Source: Apostichopus japonicus
Lineage: Eukaryota > Echinodermata > Holothuroidea > Aspidochirotida > Stichopodidae
DNA: 64,000 bases
Direction of reading: 5' to 3'
NCBI RefSeq assembly: GCF_037975245.1
Contig: NC_092568.1
Coordinates: 31,077,501-31,141,500 of the forward strand
Below, one piece after another: positions 1 through 64,000 of the stretch. The position numbers were made by a program, and so were the translations under genes. Position 1 is the stretch's first letter, and each line of letters opens with the position of its first letter. The notes under the pieces are model-generated. The model saw only the letters and a list, made by a program, of their open reading frames with translations. It had not been told where the DNA came from and searched no databases.

Positions 1-1799
1 CACAGACCATGATTCTTCCACATGCTTTTATCTACATTTGCATTCTGACAATAGGTTCAATCAAGACTTCCCACACACATGAAAGGTCACCAAAAGAGGA
101 GTTTTGACGGATCAATTTGATTGGTCTGTAGTTCATACAGATATAAATTTATTCCAATCATGCTAGTTATATGCATGTGTCAAAAGATGTAAACATCCCT
201 TTGATATACAGCTTTGATACAAATGGTTCCAAAATATGCTTATTTTGGTCACTCACTTTTATAGCCGGAAGGAAACACAGAATTCTGTTTAATTTTACTT
301 AAATAATCAAATGAATACTGTTTACAGTAACCTTTCTTAGAACATTTGAACCTATACAAATGCTTGGCAAACAATCATGCAAATATCGAAAATTATGGCT
401 AAAATCTGCCATATATCGAGGTTTTGACTCAGAACCCATGAAAAAGCTACCTTTGTACAGTTTTAATATGATTTCTTCACCTATACTCTTTTTTCATTTT
501 AATATTAAATTGAAGTTAAATATATTACAAGGACATACTCATATGCAGAATTTGGCACCGGACACGTTCACCAAGAATGCAGAATCAAACAGATTCAAGC
601 GGATGAAAACACTGGCTAAGCAAATTGCATTGAGGTAGATTGGGAAGAGAAGGGCAGTGACCCAAGAGAGGTTCCTTGGGGTGGGGGAGGGGGTACAGTA
701 CAAGAATGTTACCAGTTTAGAGGCTAGGATAGACCAGATTGCATACGAACAAAATAAATGGGATTACCCAACTGTTTAATATTAGATCACTGTCTGATGA
801 TGAGCACACTATCACTTGCCAACAGTCCATTCGTACCCTGCACTCACGATCATGAGTAGGGGAAGGATAATATTTTAATAATTAGCAGTTTATCAGGCCC
901 AGCTGAATCATTAAATGCATATAAATTCTCTCCTTTTTAGATATGCCTATACTTTCTGTCTTCCATAATGGTTAATAAACCACGACTGCATTTTGTAGGA
1001 CCAGAATTTCATGATGTTTACTGATTGCATACATCTAGTTGTGTTAAAGTTGCACTGTATATTATTAAAGTGCAATTTGGTATACATATATAGCAGTACC
1101 AGGATCTGACTTTATGTTGGACAACTGCCCCTTCATACACTGTTAGGTAATTCCCCAATTAAGTTATCATCTGTGATGTTAACGAAAAGAATGTTGTCTT
1201 TTGTGTGCATGTAAGTGGGTTTTCAATTGTTTCGCTTGGTCCTTGTTAGTGATACAAATAACAAGCAGCCGTACGAAGTTTGGTTTGGTTCTTTTACAAA
1301 GATCAGTTTTCTCCATGAAAGTTTTTTTTAGTATTAACAGCCTGTTTGCTTTTAGAAGGCTACGGTAACTCACAGTTGATATATTCATTCTTAAATGCAT
1401 CATTTATAGTTTACAATCAATTATTGTCTTTCTTTACTCATCGTGTACTTTCACACTCAAAAACATTGTTGTGGTGGTGGCATGGGAAAATCTTTCAAAT
1501 TTTAAGGTTGATAGGGATTTGTGAAATATTTTGCATAAAACCCAGATACTCTAATATTGAAGGAATGCTTGGGTATATTTTACCTCTATTCTTTATAGTA
1601 TAATTGATTGAGTTTTCACATTTAATAACATAAGTCTGTGCTTTCCCTAGAAAGTGCAGTTGTCACTATTAAGATGTACTTGGAGTCAATATTGGTATAC
1701 ATCAGAGATTCCAGAAAAGAATTCTCAATAAATCTAATCTACCTCTCACTTTCCTAGGAATGAGTGGTATTAGCCAGTGATAATGCAATTATTGTCACA
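1..1799. other. No gene recognised
   Basis: AT-rich sequence with a short G-run near 680. Only short frames; nothing with splice or domain support. Confidence 0.6.
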
Positions 1800-1803
1800 T
1801 TAA

Positions 1804-2612
1804 AGCAGCATTTTGCGTTGGGTCGCTTTTTTCCACCTTTTTAACATATGCATCGATTTTTTTACATGTATCAATCATAAACCAGCAAACTAAGATACCA
1901 TCCAAGTTTCACCCTGCCAAGAGCGTTAATTAGCGAGTAATTAACGATTTATATCGATAACGAGTAAAAGTGTCCTCGACAAAGTTTTCATATCTCCAAA
2001 TCCACTAGTTTGAATTCCACCAATCAGTGAATAGTATGTTTATTCATGAGCATTTTGCGTTTGGTCGCCGTTTTCTACTTTTTTGACATGTCCATCGAGT
2101 TTTTTACATACATCAAATCACAAAACAGTAAATTAAGATATTAGCCAAGTTTTTCCCTGCCAAAAACGTTAATTGGCGAGTATTCCACATACAAAATTAA
2201 ATCGCATTCAGTTCCCGAACCCACTAGTTTGAATTCAACCAATCAGAGATGCAGGTTTAGTTATGAGCCGTTGCTAAAAATAGATTCAAGACTTTGCGTT
2301 GGGAGTTGTTATGCAACTTCCTGGTACAACTGCCATATAGACTGTACACAAATCAAGCGTGGTGTTATATTACGTATCTGTCAATGACGTTCGTAGTGTT
2401 TAAATATTCATATTATGAGCGAGGTTTATTGGGTTCCCAACGGAAAATATCTTGGGGAACAACAAAGTTGAAAGTTGCAATTTTTTCGACTTTTATGCCA
2501 CCATTTGAAGTAAAATATAAATAGATAAGCTACAGTAGTTATGTATGTCGTTATGGCATAGTGGAGTCAGTGAGGTTGTGATATATTATAGTCGAGGACG
2601 CAAAATGCTGCT
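1804..2612. mobile_element. Non-autonomous TTAA-flanked DNA transposon (Kolobok- or piggyBac-like)
   Basis: The ends are inverted copies of AGCAGCATTTTGCG, and each is bordered by TTAA (1800-1803 and 2613-2616), the target duplication of Kolobok and piggyBac transposons. The terminal AG rather than CCC favours Kolobok. Inside, a ~240-bp module (GCATTTTGCGTTKGGTCGC...) is repeated at about 1810-2045 and 2048-2260. No transposase frame is visible, so it must rely on an enzyme from elsewhere. Confidence 0.8.
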
Positions 2613-3084
2613 TTAAGAATGACAGACTGCATGTGAACACTTTGTGATCAGTTCACCAGGGACCATAAAGAAATTGAGACTTTTTACTATGTGGGCGTAA
2701 TCCATACTATATATGCACATAGTGCACACACATGGGTGATATCCTGGCACGCCAACCTTGCCCCCTCCCTTGCCCTCTTCTCCACATTGAGAAATAGTGA
2801 CTTTCATATTAAACATGCAATTCTGAGGAATTCTGTACAGCCAAAGAGACAGATATGGCAAAACAAAAGTAGGCAAAATTTGAGTGCTAGCAATGTGTTC
2901 ATAACTATTCAGTTTTTCAAGATATTCAGTCACCCTCAAATTATGCTGAAATTCATGGAATGCTCGCTCCAAGCTTCAATGCTAAATTGATGATTATGTA
3001 TTACTTCCTCAGTGCGGTCCTAATGTTAATTCTGCATTGTACAAACTCAATTAACTCAGTCAATGCATGTTCCATAAAGTCTTA

Positions 3085-4800
3085 ATGGTCTAGTGTTTTA
3101 GACTAAATAGTCTAGTCACTGTGATTGATGAACCCCAGCTTTTGTAATATGATATAAACATGACATTTAAGGCCATGAAAGTCTTTTTCAGTTTTCCCAT
3201 TGACTTTCCATTATATCAATGAACATGACCTAAGGTGTGTAAGACTTAACAGTCTAGTCACTGTGATTGATGAACCCCAGCTCTTTAACACGATATAAAC
3301 ATGTCATTTAAGGCCAGGAAAGTCTTTTTCAGTTTTACCATTGACTTTTGCATTGTATCAAAAGACCTGACCTAATGTGTTTTAGACTAAATAGTCTAGT
3401 CACTGAGATTGATGAACCCCAGCTCTTGTAACATGATATAGACATGTCATTTAAGGCCATGAAAGTCTTTTTCAGTTTTACCATTGACTTTTGCATTGTA
3501 TCAAAAGACCTGACCTAATGTGTTTTAGACTGAATAGTCTAGTCACCATGATTGATGGACCTCAGCTCTTGTAACATGATATAAACATGACATTTAAGGC
3601 CAAGAAAGTCTTTTTCAGGTTTCCCATTGAATTTTGCATGATATCAAAAGACCTGACCTGATGTGTTTTAGACTAAATAGTCTAGTCACTGTGAATGATG
3701 GACCCCAGCTCTTGTAACATCAATACACATGTCATATGAGGCCAGGAATGTCTTTTTCAGTTTTCCCATTGAATTTGCATTATACCAAAGAACCTGACCT
3801 AATGTGTTTTAGACTAAATAGTCTAGTCACTGTGATTGATGAACCCCAGCTCTTGTAACATGATATAAACATGTCATTTAAGGCCATGAAAGTCTTTTTC
3901 AGTTTTCCCATTGACTTTTGCATGATATCAAAAGACCTGACCTAATGGTGACATCCCTATGTTCCGACGTCTCTATGTTCCGACGTCTCTATGTTCCGAC
4001 GTCTCTATGTTCCGACAAATTGTTTGGACTTTTTGACCAAATTTTAGTCGGACCCCATTTGTGACCCAATTTTTTTTCGGACCCCATTTTTTGGACCCCA
4101 TTTTTTTGGACCACAATTTTTGGGACACAATTTTTTTGGACCCAATTTTTTTGTGCAAAATTTTTACGAACATGTTTTCGGACCAAATTTTTTTCTGACC
4201 AATGTTTTTGGGACCCCAACTATTTTGGACCAAAATTTTTCGGACCAAATTTTTTTCGGACCAATGTTTTTTGGGACCCCAACTATTTTGGACCAAACTT
4301 TTTCGGAACCAAATTTTTTTGGGACCCAACTTTTGCACCAACATGATTTCTGACCAATTTTTTCCCTGACCCCTAATTAGGTCCCAAAAAAATGGGTCCC
4401 AAAAAATTAAGTCCGAAAAATGGGTCCCCACAAATTGGGTCCACAAAAATTAGGTCCAAAAAAAATTGGGTCAGAAAAAAATTTGGTCTCAAAAAATTGG
4501 GTCCGAAAAAAATTTTGGTAAAAAAAAATTAGAGTCCAATCAATTTGTCGGAACATAGAGACGTCGGAACATAGAGACGTCGGAACATAGAGATGTAACC
4601 GACCTAATGTGTTTTAGACTAAATAGTCTAGTCACTGTGATTGATGAACCCCAGCTCTTGTAACATGATATAGACATGCCATTTGAGGCCATTAAAGTCT
4701 TTGTTTTCCCATTGAATTTGCATTATATCAGAGAACCTGACCTAATGTGTTTTAGACTAAATATTCTAATTACTGTGATTGATGAACCTCAACTCTTTAT
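3085..4800. repeat. ~142-bp satellite array, 8 units, split by a transposon
   Basis: Units begin near 3088, 3233, 3379, 3520, 3661, 3802, 4608 and 4747. Most carry GACCTAATGTG, the palindrome TAGACTAAATAGTCTA, GATTGATGAACCCCAGCTC and AAAGTCTTTTTCAGTTT. Units differ by a few substitutions and short indels. The element at 3947-4600 sits between the sixth and seventh units. Confidence 0.9.
3947..4600. mobile_element. Foldback-type non-autonomous DNA element with 8-bp target duplication
   Basis: 654 bp flanked by GACCTAAT at 3939-3946 and 4601-4608. Ends are inverted: GGTGACATCCCTATG at the left, complement of GGTTACATCTCTATG at the right. Each arm opens with tandem TCTCTATGTTCCGACG, then runs of TTTTTTGGACCCC on the left and the reverse complement on the right, turning near 4375. 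An 8-bp duplication with ends starting GG fits Merlin-like elements; hAT or P are less likely. No transposase is present. Confidence 0.8.
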
Positions 4801-5067
4801 AGGGTTATTTCTCAATGTGCTCTAAATATGAAATTTGGACTGACAACAGCAGGTTTTAACAGTCTTCACTTCTAATCAAACTTAATTTTGTGCTCAATGT
4901 CATCCTTTTATATCCCTCTGCACAGATTCTCTGCACACAACTCTTGTCAAACTAACAGTCCCTTAAGGTAAAGATGTATCCATTATAAATATAAGTTCTA
5001 GACCCAGCTGCTATAAATGGCCTCATACAAGAACCTACAATCCCACTTTATCTGCGACCATAAGCCA

Positions 5068-5322
5068 TCAATAACCTCCATGCATAAAAGTTAAGTCAGG
5101 AGTGGTCTGTAAAATTGTAAGGTCTTTATAAAGATCTGTCGTGGAAATCACAGTGAAAGAGAGAACAACATGTAAGGTGCTACTTAATCCTTCCATGGTA
5201 GTTTCTGACTGGCTGTCCATAGAAACAGCAACTTTATTAGCTGCAATAATGGAACGTTCCATTATAGATAGACGTACATAGACTGCCGACAAACAATTTG
5301 TGAACAATTTGGGATAGTCCAT
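5068..5322 (-). other. Unrecognised open frame, possible exon
   Basis: 84-codon frame with an amphipathic, rather protein-like composition (segment MERSIIAANKVAVSMDSQSE). No domain is recognised, no good splice donor follows, and no neighbouring frame continues it. It may be an exon of an unseen gene or chance. Confidence 0.15.
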
Positions 5323-5933
5323 TAGATACTGGAGTATTTTAAAATTAATGCATCCATTTCTAGGTCAATTGAAGAACATTTTCAGATAAATTTAAGCAAT
5401 TGACAGCTTACAAATTATTAATTATTCCCAAAACGATTTTGAAAATGTCCAAATCACTTATTTTCTCAAGTGTAAATCCTAAGGGAAAGACACAGTAAAA
5501 TTTGCAAGCCATCCAAGCAAAGTGGGTTCTTCCAAAACAATCATTCATGCAAATGGTACAGCCCAATGCCTCTGAAATTTGCCAATCTTAGCAAGGGAAT
5601 ATATAATAAGTGATGATGTTCTTTACACAACTGAAGGTGCAATTAGCGACTCAGATGCCATCCCGTGTGAACTGTGATCATGAGGCCTTTCTATTCATTT
5701 GTAACTTACAGTTCGATAAAAGGTCTCAGATCTATCTGAACCAAATGAAAGGTCTATTATTACTATACCAGCTTAAAAATGGGTCTACACGAACTACACA
5801 CCTTGGGAAGAAAGGTTGCAAAAAATCAATATTTCAGCTTAAAAGCTTGGAGAAAGGTCTGCAGCGGTCAAGCCTGGTGAAATGGCGGAAGTGATAGAAG
5901 TTCAAGGAGCGAGTTTCTGTTTCTTTATGGCCC

Positions 5934-6265
5934 TAGCCGCTAATTGGTGGTGGGTTTAATTTGACCAGACCTCTTGCCTGCTTATCAGGAAAAGGTCTGT
6001 CATTAAGAAAAGAAAGAAGTAGTTCAGAGTTAACTCCTTAAAAAGGCTGCAAATAAATGAGGAATATCCTCTTTATTCTTGAACACTGATAGTTCACCGT
6101 AGCGGCTAATTGGTGGTAGGTTTAATTTGACGAGACCTCTTGCCTGTTTATCAGGAAAAGGTCTCAGTCATTAAGAAAAGAAAGAAGTAGTTCAGAGTTA
6201 ACTCCTTAAAAAGGCTGCAAATAAATAAGGAATATCCTCTTTATTCTTGAACACTGATAGTTCAC
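5934..6265. repeat. Tandem duplication, 2 x ~166 bp
   Basis: Two nearly identical copies starting at AGCCGCTAATTGGTGG (5935) and AGCGGCTAATTGGTGG (6101), both ending in TTGAACACTGATAGTTCAC. Differences are only a handful of bases. Confidence 0.9.
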
Positions 6266-6767
6266 GTCACATTCTGAACAAGACAGCTAAAAAAAACTAG
6301 TAAAAGTAAGATTAGGTGTGATATCATAAATATATACATATATTTGACAACGAAATGCTGTTACTTTTGGCTTATTTTGCACTCAAGATTTGGTCTATGT
6401 CTGGGATAAGGTAAGTTTGATATTCTAACTACAGGCAGTGCAAAGTTAATAGAATACCAGAGATTGCAGTGCCTTCATGTTATATATGACATAACCAAGT
6501 TTGGAAGAAGAAAACTGGATACAACTTCTGTAGCTCAAAAGAATGGATAAAATGTACACAAAATAGTTACAAAGGAGCAGAGCAACTACCATCTTTATAT
6601 GTGATGTGATAAAGGGGCATATTCTTATCTCTGCCCCTGCCCCCTCCCCTGCCCCTATCCTCACCATTCCCTTTGCCAGAAAATTAAAGATATCAAAGAT
6701 CAAAGCTATGCCATGGGACTACCAGTTTGTGAACCCTGTTGTCATACATTTTGTATACATGTCATAC

Positions 6768-6800
6768 ACACATACATACACACACGCACGCACGCACATA
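6768..6800. repeat. Microsatellite (AC/ACGC)n
   Basis: Short run of CA, CATA and CACG units. Confidence 0.8.
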
Positions 6801-6889
6801 CTTGACCAGCTGACTCGGTTGAAGGTAAATACCAGAGTGACAAGTTAGGTAACAACTGGCTACATAGGTAATATCTTACTGCCAAATTG

Positions 6890-7470
6890 TATTTTAATTT
6901 CCAAATCTATGCAACTCATATGAACATGAAAGATATCATTTTGTAATGATTATACCTAAATAAATGTCATTTTGATTTTCTAGATCTAACGACTCGGGAT
7001 AAGAAGTTACATGTCCATTTGTAGTAACACTGCCCTATGATATCATGTGAATTCCAACTCTAGCTACTCAGGCTAACATTAAACATCCATTTACAGTGAC
7101 ACAACCTATAGTGATACAATTTCAATTTTACATATCTTACTTCTCGCACTGACCCTGGGCATCACTTTGTAGGGATACTCCCTACTTAATGATCATTTTA
7201 ATTTCCAAATCTAGCTATTAAGGCTAACATTTATCACTTTGCAGTTACACTACCATCTTTTTGATTTCCCACTCTAGCTACTCAGGCTAACATGCATTTA
7301 ATGTGACATAACCTATAGTGATATAATTTCAATTTACAAATCTTGCTTCTTGGACTAACCCTGGGTATCACCTCCCTGATAATATCATTATAATGTTCAC
7401 ATCTAGCTACTCAGGCTAACAGCACACTTTACTTTGTAGTGACACTAACTCATAATATCATTTGAATCTA
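6890..7470. repeat. Degenerate ~80-190-bp tandem repeats
   Basis: The phrase CTAGCTACTCAGGCTAACAT recurs (about 7060, 7273, 7403) with variants at 6982 and 7214, alternating with GTGACACAACCTATAGTGATA and CCAAATCTAGCT. An old, diverged tandem array. Confidence 0.7.
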
Positions 7471-7474
7471 GTGA

Positions 7475-9175
7475 CAATGACAAACAGTACACTCACATCA
7501 CAACAAGTCTGACTGGTCTGGTAGAGAGTACCACAAGCACTATGCCCCGATACTACTCACCAGCTGGTATGAGCATCAGATTATCATGAGACTGACTTAA
7601 CTCTACATGGGGTTATAAACTAAGTGTGTAAAAAGCACTCTTTCTTAACACTTTCAAAATGTTTATGTTTAATAATACAATGACTTTGGAAATAATGCTC
7701 TGTGATGTCTAGAGTTCCTATAAAAGCCACTCTAGTGATGTCATTATTATAGCGCCCTCGCTCATGGGATATATTTGGAAATAGCAATACTTGTTTTGCT
7801 CTATTTGCATACATATTGAAACATTTGTATCAATTATGTAGCTCTAGCTGCAAAATCTTTGAAATGGACCAACTAGAATAATTTGATTTAGTGTTTTACT
7901 TAGTGTTTTCTTTGTTTCACAAGTTTGGTTATTAACTGCTGTAATAGAATTACAAAGGAATCTTCTCAGATATGGCAAAACAGTTTCCAAACTACCATGT
8001 CTCTCCTAGCAGAACCATTCCCTGGTTACATGCAAGATTCATCAAACAGGTAAACTGAAACGTCTTTCCAATCTCATCTCAGTTGATAAAACACAGACAG
8101 GCAGTTACAGTTTTGCAGTTTACCAAATATCTCTCTCCCAAACAAGATCCTGACATGAAATTTTTTAACAATTATTATTTTTTTTTGGGGGGGGAGGATT
8201 AAATACTAAACACTAAGAGACCTACAACTGTGAGACTTGATTTACTCTATACAAATTGTTGTGACATCTTGTTCCCTCACATCATAAATAGGTAATACTA
8301 AAGACTGTGATTACACACATCCCCATATTCAAGTGGAATAGTCTACTAGCACTCGTCCCACTCCTTAGCACACTATACAAAGCCATTGCATACAAGCATT
8401 GAGATGGGAGAAACTATTATGGGAGAAGGTAAATAAATATGTTTGGTATTGCAATTAGGGGAGAGAGATTCACATTTTACAAGAAGAAGGGAAAGAAACA
8501 TCCTAGCTCTTTCAGTGGAATGGCAAGGTTAAGGTCACAGGAAGGCAATGTACAGACTTAAGTTCAGGGATTAGAGTACTTGACACTGAATAATAAGGTG
8601 ACCTTTTAGTGTACAAAATTACCTGATCTGAACCTTTCTTGACTTTTTGTAGGGTAGATGCAAGCTGTTAGATAAATCTGATCGTAGGGACAAAAGGCCG
8701 CAATTAAGGCAATTTTCAAGTGGCCACTTCAGTTAAATTACTTAAGTTTTTCCAACTCTGTTGCAGTTAAATCACTTTATTATAACACCTGAAATCTGGG
8801 AAAAAGCAGAAAATTGTGGCTGTACTCAAAGGATATTTAATGCAGTTCACATATGGACTTTAAACAAGATGGCAGATGCAGTTTAATGATTCTAACTGCA
8901 AGTACGTGCAGCAATCTTAGATGACACAAACAAGAAACTAGTCCACGCACACTTAGTGTTTTGCCCTACAATTGCTGCCAAATTGTGTGAGAAGGCCTTG
9001 GCTTTGCACAAGACTTTCAACTTTCAACTGTTTTGTTACAATATATCTTTTTTTCTGAATCATGTAATGTAGGAACAGTGAAATTCAGGCAGGTAGCAAC
9101 AGGCCCACTCCCCCCCCCCCAACAGCCCTCCCCTACAGTACAAACAGTTCCCCAACTTAGGAGAATTTATTATGC
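7475..9175. other. No gene recognised
   Basis: AT-rich, poly-T/poly-G tract at 8170-8200. No repeat or coding signal seen. Confidence 0.55.
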
Positions 9176-9285
9176 CGAGACCAACCATGGTTTGGGCGAT
9201 GCACATTCTGCCCAGACCAACCATGGTTTGGGCTTGAGTGATGCACATTCTGCCAAGGCCAACCATGGTTTGGGCTTGGGTGAGT
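9176..9285. repeat. Minisatellite, 3 copies, palindromic core
   Basis: Three copies of GACCAACCATGGTTTGGGC (or GGCC variant) separated by GATGCACATTCTGCC, 38-44 bp apart. The core AACCATGGTT is a perfect palindrome. Confidence 0.85.
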
Positions 9286-9289
9286 AAAT

Positions 9290-12200
9290 TTTTAGATCTG
9301 GCACCTCTAGATGACCTCATGGGCCTGTTTGGTCTACTGACTGCATATTTGATACCAATAGTGGCTGCTTCACCGGCCTGCGGCCGACTTCAGTGGATCA
9401 GTCTTTTTTACCTTGGACCGTGACACAATGCCCCCTCTTTTCCCTGGCCACACCGGGCCTAGTTATGCCAATGTGTAGGAATTAAAAGTAAAATCTGTCC
9501 TTTAAATTCCAGCAATTTGTTCGTACAAATATCAATATCCCACTTATTTTGTCTGTACCGTATAAGCGTGTGGACCTGAACTACTACTCGTATAGGCCTA
9601 GTTGGAATCATGAAAATTAAGGGAAAAGGATGCAAGCACATTGATGGCCCTGCTGTATGCATGCCCTGAATACTCTCTTCAAGTTCATGTAATAAAAAAG
9701 CAGATTGATAAATCTGGCTATTAACCTTGTCTATACACACATTGTTCAAATTGCAATGAATGGTTTGTTTGTTAGTACTTTTCCACCAATCCCGCCCCCA
9801 CCCCAGGCTCCACCCACAATCACTTGTGAGATATTTGGTGTCAACACAGCTGTTACAAGAGCAAAGGAAGATGAGATATCAATCTGCTTCTCCACTTTTT
9901 CAAATCATTTTCATTATAAAAAATCCACTGTTGAAATTGTATACCAAAAAGCATTTTGCTAACAAATAAATATCTCTCCCCCACCCCCCCCCCCCCCCCT
10001 TTGTTCTCTATCTCCTCCTTCAAGCACTGTAGATTTTGAACAAATACTTCCCAATTTACCCGTCACACTTTCTGTTCCAGATACGGATTGCTAGCTTCAA
10101 CACTTTCCCAATTCGCTAAACATTTCCCATTTTTGTCTCTCTCCCCTTCCCACCCCCACTTCCATCAATCCATAAGCTTGACCCATTCCTCTCAGTTAGA
10201 TCTACAATTTTACTTAGTGTTGTAATTGAATCATAAAACCAAATAAATGAAAAAAATTATCTTTAAATTATTCCCCAGGTTTAATAAAATTTTTAACCTA
10301 GTGCAGATGGATTCAATTTCTATTCTGAATAAATTCTTCAAAACCAATTTTAGCTTTAAAACAAAGAGTTAAGGTAACCGGAGAAGATACAGTAGGTGAT
10401 TAGTCCACCATCCCTCTTGACATTCTAAACCCTGACAAGAATGTATTTAGTGAATAGGTCCATTACAGAGAGATATTGAACTTTGACATGCAGTAGATTC
10501 ATAAGAGATAAAGCCATTGAATCATCCCACCCTCTACTGATGAGGGCAAGACTGGTTAAAGTTTCCAGCTATGACAATGTCCAATGGGTCCTCCACCTCT
10601 TTGAAGTTCTTTCCCAGAGCCAATGGCCTCATTAATACTTTCCAAGATATCAGATTTCTCTTTTGCTTTCAAGCTATAAAGTAAAATTAACTGTCTGTTG
10701 ATTCAATGGAAATAACAATGTGTCATTCAACCTCAGCTTTCCTGTTCAAAATGCACCAACTTTTGTATCCCTAATACAATAATGGAATAGACCAAATCAA
10801 ACTGCTGGTTCTCATATTACACAAAGCAATTGAAGGGAATGTAAACCTGTACAATCCCTAGGAGTTCTAAAATGCAATGCTAATCATTGAGGCTGCTACA
10901 AATAATTCAAGACCGCTACATTATGACATGAGGGGGTGTCGGGAGGATATTACATTGGTCTAAATCCTTAGGTCTTGATAATGGGTTTCCTGGGAGTAGT
11001 CGGACAATGACACATGCTGATATTGAAACAATAGCCTGTACGTATGTGATTCAAAGGTGAATTTAGGAGGGACTTCCTATTCTGCAGTAGGAGAGATAAT
11101 GACAAAGGACTTTTGAACTGAGAGGTTATGAATAAAAAATAAGAGAAAAAGGAGTTAACCACAACCACATGACAGAGTGCAAAGTCCCTGTGGCTAATTT
11201 GAGGGGGAAAACCACATTTCAAAGTAGGTAGTGCCTCAATTTACCAGGGAAAGAAAATTCTTAACCACAGAAGGTGAGTAATGGAACACAAACAAACTGA
11301 AGTTTTCATCATATCAGGTAGCTTTAGAATACACCTACAAACAGAATGGTACAATCCAATTTGCCTCATGCTGTAAATAATATCAGAGTGTGGTTATTAC
11401 TAGCTATCACTGACATTGCCAAAGCACAGATGGTATGACATATGATACACCTTAAAAGAAACTCTTAAACTGTCATCCACTCTACTATTAATCCTGGCAA
11501 AACACAGAATAATTGACAAATTATAAGTATGTCCCAAATTAATAAGTTAATTCAAACCCCATTATTTTAGCCTCTATATATAAAGCTACCAGTGCAAAAA
11601 AAGAGTGTAATCCATGGCCAGCCATGTGAACCATGCCCTCAGTCACAACCTATCTGCACCCAATCCCTCCACTTAACACTCTCTGTAGTAACAACTACTG
11701 GACCAATGCCCTCCAACTACAAAAAACACCGGTTTCATGGTTGTCATTCCATCAATGGCAAGCACACATCCCACCCAACCTGCTAGTAGTACTTGCCATA
11801 ATCACAAAATGAAAGCAGCAAAAACATATTGTACTGATTACATTCCACTATACAAACAGAGAGTCCCTCCAGAGAGAATATACGCCAGACCAAAATATTG
11901 ACACAAGAGAGTTAGATGACATTGTGTCCCTTTGTCTCGCTGTTAACGGTAGTTCACTGCCTTCAGTCGGTGGTGAGGGCACGTTCTTTTTTCCGCAGTC
12001 TGTTCCACCCTTGCCTCGGCCATAAAAAAAAGGTGTTTGAACTTGGAGAGCTGTCTTTGAACCCTGGGAGCTTAGCGTGACCTGGTGGGGGGTTATCAAT
12101 TAGGCTAAGTCATTCCCCTAGTTTCATTTTCCTGCTGTTAATGACATCTACTTCCAAACGAAAGAAAATATTTTACAATGTTTGTAAATGAGTTATAAAT

Positions 12201-12400
12201 TAAATGTTAGGTTTGTTGGTATTTTATGGAGTGAACTAGTAAGTGTATGGGGCTATCTAGGTTAATGAACAATGATGATGAGAACATTGCTCAGCACTAC
12301 GTAGTTTATTTACAAACAATAAAACATGATAAGAAAGTTCATACCTTAAATCTGTACTTAGAGTGAACTTTAAAAGTAATGTACTATTTTACACACGATT
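9290..12400. other. No gene recognised
   Basis: C-run at 9978-9999; several AT-rich blocks. A minus-strand segment at 10590-10675 has an acceptor-like TTTATAG and 24 open, helix-like codons, but phase and sequence do not fit ppp1r21. Confidence 0.5.
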
Positions 12401-12404
12401 CGAA

Positions 12405-13265
12405 TATATATTCCCTCTATCTAAAGTCCACATCTATGGACATTACAGACAAACATTATATATATTACACAATTAATAGAACACAATAGAAAGTGACCAA
12501 ACCACGACAAATTCTTAATGGTCATCTGATCATCCAAGACAAACCATATTTCTGTTTGGACAACTGAAATTGGCTTTGGAGGTTTTCTGGGAGAGGACTA
12601 GTTGTTTACATTGATATTCAGATTGTTTGTTGACTAAATATCCTCAAGTAGGCAAAATGATTAAATTGGTGTACTCCGCCACCATCACAAGTTACATCAC
12701 TTTGGAGATACTGAAAATAATGGTAAGAACCTGAAGAAACCTTATAAATTTACCCTGCATATTAAATCTATGTACTCCGTCGCCGTGGTAACGTGTAATA
12801 GCTATCGGTTGTGCAATATTTTCAAATAATTGGATAAATCCCTCAATCTAACTTGATTAAACATCTATGGGATTACAGACAAATATGTGACTTACAAAAG
12901 AACACAATTTGGAGAGTCGAAGCTAAACCTGAAATTTTGGACTAACTTGTAATATTTATATCGAGTCATGTAAATAAATTTCACATAATTTGATCCCTCT
13001 ATCTGACTAAAACATCTATGGGATTACAGACAAATATATGATTTGCCATGCAATATTTTTCAAATAATTGGATAAATCCCTCAATCTAACTAGATTAAAC
13101 ATCTATGGGATTACAGACAAATATGTGACATACAATAGAACACAATTTGGAGCGTCAAAGCTAAACCTGAAATTTTGGAGTAACTTTATATCAAGTCATG
13201 TAAATAATTTCACATAATTCGATCCCTCTATCTGACTAGAACATCTATATGGGATTACAGTCATT
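12405..13265. repeat. Tandem repeats sharing CATCTATGGGATTACAGAC
   Basis: The phrase appears near 12430 (variant), 12862, 13012, 13100 and 13235. A longer ~240-bp module from TTTTCAAATAATTGGATAAA (12818, 13059) is present twice in tandem with few differences. Confidence 0.8.
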
Positions 13266-13269
13266 TCCT

Positions 13270-15720
13270 AACTCACAAGTTAGTAATTTTTTCATTCTTC
13301 TCATTCTAAATACAGAATTAACGCTTTGTCTGACAACTTTGATGTATTGACATACTGTACTATACTCCATCCGTCAAAAGGATTGAGGTTTATGCCTATT
13401 TTAATTTCGTCATTCCTGGTATTAGAGATTTCTAGTTGATTAAATTATTACATGGATTATATGCTTTTAGGGACCTTATCTGTCCTTTTGAAAATGTTGG
13501 AGTATGGCCCTATGGCAATAACAGGCTGCTACAAAATTCAAAAATCAAAATCTAACTCCATGCTAACATGAAAGACTGTGTCACAATTTACATAATATTT
13601 CTACCTTTTGTGTAAGGGAAAGCAAACAGGCTGCATTAATTGCAATTCCAAAATTGAACTTTTATACACAGTATAAATACACCTTTAATTTATAACAACG
13701 ATACTTTAAGAGAAAATTCCATAAACCTTTATTATTCGGACTAAAAAACAAATACAGAGGTTTACTAATGTTATGTACATTTGATTATGTTTGATTCTGT
13801 AAGTTATAAAGGGTTTCGATATATAGCAAAAATAAGTTGTGTTCCACAAATTTAAAGTGATATAATGTTTCTACCGTTTTCTTTCGAAACTATTTATCAA
13901 TTATATATCACTTAATTTTGGTGGACTAAAGGAAAAGGATGACATGGTCATGGTATCTTATCTGTACTCCATTCAGTGGTCAAAACTGATACCAAGTCTA
14001 ATATTAAAGCTTGGCATAGAGTGGACGGGGTCCGTCCACGCTGTACTCTCTTGCCGCACTTCTTGATCATCATGATCAGATCATGTGATACTTTACACAT
14101 ACAGTACAGTGAATTATTCTCAATCTACAAAGATCTAAGGGTTTATACAACCGCTCCGCATATTTATGATTTCATAATATGGATTCAGAAAATAATTAAG
14201 TTTCAAAGCTTTCGAAAGAAATTTTAATGGCCCTACAACATTGATGTTTTCAATTTTTCATTATTTATAAAGAGTTTAATTGGTTGAGGTGCATCTAACT
14301 GTTTTCATTCCTAGTGAGCTTGGACTGTCCTTAAAGGTGCGGACATTATTACAAAATCTTTTCTTTTAATAGCAGTTTGACTACTGTATGATCCTCATAT
14401 CATGGCAAATTCGACACCAAATGACAGAAAAAAATAGAAAAAAAGAGTGAAAAATAAACCGAAAATAAACCAAAAAATAGGGGATCTAAATGTTGATACG
14501 TTATACAGATCTCAAATCTTCGGTCCATTAGTCGGAGAAGCAGCCTTGGACCAGATTGATTTAGAATAAACGGCAATCTACCTGATTACGATACTCATTA
14601 TCTCTTATGGTTGAAGCAGCCTCTGAGATATATATCTAATCACGCACTGATTATATAAATGTAACAGAAGCTGCTGGTTCAATGTCCTCCTCAACTCTCA
14701 CTACTACATGTACAGCGAAAATAAATTTACTACCAAACAGTGTGAAACCACAATGCTGAAGATTAAAAAAAAAAGAAAAAAGGAAAGGGTAGGAAAGGAA
14801 AGGAAAGTAAGAAGAAATGCCCACAAAGACATGTTGCAAAGAAACAATGTAACATAGACAGGACAAGGAAGGAAAGAAAGAGAGAGAAGAAAAACACAGA
14901 AGAAAACAAGTAGGGCGTGACTCCTAGAGCATTGACCTGACTCTGGATGTTAACGACAGTGAATGACCAAGGACTAGAATGGCTATTCACTTGCCGACCG
15001 GTCACCGACTCTTGACAGACTAGGAAAGCAGGTTGTTCATCTTTCACGGAAAAAGAAAAAAAAAAACGCGTTCATGCAAATGAGGATAATGAAGTGAGGG
15101 ATATCATGCCAGGAGTCATCTCACCGATAAGGACGTGTTATTACACGCTGTACATACACTAATGATACTGCATTTACCGGTGACAGACAACTAAGCTAAC
15201 GATCATTTGTGGGTTAATTAGAACACGGCAGTTAACGAAGGAGACACAAACCCAACTATCATCTTTACCTCATGAAACTGTAAGAGGCAATTTTTTATTT
15301 ATCTCGATGGAACAATTTAACTCCCTCGATCGGCGAAGAAAAATCTTGGTCAGGGATTAAGATATATAGTTTATAGGCCATGTTTTCTAATTTTTGTAAA
15401 AGTGTGATGTCATTGTACCACTAGAATCTGAAACATTTTTTTTGTACTTTTATCTAGATGTTTTTGTTTTTAAGGTAGAAACTCAACAGTGTTGATGGTA
15501 AAACCAATGCCATCATTAGGCACTTCAATACTTTAGATGAAATATAACTTAATGTATTTCGTAGCTGCTTGGGGATGTTGTTTTTTACAACTATCTCTAT
15601 ATCATAAAGATGGAGGGGGGAGGGATGGTGTGGGTTAGCTTCATTGCCCCCCCCTTCCTAGAGGGAAAACACGACCCTGGTGCCTCTTGCATTAATTCTC
15701 AAAGCTTTTGAAGTTAGGCC
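13270..15720. other. No gene recognised; purine tract
   Basis: Polypurine AAAGGAAAGG tract at 14760-14910, then a CpG-richer block at 14920-15260 containing ATGCAAAT (15075). Possibly regulatory; no coding support. Confidence 0.5.
14021..14039. other. Perfect short inverted repeat
   Basis: GTGGACGG, spacer GGT, CCGTCCAC: 8-bp arms and 3-nt loop in an AT-rich area. Function unknown. Confidence 0.6.
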
Positions 15721-15723
15721 TAT

Positions 15724-16126
15724 GGGTGATTTAGATTATTGTCACTGCTTAGACTTCTTCCATACTCAAAGCTACTTTACTAAACAATATCCCAATGTCA
15801 AAAGATAAGTTCACAGGATTCAGGTTGGAAGACTGAAAGACTATACAATGGTACAGAGGGTGATTTAGATTATTGTCACTGGTTAGACTTCTTCCATACC
15901 CAAAGCTACTTTACTAAACAATATCCCAATGTCAAAAGATAAGTTCACAGCATTCAGGTTGGAAGACTAAAAGACTACACAATGGTACAGAGGGTAATAT
16001 AGATTATTGTCACTGCTTAGACTCCTTCCATACCCAAAGCTACTTTACTAAACAATATCCTAATGTCATAAGATAAGTTCACAGGATTCAGGTTGGAAGA
16101 CTAAAAGACTACACAATGGTACAGAG
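15724..16126. repeat. Tandem triplication, 3 x 134 bp
   Basis: Copies begin at 15724, 15858 and 15992 with GGGTGATTTAGATTATTGTC (or GGGTAATATAG in the third) and end AATGGTACAGAG. They are about 95% alike by eye, so the expansion is recent. Confidence 0.92.
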
Positions 16127-16203
16127 AATTACTAGCCTCTACTGGAATGGTTTGGAACGTGTACATAATAGCTGAGTAAGAAGTTAACAGTCAGGCAAGA
16201 GGC

Positions 16204-16400
16204 TCTGCTATAGATTTTACAAACAGTGAAAAATATTCTAAATCATTAAACTATAAATTGCTCATGTAAAACCTAGATGTGCTTTGCTATAAGGTTAATA
16301 TCTGCTATAGATTGTACAAGCAGTGAAATTTATTCTAAAACATTCAACTATAAATTGCTCATGTAAAACCTTGATGAGATTTGCTATAAAGTTAATATCA
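16204..16400. repeat. Tandem duplication, 2 x ~97 bp
   Basis: TCTGCTATAGATT starts both copies (16206, 16302); each continues to ATAAATTGCTCATGTAAAACC. Confidence 0.85.
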
Positions 16401-17700
16401 CCTATGTCCTACAGTACAAGGCAATTTCTTAGTATGTACTTAAACTAACAAATTTCTGGCAGTTTGCTAACAGCTTTATTTTATTTTAAATTTCTGATTT
16501 TATTAGGGTGATTGTGTTCTTGCCAGCCAGCTTGGGAGGGGCTGTTTCTGTGGCACCTTTAGTTCTCTCTTTCAAGAATTAATAGTATTTAAAAGAAGAA
16601 AATAGTGTCTAGGAGTATATTAATAATGTTTTCTCACATTGCTTTACTCATCTAATGTAGAGGGAACATGTTTTCAACAGCCACAGGATTTTCCAGGTAA
16701 AACTCCTCAACTTTCCCATCTACCAGCAAATTGTTTTAATATTGGTTACTATTTCAATTTGTGTATGATCCTTCAGTCCATGGGAATCCACCTTCCCGAG
16801 AACAAGGACATCAATTATATCATAATTCAATGACCTATCTTAATTAAAGATTGGGGCAAGTACTATCAATTTTACAGTCAAATGTCTGCACTATTGTTGA
16901 CTCGACTCCAGGTCAACGAACCAAAATAGTCATCAGAAATCCATGATATTACTAATATACTTCAAAAGCCAAAAAAAGAGATTAAATGGTCAACAAAAAT
17001 ATGAAAAAAAAAAAATACATGTCACAAAAGGTGCCCTTTATATTCACACAAACAAGGATTAAACTCCATTCCTTTCCTGCTGGTTGCCTGGCTAAAAGTT
17101 ACAATTTTCATGTAGTATCCATGGTGATGTATATCCTCAGGATTCAATTGATCCTTCTATGGCAGGCCATTCATATCACTCAAGGGGTCGATCCATAATA
17201 TATATATGTTTAGTTCAAGAGAAAGAAATTCTGGCAATTATCACACTCTATATTAATATTGCAGTACAGAGGCTTGTTATCAAAACAAGCTATGATACAA
17301 TCCATTCCTACACATCATCAGTTTTAGCTAAGAGTCATAATTTCTAAATTTATCCCTCCAAAAATTGTATTTTAAGTCCTCTACTTTTCTTTTGGCAAAC
17401 AAGAAAGGAAAGAGAGGGGAAAAATGATTCAAAGTAGTCAAATTATTATGATTATTATTATAATTCTTTAACTGCCATTGAGGTCTATCTGGGTTAAAAC
17501 CTCTGAGGGTTACTCGAGATGAAGGAAAGAAGGTACTACCACGTAACACAAAAGAATAGACGTATCATCACTTGTAGTCTTGGATGACAGTGCTCTGGGC
17601 ACCAATGACAAGGAACCCTTGTCAAAGTGGAAACACTCCCCCGGCAGACAAACGCGAAAAAAAGAAGGGAAAAAAAAAAAAACGTAATTTCATTCTGCCA
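16400..17700. other. No gene recognised
   Basis: AT-rich. Contains an inverted pair GACAAGG-AAC-CCTTGTC at about 17607. Confidence 0.5.
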
Positions 17701-18600
17701 ATCAGTGTGATGTCATGTTAATTCAGTGAGTGAGGCGGGTATAAACTCCATCGAGGAGAATCTATCCCTTCCAAGAAACATGAGATGACACTAATTATTT
17801 CCTGCAATATTTAAATAAGAGGCAACGGCCCGAGCAACGTAGTGAAGAGCTGCGGCAGAGCGTGCAGCTTCACTCGGGCAAGTCAATGAACTATCCCGGT
17901 GAGCATGTGCGCGCCTCGAGGTGCCGACACAAGACCTCTCGTGAGCTGTCTACCGAGGATGCCCCATTAAAATTCATGAGGCTTCCGTCATCTCAGCTTG
18001 CACAAGCATATGCATGCAGACATGTACCCCTAGAGGGCTTGGAATGGTAAACTCATACCGAGAGGGTACAGCCGAGATGACGAGGAGGAGGAAGAGAGAG
18101 AGAGTCAACGACAGGTTGTTGTCCCGATTCTCAACTCTCTGCAGGAGGGTCATGACTGCTAGGAGATTGTCCCCTTCGTATTATAAAGGCAACGACCGTA
18201 CGGACATAAAAACAGTGGCCATTGTCCGACAAAATACCCAGTCAATGACTTGTAAATCTGCCTATAATGATCTTTGACTCTCGATCATCTCATTGGCATT
18301 CTCCCTTTTCTTTTTTCTGCTGCTTCCTTCTTCTTCCTCTTACAACTAAAGGAGGCGAGAGAAAGAGAAGATTCGCCAGATGACTGGCCGGGCATTGACA
18401 TCTACTTTTATTCAAAACTTGTAGGACTGACACTCAAACTGTGAGGGCTCTGACGGGGTGTTTTCTTTGATTTAAAGTTTTAGGGGGGGGGGGAAAAAGA
18501 GAACGTTAAATACTTGGACGAATTAATTGGAAAGTCACAGCTCACGCTCATGCACTATAACTAAAGCGGATTCGATGTCGTGCCGTGCAAGGGCGTTTCG
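17700..18600. promoter_or_regulatory. CpG-richer patch, candidate promoter or enhancer
   Basis: Between AT-rich flanks this stretch has many CpG and balanced composition, GTATAAA at 17741, a polypurine run around 18080-18110 and blocks free of simple repeats (17825-18050, 18095-18250). Short plus-strand frames exist (17862-18050, 18014-18277) but match nothing I know and lack splice context. A regulatory element or first exon is possible. Confidence 0.3.
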
Positions 18601-19374
18601 CTCTCGTCAAAAAAACATCATAACATAATCAAATTTATTCTAATTAAGCCATGCTGTCATTTGTATTTCTTGTTTTCTGAAAGTCGCAGTACTTACAGAA
18701 ACTGTCTTACGCATTACTGATCTTTCTCATTACGGAACCCCAAGTGGGATATTCCTCCGATGATTTTATTACCATTTCAATCACACCACCGTGAAAACAG
18801 GTGCCACGGCAATATATCTAGCTCAAATAGCTCATTGTTTGAAACTGTCTTGAACTGTCTATATTTATAACTGCACAGTCTACTTTGTTGTTCAAAAACT
18901 GTGTATATTTGGGAAATTGCACAAGTCATTTGCATATGAATGCTTACTTGCAAAAGCCTGACATGTAAAGCTATAAATAGACAATAAAGTAAAGAAAAAT
19001 GGAGTATCGCTTGATTGTGGATTTGTGTAACAATTTAAATGAAGACTGACCTGACCTGTTTAAATTTAACATGACAAATTGCAAAGATAAAGATTGTCAC
19101 AAAGTTTTGAATACTTTGTGAATAGATTTTCCAAAACTTTCAATGTAATACTGATTTTTTGGCAAATCTGTGGCCATTCTTTAGCATTTCTTCTTTTTTT
19201 TTTGGGGGGGGGGATGGGGGGATTCATTATATTTCCCTTTAAAGGAGGGCTTTAGTCAGAATTTTAGTCTATATATGTCATAGTCCAAGAAAGAAAGAAA
19301 AGATCTACATATCAAGTATGAACTGCAACCAAACTGCACTTTTCAACTAATCATGTTTACAGTGTTTTCAGACT

Positions 19375-19720
19375 TTAATATCTGTTGGCCTCAAAGGACC
19401 TTTGACCTCTACCAACGCCAATAGGTTTCTTGTACTCACCGAACAGGATCTACATACTATGTATGAAGTTCAACCAAGATATGCCTTTTGAGTTATCATT
19501 TTTATAATTATAAGGTTTACAGAGTTTGGCATCTGTTGACCTCAAATGACCTTGGACCTCTACCAATTTCGATAAGGTTCTTTAACTCACCAAGTAGGAT
19601 TACATACCAAGTATGCAGTTCAACCAAGTTGTAATTGTTGGCAGGGTTAACAAGCAGGAGTCACATACACACACGCCATCATCACCATCATAGAGATTCC
19701 TTTTACCTCTGGCAAGGAAT
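19375..19720. repeat. Dispersed repeat, GACCTTTGACC family, copy 1
   Basis: Two tandem sub-units with TGACCTCAAATGACCTTGGA, TCTACCAA..C.ATAGGTTCTT and CATACCAAGTATG, then a CACACAC run. The same layout recurs at 31640, 32630 and about 35500. Confidence 0.75.
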
Positions 19721-19724
19721 CCAA

Positions 19725-22700
19725 AACAAGCTTTGTATTAACTAAAGAACACCATCTAATAGCATTCAGCAACATTCGTCTTTGCAAATTTGTACACCAT
19801 TCTTTAACAGTATTTAAGGCTATAAAAGTTTAATGTTTTCATGTCAAATTTGTGTCCATCTGAGGAACTGACCTTATTTGTCTGTGTATTAGAATTGATA
19901 GTTCAGTCACTTCTATTGAATACATGCAGCTATTTCAATGACTTTTCTCAAAACTTTGAAAGTGGTACAGATATAATAACATGCACTGTATGGACTTGAA
20001 TTTTTAATGGTCAGCTATAGCATATATCAAATTGAATTTTGAATATTTTGAAATTGAAAATGTGAGTCATCCTTTAAGATACAAGGTAAATTTAATATAC
20101 TGATATAATAATTTGCATTTTCACTGTCAACATTTTAAATGTTAATATCTTTATACACTAAATCAAAGTAGTCTTTATAATTAAACTCCAATCCACTATT
20201 CATGAATAATATCTCCAGCTAGCATTCTTAGATATATGCTCCAGCAACTTTTGCAGCATCGAGTATGTCAGCATCACTATTGATCAATGCAAAGCATGTC
20301 CCAAAAGTCAAAACCTAAAAACTTGAAAGATTTGACTTTTATAGAAGAAAAAAGAGAGAAAGATCTGTCATCCTTTTCTTTTCTTCCTTGCTTTAACTTT
20401 ACATTTTGTTTACATAAAAAAAAAAAAAATGCAATTCAAGACCTCAAGTGTTTTTCCTCCAGTTTCTCCAAAGGAGGTGACAAACAGATTTACATCAAAT
20501 ATGTTTTAACCAAGTCACCGATCGGTTACTGAACTCACTTTTCTCTTCTTCTAGAGCATAATACTAACTGTTTACCTCTTTCTACTTGGAATTTTATCAA
20601 GAATCTTAAGTGTATTCCGTTTCATTTTTCTTTTTCTTTTTTTTCTGGCTTTTGTAAGGAAAGAAGGAAAGGGGGAAAAAAGAAAAGAAAAGGGAAATAA
20701 GAAGAAGAAGAAGAAGATGATAAAGAACCCAACAGCCCTCTAAGATGCAGCTGAGGCTAGGTCCCAAGATGGGAATTTGATCATAGTCAATGTCATGAAC
20801 CGTGGATTGATGTAGCAGGTCACAATTATCAAACAGCCTATACCATCTTAGGTGAAAAGCTTGAGTGTCAAGTATAGGTTTCAGCTAAGATATGGACATA
20901 ATTTGCTGCAGTAGGTGGTGGCTTCCTTGGCTAGAACAACTGATTCATAAATATGCCATCTCTCAAAATGAAAGTTAGATATGTAGGTGTGACAGCTTAA
21001 GAAATACAGATCTGTACTTTACTTAAAGTTATGTAAGTGGCTTTCCCCAAAAAGGCTCTCCAAAAACAACGAGAACGTCCATGAAGAGCTTACAAGGAAC
21101 CATCGACAGGTTTCTTCTTTCGTATATAACTTTGTTTGATTCTAAATATATGATTATGAACACTGCCTTACCATTAAATGACCATTCTTGATGATCGGTG
21201 ACGTTTTTAAATTAGTTACTGCCGAGAGTATTGACAGGGAAGTAACAGTTCCGAAAATGTGGTGCATGTGTTTAATTTTCCAACTTTGGGTTCTTTAAAC
21301 AAATAATTATAAGTTCAAGATTTAAAAACCAACTCGATTTGGGCAAATACAAATATCTAGTTACGTAACCCGGGTATCGAAGTGTGTATAGTGGCCCAGA
21401 AATGGGTCAGTGGGGGAGCAGTGCTAATTGTTATCAAATTTTGTGGGTAGATCTGTGAAAGTGCATGATTTTAGTGGAGACAGATAAGTCTTAAGAGAGA
21501 AGAATGAGAAATTTTAACCTTGAATGATGAAATTGGGATGTGAGGGGGGGGAGGGAAGGGTATAGGAGAAACTGCTCAACTGATATTTATCACTAGATAT
21601 GGAAATGGTCATCCCAGGCAAGAAAAATGAAAATAAATCTTCTACAAAACATTTTTCTATCTTTGACTTAATACTTCAAACTCACAGGTCCACTGTGTCC
21701 AGAAATGAAATCAATACTTTCAAAAACACGGTTGACTAAATTGGAGATGACCAAAATGTCCAAGATATAACCTAAATACCACAAACAAATACATCCATAA
21801 TTTTCTCAGTTTATGGCAATTTCTTAATTTCACTATCATTTTAATTTATGCTTTATGTATTATTCTATATTCCTTTAATGCTTTCAGATGTATTTCAATT
21901 TCCTTTGCTTTTTTGGCCATTTAAGTTCTTAATTTTAATTCTTTTACCTTTTCTCTGCTCTTCAAATTCATTAACCAAGTAACGAACGGAGCAAACTCTT
22001 TGCAGTCATCGAAAACTAGACTCTAGACTCCCCTATCACTACCATTTTCATATAAAATCTGTGCACAAAAATCCTCACAAATACTGTTAATTGCTTTTAA
22101 ACATGCTGTATGATACAGCTTTTTGGGCTCTTCTGAAAAAGAAAAAAAAAACAGAAGAAAGAAATCTAAGAATATATGGTATTTATGAGTTTAAAAAAAA
22201 AAATAATACAGTATGGCTTGTAAGTTGATGTGGGGTGAATGGCCACATGCACAATGAACCTAACCGGTGATACTGACTGTCTGCTCAAAGCCTTGGAGGC
22301 CACAAGATTTGGATTTTTCTCTCAAATTTCCCCCCAAAATGGATGTCCCACTGCATTGGAGGCGTAAATGATGTTGAGATAGATAAGATAGGAGAAAAAA
22401 GAAATAAAAAAAATCCAAATATTTAAATGTATTAGTGGCAGCCTTTTTTCTAATTTTTGAATCGAAGAGAAATTCTGACAAGGTAAACATTTCAGTAAAT
22501 GGTCTACAGTTACTGACACAGCACAATGTCACGTTTGACAATCTTCTCCACGTGTCGTATTCAGGGTCTCTGTCGGTCGTCGTCGACGACGATGACAAGG
22601 CATGGACCAAATCCGTGTTAGTTGTAGACCGTTCTGTACCCAATAACCTCAAATTCATATGACCTCATCTAAAGTTAATCTAACCTTGCTGTTGTGTGAA

Positions 22701-23815
22701 GGGGGAGGAAAAAAAATCACCTTACGTATACCACAAGAAAAAAAAAGGATGCTATCTAATTAAACAGGTAAAAATGGTAACATGGAAAGGTTTGTAGATT
22801 AAGGGGAATATCCTCAGATAACTTTTGATATAGTTATTTCCGAGTTGAAGAAATGAAGGAAGACATGCACCCCTTCTCTTTTCTTCTTTTTCTTGCTATT
22901 CGTTCGTTCAACTTACAAAGAATAACCCAGAAAAGATTAGATTACTGAAAATGAGGGCACAAGCAGAAGAGACGCAATTAAAGATAGATAGGTAAAGCCT
23001 AAATTTGATGTTCATGCGGTGAACGACCACAGCATATTATTTTGGAGGCAACTCGAGTCCAATGACACTGGCTGAGATGTTTTTTGACCCCAGTGAACCA
23101 GCAACAAGAAGCCACTGACCTCTCAGACACAGTACCTCCTGCCATCCACCTAATTTCAGATCAAAAAAAAAAAAAAAAGTTGAAAAAAAAAAGCCAAGGG
23201 CCGTTAGTCTTTTCTCTGACTGCTTTTCACACTAAAGTTGTCCGATTCACCGACTAAGCTGTTGACACCTCTCGTAAAATCAATCTTTTATATACCCATG
23301 AATCTTCGAGTGAAAAGCCAAGTTTCTTCTCAAGTGGCTGGCTTGCCCCATGGTGTGTGATTACTATACGACTGACCATTTGCTTTTTTTTTCTTTTCCT
23401 CCCTATACCTCGACAACGACGACAGTATGCTCATTAGCGATACATAAGGATGCATGCACAGCAAACTCGAGTTGGATACGGTTCAACGACCGACGTGGGC
23501 AATGACCAGCTGATGAGGTCTCCATGGTATCATCTTGATATCTCTCGAAATCATCGTTTCATATGCAAAGCTAATCAGAGTAGATGATGGGCCTTATTTG
23601 GGGGGGGGGGGAGGGGGGGACTCCTCCATCATCATCATCATCATCATGAATGATAAACAAACCAAGCTATATTACAAATACATCCTCAAAGACAAACTTT
23701 ACAACACTACAACAGTTCATGTATGTACAGTTCTCTACTACGTAGTACAGAAAAACGAAAAGAAACTCAATTTGTTCCTTGCTTCTTTAATCAGTTATTG
23801 ATCCAGTTTTTCCTC
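19725..23815. other. No gene recognised; simple repeats
   Basis: GAA/AAG purine tracts at 20655-20725, G-runs at 21543 and 23600, an (ATC)n run at 23625-23648 and a GTCGTCGACGAC palindrome at 22580. The two overlapping opposite-strand frames at 22260-22660 have no recognisable product. Confidence 0.5.
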
Positions 23816-23823
23816 TTTCTGAT

Positions 23824-25514
23824 TAGGCTTGCACGGTAAACCGGTTTTAGTACCGAAACCGGTTTTTTCCAACCGAATTTCGGTACTATTTTTTATTTTA
23901 AGAAAACCGAAAAACCGGAAAAACCGAAATGTGAATTGCAAATACTGGAAAAAAAAAAGTTTGTTGACTTTGGTTTCTCCTTTTTACTGTTCTTTTTGCA
24001 ATATGAAAGTAAATTGCAACAAGAGAAAGCTTTTCTGATAGACGACATTGTCAGCTACGATCCGCACACGCCATAACCAGTGCCTGAGGGTGGATAGCTA
24101 GGCCTAACATTAGGCTATGCAGCCCATATATGCGTGCATCAGTTAGGTAACCTTGTAGTATTGAACTGACCTTGGTGGCCAACGTTAGCAGTAGTGAGAA
24201 GTACACACTCAAATGACGAGATGCAGTTCCAAATAAATTGTTACATTCAAAGTGTTTGCCCTCTTTGTGTTGTTCTTATTATTTAACTTCAATTTAATAG
24301 TAGAGGATATGGAGAAAATCTTTTCAAACACATTGATCACAGTTCGTGTTCAAAAAATGAACGTTAAAACTTGAAAGGTACATTGCGCAATCCACAATAC
24401 AATACTGGGGGCTCTGTGAGTTTAACAACTAAGATGTAACAAGTAACATTAGAACAATCACGGGGGGGGGGGGGGGCTCTGAGTTTAACAACTAAGATGC
24501 AACAAGTAACTTTAGAACAATCACGGGGGGGGGGGGGGGGTTGAGTTTAACAACTAAGATGCAACAAGTAACAGAACAATCACAGTCCATTATTCATAAG
24601 AGACACCTGGCGTCAGGCTTGAGTCAAGGAATTAATTTAAAGGAGTAAAAATGTTGCATACATGGCTGGAAATTACAGATGTTGCTGTTGGGACAATTCT
24701 CCTTTGTACGCTAATGGATTTTATTTTCTTTGTAAGTTTCCTTTAAACATTTCTTCTTATCAGTTATCAGACAAGGCGTCTCTCAGTTGGTTTTTCGTTT
24801 ACGTTGATGAACACATGTTTCCAACTTAAACGTTAACAATTTACATTCTTTGACGACCTAATCCCGCTTTTGCCAGCGATATTTTTCAACTTGTACTTGA
24901 AAGTGTAGACGGTAAATTCTCTTCACTCCTTGAAGAGAAATTTATTTTACCGCCAAGATACCACCCGCGAACATGGCTAGAGCCTCGTGCAATTTGGTAC
25001 CTTCATTGGACCAATCATATTGTAAAGCATTTTTTTTTTTAAGATCTCCAATTGGTCATAATGGGGTTTACGCTCGGGCCTCATCTCCGAAAATATAACA
25101 TATAATATAACATGACCGTGATATTTTTTTCTGAACACGAATTTGAACTTCGTGAAGTACAGTAAACACAAGACAAACGATACGTGTACGTGATGTTAAA
25201 ACTTTAAGAAAAAATTTCACTAACACATTTCTTTTCGACATATTTACTTCAGTTCAGTTAACGTGGGTTATAAAATGAGAGTCGTGAAGGCAGTAACATT
25301 TCTTGAATTTATTCTTCTTATTTTTAACAATTTACTGCGAACGAACAGACTTGAACCCACTGTTGATAAAGCTTCAAAAATACGCATCTTAGCGATCGAG
25401 ATTTGGATGTTTTCAATGCAATTCAGGAGGGGAAAAAAAACGGTTTTTGAGCCAGATTCGGTTTTTTGCTAGAGAAAAACCGGTTGTAAGTTTTCACGAA
25501 ACCGTGCAAGCTTA
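23824..25514. mobile_element. hAT-like non-autonomous DNA transposon, 1.69 kb
   Basis: Perfect 8-bp target duplication TTTCTGAT (23816-23823 and 25515-25522). Terminal inverted repeats are TAGGCTTGCACGGT at the left and TAAGCTTGCACGGT (complement) at the right, followed on both sides by AACCGGTTTT/ACCGAAA motifs. The 8-bp duplication and TAGG start fit hAT. No transposase frame remains. Internally a ~62-bp unit with a G-run is repeated three times (24405-24580). Confidence 0.85.
24405..24580. repeat. 3 x ~62-bp repeat with G-runs inside the hAT-like element
   Basis: Unit GAGTTTAACAACTAAGATG.AACAAGTAAC...CAATCAC followed by runs of about 10 to 18 G in two copies. The G-run lengths may be sequencing-sensitive. 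Confidence 0.85.
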
Positions 25515-25522
25515 TTTCTGAT

Positions 25523-26138
25523 CTAGGTTTTCCATGTCACTTTATACCTGGACTACATCCTAAATTTGCTGCCACCATCAGTGATAAGGATATATATCTG
25601 ATGTACATGGAAATCTTAAATTTCATGAAGAAAAATTTTGTGTTTATATATATTTTTTTCTCACATTTACACACAAATCTTCAATAGTGTTTTTTCAGTC
25701 ACCCTTGTGGTACAGCTTAAAGTGCTTTGCATTTCATGTAAAATTATTACAAATCATTTACATCAGTGATCAATTAGCATCTGTATCTCAACAGCAGATT
25801 TCATTCAATTGAAAATAGTCATTCTTTGCAAAAAGTTGTGATGGGGAGTATAGGGCCCTCCTCCCCTCCCCCCCTGCCCCACCCCCCATTCAAATGGACA
25901 GATGAACCGGTATCCTTATTTATTCCTTCTTGAATCTTATTTCCTATCACAATGATCTGAATGCAATGATGGACATACTTTATGAAGCTCCCAAACAATT
26001 CAATAATTAAAAAAGAACTTAGAATTATATAAACAATAGTACAAAAAGAAAAAGAAAGATCATAGAAAAAAGAAATAAAAACACAAGTGTGATCTTTTCT
26101 TCATATGAAAACTTGAGGCTATCCTGGATGGGTGGGAA
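25523..26138. other. No gene recognised
   Basis: AT-rich with a C-rich tract at 25856-25890. Confidence 0.55.
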
Positions 26139-26660
26139 TTCCGCAAGACCGAAGGTCTGCAAGACCGAATTTACGCGAACCGATGATCTGCGAGGCCGAT
26201 GGTCTATGGATTGTCCATCGATAGCTAGATTTCTTCATTAGAGGGGCTTCAAAGGGGGTCAAAGCGATTGACAAGGGGGGCATTATTGTTTAAAATAGGA
26301 TATTGCTGTATCTTATTATTAAGTTATATTGTATTCTAACATTTCATTTGGGCAGCAGGGGGGGGAGACTTTTGAGAGCGGGAGCTTTCGCCCCCTTCAA
26401 CCCCCTCTGGTTACACCACTGGTGGAGGCGTAGTATCAGTGCAAGCCGCCCCAGCCACCTTGCGCAAGTCACTGGTATCCACTATGAAAAGAAATGGCTG
26501 TAAATTATTTTTAAATTACGCGCTTTATCAACGTAATATTACCGGTAGTAATATTTGTCTTACCACTATTAAAGGCCTAGTAATAGTTTCGGTCTCGCTG
26601 GGCCTAGTAAAAGTTTCAGTCTCGCGAACCTCGGTCTCGAAGACCTTCGGTGTCGCGGAA
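26139..26660. mobile_element. Imperfect foldback element (GACCGAAGGTC arms)
   Basis: The left arm has CCGCAAGACCGAAGGTCTGC and further AGACCGA/GGCCGATGGTCT units. The right arm has the inverse, TCGAAGACCTTCGGTGTCGCGG, with GGTCTCG units out to 26680. Both arms consist of repeated GACCGA-like words around a ~380-bp centre. Outer borders and target duplication are not clear. Confidence 0.5.
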
Positions 26661-26689
26661 CCTTTTTAATTACGGTCTCGTGGCCTGTA

Positions 26690-29600
26690 ACCCCTGGATG
26701 AACCTATTCAATATAAAGCTCTGAAATCTTTGGGAGAAAATTCCAACTTGAAAGTAGAATTTAAAAAAAAAAATTTTTAACTATGGTACAAGGGTTGATT
26801 TTAACACAATCTTGACCTCTTGAAATTGTGAAGTAGGTCTAATAGTTAACAATCTCCAAAGGTCAATTTATCATTGTCCTAGAAACAAGTAAACATCAGA
26901 TAATGATGCCTCTGAATCCCTGATACCACCTAAATACTAAAAACCTTGATCACAGCGCCCGTTTCTCAGTCACGTTTTGTTACAAGATCACTAAAATTAC
27001 AAGAGGCCAAACCAAAAAAAAAGGAAAAAAAAGAAAAAAGAAAAAAAAACAGAAAGACAGACTTGTTATGGAACTATTGTAAGCAAACAAATGTTGGATA
27101 TTTCAGTCTCATATAATTTGTAATGTTACAGAACTATTGTTGATTACACTTTGTATTAATTTTGAGAAGAAAAATTGTACCATTTTCCTCGTTACTAGGG
27201 AATCTTGTTACTAATCCTAATTTGAATAATGTATGGTAGTTTTAGTCAAATTGTTGGAAACCCTCAAACAAATGCACCCCTCCACCCCAAAAAAAGCCCC
27301 CCCCCAACTTACAAGTTCTTATTCTCCCCTTTATACCCCAGACATTACATAGCATTAAAATTAGACAGTTTACAATACGTTACAGGGATGGCAAATTGTG
27401 TAAGGGTGACCAGAAAGTGCCCTTATTTTTCAGATCTGGCATGTTTTTGGGACGATTCTGATAACCTATCAATTAAGGACACTTAATATCAACCGCACTG
27501 GAGTCTTCCGATGGTAAATATAAAATGAACTTTACTGTTAGTGTACTAGTAACAATCCTAAGTCAAGTTTGTGCCCTACATTTGAGAAACTGAACCCATC
27601 CATTTCTTCTTCCTGGAGTTGTTTTGAAATTCTAATGCATAAACAGTACTGGCATTGTATTTGTTGACAAGAGGATTTACTCATGAGACTAATGTGTTAC
27701 TTTTGAGACTTTCATTTCGTGTGTCTCTCTCTCTCTGTGTGTGTGTAAACTTTCCGAAATGTGACACACATTCAGAGGTGAACTTGAGCTAACCTCAATA
27801 ATAATTAAATACTTTCCGCTTCACTTTTGATGACAAGCTTGCCTGAAATATACTGTCATCTGCTGATATGAGAAGATATATATCAGACGATTGTCACATT
27901 CTGTGACAAATTTGTCCTATTTACCTGATCATTCCTGTGAGGGATGTTAAGATGAAGAAAAAGAAGAAGAAGAAAAAGGAGAAGAAGAAGAAGCACTATG
28001 TGGTATCATCTTAAAGTCACACTAAGTATTAAATATATCAGGAACTCATGATTATGAAAGTAGGTTCATATCAATTGAATTGAACAATTTGCATGAAAAC
28101 AGATGGAATATGTCGTCAATGGAAAAGACAGGATTAAAACACTGGGCTTTTTGTAGTGTTTAAAGTCTCAATGTGTGTTTATTGATGAATTTTGGAATAA
28201 AAACTTCGGAAGCAGGTTCAATGTTTCTTATTCTAAACGCACTCTGACCAGGTGGGTTTAATGGACAAAAGCTGTCATAATCGAAAAAAAGAAATTTATT
28301 TTCTGTTGCCCTGATGGCGCGAACGATTTACCGTAAAATCACTGTGACAGCCCATATCAGCATGTTCATTACACAAATGTTACCTATATCTACTTGTATC
28401 GTCCACTTTTTTTACCCAATTTCACGGAGGAAATGTCTGAAAACACCTGTTTATTCCTTGCAATGGATGGAAATGACACAATTTCACAAGCTTCATCAGA
28501 AAGACAGAAAGAAAGGTATATAATATTCCAGAGAATGGACCTAACACAGGCTAGCACACAGGCCTAAACAGTTGTAAACAAAACAGAGAGATTTGATTGG
28601 CGCATGATCTGTTGGGTGGGGCTGGCAAATTTTGAATGAAGTTTGTAGAATCTACGGACTCGTTAAAAAATCTGGCAAATTGTATCCAGCTCAAAATGTT
28701 TAATGACAGATAACTCAATAAAAATAATGATTATTAATATGAAAATTGCATAGAACGGTGTTATTTTCACTGAGCTTTCAGGGCAGAAAGCTGGAAAAGT
28801 TGGAGTCAAATTTGGCAAACACACATTGAGACTTTAAGCTAAGATATGAGAACAAGTTTCTGTATTGCCTGCCCACTCAAGACATGTGCCAGAAGCGGTG
28901 CCTAGGATAACACGGTCCATTTTATGGTCAGACACCTTACTATTATTACAGTTTAATGGCTTAATCAGTTAAGTTTAGTTTAATGGGGCAAAAAGAGGAT
29001 CAGGAGGGATATCAAGGACCCTATGAAAAAAAAAGATGTAAACAGGAAATTGACATGAAAGTGACTGCTTTCAGGGCAGAATAAACTATCTGGATGTCCC
29101 ATATTTAGTCATCAAACAAGTAAATTGTCAGAGAAATTTTATGTGGTAAACTAAAAGCTCCTGTTGGGACTTTTGAAAACTTTATCACTTCCGTGCCTTA
29201 GGCATCAAACATGTAAATTTCAAGGAATGTAAGAATATGTGGATGAAATTCTACTGGGACTTCAAACATGGAAGCATGTTTCTTTCAGATTACCGCAACA
29301 TTTTATGACAAGTAGTCATATGAACACTTTATTAGTCTAAGTTTGCAATATTTGAAAAAATATGCACGCAGTTATAGATATAAACTGAAATATGAAAAGA
29401 GCAAATTAAAATCTGGTCTTAACATCTAGGTCTTTACTTTCAAGCCCATGTGTAGTAGAGTTCCGCTCTAATTCTCTCAGACTACTCTGCTTCAGTCTGA
29501 CACAATAAATGTGTCATCTGCCTCCCTTCTTATGGCTTCTACCCACCAAAGTGTTACTCCCTATGCTCAATTAAAAAAAACCACAGACACAAGAACAACC

Positions 29601-31635
29601 AGATCTGCTTCACTTGCTTCCTTTCATACTATTTTGTCCAACTAACTAAGGTGCATAATACAACCACATAACATAAACATTATATCAAACGCTGCTCTTC
29701 CCAACAAGATCAAAGAGGCTAACTTGTCAATGTCCTCTGCCTGACAAATTGATAAAATTTGAATCACTGATGTTTCTTTCACAGCATGATGCAGACATTG
29801 CAGCCTGGGAAGGGAACAAACCATCTGATTTATTCACCCTTTGTTAGGATGGTAATGCAATAAATAGACCCGTCTGGCCTATTCACAGGCAATGGCTAAA
29901 GGCATCCTACAGACAATAATGGTACGTTCCTTTTCAATTATTATGTATGTCTGCACCCCTGTCTGGTAATGGACGAGACCACCTACCAGCTTCTGTGTTG
30001 AGGAACATTGCCTTTTTGTGCTCCTTATGTTCTATCCTCTGGTCAATCCATGTATGTTAATATTTCCAAGATAACAAAAACAGAATGAGTTGATATTGCA
30101 CATAAATGTTGTGATTGATGAAGATGAAAACATGAGAGGTAACATTTCAGAACATTGATCGACCAGATGGATCAATGCCAGACAATGGTGAACATAGTTC
30201 AGACTCAGCCATCAGACGCTTGTCATCAAAACCGGGACAGATGTCTAAATACATCTGCCGAGGTAGCAGGCTGGGTATTGAACAATGTCTATGGTAGTAG
30301 TACTGCTAGCAGTAGTAGTGATTGCAATAAGCACTGCTGTTTAGCACAGGCTTTTATAGACAGGAATATTCAGCATAAAGGCTATAGGGCCTTGTATGTA
30401 CACTTGTCAATGCAGCAGGCACTCTCTGCATACTGTACATGCAATGGAGGGGACTCGGTAAGACTGTTAGAGCTAGAGCATCCGTATGATCATGATATAG
30501 GCTTATTTTCAATATTAGGGATATAAGCTAAAAGTATTTAACTAATCAAAATATTGAAGTAATGCAAGGTTATTTAGTTCTGTCTGTCTCTCTCTTAGGG
30601 TTTTACTTGTCACATGCATGATATATATTAATTGCAGATATATTTCTTTTTCCATTAATATACCTGCTAAAGTTAGAATTAAATGAGCCAGACCTTACAT
30701 TAACGTTCACAAGACCAACTATAATGTTTGAACAACAATAAAAGGGAGTCCAGTGGAAACAGGGAATATGTTTAAAATTGGGAAAGGGGAGGGGAGGGTT
30801 TGGGTTTGGGCCAGCAGTCGGACCATGTTCAAATGCTGTCTGCACCTTGCTGGTGTTAATATCATTGCTTAGCAAATTATTGTGGGCTGCAGATACCTCC
30901 CTTACATAACCCCTCACAATTCCCCCTCCCCTTCCAGCCCTTAATTTTTTTTTTTAATTCAGTCCTGATGTGGTATAAATGTTGTACAGGGAAACTGGAT
31001 CTTGTAACAGAGCAAATGGTCAATGTTACATACAGTCATAGTCATTTTAATGTTGTTTACTACAATATTTAAAATCGTTCAAACAGCACTGCCTCATCTA
31101 GAACGCCAACATTAAATAGACAAAAATAGCTGGTTCGAGAGTTAACGGTCGCTATCTCGAAAACATTTGTGTAATCTGATCCCCCTTGTGGTCCTTTATT
31201 CAATGCAGGTCTGGATGTACGATCAGTCTGTTTAACACTTCTCAGATATCAGTACCCAGCATCTCTATGCCGCTCCCAAACCCCTACCCTACCATCCCCT
31301 ATCCATAACCCCTACCCCTCCCATAACCTTCTCTTCCCCTTTTGCATTATTCCACTGCAATTCCCAATTTCAGTGGCCTAACACAAACCATCAATAAACA
31401 CAAGAAAGAAAGAAAAAAACAATATGTTTTCTCCAAAAAATGGAATAAAGTAAATACTATAGGTTAAAGGATGAGCAAAAAGTTTGTCTCAACTCCAAAC
31501 AGAAATAAAAATAAAACCAGAATGCAAAATGCATTGAGGTTTCGATGACTTCAATGCACTAGACTTCTGCTTGTTAGTATAACCAGAACTAGCTGTTACA
31601 ATAACACTATGGCATGCTAACACAGGTCAGTCTGT
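26690..31635. other. No gene recognised; simple repeats
   Basis: A-rich tract near 27015-27050, CT/GT run at 27720-27748 and (AAG)n at 27955-27995. One or more final ppp1r21 exons could lie here or at 31.6-34.4 kb, but none could be matched. Confidence 0.5.
30155..30526 (+). other. Unrecognised 123-codon open frame
   Basis: Long for this AT-rich area, with cysteine- and serine-containing text (GSSTASSSSDCNKHCCLAQA). I recognise no domain, signal peptide or splice continuation. The TAGTAGTAG-type repeats inside argue for chance. Recorded because it is the longest non-repetitive frame left of ppp1r21 apart from repeats. Confidence 0.12.
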
Positions 31636-31639
31636 ACGT

Positions 31640-31990
31640 GGTTATACACACCTCCATCAAAAACAATAGGGTTCTTGTACTCAATGTTATGAATCCGCAC
31701 ACCAAGTATTACAAACCAAACCAAATCTCTAATAACTTCGCACATTAAGGTTGCAGAGGAGTCCACTTATGGACAATTTAGATTGGAATATGCCCACAAG
31801 ACTTCAAAGAATCAACTTGAAAGAAGCTTATACAGGTCACTGGAGGTCAACCTGAGGTCAAAGGTCACCCAAATTCAGGTCTACTATTGTATTACAATAG
31901 CCTAAGTCCCAACCTTAATGGACATTTGGTTCTCAAGTTATTGCAAAAATACTAGTTTTGACCCCTGATTGACCTTTGTTGACATTGGAT
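31640..31990. repeat. Dispersed repeat, GACCTTTGACC family, copy 2
   Basis: Contains CATCAAAAACAATAGGGTTC and TTGTACTCAATG, and a perfect AGGTCAAAGGTCA at 31855-31867. Related to copies at 19375 and 32630; partly rearranged. Confidence 0.7.
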
Positions 31991-32629
31991 CACATGACTG
32001 TTATGTTTTGAAACAATCCCTTACCCCATTCACAACTAGTCCCAAAATATCAACCTTGTCACACCCTGTCAATGGTAGTTTCACAAATTATTGAGAAAAA
32101 CTAGGCCAACATTGTTACAGCCAACTCCATGGAGTGAAAGCAAATCTCAAGTTCACAGGTGCTTGACCTAGTTTCTCCTTGGCAGCTGGCCAAGAAATGT
32201 TTTGAAATTCGTGGTACCTGTGCAACCTTACATCCAACCAGAACTACCAATGTGCTACAAATATTTTCTAGAGAAGGCATGCTTCGCCATTCAAGTGCAC
32301 TATTCCATCGAAATCACATCAACTCTTTAGCAAAATATCCATACGGATGAGTCACAAGTGTTGAAGTAGCTCTAGCACTTTTATATATCTATGGTCTGCA
32401 AGCAAGCCTTGGAAGACACTGTACATGTATGTAGATATGTACATAGCAATTCAGGACTTCTAGCGACACACTTAAGTCAATGGGGATATTGTCGCGAGTT
32501 CAGATTCAAATCTACGGATGCCCGTAAGATCATTTTCAATTGTCAGTAGGCTCTCCTGTTCTTATGAGGCGAATCGCCCATGTCATATACTTATCGGCTG
32601 GACGATGGGAGATACCGTATATTATGAAA

Positions 32630-32965
32630 AGGTTTTTACAAGTTGACCCCTGGTGACCCTAAATGACCTTCGATATCCACCAAAAACGATAGGCTTTTTG
32701 TACTTAATTTGGTCAACCTACATACCAGAAATGAAATCAATCCAAGCTTTGCTTCTTGAGATATCATGTTTATAAGCTTTTCACTATTTGACCCCTGGTG
32801 ACCCCAAGTGACCTTTGACCTACACCAAAAACAATAGGCTTCTTGTACTCAATAAGATACTCCTATGTACCAAATATGAGAACTGTCCAAGCTTCCCTTC
32901 TTGAGATATCGTGTTTACAAGCTGGGCGTCACAAACGCACGCACACACACACACACATACACACA
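32630..32965. repeat. Dispersed repeat, GACCTTTGACC family, copy 3
   Basis: Two tandem sub-units: TTGACCCCTGGTGACCC, TGACCTTTGACCTACACC, AAAAACAATAGGCTTCTTGT, CTTGAGATATCRTGTTTA, ending GGGCGTCACAAACGCACGCA and a CA run. This is the best-preserved copy. Confidence 0.85.
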
Positions 32966-32968
32966 CGC
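32936..32968. repeat. (CA)n microsatellite
   Basis: CA dinucleotide run closing the dispersed repeat. Confidence 0.85.
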
Positions 32969-32969
32969 A

Positions 32970-34418
32970 TGATTGCAAAGGTTACGATTATCATCGAAAC
33001 CCAAAAACGTGCATGGGCTTCCGCTACAACAGACCATCCTTGGATGAGTGACTGGTCAAAAAACGTTCCTGTCCAAGATCTTTCACCATGCTTTTATCCT
33101 AGAAAACGACGCATAACAGTTCCAGATAAGAACTATACATAAGAACTTTACACAGCACTTTCATCAATTATGCAGTGGTTTAATCACAACACACACTCAC
33201 ATACATGTAACAGCCACAATGCAACCATTATGTTTCATTATCTGGTCTGTTCCCACACCACCCCCCACCCCCCTCTGCTCCTCCACTCCCACATACTCTC
33301 CCCATCCGTAAGATTGTTCGTACAAGGCCCAATGTACTTTATTCCAGAACTATCCCAATCCTGTCTATACCATACAATACATTGCAAAACCCTTCACACC
33401 AATAAATTGAATGATCAATTCTGATGGGCAGAAACTTTTAGACTCAAACTGTATTAAGGTCTTTCTTATTATTTTACACCAAAAGCAGAGGGTAGGATGT
33501 CAAACAGATGGAGTTTGGGCATTTTTCTGCTCGTACAAACTCCTGTCTCACACCCCCTCCCCCCCTCTCCACTCCTTTGACAAAAAACCCTTTTGTCACT
33601 ACTGTTGTTTACTTTGCAATGAAGAAACTGGAAACCCACAGGAGACTATTCTTGATTTTTGTGCAGAGGCAGATGGGTTTCACTTTTCACTTTGCGCCAA
33701 AGACCAAAGTGGTCAACAAATGAAGAAGGGCCTGTTTTTTTCTGCGACATAGTTATTACCAATTTTCATTTTTTCCTTTGTCTAATATCTCTCAGGATGT
33801 TAAGTTCCCAGTTACAGGAGGCTTGCTTACAACCAACCTAAGACTTTACTTAATTTAGCGAGGGAAAGTGAATACCCGACATAAAATACAACAACCCAGC
33901 ATTTAATTTGATGAGCTTTGCAAACCCCCCACCGTTTTGTGACTTTTTGGTGTGTTTTTTCCCCCGTTTTAATTATATTCTAGCATATTTGAAGCTATCC
34001 CGCAGCGTCTGATGTTCTCTTTAACAGAACTTCATGAAACCAAACCCGGATAACAATGCTTGGAAGATCATTAACCCCATTAACGAGGCTGCTTATAACG
34101 GAGATCAACGGAGGTGAATGGCCGTAAGAACAGTTCTTAACCTCCTTACGAGGGATGAATATGTCTGCGACCTTCCTTTTTGAAACTAACAGTCAACAAC
34201 TCGTGGAAGGTCAAAAACCTTACGAATGATAAAGCAAAAAAGGTTAAAGGAAGGCAGCAATGAGAATATGAAAACACGACCAACGAAAAAATTTTCCCCT
34301 TTCGTTTCGCAAGGAACGAAAGAGAAACAATTCTTGGAGGTAGCAGCAGCTGAGAGGGTAATATGATGCCGGGGACCGAAATAATTCTCGCGATATGAAA
34401 AAACAAAGATCGGCTTAC
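32970..34418. other. ppp1r21 intron 16 start; no exon matched
   Basis: Lies downstream of the exon 16 donor. Plus-strand frames at 33411-33752 overlap each other in two frames and show no domain. Confidence 0.5.
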
Positions 34419-34571
34419 CTCGGAGTTGAAGCTAACAACCTTTCCTTCTGAATCTTGACACTTTACAATTTCATTCCTCAAAATGTTCTGATAATGATCC
34501 TTTATTCTCTGTTCCCTCTGAATGGCGTCCGACATCTCCGAATCCATCGACACCGTGGTGACTTGTCCGAG
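34419..34571 (-). CDS. ppp1r21: ppp1r21 exon 16 (51 codons), last exon found
   Basis: Begins LGQVTTVSMDSEMSDAIQRE, continues RIKDHYQNIL and ends DSEGKVVSFNSE. It aligns with vertebrate EDLIKNHYMARIVEL...DSKSVHFYAE. KVVSF fits the degenerate PP1-docking pattern [RK]-x-[VI]-x-F. Acceptor TTCATAG|CTC, donor GAG|GTAAGC, phase 0, so at least one more exon must follow. Confidence 0.9.
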
Positions 34572-37500
34572 CTATGAAGAAAAACCAAGAAAAACCATAA
34601 AAATATATATATCAAATTGAAAACGTATTTGACCTTAAAACACTTGGATTATTAATAAGAAATAAAATAATATTTTCATCCTTTACAAATGTAAGCTATG
34701 GTAAACATGTACTTTTTATTCATAGTTTCAAGCATAAATTATAATGAACTGTCAAAAGACAAGTATTTTAATCAGAGGGGGACACAGTTGATTGTTTTTG
34801 TTTGTTGTTGCCAACATTACATTATGTTATTATACATCAATATATGGTAGAGAAATATTGTGCAAGTTAAAAAATTGTTTTTTTTGGTGAAGTTTCTGTC
34901 AAATGTTTCCCTGAGGAGGGCTAACCCAAGCAAGTAAGTTTCTGAGTAAGAAAATATTAAAACACGAAAGTACACGACTGATCATGCCTGACCATCTTTA
35001 TGTCTTTCAAACATATGTAGGAGTGGGGGTGGGGGAGTGTGGTGTGTGGGGGGAGGAAGGGAGGGAGGGTAAAGAAGAGCTTTCAGTTACACAACAGTCA
35101 ATTTCACACCTTGTCTTAAATTATTCCCCAAACCCTGCTTTGCACTATTATTCTACTAATTATTATTCTACTACTTCTGTGTTTGTCGATATAAAATGTT
35201 ACATTTCATGAAGAAGCTGGTCTAACTCTACTATGATGACACCACCACCACATTTATGTCTAACGAACCCAGAAAATATGTCGGATGCATACTGCTTTAT
35301 AGTCCTTGCTGTAGTTTTAAAGCATGGACTTTTAAAGTAAAAATGTTCAAGCCTTATGCTCGAAATCTTCATCATTTCGTTATGAATTAAATCTTCCTTG
35401 AAATGACAAGACAATAAAAAAACTAAATAAATAAAACATTCTTGCACCTTACATGTTCCCATTATCTTATCTTATCTTGTTTTGTATGTTTCTTTTGTTC
35501 TTTAGTGATCCAAATTGACCTTTGACCTTCACTAGTACACCAAATCAATGGGATCAGAGTAAAAATGAATACATATTAGTATTTTTACCACAATTTTCAA
35601 AACAGCCATCTATATGTAAATCTGGACCGACTACTATGTCAATTAGGAGACGGGCAGCAAAACATGTACCAACAATGTAGGGTCATGTGACATGCTCCCT
35701 TGTAGAACTCAACTCTTATAGTACTCTTTCAATGTGTATTCTAAAACAACAAATATCATGGCTACCACATTCCTTGTGAAGCTATGCGAACAATGGGATC
35801 TAGCTAAGTGGTACAATTTTTTCAATGTTTACCACAATTTTTCAATAACAAACTTGTTATTTTGAGTATTTCCTTTCCAGATAATCAAACAGCAAACTGA
35901 AATGCACGTTGGTTTATCAGGACAGTACAAAATGTACATAAACATGAGAAGCAGATGACAGGATTCGCCGTTCCTTAGCAACACAAGTCTCCTTGCAGTT
36001 TTCACACCTATAAGTAACATGATTGGAGTGATTGCTGCCAGCAACCTATAAGACCCTGACAGTAGATAGTTTGAATTGTGGCCAGGGGTCCATGCATTTC
36101 TGACACACAGAAAGTAAATTTCAACATCTTCCAAACCCAAGCATATTATTCTCAATTTTACCTTAAAAGGCATATTAAAGTGGCTTTCATTTGTCTATGA
36201 AACTTTTTATCACTTCGTCCTGGCAAAGGGATAAATAACATGTTAGTAGCACCTGGGAGCATGTCACATGACCCTACATGGTTGGTAACGTTTTCCTACC
36301 GTGGAGCGAGACTTCCAGAGCATACATAAACCTGATGTATGCAGGTAGAACGTAGACCGACATGTTTTAATTCACACTGTGTATTAAGGGAATTCTTTTA
36401 ACTTTTTAAGTTATATTTCTCCTTTAAGGCCAACTGTAGGTCCATGTCCCCCCAGTGTGTTCAACTTATAGGTTGTTTACAAATGACAAACGACAAAGAA
36501 ACCCACAATTACTATATATACAAATATACAAAGTGACTTTTTCTTTCAAGATCTCAATATATCTGCATCACTGAGGGCACTTATCTTTTGTCTCTTTACC
36601 AGTCCCTGTCTTACCCTCCACTGTCCACTTGTAAGTTATTATTGTTTCATGCATTCTTATGTCCATATTTTTATTGCGAGCATGCAATTGCCCTATTTTC
36701 AGATATAATGAAGCTGTACTTGAACTTGAGCTTTATAAATCACTATGGCATACGAAAACGAAAACAAAAACAAAGACTTGAAGTACTTTTAACATTTGGA
36801 TTCCACATTTGATAAAATTGAGTCAAGTATCTTGGCTTCAAGTGTAGCAGCAGCACTCCATCACTTTACTGGCTGCACAAACATTGTGATGTGAACTCAA
36901 ACTGGTTTGGGTTTTTTTTCCTCTGTATTTTTTCCATACTCTGTGTACGTTGAGGACTCTTAACAGTAAGCTATGAACTCTTACAAGGGTTCAACATCTA
37001 CATTAGTGCATTAAAAATTGAATTTTTCACATTATTTGTCATTTATTTCATATTATAAAATGTGGGTCAGCACCAAACACTGTAGGCTGACTTGAGTTTT
37101 AATCTTACAAAATTTGCATCATTCTGTAAACAGGAGAAACTGACAAGAATCGTTCATTTAAAACTAGAATGACTACTAGATATGCACAAAATATGAAAAT
37201 ACATGTGAAAACAAAGTCTGTCAAAAATTAAAACTATTTTCATGTAAGCAACATCAATAATCAAAGCCAGACTGAAAACATGCCCTGTGGTTCCTGTTTT
37301 GATTGACCATGATCTAGTACGGATTCTGTGGAAATTGCAGTACCCGCACTTTCGTAACCCCCTGTGCTATGGTAAGATGTGCTGCCTAAATCCTCCTTGC
37401 CTTACACAAAATTGTAAACACCTATGCTATGGTAAGTTGTGCTGCCTAAAGCCTTGACTTACACAAAATTGTAGCCCCCTATGTCTATGGTAAGTTGTGC

Positions 37501-40500
37501 TGCCTTAAGCCTTGCCTTACACAAAATTGTTACCTCCTATGTGATGGTAGCTGTTCTGCCTAAGCCTTGACTTACACAACATTGTAACCCCCCCCCCCCC
37601 CCCTTTCCAGAGATTACAATGTTATCAAATGAAACACAGTAGATATAGAGGATTGTAAAATCAAAGTAAAGGGTGGAGCAAGTAATGTAAAAAAAAAAAA
37701 ATTGTCAGAGGGACGAATAGGTATGCAAGTTGTGCTGCCTAAAGCCTTGCCTTACACAAAATTGTTACCTCCTATGTTATGGTAGGTGTGCTGCCTAAAG
37801 CCTTGCCTTACACAATGAGCGATCCTGACCTTGAGTGTGGAAAGGGAACAATATTCTCACATAAACCCCCCCCCAAACCATCTCTCCACCACCTTTACCT
37901 TCAATACCATTAACTCTTATTTAATCCTATTTACCTGTGTGGGGGGTCCCATTGCTTTCTTCTCCTTCTGTCCTTGATATTTGGGTACATTAGGTGGTTC
38001 CTCCTGAGGTACTGCTGAGGGCAACGGCTGTCCAGCCATTAACTGCATCAGCTGATCTTGCATCTCATCATTTTTCTGCAGCGGAATAATTTGTTATTCC
38101 ACCAATTAATCTCACAGACAGAAAATTGAAATTAAAACACAAGTTTGAAACTGCCCCCCTCCCCCAAAAAATAAAATAATAATAATTAATTGGCTACAGC
38201 AATATTCACTACAGGTTACAATCCAGGGTTTTCCATGATCCAAACAAATTTCATATCATCTAAACAGCTAGAAAAATTATCCCTCCAATCCCTTTTTTTC
38301 AGTCCATCTAATTATTTTAGAGACAGAAAACCTTCCAAAACAAAGTGATTATTTACACAAATCCAACCCATACAATGAATATCATTATGCACACTTGTCG
38401 CCCTCTCACTGAATCAACAATTTCTTATTTCCATAAATATACTTATTACATGGAATACATCTGAGACATCTGTCACTTTCGCAATGCATCCTAATGTATA
38501 ATAAATTTTCCATTTATATGCAAATCCTAACTGAAAGACCAGAACATCATTAGAATACAGACCATTTGGTCAGTGTGTCTGTTAAAAAGAGTTAATATAG
38601 ACTTGGGCAAAGGCATTATTTGGCCCTGCTGTAAATGTTTCTTTTTTTAAATTTGGTGCCTTTTGATATACCTGTATGTTGGTCAAAACTATACAAGTGA
38701 CGTCTTTAATTTGACAAAAAGTACAGTTTGCTAAATGCATCATCTCTTAAGGCCGGTTCATACGCCAGTCCATATTGCAGGTGATAGATCTAAATCAATC
38801 CTAGATGGTAGAAACATCTTCAATGCTCGCTACAATTTAACACCATATAAATATATATATATATACATTCATTACTCACAATACAAATTGGAGAATGAAA
38901 CAGCCGTTAACAACAACATTGTAGTTTCATTTTATTTTATTTTTCAATTAACTTTGATGATCCCCATATAAAACAGAGAGCTTTCCTTCATTCCTGGTTA
39001 AAATCAACCATCTATCCCCTATGCTACATTTTTGCAAGCAGAGTTCAATTTTTTTCATATTCAAAACAGCCAAAAATGTCTTTAACCTTTCTGAAAAATA
39101 AAGTACAGTTTAATGACAATAAGGTTAACATTCAGTGGCAAAGTCTATTACTTTCGCTGACTGAACAGATGTTTCATACAAATTTGTTGCGAGGTGTTCT
39201 GGAATTCCCACAACTGATCATATTAATGACAACCCAATTGAATAAGGTTAAACAACTTAGTGATGCAATTTTATAACTGTTTGGTGTCTGTAATAACTAG
39301 AGCAGAAAGCCCAAAGAGATGCTTAAATCCCTTTTGCACTATAATAGTTGTCGTTAAAAGCAGACAGAAGTCACTTTAGAGTTTTATAAAGGCTAATAAC
39401 TTCTTACAACAGTCCCTGTAGAATGTTCCATCATATCGGCTAATGTGAACAGGTTTAAATGTTACTGAACTACAGCGGCAGCGAAATGTAAATTTTGTTA
39501 AGGTACCATCATATCTATATCTGTATATATTCATATGGGAGGGGGGGAGATGAATTCCCTCAAAGAGTTGTTCATTTGCTTTTTGATCTAAGGAATCACA
39601 AATATTTACTTCCTACAAGAGTCCCTGTAAAGTGGTCAATTCTAGCAGCTGATGTTAACATTTTAAATGTTACTAAACAATGGTGGAAGCCAAGTTCAAA
39701 TCTATATAAGGTACTTTCTATCAATTTTTTTTTTGGGGGGGGAATGGAGGTGGGGGGGCAGTTCCTTCAAAGAGTTATTCATCTGCTTTGATCTAAGGAA
39801 TCACAGATGTTAATATCTTACAAGAGTCCCTGTAAAATGGGAGGGTGAGTGGGGGAGGGTTCCCTCATAGAGTTATTCGAAGGAATTTAAACCCAAGTCG
39901 TGAGGCTTGACTGTTTCATTCATTTCATGATGCATGATCTATCTTGATCTTAGCAAAGCTTGAGGTAGGGGTTACTTTTGGAGTTGGGAAAAGGAGTTTG
40001 TCTTTTTTCTTATTTAAATTTGTTTCCGATCCTTTCTTATGTACCTTTTTCTCTTGTTCCAGTTTCATCTGAATGAGTTGCGCCTCCAGTAGCCAGTGCT
40101 CCTTCTCTTCCGACAGCTTGTTGACCCTGGCTTTCGTTTCCAGTAGCTGGGATGATAAACCTTCTTTACTTTCCACAGAACTAATCAAAACTTTGTGTTC
40201 TTTTACTGCAGTCTCGTACGGTACGGACTCTGGGCACGACTGTCAAAGACACAACGAAATATTAAACGATGGTTAAAAATTGATCACATGGAATTGACAC
40301 ATGCAAAAAATGGAATAAATCATGCTTCTGGCCAAAAGATAACTAAAGGGAATAGGAATCAGTGGGAGGGGGAGGAGTAGTTTGATAGCAAAGGAAACAA
40401 GTCCTTTCTACTGCTTGAAATGTAGCAGTTTGTATTCCCAGCATGATCTTGTCAATAAACATGAGCTGAAAGGACTCTCCTGGACAGATACTTCTTAACC

Positions 40501-43500
40501 CTGCCTCCTCTCTGCAAAACACCCACAATCTAATTAGTTTGCTATGTCATTAATTTCTGTGGTATATATCAATATATCACTATCAAAGTTATGGTTATGA
40601 ACCTAAATTGTCTGAACCCAGGGAAGAAATCTGTTGTTTTGAGTTACAGGAGAGCAAACCTGAAATCGTTGCAAGAGGTCTGTTAAATTGGACATTTATG
40701 CAGATTTGCATGTACTCTAGATATAACTGTGTTAACAACGTGTAGGAGGCACATAAACTGCCAGATGAGCATCAAACATATATACATATGTATTGGTGCT
40801 CCTAGTCTTCACTGAGCCTCAAGTTAACTGGCTTAACATGTTGCTACCTCCAAGTTACTACCATGTGAGGTGCTATGTGGTGCTATGTGGTGCTATGTAC
40901 GGCTTAATTCAATCTAACCACGGCTTAATTCAATCTAACCACAGATGAAGTAACCAATACACATTGATAACAAGCATAATTCATGTTTTTCGATAACCGG
41001 TTAACCAACCAATAAGTTAGCCAGTTAATCGGTTTACAATGAAAAGAATTGATATTTAGCTTGTTATACAATGTAGATATCTATATCAAGTGTTTTGATC
41101 AGTAAACATGTAACGGGAGCTGGTAATATTTTAATGAGACAGCAGGGTTTTTGGTTTTTTTTTACTATTCTGACTTATCTCCCAATCCTTGCCCACCTCC
41201 CCCCTCGCCTACCTCCCGATGCTCATGACCTCAAATTTTCTCCCCTCTTGACCTGATCTCAGATGAGGAGGTAACTATACCAACTATTAACATATTTATT
41301 TTACAACCATGTTACCAAATCCAATTAACTGCTACGTTTATCCAATCCCATATCATATAACAATTCACATTGCTACCGTAGTCTCAAATCTACCTTCATA
41401 TTGTAAACAGGGGATACAACGTACATATTACTTGTAATGCTACCCTATATTAGAAAACTATATATCAGCAATAAACTAAACATACTCCCAGACTCAATCT
41501 AGCTTCAGTCAGCAGGTTATACCTACTGCTACCTCAAACATATCAGGTGGTCGCACATACTGACAATTCTGCTTCAGTTTCTCATTAAACTTAATCTATA
41601 TCCAGTTGGCTCGTAAAATGTGGGGGAAAAAAAATACCAAAAAAAAAGAGACAAGTTACATGAGTGACTATCCCCATCTAAAGAGATGTGTATAAGGTTA
41701 GGGTTCACCTGTCTTTCACTATAAGCACTTTCTTGCACACTGTAATTTAAATATGCAACATCTTCTGTGAACTCATCTGTGAATTGCACAGACACTTTGA
41801 GAATACATGTGTGAACCAGTAATTGCCATAGCAGTGTTCCCATTTCTGATTTCTGCTTTACAGGCTGATAAACCAAGGCTGCTAGTAGCTCACCAGCTTT
41901 TCCCTTACATAATCTGCACTCGTTTACATTAGACGTTTACGTCTTGACTCCTTCGAAACGGTTACATTCCTTCACCCCAGTTCTTACCCTATTTAGGCCG
42001 ACCATATATGCTACTGCTCTTTGTCTGAGCAGTGTAATGGTGGGCGAGGATCCCTTCCCATTGTCTGTGCTTCCAAAGCTGTGTCCTCGGGTCATGAACT
42101 CGATTGGAGTGGCAAAGAACTCTTGATTATTCGACAGAAATTTTGCCAACTGAGAGGAAAAAGAAAAAACCTGCAATAATCTTCAACCAGATGGGATTTA
42201 AATGCAATTTCGTATCTCAACACAAAATATTACCTTTCATCAGCAGCAGCCCTTTAATTACTTGCTTCCTTTTATCTCACAGTCCATTCTTTCCAACTCT
42301 TCTCTGTTCCCTATTTAACACATTTTGTCTGTTTTTGTTTTAGTCTGCAATTGAAAAGCTCTCGCTGGGAACGAAACGTCAGGCTCTCTAACTGTTATAC
42401 ACAGCTAAAAAGCACAAGGGAATTTTCTTGTTATGTCAAATTTTGAGTACAATTCTATGCCTTTCTTCTTCATCAACCCTCCTCATTACTTAAGCTACAT
42501 TGTCTATTGAGTTGTAACTTTGTGTCTACTCTGAGCAAACCATGTGATATTCACACATTACTGGATACCTCACAGACATCATCTCTTCATTACTTAAAGC
42601 TACACTGTCTACTGAGTTGTAACTTTGTGTCTACTCTGAGCAAACCATGTGATATTCACACATGACTGGATACCTCACAGACATCATCTCTTCATTACTT
42701 AAAGCTACATTGTCTATTGAGTTGTAACTTTGTGTCTACTCTGAGCAAACCATGTGATATTCACATATTACTGGATACCTCACAGACATCATCTCTTCAT
42801 TACTTAAAGCTACATTGTCCATTGAGTTGTAACTTTGTGTCTACTCTGAGCAAACCATGTGATATTCACATATTACTGGATACCTCACAGACATCATCTC
42901 TTCATTACTTAAAGCTACATTGTCCATTGAGTTGTAACTTTGTGTCTACTCTGAGCAAACCATGTGATATTCACACAAGACTGGATACCTCACAGACATC
43001 ATCTCTTCATTACTTAAAGCTACATTGTCTATTGAGTTGTAACTTTGTGTCTACTCTGAGCAAACCATGTGATATTCACATATTACTGGATACCTCACAG
43101 ACATCATCTCTTCATTACTTAAAGCTACATTGTCCATTGAGTTGTAACTTTGTGTCTACTCTGAGCAAACCATGTGATATATATAAAATATCATATAATT
43201 GATTTATTGTCGAAATGTTTAATTTGATCTTTAATTTTTTCTTCTCTTTTCTTTCTTCAGGGAGTCTTCTACATTGTTAAGCTATTGTATGCTTTATAGA
43301 AGACTTCCTTTCACCTTGTATATTTGCACGTGAAAAAACAAAATAAATCAAATCAAATCAAATCAAATATTCACACATGACTGGATACCTCACAGATATC
43401 TATGGTTATGTCAATTTCATTTCTCTTTTGGACAGTATGTACCGTTTCACCCTAATACAGCAATATTGATGCAACACATATTTATATGTTATGTTTTAAC

Positions 43501-46500
43501 ATCTTCATTGCTTTCTGTCTGTTCCATTATTGGTATACTATAGTAACAGCTTGCTTCCAGGTAGCTGATTATTTCCCCCCCCCCCTTTTAACCACTCAGT
43601 TTTGGTTGAAAATTCAACATAAAATATGACAGCATGGAATTAATTTAACATAAAACCTTCTGATTGAACAGTTGGTAAGAGTTTTCAAGAAAGAAACAGG
43701 TTAGTGAGACTATCAAAAGTGTAATTAAATGTAATATTTTGGAAAAAGCCCAAAAACCAAACAAAACAATAGATGCCAAGAAAACTGCTGGTCTCAAAAC
43801 TCAAAAGAAAGATGTAATGCTACTAGAAGGGCAACGTTAACGGAGACAAAAATAAATTTTGCTTAAAAAATAAAAAAATTCAGAAAGATATCCTGGCAGA
43901 TCTCAAAATTTCAGACTGCAAATAATACGTTGGTTTATGTTACTTTATTATTCTACATAGTGTAAACATAGTATTGAGTGCCATAAGAGATGCGCATTTG
44001 TGGTAAATCAACAAGATTAAAAGATTCTGTTGCTGACCTTTCCAGAGGAAGTCACCAACGAGATGAGAGAGGATACCACACATTCATCCGTAGTCTTGAG
44101 CTTCTGAGTTGCCGTCGGTAACTGGTGCTCCAAAGAAACTTTCAAGTTGTAGCTCTTGGAAACATCTATCGTAAGAAAATTAAAACAAACAGTCACGTGA
44201 TCTACGAGAAACCTCATGAAGTCCACAGCACTGCTAAAGATGGGAAAGGTTTATTCCGTGGAATGCTACGCAATTTTGCAGTTCAAACACTGTAGCTGCT
44301 CAAACACTGTTGCTAGTAACAACTGTTAAAGTTTGAACACTGCTGCAGTTCTAAACCTGTTTCAAGTTTGGTGCACTGTTGCTGTTCAAACAACATTGCA
44401 AGTATGAACACTGTTACTATTTCAACACTGTTGCAGAACTTTGCAACAATGTTGAAAATTGATAGCTCCTGTAGATGTTCTTTGACTGTTGAAGCCTAGT
44501 TCACTGTTGTTATTGAAAAAACTGTGTTAATATTGAAGGGAAAAAAAAGTTTATTTCTGAACAGTGCTGCTGTTCAAAGACTGATGCTGCTAAAGCAATG
44601 TCAAAGTTTGAACACTGTTGCTATTTTTACCACTGTTTGCATTTGAACATTTTTGTCGCTGGAACACTGTCAATATTGAATGCTGTTAGAGTTTAGAATG
44701 CCAGAGTCCATTATAAACGGTTGTGGAGTGAGACATTACACTTTGTACTGTGAGCGGATTTATGTTCACCGAGGGACACAGTTGGAACTGCATTCCTTGT
44801 CCTGGACTTTATAGTGAACCAATTTGCATGTTTATAGTAAACCTGGCACTGACCATTTGTTCTGATCATCATTGGTTAAACTGGGTGATTAACGTTTATG
44901 ACCTTTGGTTGATTAAATATGTCATTGAATGACAAAAAAGTTTTCAATGATTCTTCCTGTTGAGAATCCTCTTTTCTCTTTTCTTGTTTTCGCAAACATT
45001 GTCCAACACCGATTTGCAAATACGAGTCTCATCAATACAAACCTTAACTTTTCTTGTTAGAGTAAAAAAAGTAAGTCCTTATCTAGGTTCAATATAAAAA
45101 CGACTAAGGCTAAACAAATCTTACTCCTCACACAAATAAGCAGAGTGATCTTGATGCACACTAGCATGAACGAGTTATCACCACCCCTACCTTCAGATCA
45201 TTTATTTTATGTCTTTTTGTATCAATCATGTCATACCCACCATTCATAATGCTATAGAGATGTGTGGCACTTTCAGCAAACTTCTTGAAGATCCCTGGGT
45301 AGTTTGAGACTAGAACTGTGCTTGAGGCAGTGCTGGCTGAGGCTAAAAGGGAGACGTAAGACTCCAGTGCTACCAGGGCAGAAGCCATCTTTTTGAAGGA
45401 GGAATGTACGTCCATGTTACGAGATTCAAGTGTTTGAGGGCAAGAGGAGATGGCACATTCCTCTTCCAAACTGAAATATTAACAAAACATGTGAAATCAA
45501 ATCAGCAAAAAAAACATTTAAAGGAAACTAGCACAAAGTAAAAGATTCTATTATGTTTGACTCTTAGCTGTTTTGAGTTTCATCGAAAGTGTAAAAAGAA
45601 TGCAGAAAGCTGTACAATATTCATCAATTGAACTCTGCCTATTAACAATAAGTTTTGCCTATTTAAAGACAGGAAGCACATCTTATTAAATAAGTCATTA
45701 TCTCCATAGAAGGTCAAATGAAACAGAAAAAGACAAAGAATAAATATTTCAGTTGGACTAATAGCTGGTGTGATCAGTTTCAATGAAACTGTAAAAAGAA
45801 TGAAGAAAGCTGTATTATATTTGTCTGCCAATCTAAAACAGGAAGCACATCTTAAAGACTAAAATAAGAAATGAAGTACCACAGGGATCATGACTTGTTA
45901 TCCATAATTTATCACACATCATTCAAACTGGCTCTACGATGAACCATCCTTCTCATTTCTCCCTTGACACTAGTTCATTTCATTTTCATTTATTTATTCC
46001 CAGTATTAATATAAATATTTATAAACAGGACATCAAAAGTGAGTATGTAACAAGAAAAAATTATTTGAAAATGTTAGTGTACAAAAAACAAAAACAAAGT
46101 ACACAACGTTCAAGTGCAGCTGTCTACAATAAATTATCCAGATTACCATTTTTTAAATAAATAGCAGCATGATAAATAAAACTATTACTATACACATTAA
46201 TTCTGAATTTTGGTGTTATTGCTTGGTTCTCAAATTATACCTAGTAGTTTCTCAAAGTAGAGAGTTAAGTACGGTATACAAAGAATGTCTGTCATTTATC
46301 TGTATGCAATTTACACTTCTAATGAACTCATTATTAGCAGCATTATTTACTCATAAGAAAGTTAAAATCACCTTGTTAAAAGTCACCTCTATCACTCCAC
46401 TTCACATATGGATGGGGCAGTGATAAGTGCGACCCTTACACAAGCTAACTGTTGCGTGAACTGATTCTAGATTGACTAACCTTAGAAGTTGGTACGGCAA

Positions 46501-49500
46501 GATTGTCTCATGGTATCTCACATATTTACTAAAGTTGGCGGCAACTTCTCCTAACTCTACAGCAGTTTCCTACCGAAGAAATCGAAAGTAAAACGATCAA
46601 GAGTTGATTCTTAATTTCACAACAATCTAACTTCTGAGACATTAGGAGTTACAAACAAGTCTTTAGTCCAGCATATACACGGTACTCACCAGAGATAGCA
46701 CTTGTAAGCAGTCATCCTATCATCCAGCATATACACGGTACTCACCAGAGATAGCACTTGTAAGCAGTCATCCTATCATCCAGCATATACACGGTACTCA
46801 CCAGAGATAGCACTTGTAAGCGGTCATCCTATCATCCAGCATATACACGGTACTCACCAGAGATAGTGCTTGTAAGCGGTCATCCTATCATCCAAGACAT
46901 ACTGATTGCCAGCAACATAATTTACCTCATTAATGACTTCATCAATGACTTCATTAGTCACTTATTTTACTGTTTGTGCAATTATTGTAAAATATTTAAT
47001 TCCTCAGATCTGAAGGGCAAGAAAATACTTTACCATCTGGACTACTAATATGTTGTGTTTTCCCAAGGACAACCTACAGTACTTTGTCATATCACACATC
47101 AGTCTTGCCTTGACTTTGCTCACATTCAATAAAGAGTCCCAAAATCCATATAGCTCATCATCTTGATGAGTCATGTTTCATTAATGAAGTAACATTTTAA
47201 TCTATTTTTTTTCTACAAATTGTCAGTTTCTAATTTGCTTTCTTTTTGACTGATTATTATTACTACAAAAAAAGGTAACTAGCTAACACAACTCTACGAA
47301 CAGAAAGGTATTACAAAATATTTGATCTGATTAAAGCTGAAAAAAGTTTGCTGAATATTGCCAAACAAGTGGAAACGCACAGAGCATTACTTAAAATTGC
47401 ACCTAACCCTGCACCTGTCTCCCTCCCCTCCTCCCTTCCCTCTCCCCTCCTCCCTTCCACCTTCTCACATAGATTCATAGATGCAGAACTTACCAGAGTT
47501 GTTAAGGTATCATCGTTGATGCTATTGTAGAAACTCCTAAAAGCTTTTTCTATTGGCCGTAAGTAAGCAGCATTCTCGTGGAGATGATTGCAAAACTGAG
47601 GTAAGAGTTAAAAACAAGAAGAAATGAATAAACACACTTGCGACAATGTTAATAATGTAACATTGAGGATTTATAAAGTGCAGACATATCCACCGATAAC
47701 GGTGCTCAAGGCGCATCACAATATTACCCTGGTCAACGATAACCTGTCAACATAGAGACAATCCCTCCACATGGCAGCAGCTAAACAGCGCCCAACATAC
47801 AGTTTATCTCACAGGTCCCCATTTATACACCTGGGTGAAGAGAGGCAATGGAGATAAAGTGCCTTGCCCAAGGATACAGCGTAATGATCTAGCCAGGACT
47901 CGAACCTGCAATCCTTAGATCACGCGTCCAATGCCTTAACCAGTTGACCACAATGCTCGCACTGTTACAGAAACAAATGTAACAGTTGAGTGAACTTACA
48001 GGTCTTATGTGAAACACATGTCCATGAACCAATTGATGAATGTAACAATTCCATTTATTTCAACAAATTGAACAAAACTTGTCAGCCACTTTTTTCTTCG
48101 TTCCAGATACTTAAAACAAACTGTTGGGTATTTTTGTTGTTTTTGTAGCTATGTATATATCACCTAGATAGAATTCAATAATGAACACTTATTAACATTT
48201 ACTATATAATGTAATGTAGATCGTTTAAGACTATGAACTAACCCCTATCTGTTTAATAAATTCCCAAATGCAAATATTGGGTGGAAACATACCCTTTCAA
48301 ATGAATCATAGATGTTTGTGTCAAACTGTCAAAACACACAAGATGTATTAAGGAACATCTTGTACATTGTAGAGCCTCTTTTGTACAATGTTAGTTCTCC
48401 TCAGCAAAGATCTCAGCCAGCAACTGCTTTTTAAGTCCCTTAACTTTATAAATCCCTTAACTTTCTTAAATCCTTTAACAATTAAATACTCTCAAATCCA
48501 ATAGGGTAGTTTAACAAGGTAACAAACATCTTATACGATATAAGAATCTTTATTGACCATAAAAGGAATTGGCAAGTCCTTGCATTGGCACAGTTACGAG
48601 AATATTAAAAGATTAAGTAAATGATTGCATTCAAGACAAAGAATAATTGAAACATTAGAATATTTGATGGTCGGAGAACCTGGACGATCTAGAGGTTGTT
48701 ATCCAGGGGTTAAAATCTGAACATCAGTCCCTGTTATATTTGCATCTCTCTATACATGTATATTGTTATCACTTAACTACCTAACATCAAATTAATCTTT
48801 TTCATACCTTCCAGAAGCAATCTACATCTGGAATACTCACTTTTTGGTTGATTTCGCTGATGGGTACGCCTGTGCTTGCATCTATAGGATATATTTTGCA
48901 TCTCTGTTCAGTGTATGTGTGAAAGTTGGAAAGTCCAGCACAGAGTTCCTTGACCATGGTCAAAGCTTGTCCAACTAACGTTTTGGTTTTTTTCTGCAAA
49001 CGAGTGACAAGGATAGTTTGGCTGGTTTTGTTAAAGTTTCCTAAAATGTTTTTACGAAAAGGTGAATGTACTGTACTTAAATTTTTCAGAAAATAAAATT
49101 GAATCTGATAGAAATGATCAAGGACACTAAAACTGGGGTACCCTGAGAGGGTCAGAGCCTGAGCCCCACCCTTTCAGCCCTCCCAATTTTATTTATATAT
49201 ATTTTTCTTGTAAGGGGGGTTGGGTGGGGTTCTTTTTAGATTTCCATATAAATCTGTGAAATGAGATTGATCAAAGGACTATGCCAAACATACAACTATA
49301 ACAAAACAAAATATTACCTGGTGTTTGCGGTCGTGCGTTGGAACATTAAAACTGTTCAATTCATTGAGACCTGTTGGATGTTAAGTGAAGATGCCATAGT
49401 TTAATGCATGTGGAATGTTTGCAAAACATTGTCAATTGATGAAGAAGATTTGAAGACAACAAGATACATTTTGACCTGAAATCTTAACAAATCATCCACT

Positions 49501-52500
49501 CCATTAGTAGGCAAGGCTCACCCTTCACTGTCTGGACAGAAGGCATAGCATATCCATCACCATCCAGAGTGGTCACACTCTGTAGTACGTGGTGGTGCCA
49601 ACCAAGGTCTCGTATCACTTCTTTGTTGTTACATAGGGTTTAACTTTTCCTAATTATTTGTCCTAGTGATAAACTTTTGTGTTTTGTTTTAAAAAAAATT
49701 GTGTTTTTTATAATATACTATAAAAGTAATTTTGAAAGCTTTTGATGTGTTTTTCTGATGTGTTTTTATACTTAGACTAAGTCCAAATGATTGTCAGAAC
49801 AGTTTTTTGTCTAGTAGACATCTGGACATTAAAACTTGTGTCTAGTATTTTCTAAGAGTTGCAACTACACTCAGAAGAGGTTCCACTTTGATCCCTTCTA
49901 CTCTTTTATTTCACATCAGTGGATATTTATACTTATACATATTCCAAATGATTGTTAAAACACATTTCTCTAATAAACGTCTAAATTTAAACTTGTGTCT
50001 GGCTTTCTCTAAGAGTTGCAACTCCACTCAGTCATGGTTTCACTTTGATCCCTACTACTCAAGTATATCAGTGGATGTTTACACTCAGACTAATTCAAAA
50101 CGATTGTAAACATTTTGCACAGAATAAAAGGAAAAGAGAAAGACTGTCTGTTGACTAACCTGTGTCATTGAACGGTAGTTTATTATTGATAATTCCCATG
50201 GCCCACTGGATCTTGGCCTCTAGGTCCTCCTGTACCCTGGTCAGCTCGTCTGAACATTGGGCTGCCGTTAACGTTGAAGATTGAACCTACACTCGAAGAG
50301 AGATAAAAAGCCATTTAGTATGATTTGAAAATTTAAGATTTTCAAATATTTTCTTCAACAATCATCCTGCCTCTCACATGTAACAGATCTACAGCTCAAG
50401 TCCAATCAAATTATTAATAAAAACACGAAAAAGAAAAGGTGATCTCTGACACATATTCTTTGCAATCACATTTTCATGAATGGTGCGTCGGTATAAGCCA
50501 AAACAGATACCTGTATACCCGCTGACGAATACCCTGTATTCCCGGGTATACCATAATTTTTTTGCAGAACCTCTACTTCCAGCGTTAACTATGCTATCAA
50601 ACACTAACATGAACCTATGGACACTAGCCTAGCCTACAAATGTATATGCGATTTAATAACGACTTTCCATCTCTGTTTTTTTTCTTTTGCAGCAACTTAT
50701 TTAAAGATTTTCAGAACAGGTATGAATATACGTAATGCGCAGAATCGTATTAAGATTGTCTAAGACAGTGCTACCACTTCTGACAAAAACAGGTTGGTAT
50801 GGGTATGAATGAAATACCCAGTATACCTGATATATCGGTATACCGACGCACCCTATTTCTATGTACCAATGAATCAATAAACTGCTTCAGGAACATCATT
50901 GTTTCGACTTATATGTGGGCTACATTTGTAAGCCATGAGTTGAAAAGAGTTTTAGAGCAACAAATTTAATTTGTTATGTTGTCTGCTGTCATAATTACTG
51001 GACTACATATCTGCCTTTGTGCTAATAAAGCAAAACAATGTAAAATCTTGCACAAAAAAAAATGTGTAACAAAATAATGAAATCTTCAAACCTAAAACAC
51101 TATAAGTTCTACTCGACTCAAGATTTTCAATTCAGAACCATTTTGTTTTTTGTATATTGCTCAAGAGGAATGTTTATAGTTTATTTATAAGATAATTTGC
51201 TAAAACCATAATATTTTCCCATGCACCAACAAATGTTATATTAACTCTTGTATCAATAATATAAACCAAATTCTTTCCAACCTTTTGTAAACAGAATAGT
51301 GCGGAGGGCATATTAATGATTGATAACCCCAAACATACAAAACAACACTTTCGTAAAGCATATAATTATCTGATTTACAGGTTGAGAGAAAATGACATTT
51401 GAAACATACCACACACCCCAAAACTTTTTTGACCTCGTTAACAACAACTACAAAAATTAAATTTCTCACCACTTTTTCTTGATTCTGGACTTTAATTTCT
51501 AGTCTAGCTTTGTCTTCTTGAAGTCTCTCCACGGTCTCCTGATGTTCTCTTTTCAAACCTTCCAGGACACTTTGATGTTGACTATTTTCTCTCTCCAAAT
51601 TTTCCAGTCTGTTTTGTAAATCTGTGACTGATTGTACATGTTGTTCAGAGCCATCATTCAGCTGTCCAACAAGAAAAAGAGACACCCAAACCTTAATTTT
51701 AATTTCAAGAAATATAATCTTAAAGAGTTCTTTGACTTTCTTCAAAGATAGCTCAATCCAATCAATTTACTGAGAAATTTCCCACAGAGGTGATTTCTAC
51801 CAAATGTTTGCATAAAAAAGGGGGGGAAACAAACACCTTGGTTCCATGATAAACAATTAATTTTTATAATAGAAATGTTTAATACTTTCACATGGTGGTG
51901 GTCCTGATGATACTACCGTCATGAATTTGATGCATTACAGAAAAAAAAGTATTATGCATTTATCGAAGAACTACTATACAAATTTGGATTTGTTACAATT
52001 TGTCCACTTTTGCCCCACAATATCAGATTACAGATGCGCAATATTTGCTTCATTTCTATGAATATTTTCGATATGTATTGGAGTATGTCCGTGAACACAT
52101 TAGCATACACTTCTGCAGAAAGACAAGGGTTGGGTCTAGATAGATTATACTTATAACTTGAGAAAATAAAATAAAACTGAGGTCAGATGTAAGAGTTAAG
52201 AGTTTCTTCTGATTTTATCAGCAGGTTTGTTTACTTCAAGCTCCATGAGTCTGTCAAAATGCATTTATCATGGTCTTGTTAAGACAAAAAGAAAAAAAAA
52301 TTCCATCCATTCAAATCATTTCCCCTCCTAGCTTTACACCTAACTTCTCTTACCTTACGACCGACCATCATGCAATGCCCACACTCAGTTTCCCATTTGG
52401 GGGCAGGGGAAAGGGTAAGTAGTATTGTTAATAACGAGGATCCCTGCAAACATGTTATCTTCAGACCTTGGGCACCCTTTGTAGGATCCCTGTAGGTCCA

Positions 52501-55500
52501 CTACCAACACAGAACACATGTTGTCTAACACCTATTCCATTTCATCAGTTTTCATCTGTTACTATATCACTCAATTTGACATATGAAACAGATCACAGAC
52601 ACAACAAAATACAATAAAACAAATACATAAAAACAAGCTACTTTATGTAGCAGCTCATTGAGACCTTTTGATGAAGCTTGGCGATTTCTTCAATCTTTGA
52701 TCTCAATTCAGTTTGGAGTATTTCTAACGTCGGGTCAGATATATGGTGATCATCTCCTCTCACCTGTTCATAGACGACAAAGAGATGAAACAAAGATATA
52801 AACAATCACACGGTAGAAATAGCTTCCTAAAAAACAAATTATCAGCTTAAATAAGTGTTTGAAAGTTAATGAAAATGTTTAATGAAGTATTACCAAGTAT
52901 TTGAAGTTTTTATGAAAAATTAAATTAAATTAAATTTAGTTATCAAATCAGTGGTGCAGTAGAAATACCAGAGTGAGAAATAGAGTGTATATTAATAACA
53001 GAACTTAATAATATAATAATAGAAAACATAGCATATATGTACAAGGATTCAGAAAGTATAAACTTTGTTTGTCCGTTGATGAAAGGAAACCAGAGAGGAA
53101 GTTTCAAAGAAACTTACGTAATTTTCTGCACTAACTTAGGAAACCAAATGAGATGGAAAAAAGGGGGTGGGGTTGGCGGGGGGGTTAAGCAACCAAAGAA
53201 GAAAGAGAAGGAGAAGAAAATACTGTATGAAATATGTTTAACACCATATAAATAGAGAAAACCTGCTACTATAAAGTAACCTTTGACCTGGGGCAAGAAC
53301 AACTGGCATTTGTACTCATGGTGGGCATGCATCCACCACTATATATATATTATTATGTCACAGTTTATGTTTCTTGCGATAACAATTTGACAAATTTTTC
53401 ATTCCAAAATTTGGTTTCACATTAAAGCCAAACATAATAAACAAACTCCATGTTAGCATTTTCCCCTATTTTTGCTGTTGTCATGAACTTTACATACTTG
53501 GATGGAAATTTTACTTTTAACGTGAAAATGGACATTTACATTTCTGTTTACTTAATTTTCTTAACTATATTCACATCAGTTTCTCATAGTTTGGAACTAA
53601 AAACTTAGCAGTCCATGGGTGAACTTTGCTTACCGCGTTCTTGCTTCCTCTGCTTTCAGCGGTGCGGAGTTGTTCTTGGAGTCCTTCAACTTTCTTCGTC
53701 AACTGCTGATTGCGGAAATTCAGACTCTCGTTTTCTTGCTCTATCTTGCGAATTTTGAGATCCCTCTCTTTTATGGCGTCCTGAAAAATGAAAACAGAAG
53801 TGAGTCAATGGATATAGAAACACTGAAAGCCAAAATCAGTAAAATCGGTCATTCACTGCCTTCAAAGCTCTTTAATCCTACTTCTAAGATTTCTAGAAAT
53901 ATTTGTAAAAAAAAAAAAAAAAAACTTTCATCTTAAGAATTTCTTTTTCAATCTTGAATAATGTGACAAAACATGTTACAACATTAATTTCAATCATGAG
54001 TTGAAGCAGCTCAAAATAAACACTTTGATAATAAAATTAAACAAAATTAAACTAACAAGAAAATATTTCCTTTTTACAATCAAACTTGTTTATAAATTAG
54101 GATCATTATTATGACTTCCTGAACATCCTACTTGAGGAATCTACCTAACAAATATTTGTATCATTTTTGTCATTCTTTGAAAGACTTCCAGTTCCACTAT
54201 CATGTTTTCAATACACAGGTTTTTGAAAAAAGTTAGGGGATGAGTAATCTCTATAGCAAGGCACGAAACAACTTTCATAACCCATGAACGCTTCATCACC
54301 AGCCCACCCCACCTCCCCTTAGATATACTCCTCAGCTAAAGTAAATATGAAATCCGGCCCACCTACCAACCCCCACCCCCCTCGCACAATAAAATGCAAA
54401 ATAAAAATCATTTTCAAACCTTGTGCTGTTTCTCCAAGTCTCTGTTTGTGATAACTGCTTCTTTCAGAACCTGATTCTCATTTTTTTTCTGTAAAAAATA
54501 AAATCATTCATTTTTCTATAAAGCTTTAAATAACCAACTGAGTGAAAACTTGATACTTTGGAAAATAAAATTTTGGAATTGTTCTGGAGAATACATAAAC
54601 TGCTTTTCAATTTTCAAAGCTCACCAATATTCAAAAAATATGCCAGACAGTCAATTAATGGTTACTCACACACAAATTTTATAGAGCATTTTACTATCAT
54701 CTTCAAAGAATTGTTCCTCACTGAGTCCTCTAATTTCCTAACTTTCCACACTTTCAAATTGTCAGCCTCTAATATATATTTATTTTCCCACTCAGGCCTT
54801 TCGTTGACAATTGTTTTTTCTCCCTTTGACTTTCTAATGTATCTGGAAAACTCATCTGAAATGTCAAAGCCTACAGAATGAAGCCTATGAATGATCAAAT
54901 ACCTCAACAAAATTTCCAATGTCACATGAAGCTTAGAAACTGACAAACTTTTTAATGTGATTGAATTGACAAATTCCAAGATAAGCAGTATGTTTATACT
55001 AGTGTTCGATGATAATGGGTTTTACCGATTACCCACTAGTTCCTGTGACAATTGGGCCGATGCCGATTACCGATTATTTCATCATTTTCTTGGAACTTGC
55101 CTAATGTATGATTTAGCGTATATGCATGATTACCAACTTCTAGGCCAATACAATCATATATGTAAATGAAAAACTTAACGTTTCACAAAAAAGATTAATG
55201 GAGTAAGTAAAGAACACTGTAATACATACATGGGGCGCTGAACTTTATAACGAGGAGTCGCAATCTTGCAATCCCGCCACAACGCGTAAATGCGTAAAGG
55301 TAAGTTGGCCTGACGTTTCGATCCTAGCAGGATCGAAACGTCAGGCCAACATACTTCTACACTTATGCTTGCACAGGCTCTTTAGTGGATAAGCAGTTCG
55401 CTAACAATTTTATTTTATTATGAAAAAAAAAACAATCCTGAACGTCTGCTTCAAGTTTTCAATGGTTACCATCTGCGAGGGAAAACTTCCGATGGAACGT

Positions 55501-56904
55501 TGTTTCAAACGATCATACACAGTAAGTCAATGGCGCTTCTCCATTGACTTAAGTACATGTTGTGGTTGTGCTTGTAGTGAGAATCAAAAGCACGGAAAAA
55601 TACAATCTTTTATTTGGAACGTCATAATCGATTCCAAATAATCGGTAGCGCAATGGATTTTGCCGATGCCGATTATTTACCAATTGTCTGATAATTGGCC
55701 CGATGCAGATTATGTAACCTCTTATCGGTCGAACACTATTTTTTACAAAACATAGTAAAATATGTGAAGTAACATGATACACTCATACAATAATGGGATG
55801 AACTTATCATGCAACTTCATTAGAATACCACGATTTGGTGTAGCTACTTTGGGCCAAATGCAGCACTTGGCTACAAAACTAGATAAATAAGACACACCTC
55901 TGTGATTTCATCAGACAGTATGTAGGTAAACCAAAGGCCGACTGTCCGTCAGTTTATCAGTAGCAATAGGGCCTACATACCAGTACATTGCAATAAAATC
56001 CTGGAAGCTTACTAGAAATAAACTAATGAAAACAAGCCTCAAGCTACTTCCAAAATGTTCCTTAGGCCTAGTTCTAATTGGTTAGTGTAGTTATCTTCAG
56101 AAGTTATATCTCATCATTCTGTCACTACTACTAATTGTAATATTAAGACTAAAACTTTCCAAGAGAAATCAGAAAACAAGTTCAACTTCTGGCTTGCAAC
56201 AGAAAGTATTCCCATTAGTATTGAGCATATGTAATTTTTGGTAATGTCTATTTTGTTACGATCCGGCTCAACAGCTGTTATCTACTACTACAACTAGCAA
56301 AGTAAGCTAGCCTACTGCCAAACTTCCATAAGCTTAGAAATATGCATAGGCTCTAGTCTGGGGGCAAGTATGTATTTGTATGTATGTATTTTAGATCCTC
56401 CTGCAAGCAGGAACTCATGAAGAAGCTTCGTTGGCTTATCAAAGCCGCAAGCTGACCGAAGTTTGTCTCTTACGTTCATATTTAACGTCCATGATTATGA
56501 ATTGTCAATTGTCAACAACTCTTTAACTGGACAACATACATTAATGAGTGATCCTACTGTAGAATAGTTTACTAATTAATACAAGTCAAAGATCTTCACC
56601 TGTCGTTTTATACATATATATCGCATAATTCAGAAGGCCTTGCATTCATTAGTGATGCTGAACATTTAATTTTGTGTCACAAAGGGGCGGTTTCACTAAT
56701 CACAGATAAATTTAGGCCAAGCACTAACAACACATAACAGTACAGGCTAAGTAAGGCCTAAGCTAGGCTGTGTTACTGTAACTTGTAAGGCCTATTCAGT
56801 ATGGGCCGTAGTCACTCAGTCTGGGTGAGTATTGTAATTTCTCAATAAGATACCTTAGCGTATTCTTGGGCGAGCTTTTGATATTTCTGTTGTAAATCTG
56901 CCAT
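34419..56904 (-). CDS. ppp1r21: PPP1R21 orthologue, 16 coding exons, C-terminal end not found
   Basis: Protein phosphatase 1 regulatory subunit 21 (KLRAQ1) is a coiled-coil protein of early endosomes. In vertebrates it is subunit Fy-2 of the FERRY complex (with TBCK and others), a Rab5 effector that links mRNAs to endosomes, and it is also listed as a PP1 partner. I rebuilt it by hand: 16 minus-strand exons with AG acceptors and GT donors, all in phase, about 710 codons against 780 residues in human. Co-linear landmarks are the start MADLQQKYQKLAQEYAK, the NQVLK block, NFHTYTEQR, LHENA.YLRP, ILPYQL..SLEEEC, LEHQLPTATQKL, ESVPYE and EKEHWLLEAQL. The start ATG at 56904 has A at -3 and G at +4. 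Residues about 1-190 and 595-615 are predicted coiled coil, with an all-helical middle domain. The final exon(s) with the TTKRSYEDQ segment were not located. Identity is secure; exact borders are by eye. Confidence 0.93.
35500..35560. repeat. Fragment of the GACCTTTGACC dispersed repeat (intron 15)
   Basis: AAATTGACCTTTGACCTTCA then ACACCAAATCAATGGGATC. A short relic of the family in the long intron before ppp1r21 exon 16. Confidence 0.5.
37366..37816. repeat. ~55-60-bp minisatellite in ppp1r21 intron 15
   Basis: About six units of CTATGNTATGGTAAGTTGTG plus CTGCCTAAAGCCTTGCCTTA and CACAAAATTGT, four at 37366-37590 and two at 37725-37816. The gap holds a C-run and unrelated sequence. Confidence 0.85.
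37935..38075 (-). CDS. ppp1r21: ppp1r21 exon 15 (47 codons)
   Basis: Low-complexity linker: KNDEMQDQLMQLMAGQPLPS, then PQEEPPNVPKYQGQKEKK and GPPTQ. The vertebrate counterpart is also poorly conserved, so the call rests on open phase-0 frame, splice sites (CTGCAG|AAA, CAG|GTAAAT) and position. Confidence 0.8.
38851..38868. repeat. (TA)n microsatellite
   Basis: Short alternating AT run in intron 14. Confidence 0.7.
39385..39885. repeat. ~190-210-bp diverged tandem repeat in ppp1r21 intron 14
   Basis: CTTACAACAGTCCCTGTA / CCTACAAGAGTCCCTGTA / CTTACAAGAGTCCCTGTA recurs at about 39404, 39612 and 39818. Associated G-runs and TTTGATCTAAGGAATCACA are also repeated. Confidence 0.8.
40045..40239 (-). 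CDS. ppp1r21: ppp1r21 exon 14 (65 codons)
   Basis: Begins SCPESVPYETAVKEHKVLIS and contains EKEHWLLEAQLIQMKLEQE, matching vertebrate LESVPYEEAL and EKEHWMLEAQLAKIKLE. Second coiled-coil block. Acceptor GACAG|TCG, donor AAG|GTACAT, phase 0. Confidence 0.94.
40866..40945. repeat. Two short minisatellites
   Basis: GGTGCTATGT occurs three times and CGGCTTAATTCAATCTAACC twice in tandem, in intron 13. Confidence 0.85.
41988..42149 (-). CDS. ppp1r21: ppp1r21 exon 13 (54 codons)
   Basis: Begins LAKFLSNNQEFFATPIEF and ends RQRAVAYMVGLNR, matching vertebrate FSNNLDYFIASL and KKKAAAYMKSLRK. Acceptor CTCAG|TTG after a strong pyrimidine tract, donor AGG|GTAAGA, phase 0. Confidence 0.93.
42349..42430. 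repeat. Short repeat fragment with CGAAACGTCAGG
   Basis: GGGAACGAAACGTCAGGCTC shares the 12-mer CGAAACGTCAGG with both arms of the hairpin at 55302-55348. Likely the end of a dispersed element; family not determined. Confidence 0.4.
42485..43183. repeat. 105-bp satellite, about 6.6 units, in ppp1r21 intron 12
   Basis: GTTGTAACTTTGTGTCTACT occurs at 42511, 42616, 42721, 42826, 42931, 43036 and 43141, exactly 105 bp apart. Units are almost identical. Because 105 is a multiple of three, one plus-strand frame stays open across 161 codons (42717-43202); this is a property of the repeat, not evidence of a protein. Confidence 0.95.
43184..43370 (+). mobile_element. 3' tail of a non-LTR retrotransposon or SINE, inserted in the satellite
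   Basis: Sequence with TAGAAGACTTCCTTTCACCT, TTGCACGTGAAAAAACAAAA and a tail of AATCAAATCAAAT units. It interrupts a 105-bp unit, which resumes at ATTCACACATGACTGGATAC (43369). A related tail occurs twice at 60600-60880. The family (CR1/L2-like tails behave so) is an inference. Confidence 0.6.
44038..44154 (-). CDS. ppp1r21: ppp1r21 exon 12 (39 codons)
   Basis: Contains LEHQLPTATQKLKTTDECVV, nearly identical to vertebrate IEHELPTATQKLITTNDCIL, then SSLISLVTSSGK. The acceptor TCCAAG|AGC is chosen because it keeps phase 0 with exon 11; the nearer GATAG site would break the frame. Donor AAG|GTCAGC. Confidence 0.88.
44270..44705. repeat. Degenerate short repeats around AACACTGTTGC, intron 11
   Basis: More than ten variants of GAACACTGTTGCTGTTCAAA spaced 20-45 bp apart; some are inverted (GCAACAATGTTG). 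An old diverged minisatellite. Confidence 0.7.
45191..45470 (-). CDS. ppp1r21: ppp1r21 exon 11 (280 nt)
   Basis: Starts by completing serine and continues LEEECAIS, then NMDVHSSFKKMASALVALES and SNYPGIFKKFAE, and ends KINDLK. It is the largest exon found and aligns along its length with the vertebrate SLEEEC...HYSQK helical region. Donor AAG|GTAGGG, phase 0. Confidence 0.93.
45575..45870. repeat. Tandem duplication ~205 bp, intron 10
   Basis: GTAAAAAGAATGCAGAAAGC (45590) and GTAAAAAGAATGAAGAAAGC (45792), each followed by ACAGGAAGCACATCTTA. Confidence 0.75.
46481..46569 (-). CDS. ppp1r21: ppp1r21 exon 10 (29 codons + 2 nt)
   Basis: Begins ETAVELGEVAANFSKYV and ends ETILPYQLL, matching vertebrate KILPYQLKS. 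Acceptor GGTAG|GAA; the donor AG|GTTAGT leaves two bases of a serine codon. Confidence 0.9.
46668..46891. repeat. 56-bp minisatellite x4 carrying splice-donor copies, intron 9
   Basis: Units start at 46668, 46724, 46780 and 46836 (CCAGCATATACACGGTACTC). Read on the gene strand, each unit contains CTCTGGTGAGTACC, a near-ideal 5' splice site, 110-320 bp upstream of exon 10. Confidence 0.92.
47494..47595 (-). CDS. ppp1r21: ppp1r21 exon 9 (34 codons)
   Basis: Reads FCNHLHENAAYLRPIEKAF and ends DDTLTTL, matching vertebrate YLHENASYVRPLEEG. Acceptor CCTCAG|TTT, donor CTG|GTAAGT, phase 0. Confidence 0.92.
47645..47960 (-). mobile_element. tRNA-derived SINE in ppp1r21 intron 8
   Basis: On the minus strand a tRNA-like head starts near 47960: A-box-like TGGTCAACTGGTTAAGG and B box GGTTCGAGTCC. 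A body follows with TGGGCAAGGCACTTTATCTC, CATTGCCTCTCTTCACCCAG and GCGCCTTGAGCACCGTTATC, then a 3' end near CTCAATGTTACATTATTAAC. This organisation, same-sense with the host gene, is typical of tRNA SINEs of marine invertebrates. Confidence 0.82.
48841..48993 (-). CDS. ppp1r21: ppp1r21 exon 8 (51 codons)
   Basis: Contains the segment LVGQALTMVKELCAGLSNFH and then TYTEQR. The nonamer NFHTYTEQR is identical to the vertebrate protein. Acceptor TTGCAG|AAA, donor AAA|GTGAGT, phase 0. Confidence 0.95.
49318..49370 (-). CDS. ppp1r21: ppp1r21 exon 7 (53 nt)
   Basis: With the carried G it reads GLNELNSFNVPTHDRKHQ, matching vertebrate YNALNVPLHNRRHQ. Acceptor CAACAG|GTC, donor CAG|GTAATA, ends in phase 0. 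Confidence 0.88.
49725..50112. repeat. Tandem duplication ~180-bp, diverged, intron 6
   Basis: TCCAAATGATTGT, AAACTTGTGTCT, CTAAGAGTTGCAACT and CACTTTGATCCC occur in the same order at 49782-49895 and 49945-50055, with a third start near 50095. Confidence 0.8.
50160..50286 (-). CDS. ppp1r21: ppp1r21 exon 6 (42 codons + 1 nt)
   Basis: Reads VQSSTLTAAQCSDELTRVQ and then ends INNKLPFNDT, matching vertebrate INEKVPFNDT. Acceptor TGTAG|GTT; the donor ACAG|GTTAGT splits a glycine codon after its first base. Confidence 0.9.
50482..50852. mobile_element. MITE with GGTGCGTCGGTATA ends, intron 5
   Basis: 371 bp with terminal inverted repeats GGTGCGTCGGTATA, and internal inverted GGGTATACC/GGTATACTGGGTATT motifs. 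No target duplication is clear. End sequence and size resemble short hAT-type MITEs; class uncertain. Confidence 0.7.
51470..51661 (-). CDS. ppp1r21: ppp1r21 exon 5 (64 codons)
   Basis: Coiled coil from LNDGSEQHVQ through HQSVLEGLKREHQETVERLQ to KARLEIKVQNQEKV, co-linear with vertebrate HQAVVDGLTRKYMETIEKLQ. The donor is most likely GTG|GTGAGA; one codon earlier is possible in the same phase. Confidence 0.92.
52665..52763 (-). CDS. ppp1r21: ppp1r21 exon 4 (33 codons)
   Basis: Begins VRGDDHHISDP and ends LRSKIEEIAKLHQK, equivalent to the vertebrate LQKKIEENERLH region. Acceptor GAACAG|GTG, donor AAG|GTCTCA, phase 0. The first part is poorly conserved. Confidence 0.85.
53340..53352. repeat. 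(TA)n microsatellite
   Basis: Short TA run in intron 3. Confidence 0.6.
53634..53780 (-). CDS. ppp1r21: ppp1r21 exon 3 (49 codons)
   Basis: Coiled-coil segment from DAIKERDLKIRK through LNFRNQQLTKKVEGLQEQL to SRGSKNA, matching the vertebrate SLTFRNLQLAKRVELLQDEL block. Acceptor TTTCAG|GAC, donor GCG|GTAAGC, phase 0. Confidence 0.92.
54420..54488 (-). CDS. ppp1r21: ppp1r21 exon 2 (23 codons)
   Basis: Begins with eight A right after the CAG acceptor (K-K-N-E-N-Q-V-L-K) and ends AAG|GTTTGA, phase 0. It has the same length as the human segment (23 residues). The position of the eponymous KLRAQ motif reads K-KKNE here, so the family-naming motif is not conserved although NQVLK is. Confidence 0.88.
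55000..55738. mobile_element. hAT-like non-autonomous element, 739 bp, intron 1
   Basis: Inverted ends TAGTGTTCGA / TCGAACACTA, followed on both sides by CCGATTA/GCCGATGC motifs in opposite orientation. Flanks GTTTATAC and TTTTTTAC agree at 6 of 8 positions, as in an old 8-bp duplication. No transposase is visible. The centre holds a perfect hairpin (55302-55348). Confidence 0.75.
55302..55348. other. Perfect hairpin inside the intron-1 element
   Basis: Arms of about 21 bp (TGGCCTGACGTTTCGATCCT and its exact complement) around a 3-nt loop. On either strand the arm contains CGAAACGTCAGG, also seen at 42370. The lack of any mismatch suggests recent formation or selection. Confidence 0.85.
56854..56904 (-). 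CDS. ppp1r21: ppp1r21 exon 1 (17 codons)
   Basis: Encodes MADLQQKYQKLAQEYAK, nearly the vertebrate N-terminus. The donor is AAG|GTATCT, phase 0. The start is chosen because it is the first ATG, sits in a good context (CACAATGG) and aligns with the family start. Confidence 0.92.
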
Positions 56905-57300
56905 TGTGGATTTGAACTGTGTACGCAGAAATTGAACAACAATTTAGTCCCCGGGACCTGGGGTCATCGGTGTTTTAAGTGCACTGATTTCACGTTTCCG
57001 TACCGGTACCGTGTACTCGCTTACATTGACCATAGATATATATCCAAATTACGTTCGTAATATAATGGTGTATTGTACTAGAAGTCATCGAAGGCAACAG
57101 AACCTGCGTTAGTAGTTGTCCTCAAATTGCTGACAGGCACTGTCACGCTTGCGCTAAGTCGTTTCAGTACTTTTGCCAACTGCCGGTTGGCAGCTCATTC
57201 AATCAACATGAAGTTGATATAGGCTTACTATATTTTCATCAAAGTTAGGATTATACCATGAGCAACTCCCAAGTATGATTTCAGGCAGGGTTGACGTGAG
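56905..57300 (-). promoter_or_regulatory. Probable ppp1r21 5'UTR and promoter region
   Basis: Sequence immediately upstream of the ppp1r21 start codon. It is less AT-rich than its surroundings and carries CpG words and two overlapping GGTACCG/TACCGGTA words near 57000. I see no convincing TATA box at a fixed distance. The assignment rests on position only. Confidence 0.4.
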
Positions 57301-58285
57301 GCTGTGACTGAAACCTGCATTGGGGGAGGGTATAAGGGGGGTTTCCCTCACGTGAACTTAGCAACAGTATAACCAAATGTAAAGAGCGCCATGTAAACTG
57401 CAGACGTGCATCAATGGTTGCAGAACTTGCAGAAGATACCAGTAGTTGTAGGGAAATCATGCCAAGTGGCCACACTCGTCAAGCGACCGTACCTGTGCTT
57501 TCTTATCCCATAATCATTTCCATACTGAAATAACGTTTTCAAATATTAAAAGAATTATTACCGACGAGACTGTACATATTATCAGTCATGAACACATATG
57601 AAATGACTACCGGCACTGAGTATAAGTGGACGTGCTATTCGGTGTTGCGGAAGTGTGGTAGGGGAAATTCCTCTCCCGTATCCCTTAATATATGCAGTTA
57701 AGAACATAATTTCTTTAATTGGGCATCCATAACCGTCATCTTCCACAGTGGCATGTTTATAATTTCCATCTTCAAATCCAACCCTCACTCCACCCCACCC
57801 CATATTGGGGGCAAGTTCCTTTACGTGTTTACCACCACTAAAAACAAGCATAGGAGTGAGAAAGGAAAAGACATCTGAGGTTGGAGAGAGGTCTTCAGCC
57901 CACCCACTCCAAAGGAAAACTAATAATACTTCAACTTAATTCTCCGTCTCCACTATACAGTTCTGTCTCTCTGAGTTTAAAATACTTTCGATAGCTCTTT
58001 TACATGATAGAGCGCGGGAAACTATAAAACAAATTATAGTCAACTTTATCTTTCGCTGATCCTTTCCGGCCCAGAAGATTTCCTTTACAAAAATCAAATG
58101 TAAAATATGTCTTAGTAAAACTACCGTTATAAAAAACAAAGTTTTACACTCGTAATATTCATAGGCGAAAAAGACCATTATTTCAAATAATTTGTTCTTC
58201 TTTCATTATGGGAACTATAACTCATTAGTTTCATTTTACTCATGCGAATTTGAGAATTTCAATTAAAAGAGAAAAATGAAATGGA
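57300..58285. other. Intergenic between ppp1r21 and the tRNA array
   Basis: Apart from the open frame at 57582-57851, AT-rich sequence without recognisable features. The two divergent transcription units are separated by about 1.4 kb. Confidence 0.6.
57582..57851 (-). other. Unrecognised 89-codon open frame, possible exon
   Basis: Reads like protein in its first 55 codons (KHVKELAPNMGWGG, VGFEDGNYKHATVEDDGYGC), with balanced codon use. It is preceded by a plausible acceptor (TGTTTTTAG at about 57840). I know no domain with these words. No donor or partner exon is seen, so it may be a relic exon of a neighbouring gene or chance. Confidence 0.25.
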
Positions 58286-58344
58286 CCCTGTATAGTAAGA
58301 TGGAAGACATCTCTAGGTCGCTGGTTCGATTCCGGCTCGAAGGA
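58286..58344 (+). pseudogene. tRNA-Tyr 3' fragment at the array edge
   Basis: Matches only from the anticodon region (CTGTATAGTAAGATGG) to the CCA-less 3' end (GGCTCGAAGGA). The 5' half is replaced by unrelated sequence, marking the left edge of the array. Confidence 0.85.
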
Positions 58345-58619
58345 TTCCTTTTGCAAAAGTCAAACATTTACCAGTATTTATCGAAGTCATCATCTTGTAG
58401 CTCTATTTCAATAGCATAATGCTCCGGTGAAAACATGCACTATAGATTTAGTTTTTACGATGTAATACCCACACAAACACAATGGAGGGGGGGGGGGGGA
58501 GGGTTGATGACCCTGAAATTCACAACTGATATAGATTGAGTGTGTATGATGTTATTCGAATATTTTAACAATAGGGTCGTAAATTGATGTTATTGATGAG
58601 ATTGCTTAATATCCAGTGT

Positions 58620-58707
58620 CCTTCGATAGCTCAGTTGGTAGAGCGGGAGACTGTACTTAGATGGAAGACATCTCTATAGGTCGCTGGTTCGATTCCGGCT
58701 CGAATGA
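58620..58707 (+). pseudogene. tRNA-Tyr-like copy 1, probably defective
   Basis: 88 nt. Anticodon GTA is present, but base 37 is C instead of G, the variable loop has two extra bases (CTCTATAGG) and the acceptor stem has a mismatch (CGAATGA). Shares all three changes with the copy at 62339. Confidence 0.7.
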
Positions 58708-58987
58708 TTCCTTTTGCAAAAGTCAAACATTTACCAGTATTTATCGACGTCATCAACTAATTGTAGCTCTATTTCAATAGCATTATGCTCCGGTGAAAAC
58801 ATGCACTATAGATTTAGTTTTTACGATGTAATACCCACACAAACACAGTGGAGAGGGGGGAGGGGGGTGTTGACGACCCTGAAATCCACAACTGGCTTAG
58901 ATTTGGTTTGCAAGATGTTCTTCGAATATTTTAACAAAAAAGGGTCGTAAATTGATGTTATTGATGAGATTGCTTAATATTCAGTGT

Positions 58988-59073
58988 CCTTCGATAGCTC
59001 AGTTGGTAGAGCGGGAGACTGTAGTTAGATGGAAGACATCTGTAGGTCGCTGGTTCGATTCCGGCTCGAAGGA
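58988..59073 (+). tRNA. tRNA-Tyr-GTA: tRNA-Tyr(GTA) with 13-nt intron, one stem mismatch
   Basis: 86 nt, intron between positions 37 and 38. The anticodon stem carries G at position 42 (ATCTGTAGG), giving a G28-G42 mismatch. All other stems pair. Confidence 0.75.
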
Positions 59074-59353
59074 TTCCTTTTGCAAAAGTCAAACATTTAC
59101 CAGTATTTATCGACGTCATCAACTAATTGTAGCTCTATTTCAATAGCATTATGCTCCGGTGAAAACATGCACTATAGATTTAGTTTTTACGATGTAATAC
59201 CCACACAAACACAGTGGAGAGGGGGGAGGGGGGTGTTGACGACCCTGAAATCCACAACTGATTTAGATTTGGTTTGCAAGATGTTCTTCGAATATTTTAA
59301 CAAAAAAGGGTCGTAAATTGATGTTATTGATGAGATTGCTTAATATTCAGTGT

Positions 59354-59439
59354 CCTTCGATAGCTCAGTTGGTAGAGCGGGAGACTGTAGTTAGATGGAA
59401 GACATCTGTAGGTCGCTGGTTCGATTCCGGCTCGAAGGA
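59354..59439 (+). tRNA. tRNA-Tyr-GTA: tRNA-Tyr(GTA) with 13-nt intron, one stem mismatch
   Basis: Identical in type to the copy at 58988 (ATCTGTAGG variant). TTTT terminator follows. Confidence 0.75.
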
Positions 59440-59712
59440 TTCCTTTTGCAAAAGTCAAACATTTACCAGTATTTATCGACGTCATCATCTTGTAGCTCTA
59501 TTTCAATAGCATAATGCTCCGGTGAAAACATGCACTATAGATTTAGTTTTTACGATGTAATACCCACACAAACACAGTGGAGGGGGGGGGGGGGGGTTGA
59601 TGACCCTGAAATCCACAACTGATATAGATTGAGTGTGTATGATGTTATTCGAATATTTTAACAAAAGGGTCGTAAATTGATGTTATTGATGAGATTGCTT
59701 AATATTCAGTGT

Positions 59713-59796
59713 CCTTCGATAGCTCAGTTGGTAGAGCGGGAGACTAGTTAGATGGAAGACATCTCTAGGTCGCTGGTTCGATTCCGGCTCGAATGA
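59713..59796 (+). pseudogene. tRNA-Tyr copy lacking an intact anticodon
   Basis: 84 nt: two bases are missing in the anticodon loop (GAGACTAGTTAG instead of GAGACTGTAGTTAG) and the acceptor stem has the AATGA variant. It cannot decode tyrosine. Confidence 0.85.
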
Positions 59797-60074
59797 TTCC
59801 TTTTGCAAAAGTCAAACATTTACCAGTATTTATCGACGTCATCAACTAATTGTAGCTCTATTTCAATAGCATTATGCTCCGGTGAAAACATGCACTATAG
59901 ATTTAGTTTTTACGATGTAATACCCACACAAACACAGTGGAGAGGGGGGAAGGGGATGTTGACGACCCTGAAATCCACAACTGATTTAGATTTGGTTTGC
60001 ATCATGTTCTTCGAATATTTTAACAAAATGGTCCTAAATTGATGTTATTGATGAGATTGCTTAATATTCAGTGT

Positions 60075-60160
60075 CCTTCGATAGCTCAGTTGGTAGAGCG
60101 GGAGACTGTAGTTAGATGGAAGACATCTCTAGGTCGCTGGTTCGATTCCGGCTCGAAGGA
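60075..60160 (+). tRNA. tRNA-Tyr-GTA: tRNA-Tyr(GTA) with 13-nt intron, consensus
   Basis: Decodes tyrosine codons TAC/TAT. CCTTCGA/TCGAAGG acceptor, D stem GCTC/GAGC, anticodon stem GGAGA/TCTCT, loop CTGTAG|A interrupted after G37 by TTAGATGGAAGAC, T stem GCTGG/CCGGC with loop TTCGATT, discriminator A. A box TAGCTCAGTTGG and B box GGTTCGATTCC are intact. TTTT lies 5 nt past the 3' end. Tyr tRNA genes typically carry an intron at this site in eukaryotes. Confidence 0.95.
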
Positions 60161-60164
60161 TTCC

Positions 60165-60168
60165 TTTT
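60165..60168 (+). terminator. Pol III terminator, representative of the array
   Basis: TTTT, 5 nt after the tRNA 3' end. The same TTCCTTTT follows all 15 copies and the 3' fragment, so each unit can terminate independently. Confidence 0.8.
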
Positions 60169-60438
60169 GCAAAAGTCAAACATTTACCAGTATTTATCGA
60201 CGTCATCAACTAATTGTAGCTCTATTTCAATAGCATTATGCTCCGGTGAAAACATGCACTGTAGATTTAGTTTTTACGATGTAATACCCACACAAACACA
60301 GTGGAGAGGGGGGAAGGGGATGTTGACGACCCTGAAATCCACAACTGATTTAGATTTGGATTGCATCATGTTCTTCGAATATTTTAACAGAAGGGTCCTA
60401 AATTGATGTTATTGATGAGATTGCTTAATATTCAGTGT

Positions 60439-60524
60439 CCTTCGATAGCTCAGTTGGTAGAGCGGGAGACTGTAGTTAGATGGAAGACATCTCTAGGTCG
60501 CTGGTTCGATTCCGGCTCGAAGGA
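60439..60524 (+). tRNA. tRNA-Tyr-GTA: tRNA-Tyr(GTA) with 13-nt intron, consensus
   Basis: Same as the consensus copy at 60075. Its downstream spacer is cut short and replaced by a duplicated retroelement tail (60580-60880). Confidence 0.94.
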
Positions 60525-60579
60525 TTCCTTTTGCAAAAGTCAAACATTTACCAGTATTTATCGATGTCATGAACTTGTT

Positions 60580-60880
60580 TTGTTAAGCCTGTATTGTTAA
60601 GCTTGTTTTGTTAAGTCATCAACTGTTTTGTTAAGCCAGCATAGGCTTTTCAGAAGACTTCCATTCACATTGTAAAATGTATGTGAAAAAAACAAATAAA
60701 TGAATGAATGAAATTGATGTTATTGATGAGATTGCTTAATATAGGCTTGTTTTGTTAAGTCATCAACTGTTTTGTTAAGCCAGCATAGGCTTTTCAGAAG
60801 ACTTCCATTCACATTGTAAAATGTATGTGAAAAAACAAATAAATGAATGAATGAAGTTGATGTTATTGATGAGATTGCTT
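60580..60880 (+). mobile_element. Duplicated retroelement tail in the tRNA array
   Basis: Two tandem ~144-bp copies, each with TTTTGTTAAGCCAGCATAGG, TTTTCAGAAGACTTCCATTC and GTGAAAAAACAAATAAATGA, then the array's own GATGTTATTGATGAGATTGC. Related to the tail at 43184-43370. The element inserted once and was then duplicated together with array sequence. Confidence 0.7.
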
Positions 60881-60892
60881 TATATTCAGTGT

Positions 60893-60978
60893 CCTTCGAT
60901 AGCTCAGTTGGTAGAGCGGGAGACTGTAGTTAGATGGAAGACATCTCTAGGTCGCTGGTTCGATTCCGGCTCGAAGGA
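60893..60978 (+). tRNA. tRNA-Tyr-GTA: tRNA-Tyr(GTA) with 13-nt intron, consensus
   Basis: Consensus copy; the first tRNA after the retroelement tail. The upstream box differs slightly (TTTATATTCAGTGT instead of TTAATATTCAGTGT). Confidence 0.94.
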
Positions 60979-61255
60979 TTCCTTTTGCAAAAGTCAAACA
61001 TTTACCAGTATTTATCGACGTCATCAACTAATTGTAGCTCTATTTCAATAGCATTATGCTCCGGTGAAAACATGCACTGTAGATTTAGTTTTTACGATGT
61101 AATACCCACACAAACACAGTGGAGAGGGGGGAAGGGATGTTGACGACCCTGAAATCCACAACTGATTTAGATTTGGTTTGCATCATGTTCTTCGAATATT
61201 TTAACAAAATGGTCCTAAATTCATGTTATTGATGAGATTGCTTAATATTCAGTGT

Positions 61256-61341
61256 CCTTCGATAGCTCAGTTGGTAGAGCGGGAGACTGTAGTTAGATGG
61301 AAGACATCTCTAGGTCGCTGGTTCGATTCCGGCTCGAAGGA
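61256..61341 (+). tRNA. tRNA-Tyr-GTA: tRNA-Tyr(GTA) with 13-nt intron, consensus
   Basis: All stems pair, intron as in the other copies, TTTT terminator downstream. Confidence 0.94.
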
Positions 61342-61615
61342 TTCCTTTTGCAAAAGTCAAACATTTACCAGTATTTATCGACGTCATCAACTAATTGTAG
61401 CTCTATTTCAATAGCATTATGCTCTGGTGAAAACATGCACTATAGATTTAGTTTTTACGATGTAATACCCACACAAACACAGTGGAGAGGGGGGGGGGGT
61501 TGACGACCCTGAAATCCACAACTGATTTAGATTTGGTTTGCAAGATGTTCTTCGAATATTTTAACAATAGGGTCCTAAATTCATGTTATTGATGAGATTG
61601 GTTAATATTCAGTGT

Positions 61616-61701
61616 CCTTCGATAGCTCAGTTGGTAGAGCGGGAGACTGTAGTTAGATGGAAGACATCTCTAGGTCGCTGGTTCGATTCCGGCTCGAATG
61701 A
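61616..61701 (+). tRNA. tRNA-Tyr-GTA: tRNA-Tyr(GTA), one acceptor mismatch
   Basis: Anticodon and intron are intact, but position 71 is T (CGAATGA), leaving C2 unpaired. Function uncertain. Confidence 0.7.
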
Positions 61702-61977
61702 TTCCTTTTGCAAAGTCAAACATTTACCAGTATTTATCGACGTCATCAACTTGTAGCTCTATTTCAATAGCATTATGCTCCGGTGAAAACATGCACTGTA
61801 GATTTAGTTTTTACGATGTAATACCCACACAAACACAGTGGAGAGGGGGGAAGGGGATATTGACGACCCTGAAATCCACAACTGATTTAGATTTGGTTTG
61901 CAAGATGTTCTTCGAATATTTTAACAAAAAAGGGTCGTAAATTGATGTTATTGGTGAGATTGCTTAATATTCAGTGT

Positions 61978-62063
61978 CCTTCGATAGCTCAGTTGGTAGA
62001 GCGGGAGACTGTAGTTAGATGGAAGACATCTCTAGGTCGCTGGTTCGATTCCGGCTCGAAGGA
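61978..62063 (+). tRNA. tRNA-Tyr-GTA: tRNA-Tyr(GTA) with 13-nt intron, consensus
   Basis: Consensus copy. It lies just before the start of the second higher-order repeat. Confidence 0.94.
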
Positions 62064-62338
62064 TTCCTTTTGCAAAGTCAAACATTTACCAGTTTTTATC
62101 GACGTCATCAACTTGTAGCTCTATTTCAATAGCATTATGTTCCGGTGAAAACATGCACTGTAGATTTAGTTTTTACGATGTAATACCCACACAAACACAA
62201 TGGAGGGGGGGGGGGGGGAGGGTTGATGACCCTGAAATTCACAACTGATATAGATTGAGTGTGTATGATGTTATTCGAATATTTTAACAAAAGGGTCGTA
62301 AATTGATGTTATTGATGAGATTGCTTAATATCCAGTGT

Positions 62339-62426
62339 CCTTCGATAGCTCAGTTGGTAGAGCGGGAGACTGTACTTAGATGGAAGACATCTCTATAGGT
62401 CGCTGGTTCGATTCCGGCTCGAATGA
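62339..62426 (+). pseudogene. tRNA-Tyr-like copy, probably defective (twin of 58620)
   Basis: Same C37, two-base variable-loop insertion and acceptor mismatch as the copy 3,719 bp upstream. Confidence 0.7.
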
Positions 62427-62706
62427 TTCCTTTTGCAAAAGTCAAACATTTACCAGTATTTATCGACGTCATCAACTAATTGTAGCTCTATTTCAATAGC
62501 ATTATGCTCCGGTGAAAACATGCACTATAGATTTAGTTTTTACGATGTAATACCCACACAAACACAGTGGAGAGGGGGGAGGGGGGTGTTGACGACCCTG
62601 AAATCCACAACTGGCTTAGATTTGGTTTGCAAGATGTTCTTCGAATATTTTAACAAAAAAGGGTCGTAAATTGATGTTATTGATGAGATTGCTTAATATT
62701 CAGTGT

Positions 62707-62792
62707 CCTTCGATAGCTCAGTTGGTAGAGCGGGAGACTGTAGTTAGATGGAAGACATCTGTAGGTCGCTGGTTCGATTCCGGCTCGAAGGA
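62707..62792 (+). tRNA. tRNA-Tyr-GTA: tRNA-Tyr(GTA), one stem mismatch (twin of 58988)
   Basis: G42 variant as in the copy 3,719 bp upstream; otherwise intact. Confidence 0.75.
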
Positions 62793-63072
62793 TTCCTTTT
62801 GCAAAAGTCAAACATTTACCAGTATTTATCGACGTCATCAACTAATTGTAGCTCTATTTCAATAGCATTATGCTCCGGTGAAAACATGCACTATAGATTT
62901 AGTTTTTACGATGTAATACCCACACAAACACAGTGGAGAGGGGGGAGGGGGGTGTTGACGACCCTGAAATCCACAACTGATTTAGATTTGGTTTGCAAGA
63001 TGTTCTTCGAATATTTTAACAAAAAAGGGTCGTAAATTGATGTTATTGATGAGATTGCTTAATATTCAGTGT

Positions 63073-63158
63073 CCTTCGATAGCTCAGTTGGTAGAGCGGG
63101 AGACTGTAGTTAGATGGAAGACATCTGTAGGTCGCTGGTTCGATTCCGGCTCGAAGGA
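63073..63158 (+). tRNA. tRNA-Tyr-GTA: tRNA-Tyr(GTA), one stem mismatch (twin of 59354)
   Basis: G42 variant; otherwise intact, with TTTT terminator. Confidence 0.75.
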
Positions 63159-63430
63159 TTCCTTTTGCAAAAGTCAAACATTTACCAGTATTTATCGACG
63201 TCATCATCTTGTAGCTCTATTTCAATAGCATAATGCTCCGGTGAAAACATGCACTATAGATTTAGTTTTTACGATGTAATACCCACACAAACACAGTGGA
63301 GGGGGGGGGGGGGGTTGATGACCCTGAAATCCACAACTGATATAGATTGAGTGTGTATGATGTTATTCGAATATTTTAACAAAAGGGTCGTAAATTGATG
63401 TTATTGATGAGATTGCTTAATATTCAGTGT

Positions 63431-63514
63431 CCTTCGATAGCTCAGTTGGTAGAGCGGGAGACTAGTTAGATGGAAGACATCTCTAGGTCGCTGGTTCGAT
63501 TCCGGCTCGAATGA
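63431..63514 (+). pseudogene. tRNA-Tyr copy lacking an intact anticodon (twin of 59713)
   Basis: Same two-base loss in the anticodon loop and same acceptor variant as its twin. Confidence 0.85.
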
Positions 63515-63792
63515 TTCCTTTTGCAAAAGTCAAACATTTACCAGTATTTATCGACGTCATCAACTAATTGTAGCTCTATTTCAATAGCATTATGCTCCGG
63601 TGAAAACATGCACTATAGATTTAGTTTTTACGATGTAATACCCACACAAACACAGTGGAGAGGGGGGAAGGGGATGTTGACGACCCTGAAATCCACAACT
63701 GATTTAGATTTGGTTTGCATCATGTTCTTCGAATATTTTAACAAAATGGTCCTAAATTGATGTTATTGATGAGATTGCTTAATATTCAGTGT

Positions 63793-63878
63793 CCTTCGAT
63801 AGCTCAGTTGGTAGAGCGGGAGACTGTAGTTAGATGGAAGACATCTCTAGGTCGCTGGTTCGATTCCGGCTCGAAGGA
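63793..63878 (+). tRNA. tRNA-Tyr-GTA: tRNA-Tyr(GTA) with 13-nt intron, consensus (twin of 60075)
   Basis: Consensus copy, last complete one in the window. The spacer after it matches the spacer after 60075, including GCACTGTAGATTTAG. Confidence 0.94.
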
Positions 63879-64000
63879 TTCCTTTTGCAAAAGTCAAACA
63901 TTTACCAGTATTTATCGACGTCATCAACTAATTGTAGCTCTATTTCAATAGCATTATGCTCCGGTGAAAACATGCACTGTAGATTTAGTTTTTACGATGT

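Follow-up and report, generated by a model that had tools for sequence, protein, structure and literature searches.

Near a PPP1R21 gene in the window (the whole stretch of 64,000 nucleotides that was analysed), a nuclear tRNA-Tyr gene of RNA polymerase III (Pol III) has very probably been amplified, with unequal crossing-over and gene conversion as the mechanisms. Based on Rfam, 15 full-length tRNA-Tyr copies lie head to tail between positions 58620 and 63878, with a spacing of approximately 360 bp. The mechanism is already known and the array is a known kind of gene cluster.

Layout and detection of the array

Searching the window with Rfam revealed 15 matches to RF00005, all on the + strand and all scoring above the gathering score of 29, with values of 58.6 bits for six copies, 51.5-51.6 for five, 49.8 for two and 45.4 for two. 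ARAGORN with introns allowed identified the same 15 loci, of which 13 were typed as Tyr(gta) with a 13-nt intron; the copies at 59712 and 63430 (d and d2) lack two bases of the anticodon loop and were for that reason typed as Thr(agt), with an intron of 11 nt. The original prediction of a tandem tRNA-Tyr array with 15 copies was thus borne out by both programs. With bacterial settings ARAGORN returned no tRNAs across the whole window, while a laxer threshold added three matches (35794, 36373 and 42352), all outside the array and probably spurious.

The units measure 358-368 bp, the exceptions being unit f (454 bp) and the last unit, and TRF reported a period of 366 at 58293-60575 and 60857-64000. 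All of the complete units except f matched unit h at 92-97% over 363-371 columns (BLAST, E <= 4e-132), and similarity by chance is not an issue. Since the last unit is cut at position 64000, the array probably runs on past the window, as had been anticipated. At the left edge an array copy does occur at 58286, where the array had been said to start, but it is truncated. The array shows what characterizes a tandem tRNA gene array, namely head-to-tail units each with a tRNA gene and a shared spacer, intact copies mixed with pseudogenes, and a decayed flanking copy. The original prediction had the array itself right and omitted the 3.72-kb block repeat, the 281-bp insert in unit f and the decayed copy (Table 1).

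Table 1. Features of the tRNA-Tyr array and its left flank
Feature	Position	Strand	Evidence
Decayed older tRNA-Tyr copy with ~23 bp of array 3' flank	57987..58099	+	local alignment score 71
Unit x: 5'-truncated tRNA copy and its spacer; array left edge	58284..58619	+	BLAST match from 58293
tRNA-Tyr a: G37C, TA insertion in 3' anticodon arm, C2/U71 mismatch; probably dead	58620..58707	+	45.4 bits
tRNA-Tyr b: G28/G42 mismatch	58988..59073	+	51.5 bits
tRNA-Tyr c: change as in b	59354..59439	+	51.5 bits
tRNA copy d: two anticodon-loop bases deleted, acceptor-stem change as in i; probably dead	59713..59796	+	49.8 bits
tRNA-Tyr e: perfect	60075..60160	+	58.6 bits
tRNA-Tyr f: perfect	60439..60524	+	58.6 bits
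281-bp insert in place of most of the f spacer	60576..60856	+	self-match 97-98%
tRNA-Tyr g: perfect	60893..60978	+	58.6 bits
tRNA-Tyr h: perfect; intron 61293-61305; cloverleaf pairs 21/21	61256..61341	+	58.6 bits
tRNA-Tyr i: C2/U71 mismatch	61616..61701	+	51.6 bits
Unit j: hybrid at block junction; perfect tRNA-Tyr 61978-62063	61978..62338	+	Rfam, alignment
tRNA-Tyr a2: same as a	62339..62426	+	45.4 bits
tRNA-Tyr b2: same as b	62707..62792	+	51.5 bits
tRNA-Tyr c2: same as c	63073..63158	+	51.5 bits
tRNA copy d2: same as d	63431..63514	+	49.8 bits
tRNA-Tyr e2: perfect; unit cut by window end	63793..63878	+	58.6 bits
Block repeat, first copy (offset 3718-3719)	58573..60282	+	no substitution vs 62292-64000
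Block repeat, second copy, open at window end	62292..64000	+	comparison with 58573-60282

tRNA-Tyr genes

The six perfect copies are identical and possess a cloverleaf in which all 21 pairs are formed, a GTA anticodon, an intron after position 37, boxes A and B, and a T-run; the body presumably resembles that of animal tRNA-Tyr. Based on the general box A and box B consensus, both boxes were identified in all 15 copies. A T4 run is likewise present in each, with TTTT beginning at the fifth base past the 3' end, which agrees with the claim of one Pol III terminator per copy. The tally of six perfect, five one-mismatch and four probably dead copies in the original prediction is right for the 15 copies.

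Three substitutions were found in the gene. As two of these break a stem and the third alters base 37 beside the anticodon, a change which is probably harmful, no sign of selection on individual copies is seen. Alleles are shared between units with different spacers, U71 by a, d and i, and G42 by b and c.

RNA folding was dropped as a test of function. Minimum-energy folds are a poor test for tRNA, and even for the perfect copy the free minimum-energy fold was not the cloverleaf, either in the precursor or in the spliced form (-27.5 vs -25.4 kcal/mol for the spliced cloverleaf). The three cloverleaf energies computed were -25.4 (perfect), -22.0 (i) and -20.5 (b) kcal/mol.

Block repeat and unit j

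The two copies of the block repeat, offset by 3.72 kb, differ by no substitutions over 1.7 kb and by the length of one G-run. Because the first block recurs in this way, the 15 copies do not represent 15 independent events. Ten distinct units are present, five intact, three with one mismatch and two dead. The original description of birth and decay therefore holds for turnover and fails for the count, since a single block duplication, or an assembly repeat, accounts for five of the copies, including two of the four that are dead.

The spacer of unit j is similar to that of i in its 5' part and to that of x in its 3' part. Alignment columns 33-192 contain three differences from i and nine from x, and columns 258-460 contain 22 from i and two from x. 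In addition, j carries two private variants (unit positions 118 and 167) which are absent from the other units compared. At the block junction, unit j is a hybrid of the kind predicted by unequal exchange; a loop in the assembly would give much the same picture.

Diversity and exchange between units

Diversity was calculated from nine distinct units, leaving out f because of its insert and a2-e2 as repeats; pairwise differences among them were 0.9-5.6%. Mean pi in these nine was 0.035 for the spacer and 0.013 for the gene, while the least diverse 86-column spacer stretch, at 0.0133, was nearly at the gene value. Variable columns numbered 28 of 259 in the spacer against 3 of 86 in the gene, a marginal difference (Fisher p = 0.048) between columns that are not independent. 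These values point weakly to a higher mean diversity in the spacer than in the gene, and make it doubtful that the spacer is kept "equally similar", as had been proposed.

By the four-gamete test, 64 of 210 informative column pairs (indel columns included) were incompatible, corresponding to at least four recombinations, and the incompatible pairs could partly reflect parallel changes. Together with the hybrid unit j, these sites support exchange between units, as would be expected of the rDNA-like concerted evolution that had been proposed. Units close together were no more similar than units far apart (Mantel r = 0.13, p = 0.23); therefore, no local conversion gradient was seen.

Flanks and neighbouring genes

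The decayed copy just outside the array gave its local alignment score against a best of 43 among 45 other tiles and 45 for the reverse probe; the rest of its spacer is not recognisable. Within the insert in unit f, a fragment whose tail is an AATG repeat occurs twice, and 32 bp of array spacer lie between the two copies. The insert has a 78-79% match at 43274-43351 and looks like an interspersed repeat.

The array appears to adjoin a PPP1R21 gene. ORF 51236-51766 had PPP1R21 as its best match among solved structures (E 5.7e-11), and a centrosomal coiled-coil family, below threshold, as its best Pfam match. ORF 34146-34571 matched the C-terminal domain of PPP1R21 in Pfam below threshold (20.7 bits vs a cut-off of 27.3) and had no match among solved structures. 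Together with the tRNA-Tyr body, the PPP1R21 matches point to the nuclear genome of an animal. Four weak matches were obtained for ORF 52638-52805, of which three were chains called sc-apCC and the fourth was autophagy protein 16; PPP1R21 was not among them. In the Pfam scan of four ORFs of the window, from which the two sub-threshold matches come, none attained a curated cut-off.

Origin of the array

The most probable explanation is the head-to-tail amplification, probably in an animal genome, of a nuclear tRNA-Tyr(GUA) gene that has a 13-nt intron, along with approximately 275 bp of flanking DNA. Each unit would be a separate Pol III gene, the boxes, T4 run and intron being present in the sequence and transcription and splicing being predicted from them. 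Units would be lost, gained and partly homogenised through both unequal crossing-over and gene conversion between misaligned repeats. Judging from the structure, the latest visible event may have duplicated up to ten units (3.72 kb), leaving the hybrid j at the junction. The intact units probably supply tRNA-Tyr, redundancy in the array may allow single copies to decay into pseudogenes, and copies at the edge would decay most, being beyond the reach of exchange.

The absence of substitutions in 1.7 kb, where distinct units differ as described above, could also arise if the second block were an assembly artefact, either a loop back through the repeat or two haplotypes joined, in which case the true array in view would comprise the ten distinct units. 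The join lies within one of the repeat units, j, as would that of a graph loop, but the two private variants of j mean that it did not arise by merely fusing i with x, and the identity of the blocks is equally given by recent unequal crossing-over; an artefact is possible but rather doubtful. That the array is inert, a satellite-like sequence which includes a tRNA-Tyr gene by chance and is silenced and maintained by recombination, like the Arabidopsis Ser-Tyr-Tyr cluster that is silenced in most tissues, we consider unlikely. Changes in the tRNA body of five of the ten distinct units, and a stem broken by at least two of the three substitutions, would be expected of such an array; however, the other five distinct units are perfect, all Pol III signals are present and mean diversity is lower in the gene than in the spacer. 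The CpG observed/expected ratio (0.85 in the array, 0.56 in the unit h spacer and 0.44 in the first 57.9 kb) likewise gives no excess CpG decay, and a young array would show none anyway.

SINEs often start with tRNA-like promoters, and the unit f insert resembles an interspersed repeat, so the units might be tRNA-derived SINEs inserted or amplified in tandem. The tRNA, however, is a full, near-perfect gene with an intron, and the copies are head to tail with constant spacing. Outside the array and the decayed copy, BLAST with the unit found in the window only matches of 17-47 bp (E >= 0.06); without dispersed copies there, this extremely unlikely origin was set aside. A main role as a chromatin boundary next to PPP1R21, exerted by binding TFIIIC or CTCF, is quite improbable; such a role has been proposed for the tRNA repeat at human 1q23.3. 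It would be consistent with the adjoining protein-coding gene, the intact boxes A and B in all 15 copies and the human CTCF precedent (PMC4041453). Highly improbable, finally, is the reading that recent and repeated amplification has made the array a dosage locus for tyrosine-rich secreted material in particular cells, an animal counterpart of the Ser-Tyr-Tyr cluster whose copy number would vary strongly between individuals.

Comparison with other tRNA arrays

Amplification of the tRNA-Tyr gene has several parallels. The tRNA-Cys cluster on chromosome 5 of Arabidopsis thaliana has 4-6 units of approximately 420 bp with 84-94% identity, which are likewise head to tail with one tRNA gene each, and a tRNA pseudogene in decay lies immediately 5' of them (PMC10701932). 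Marks of mobile elements are a further common feature, and changes in copy number of whole units (PMC10701932), of which the block repeat in the single sequence here is an indirect sign, may be another. In contrast to this plant cluster, the array is probably an animal one of tRNA-Tyr with an intron; it shows 15 full-length copies and includes a block repeat. The Arabidopsis Ser-Tyr-Tyr (SYY) cluster on chromosome 1 contains 27 units over almost 40 kb (PMC10701932), and is active in cells of the root cap but silenced in the majority of tissues (PMC12308677). It resembles the array in its tandem intron-bearing tRNA-Tyr genes, its intact and pseudogene copies and a core expanded by tandem duplication, and differs, besides being from a plant, in having three genes per unit (Ser, Tyr, Tyr) (PMC12308677).

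Among animals, the human 1q23.3 variable-number tandem repeat also carries tRNA genes in its units; these are 7.3 kb long, bind CTCF and consist of tRNA genes for less than 6% of the unit (PMC4041453), whereas the present units are 0.36 kb with one gene type. Entamoeba has tandem tRNA units as well, with homogenisation ascribed to concerted evolution, but there almost all genomic tRNA genes are arrayed, with up to five genes per unit, and in E. histolytica and E. dispar, unlike here, the spacers hold short tandem repeats (PMC2652664). No animal array of tRNA-Tyr alone in ~360-bp units appeared in the titles and abstract openings among the literature matches listed, which mostly do not cover subscription papers, and no priority is claimed.

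The array leaves existing knowledge of tRNA genes unchanged. It is a clean case of a one-gene tRNA array whose block repeat, hybrid junction unit, shared damaging alleles and edge pseudogene can all be read in one sequence, and it could be used to quantify how units exchange sequence and how dosage and decay are balanced in tRNA families.

Organization of the tRNA-Tyr array

The end of the window is occupied by tRNA-Tyr genes arranged head to tail on the + strand. The Rfam tRNA model gave 15 matches in the array, every one above the gathering score, and the identical 15 copies were recovered by ARAGORN with introns allowed; with bacterial settings ARAGORN reported no tRNAs in the window. Thirteen copies were called as tRNA-Tyr(gta) with an intron of 13 nt, and the other two (59712 and 63430) as Thr(agt) with an intron of 11 nt, because two anticodon-loop bases are deleted there. 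Box A and box B were found in all 15 copies, as was a TTTT run, the first T of which is the fifth base past the 3' end. All 21 cloverleaf pairs form in a perfect copy; the single stem mismatches are G28/G42 in units b and c and C2/U71 in unit i (units being lettered a to j in order). The Pol III gene anatomy is intact and the arrangement tandem. Units are 358-368 bp long, except for unit f (454 bp), which contains an insert, and the last unit, which ends incomplete at the window edge (64000).

Both Rfam and ARAGORN bear out the original prediction of 15 copies, six perfect, five with one stem mismatch and four badly damaged. These copies are not independent of each other. The segment 58573-60282 is repeated at 62292-64000 (offset 3718-3719 bp) with 0 substitutions, the sole difference being the length of one G-run, and units a2-e2 of the second block therefore duplicate a-e. 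Counted as distinct, the units number ten (a to j): e, f, g, h and j are intact, b, c and i each have a single mismatch, and a and d are probably dead. Variable-length G-runs were observed in the spacers, at 61489-61499 and at the equivalent place of other units; the run is absent from f, where it was lost with the insert, and for e2 it would fall past the window end.

The left side of the array carries a truncated copy (unit x) and, beyond the stretch originally delimited, a decayed one with an alignment score of 71, compared with a top score of 43 among 45 tiles elsewhere and 45 for the reverse probe. This decayed copy is a pseudogene at the array edge.

Positions of tRNA remnants, PPP1R21 matches and further repeats in the window
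Feature	Position	Strand	Remarks
Decayed tRNA copy	57987-58099		left of array
Unit x, truncated tRNA copy	58284-58344		spacer up to 58619; left of unit a
ORF matching PPP1R21	53571-53804	-	residues 46-97 of solved chain 7nd2_A
ORF matching PPP1R21	51236-51766	-	residues 126-195 of solved chain 7nd2_A
Weak PPP1R21 C-terminal domain match	34146-34571	-	Pfam, sub-threshold
Tandem array	3093-3947		143-bp unit x 6, 88% matches
Tandem array	42479-43180		105-bp unit x 6.7, 96% matches
Inverted repeat	55294-55360		67 bp, 87% match to own reverse complement

Signs of exchange between units

Unit j resembles i in its 5' part and x in its 3' part. Alignment columns 33-192 of j show 3 differences from i and 9 from x; columns 192-258 show none from any of the nine compared units; and columns 258-460 show 22 from i, 2 from x and 6 from c, which shares this spacer type. 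Applied to the 30 columns that separate i from x, a runs test gave 6 runs and p = 0.0019, a value which is too small because every indel base was taken as one column and i and x were picked after viewing the alignment. The block repeat and the hybrid unit are present in the sequence, and the pattern of j is what unequal exchange of an i-like with an x-like unit would leave. A loop in the assembly would also close at this place, in unit j, and would give much the same picture; variants of j at unit positions 118 and 167, found in no other compared unit, argue mildly against a simple loop. The block repeat probably arose by unequal crossing-over between misaligned units. The array genes are predicted to be transcribed and their transcripts spliced, supplying tRNA-Tyr, and damaged copies may persist through redundancy.

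Diversity was computed for nine distinct units, omitting f (insert) and a2-e2 (repeats), which differ pairwise by 0.9-5.6%. The claim that the spacer is kept as similar as the gene is doubtful, but not disproved: diversity is 0.035 in the spacer without the G-run and 0.013 in the gene (exons 0.015, intron 0), yet the lowest-diversity 86-column spacer stretch (0.0133) is close to the gene value. Variable columns numbered 3/86 in the gene versus 28/259 in the spacer (Fisher p = 0.048, too small because c and j share one spacer type in which many columns change together). There are signs of exchange between units, all four combinations occurring in 64 of 210 informative column pairs, indel columns counted, with at least 4 recombinations. 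Neighbouring units were no closer in sequence than distant ones (Mantel r = 0.13, p = 0.23).

The spacer of unit f is mostly replaced by 281 bp (60576-60856). Within these lie two copies of one fragment, 97-98% alike and closing with AATG repeats, and 32 bp of array spacer separate the two. Over 78 columns the insert resembles 43274-43351 (78-79%), so it is likely to be a fragment of an interspersed repeat with a relative there. It was probably duplicated along with the spacer end through the same kind of exchange.

The locus belongs to an already known kind of tandem tRNA cluster. Exact array patterns scanned against prokaryotic and viral contig collections turned up no relative. A survey of eukaryotic tRNA genes reports large clusters arising independently many times (PMC2888827). 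Other cases of tRNA arrays are Entamoeba (PMC2652664) and human 1q23.3 (PMC4041453). Nearest in anatomy is the Arabidopsis tRNA-Cys cluster, with single-gene units of ~420 bp, a pseudogene immediately 5' and mostly whole-unit changes (PMC10701932); nearest in gene type is the Arabidopsis Ser-Tyr-Tyr cluster (PMC12308677), which has pseudogenes as well as a core region with variable edges.

Neighbouring features

Parts of a PPP1R21 gene, with large introns, lie on the - strand at 34146-53804. The array is upstream of them, ~4.5 kb from the most 5' matched ORF, a distance measured to the ORF. Mirror-image short repeats were observed at 3950-4593, with (CTATGTTCCGACGTCT)n at 3957-4016, its inverse at 4547-4593 and diverged CGGACCAAA / GGGTCCAAA repeats inside the pair; the whole looks like a palindromic element.
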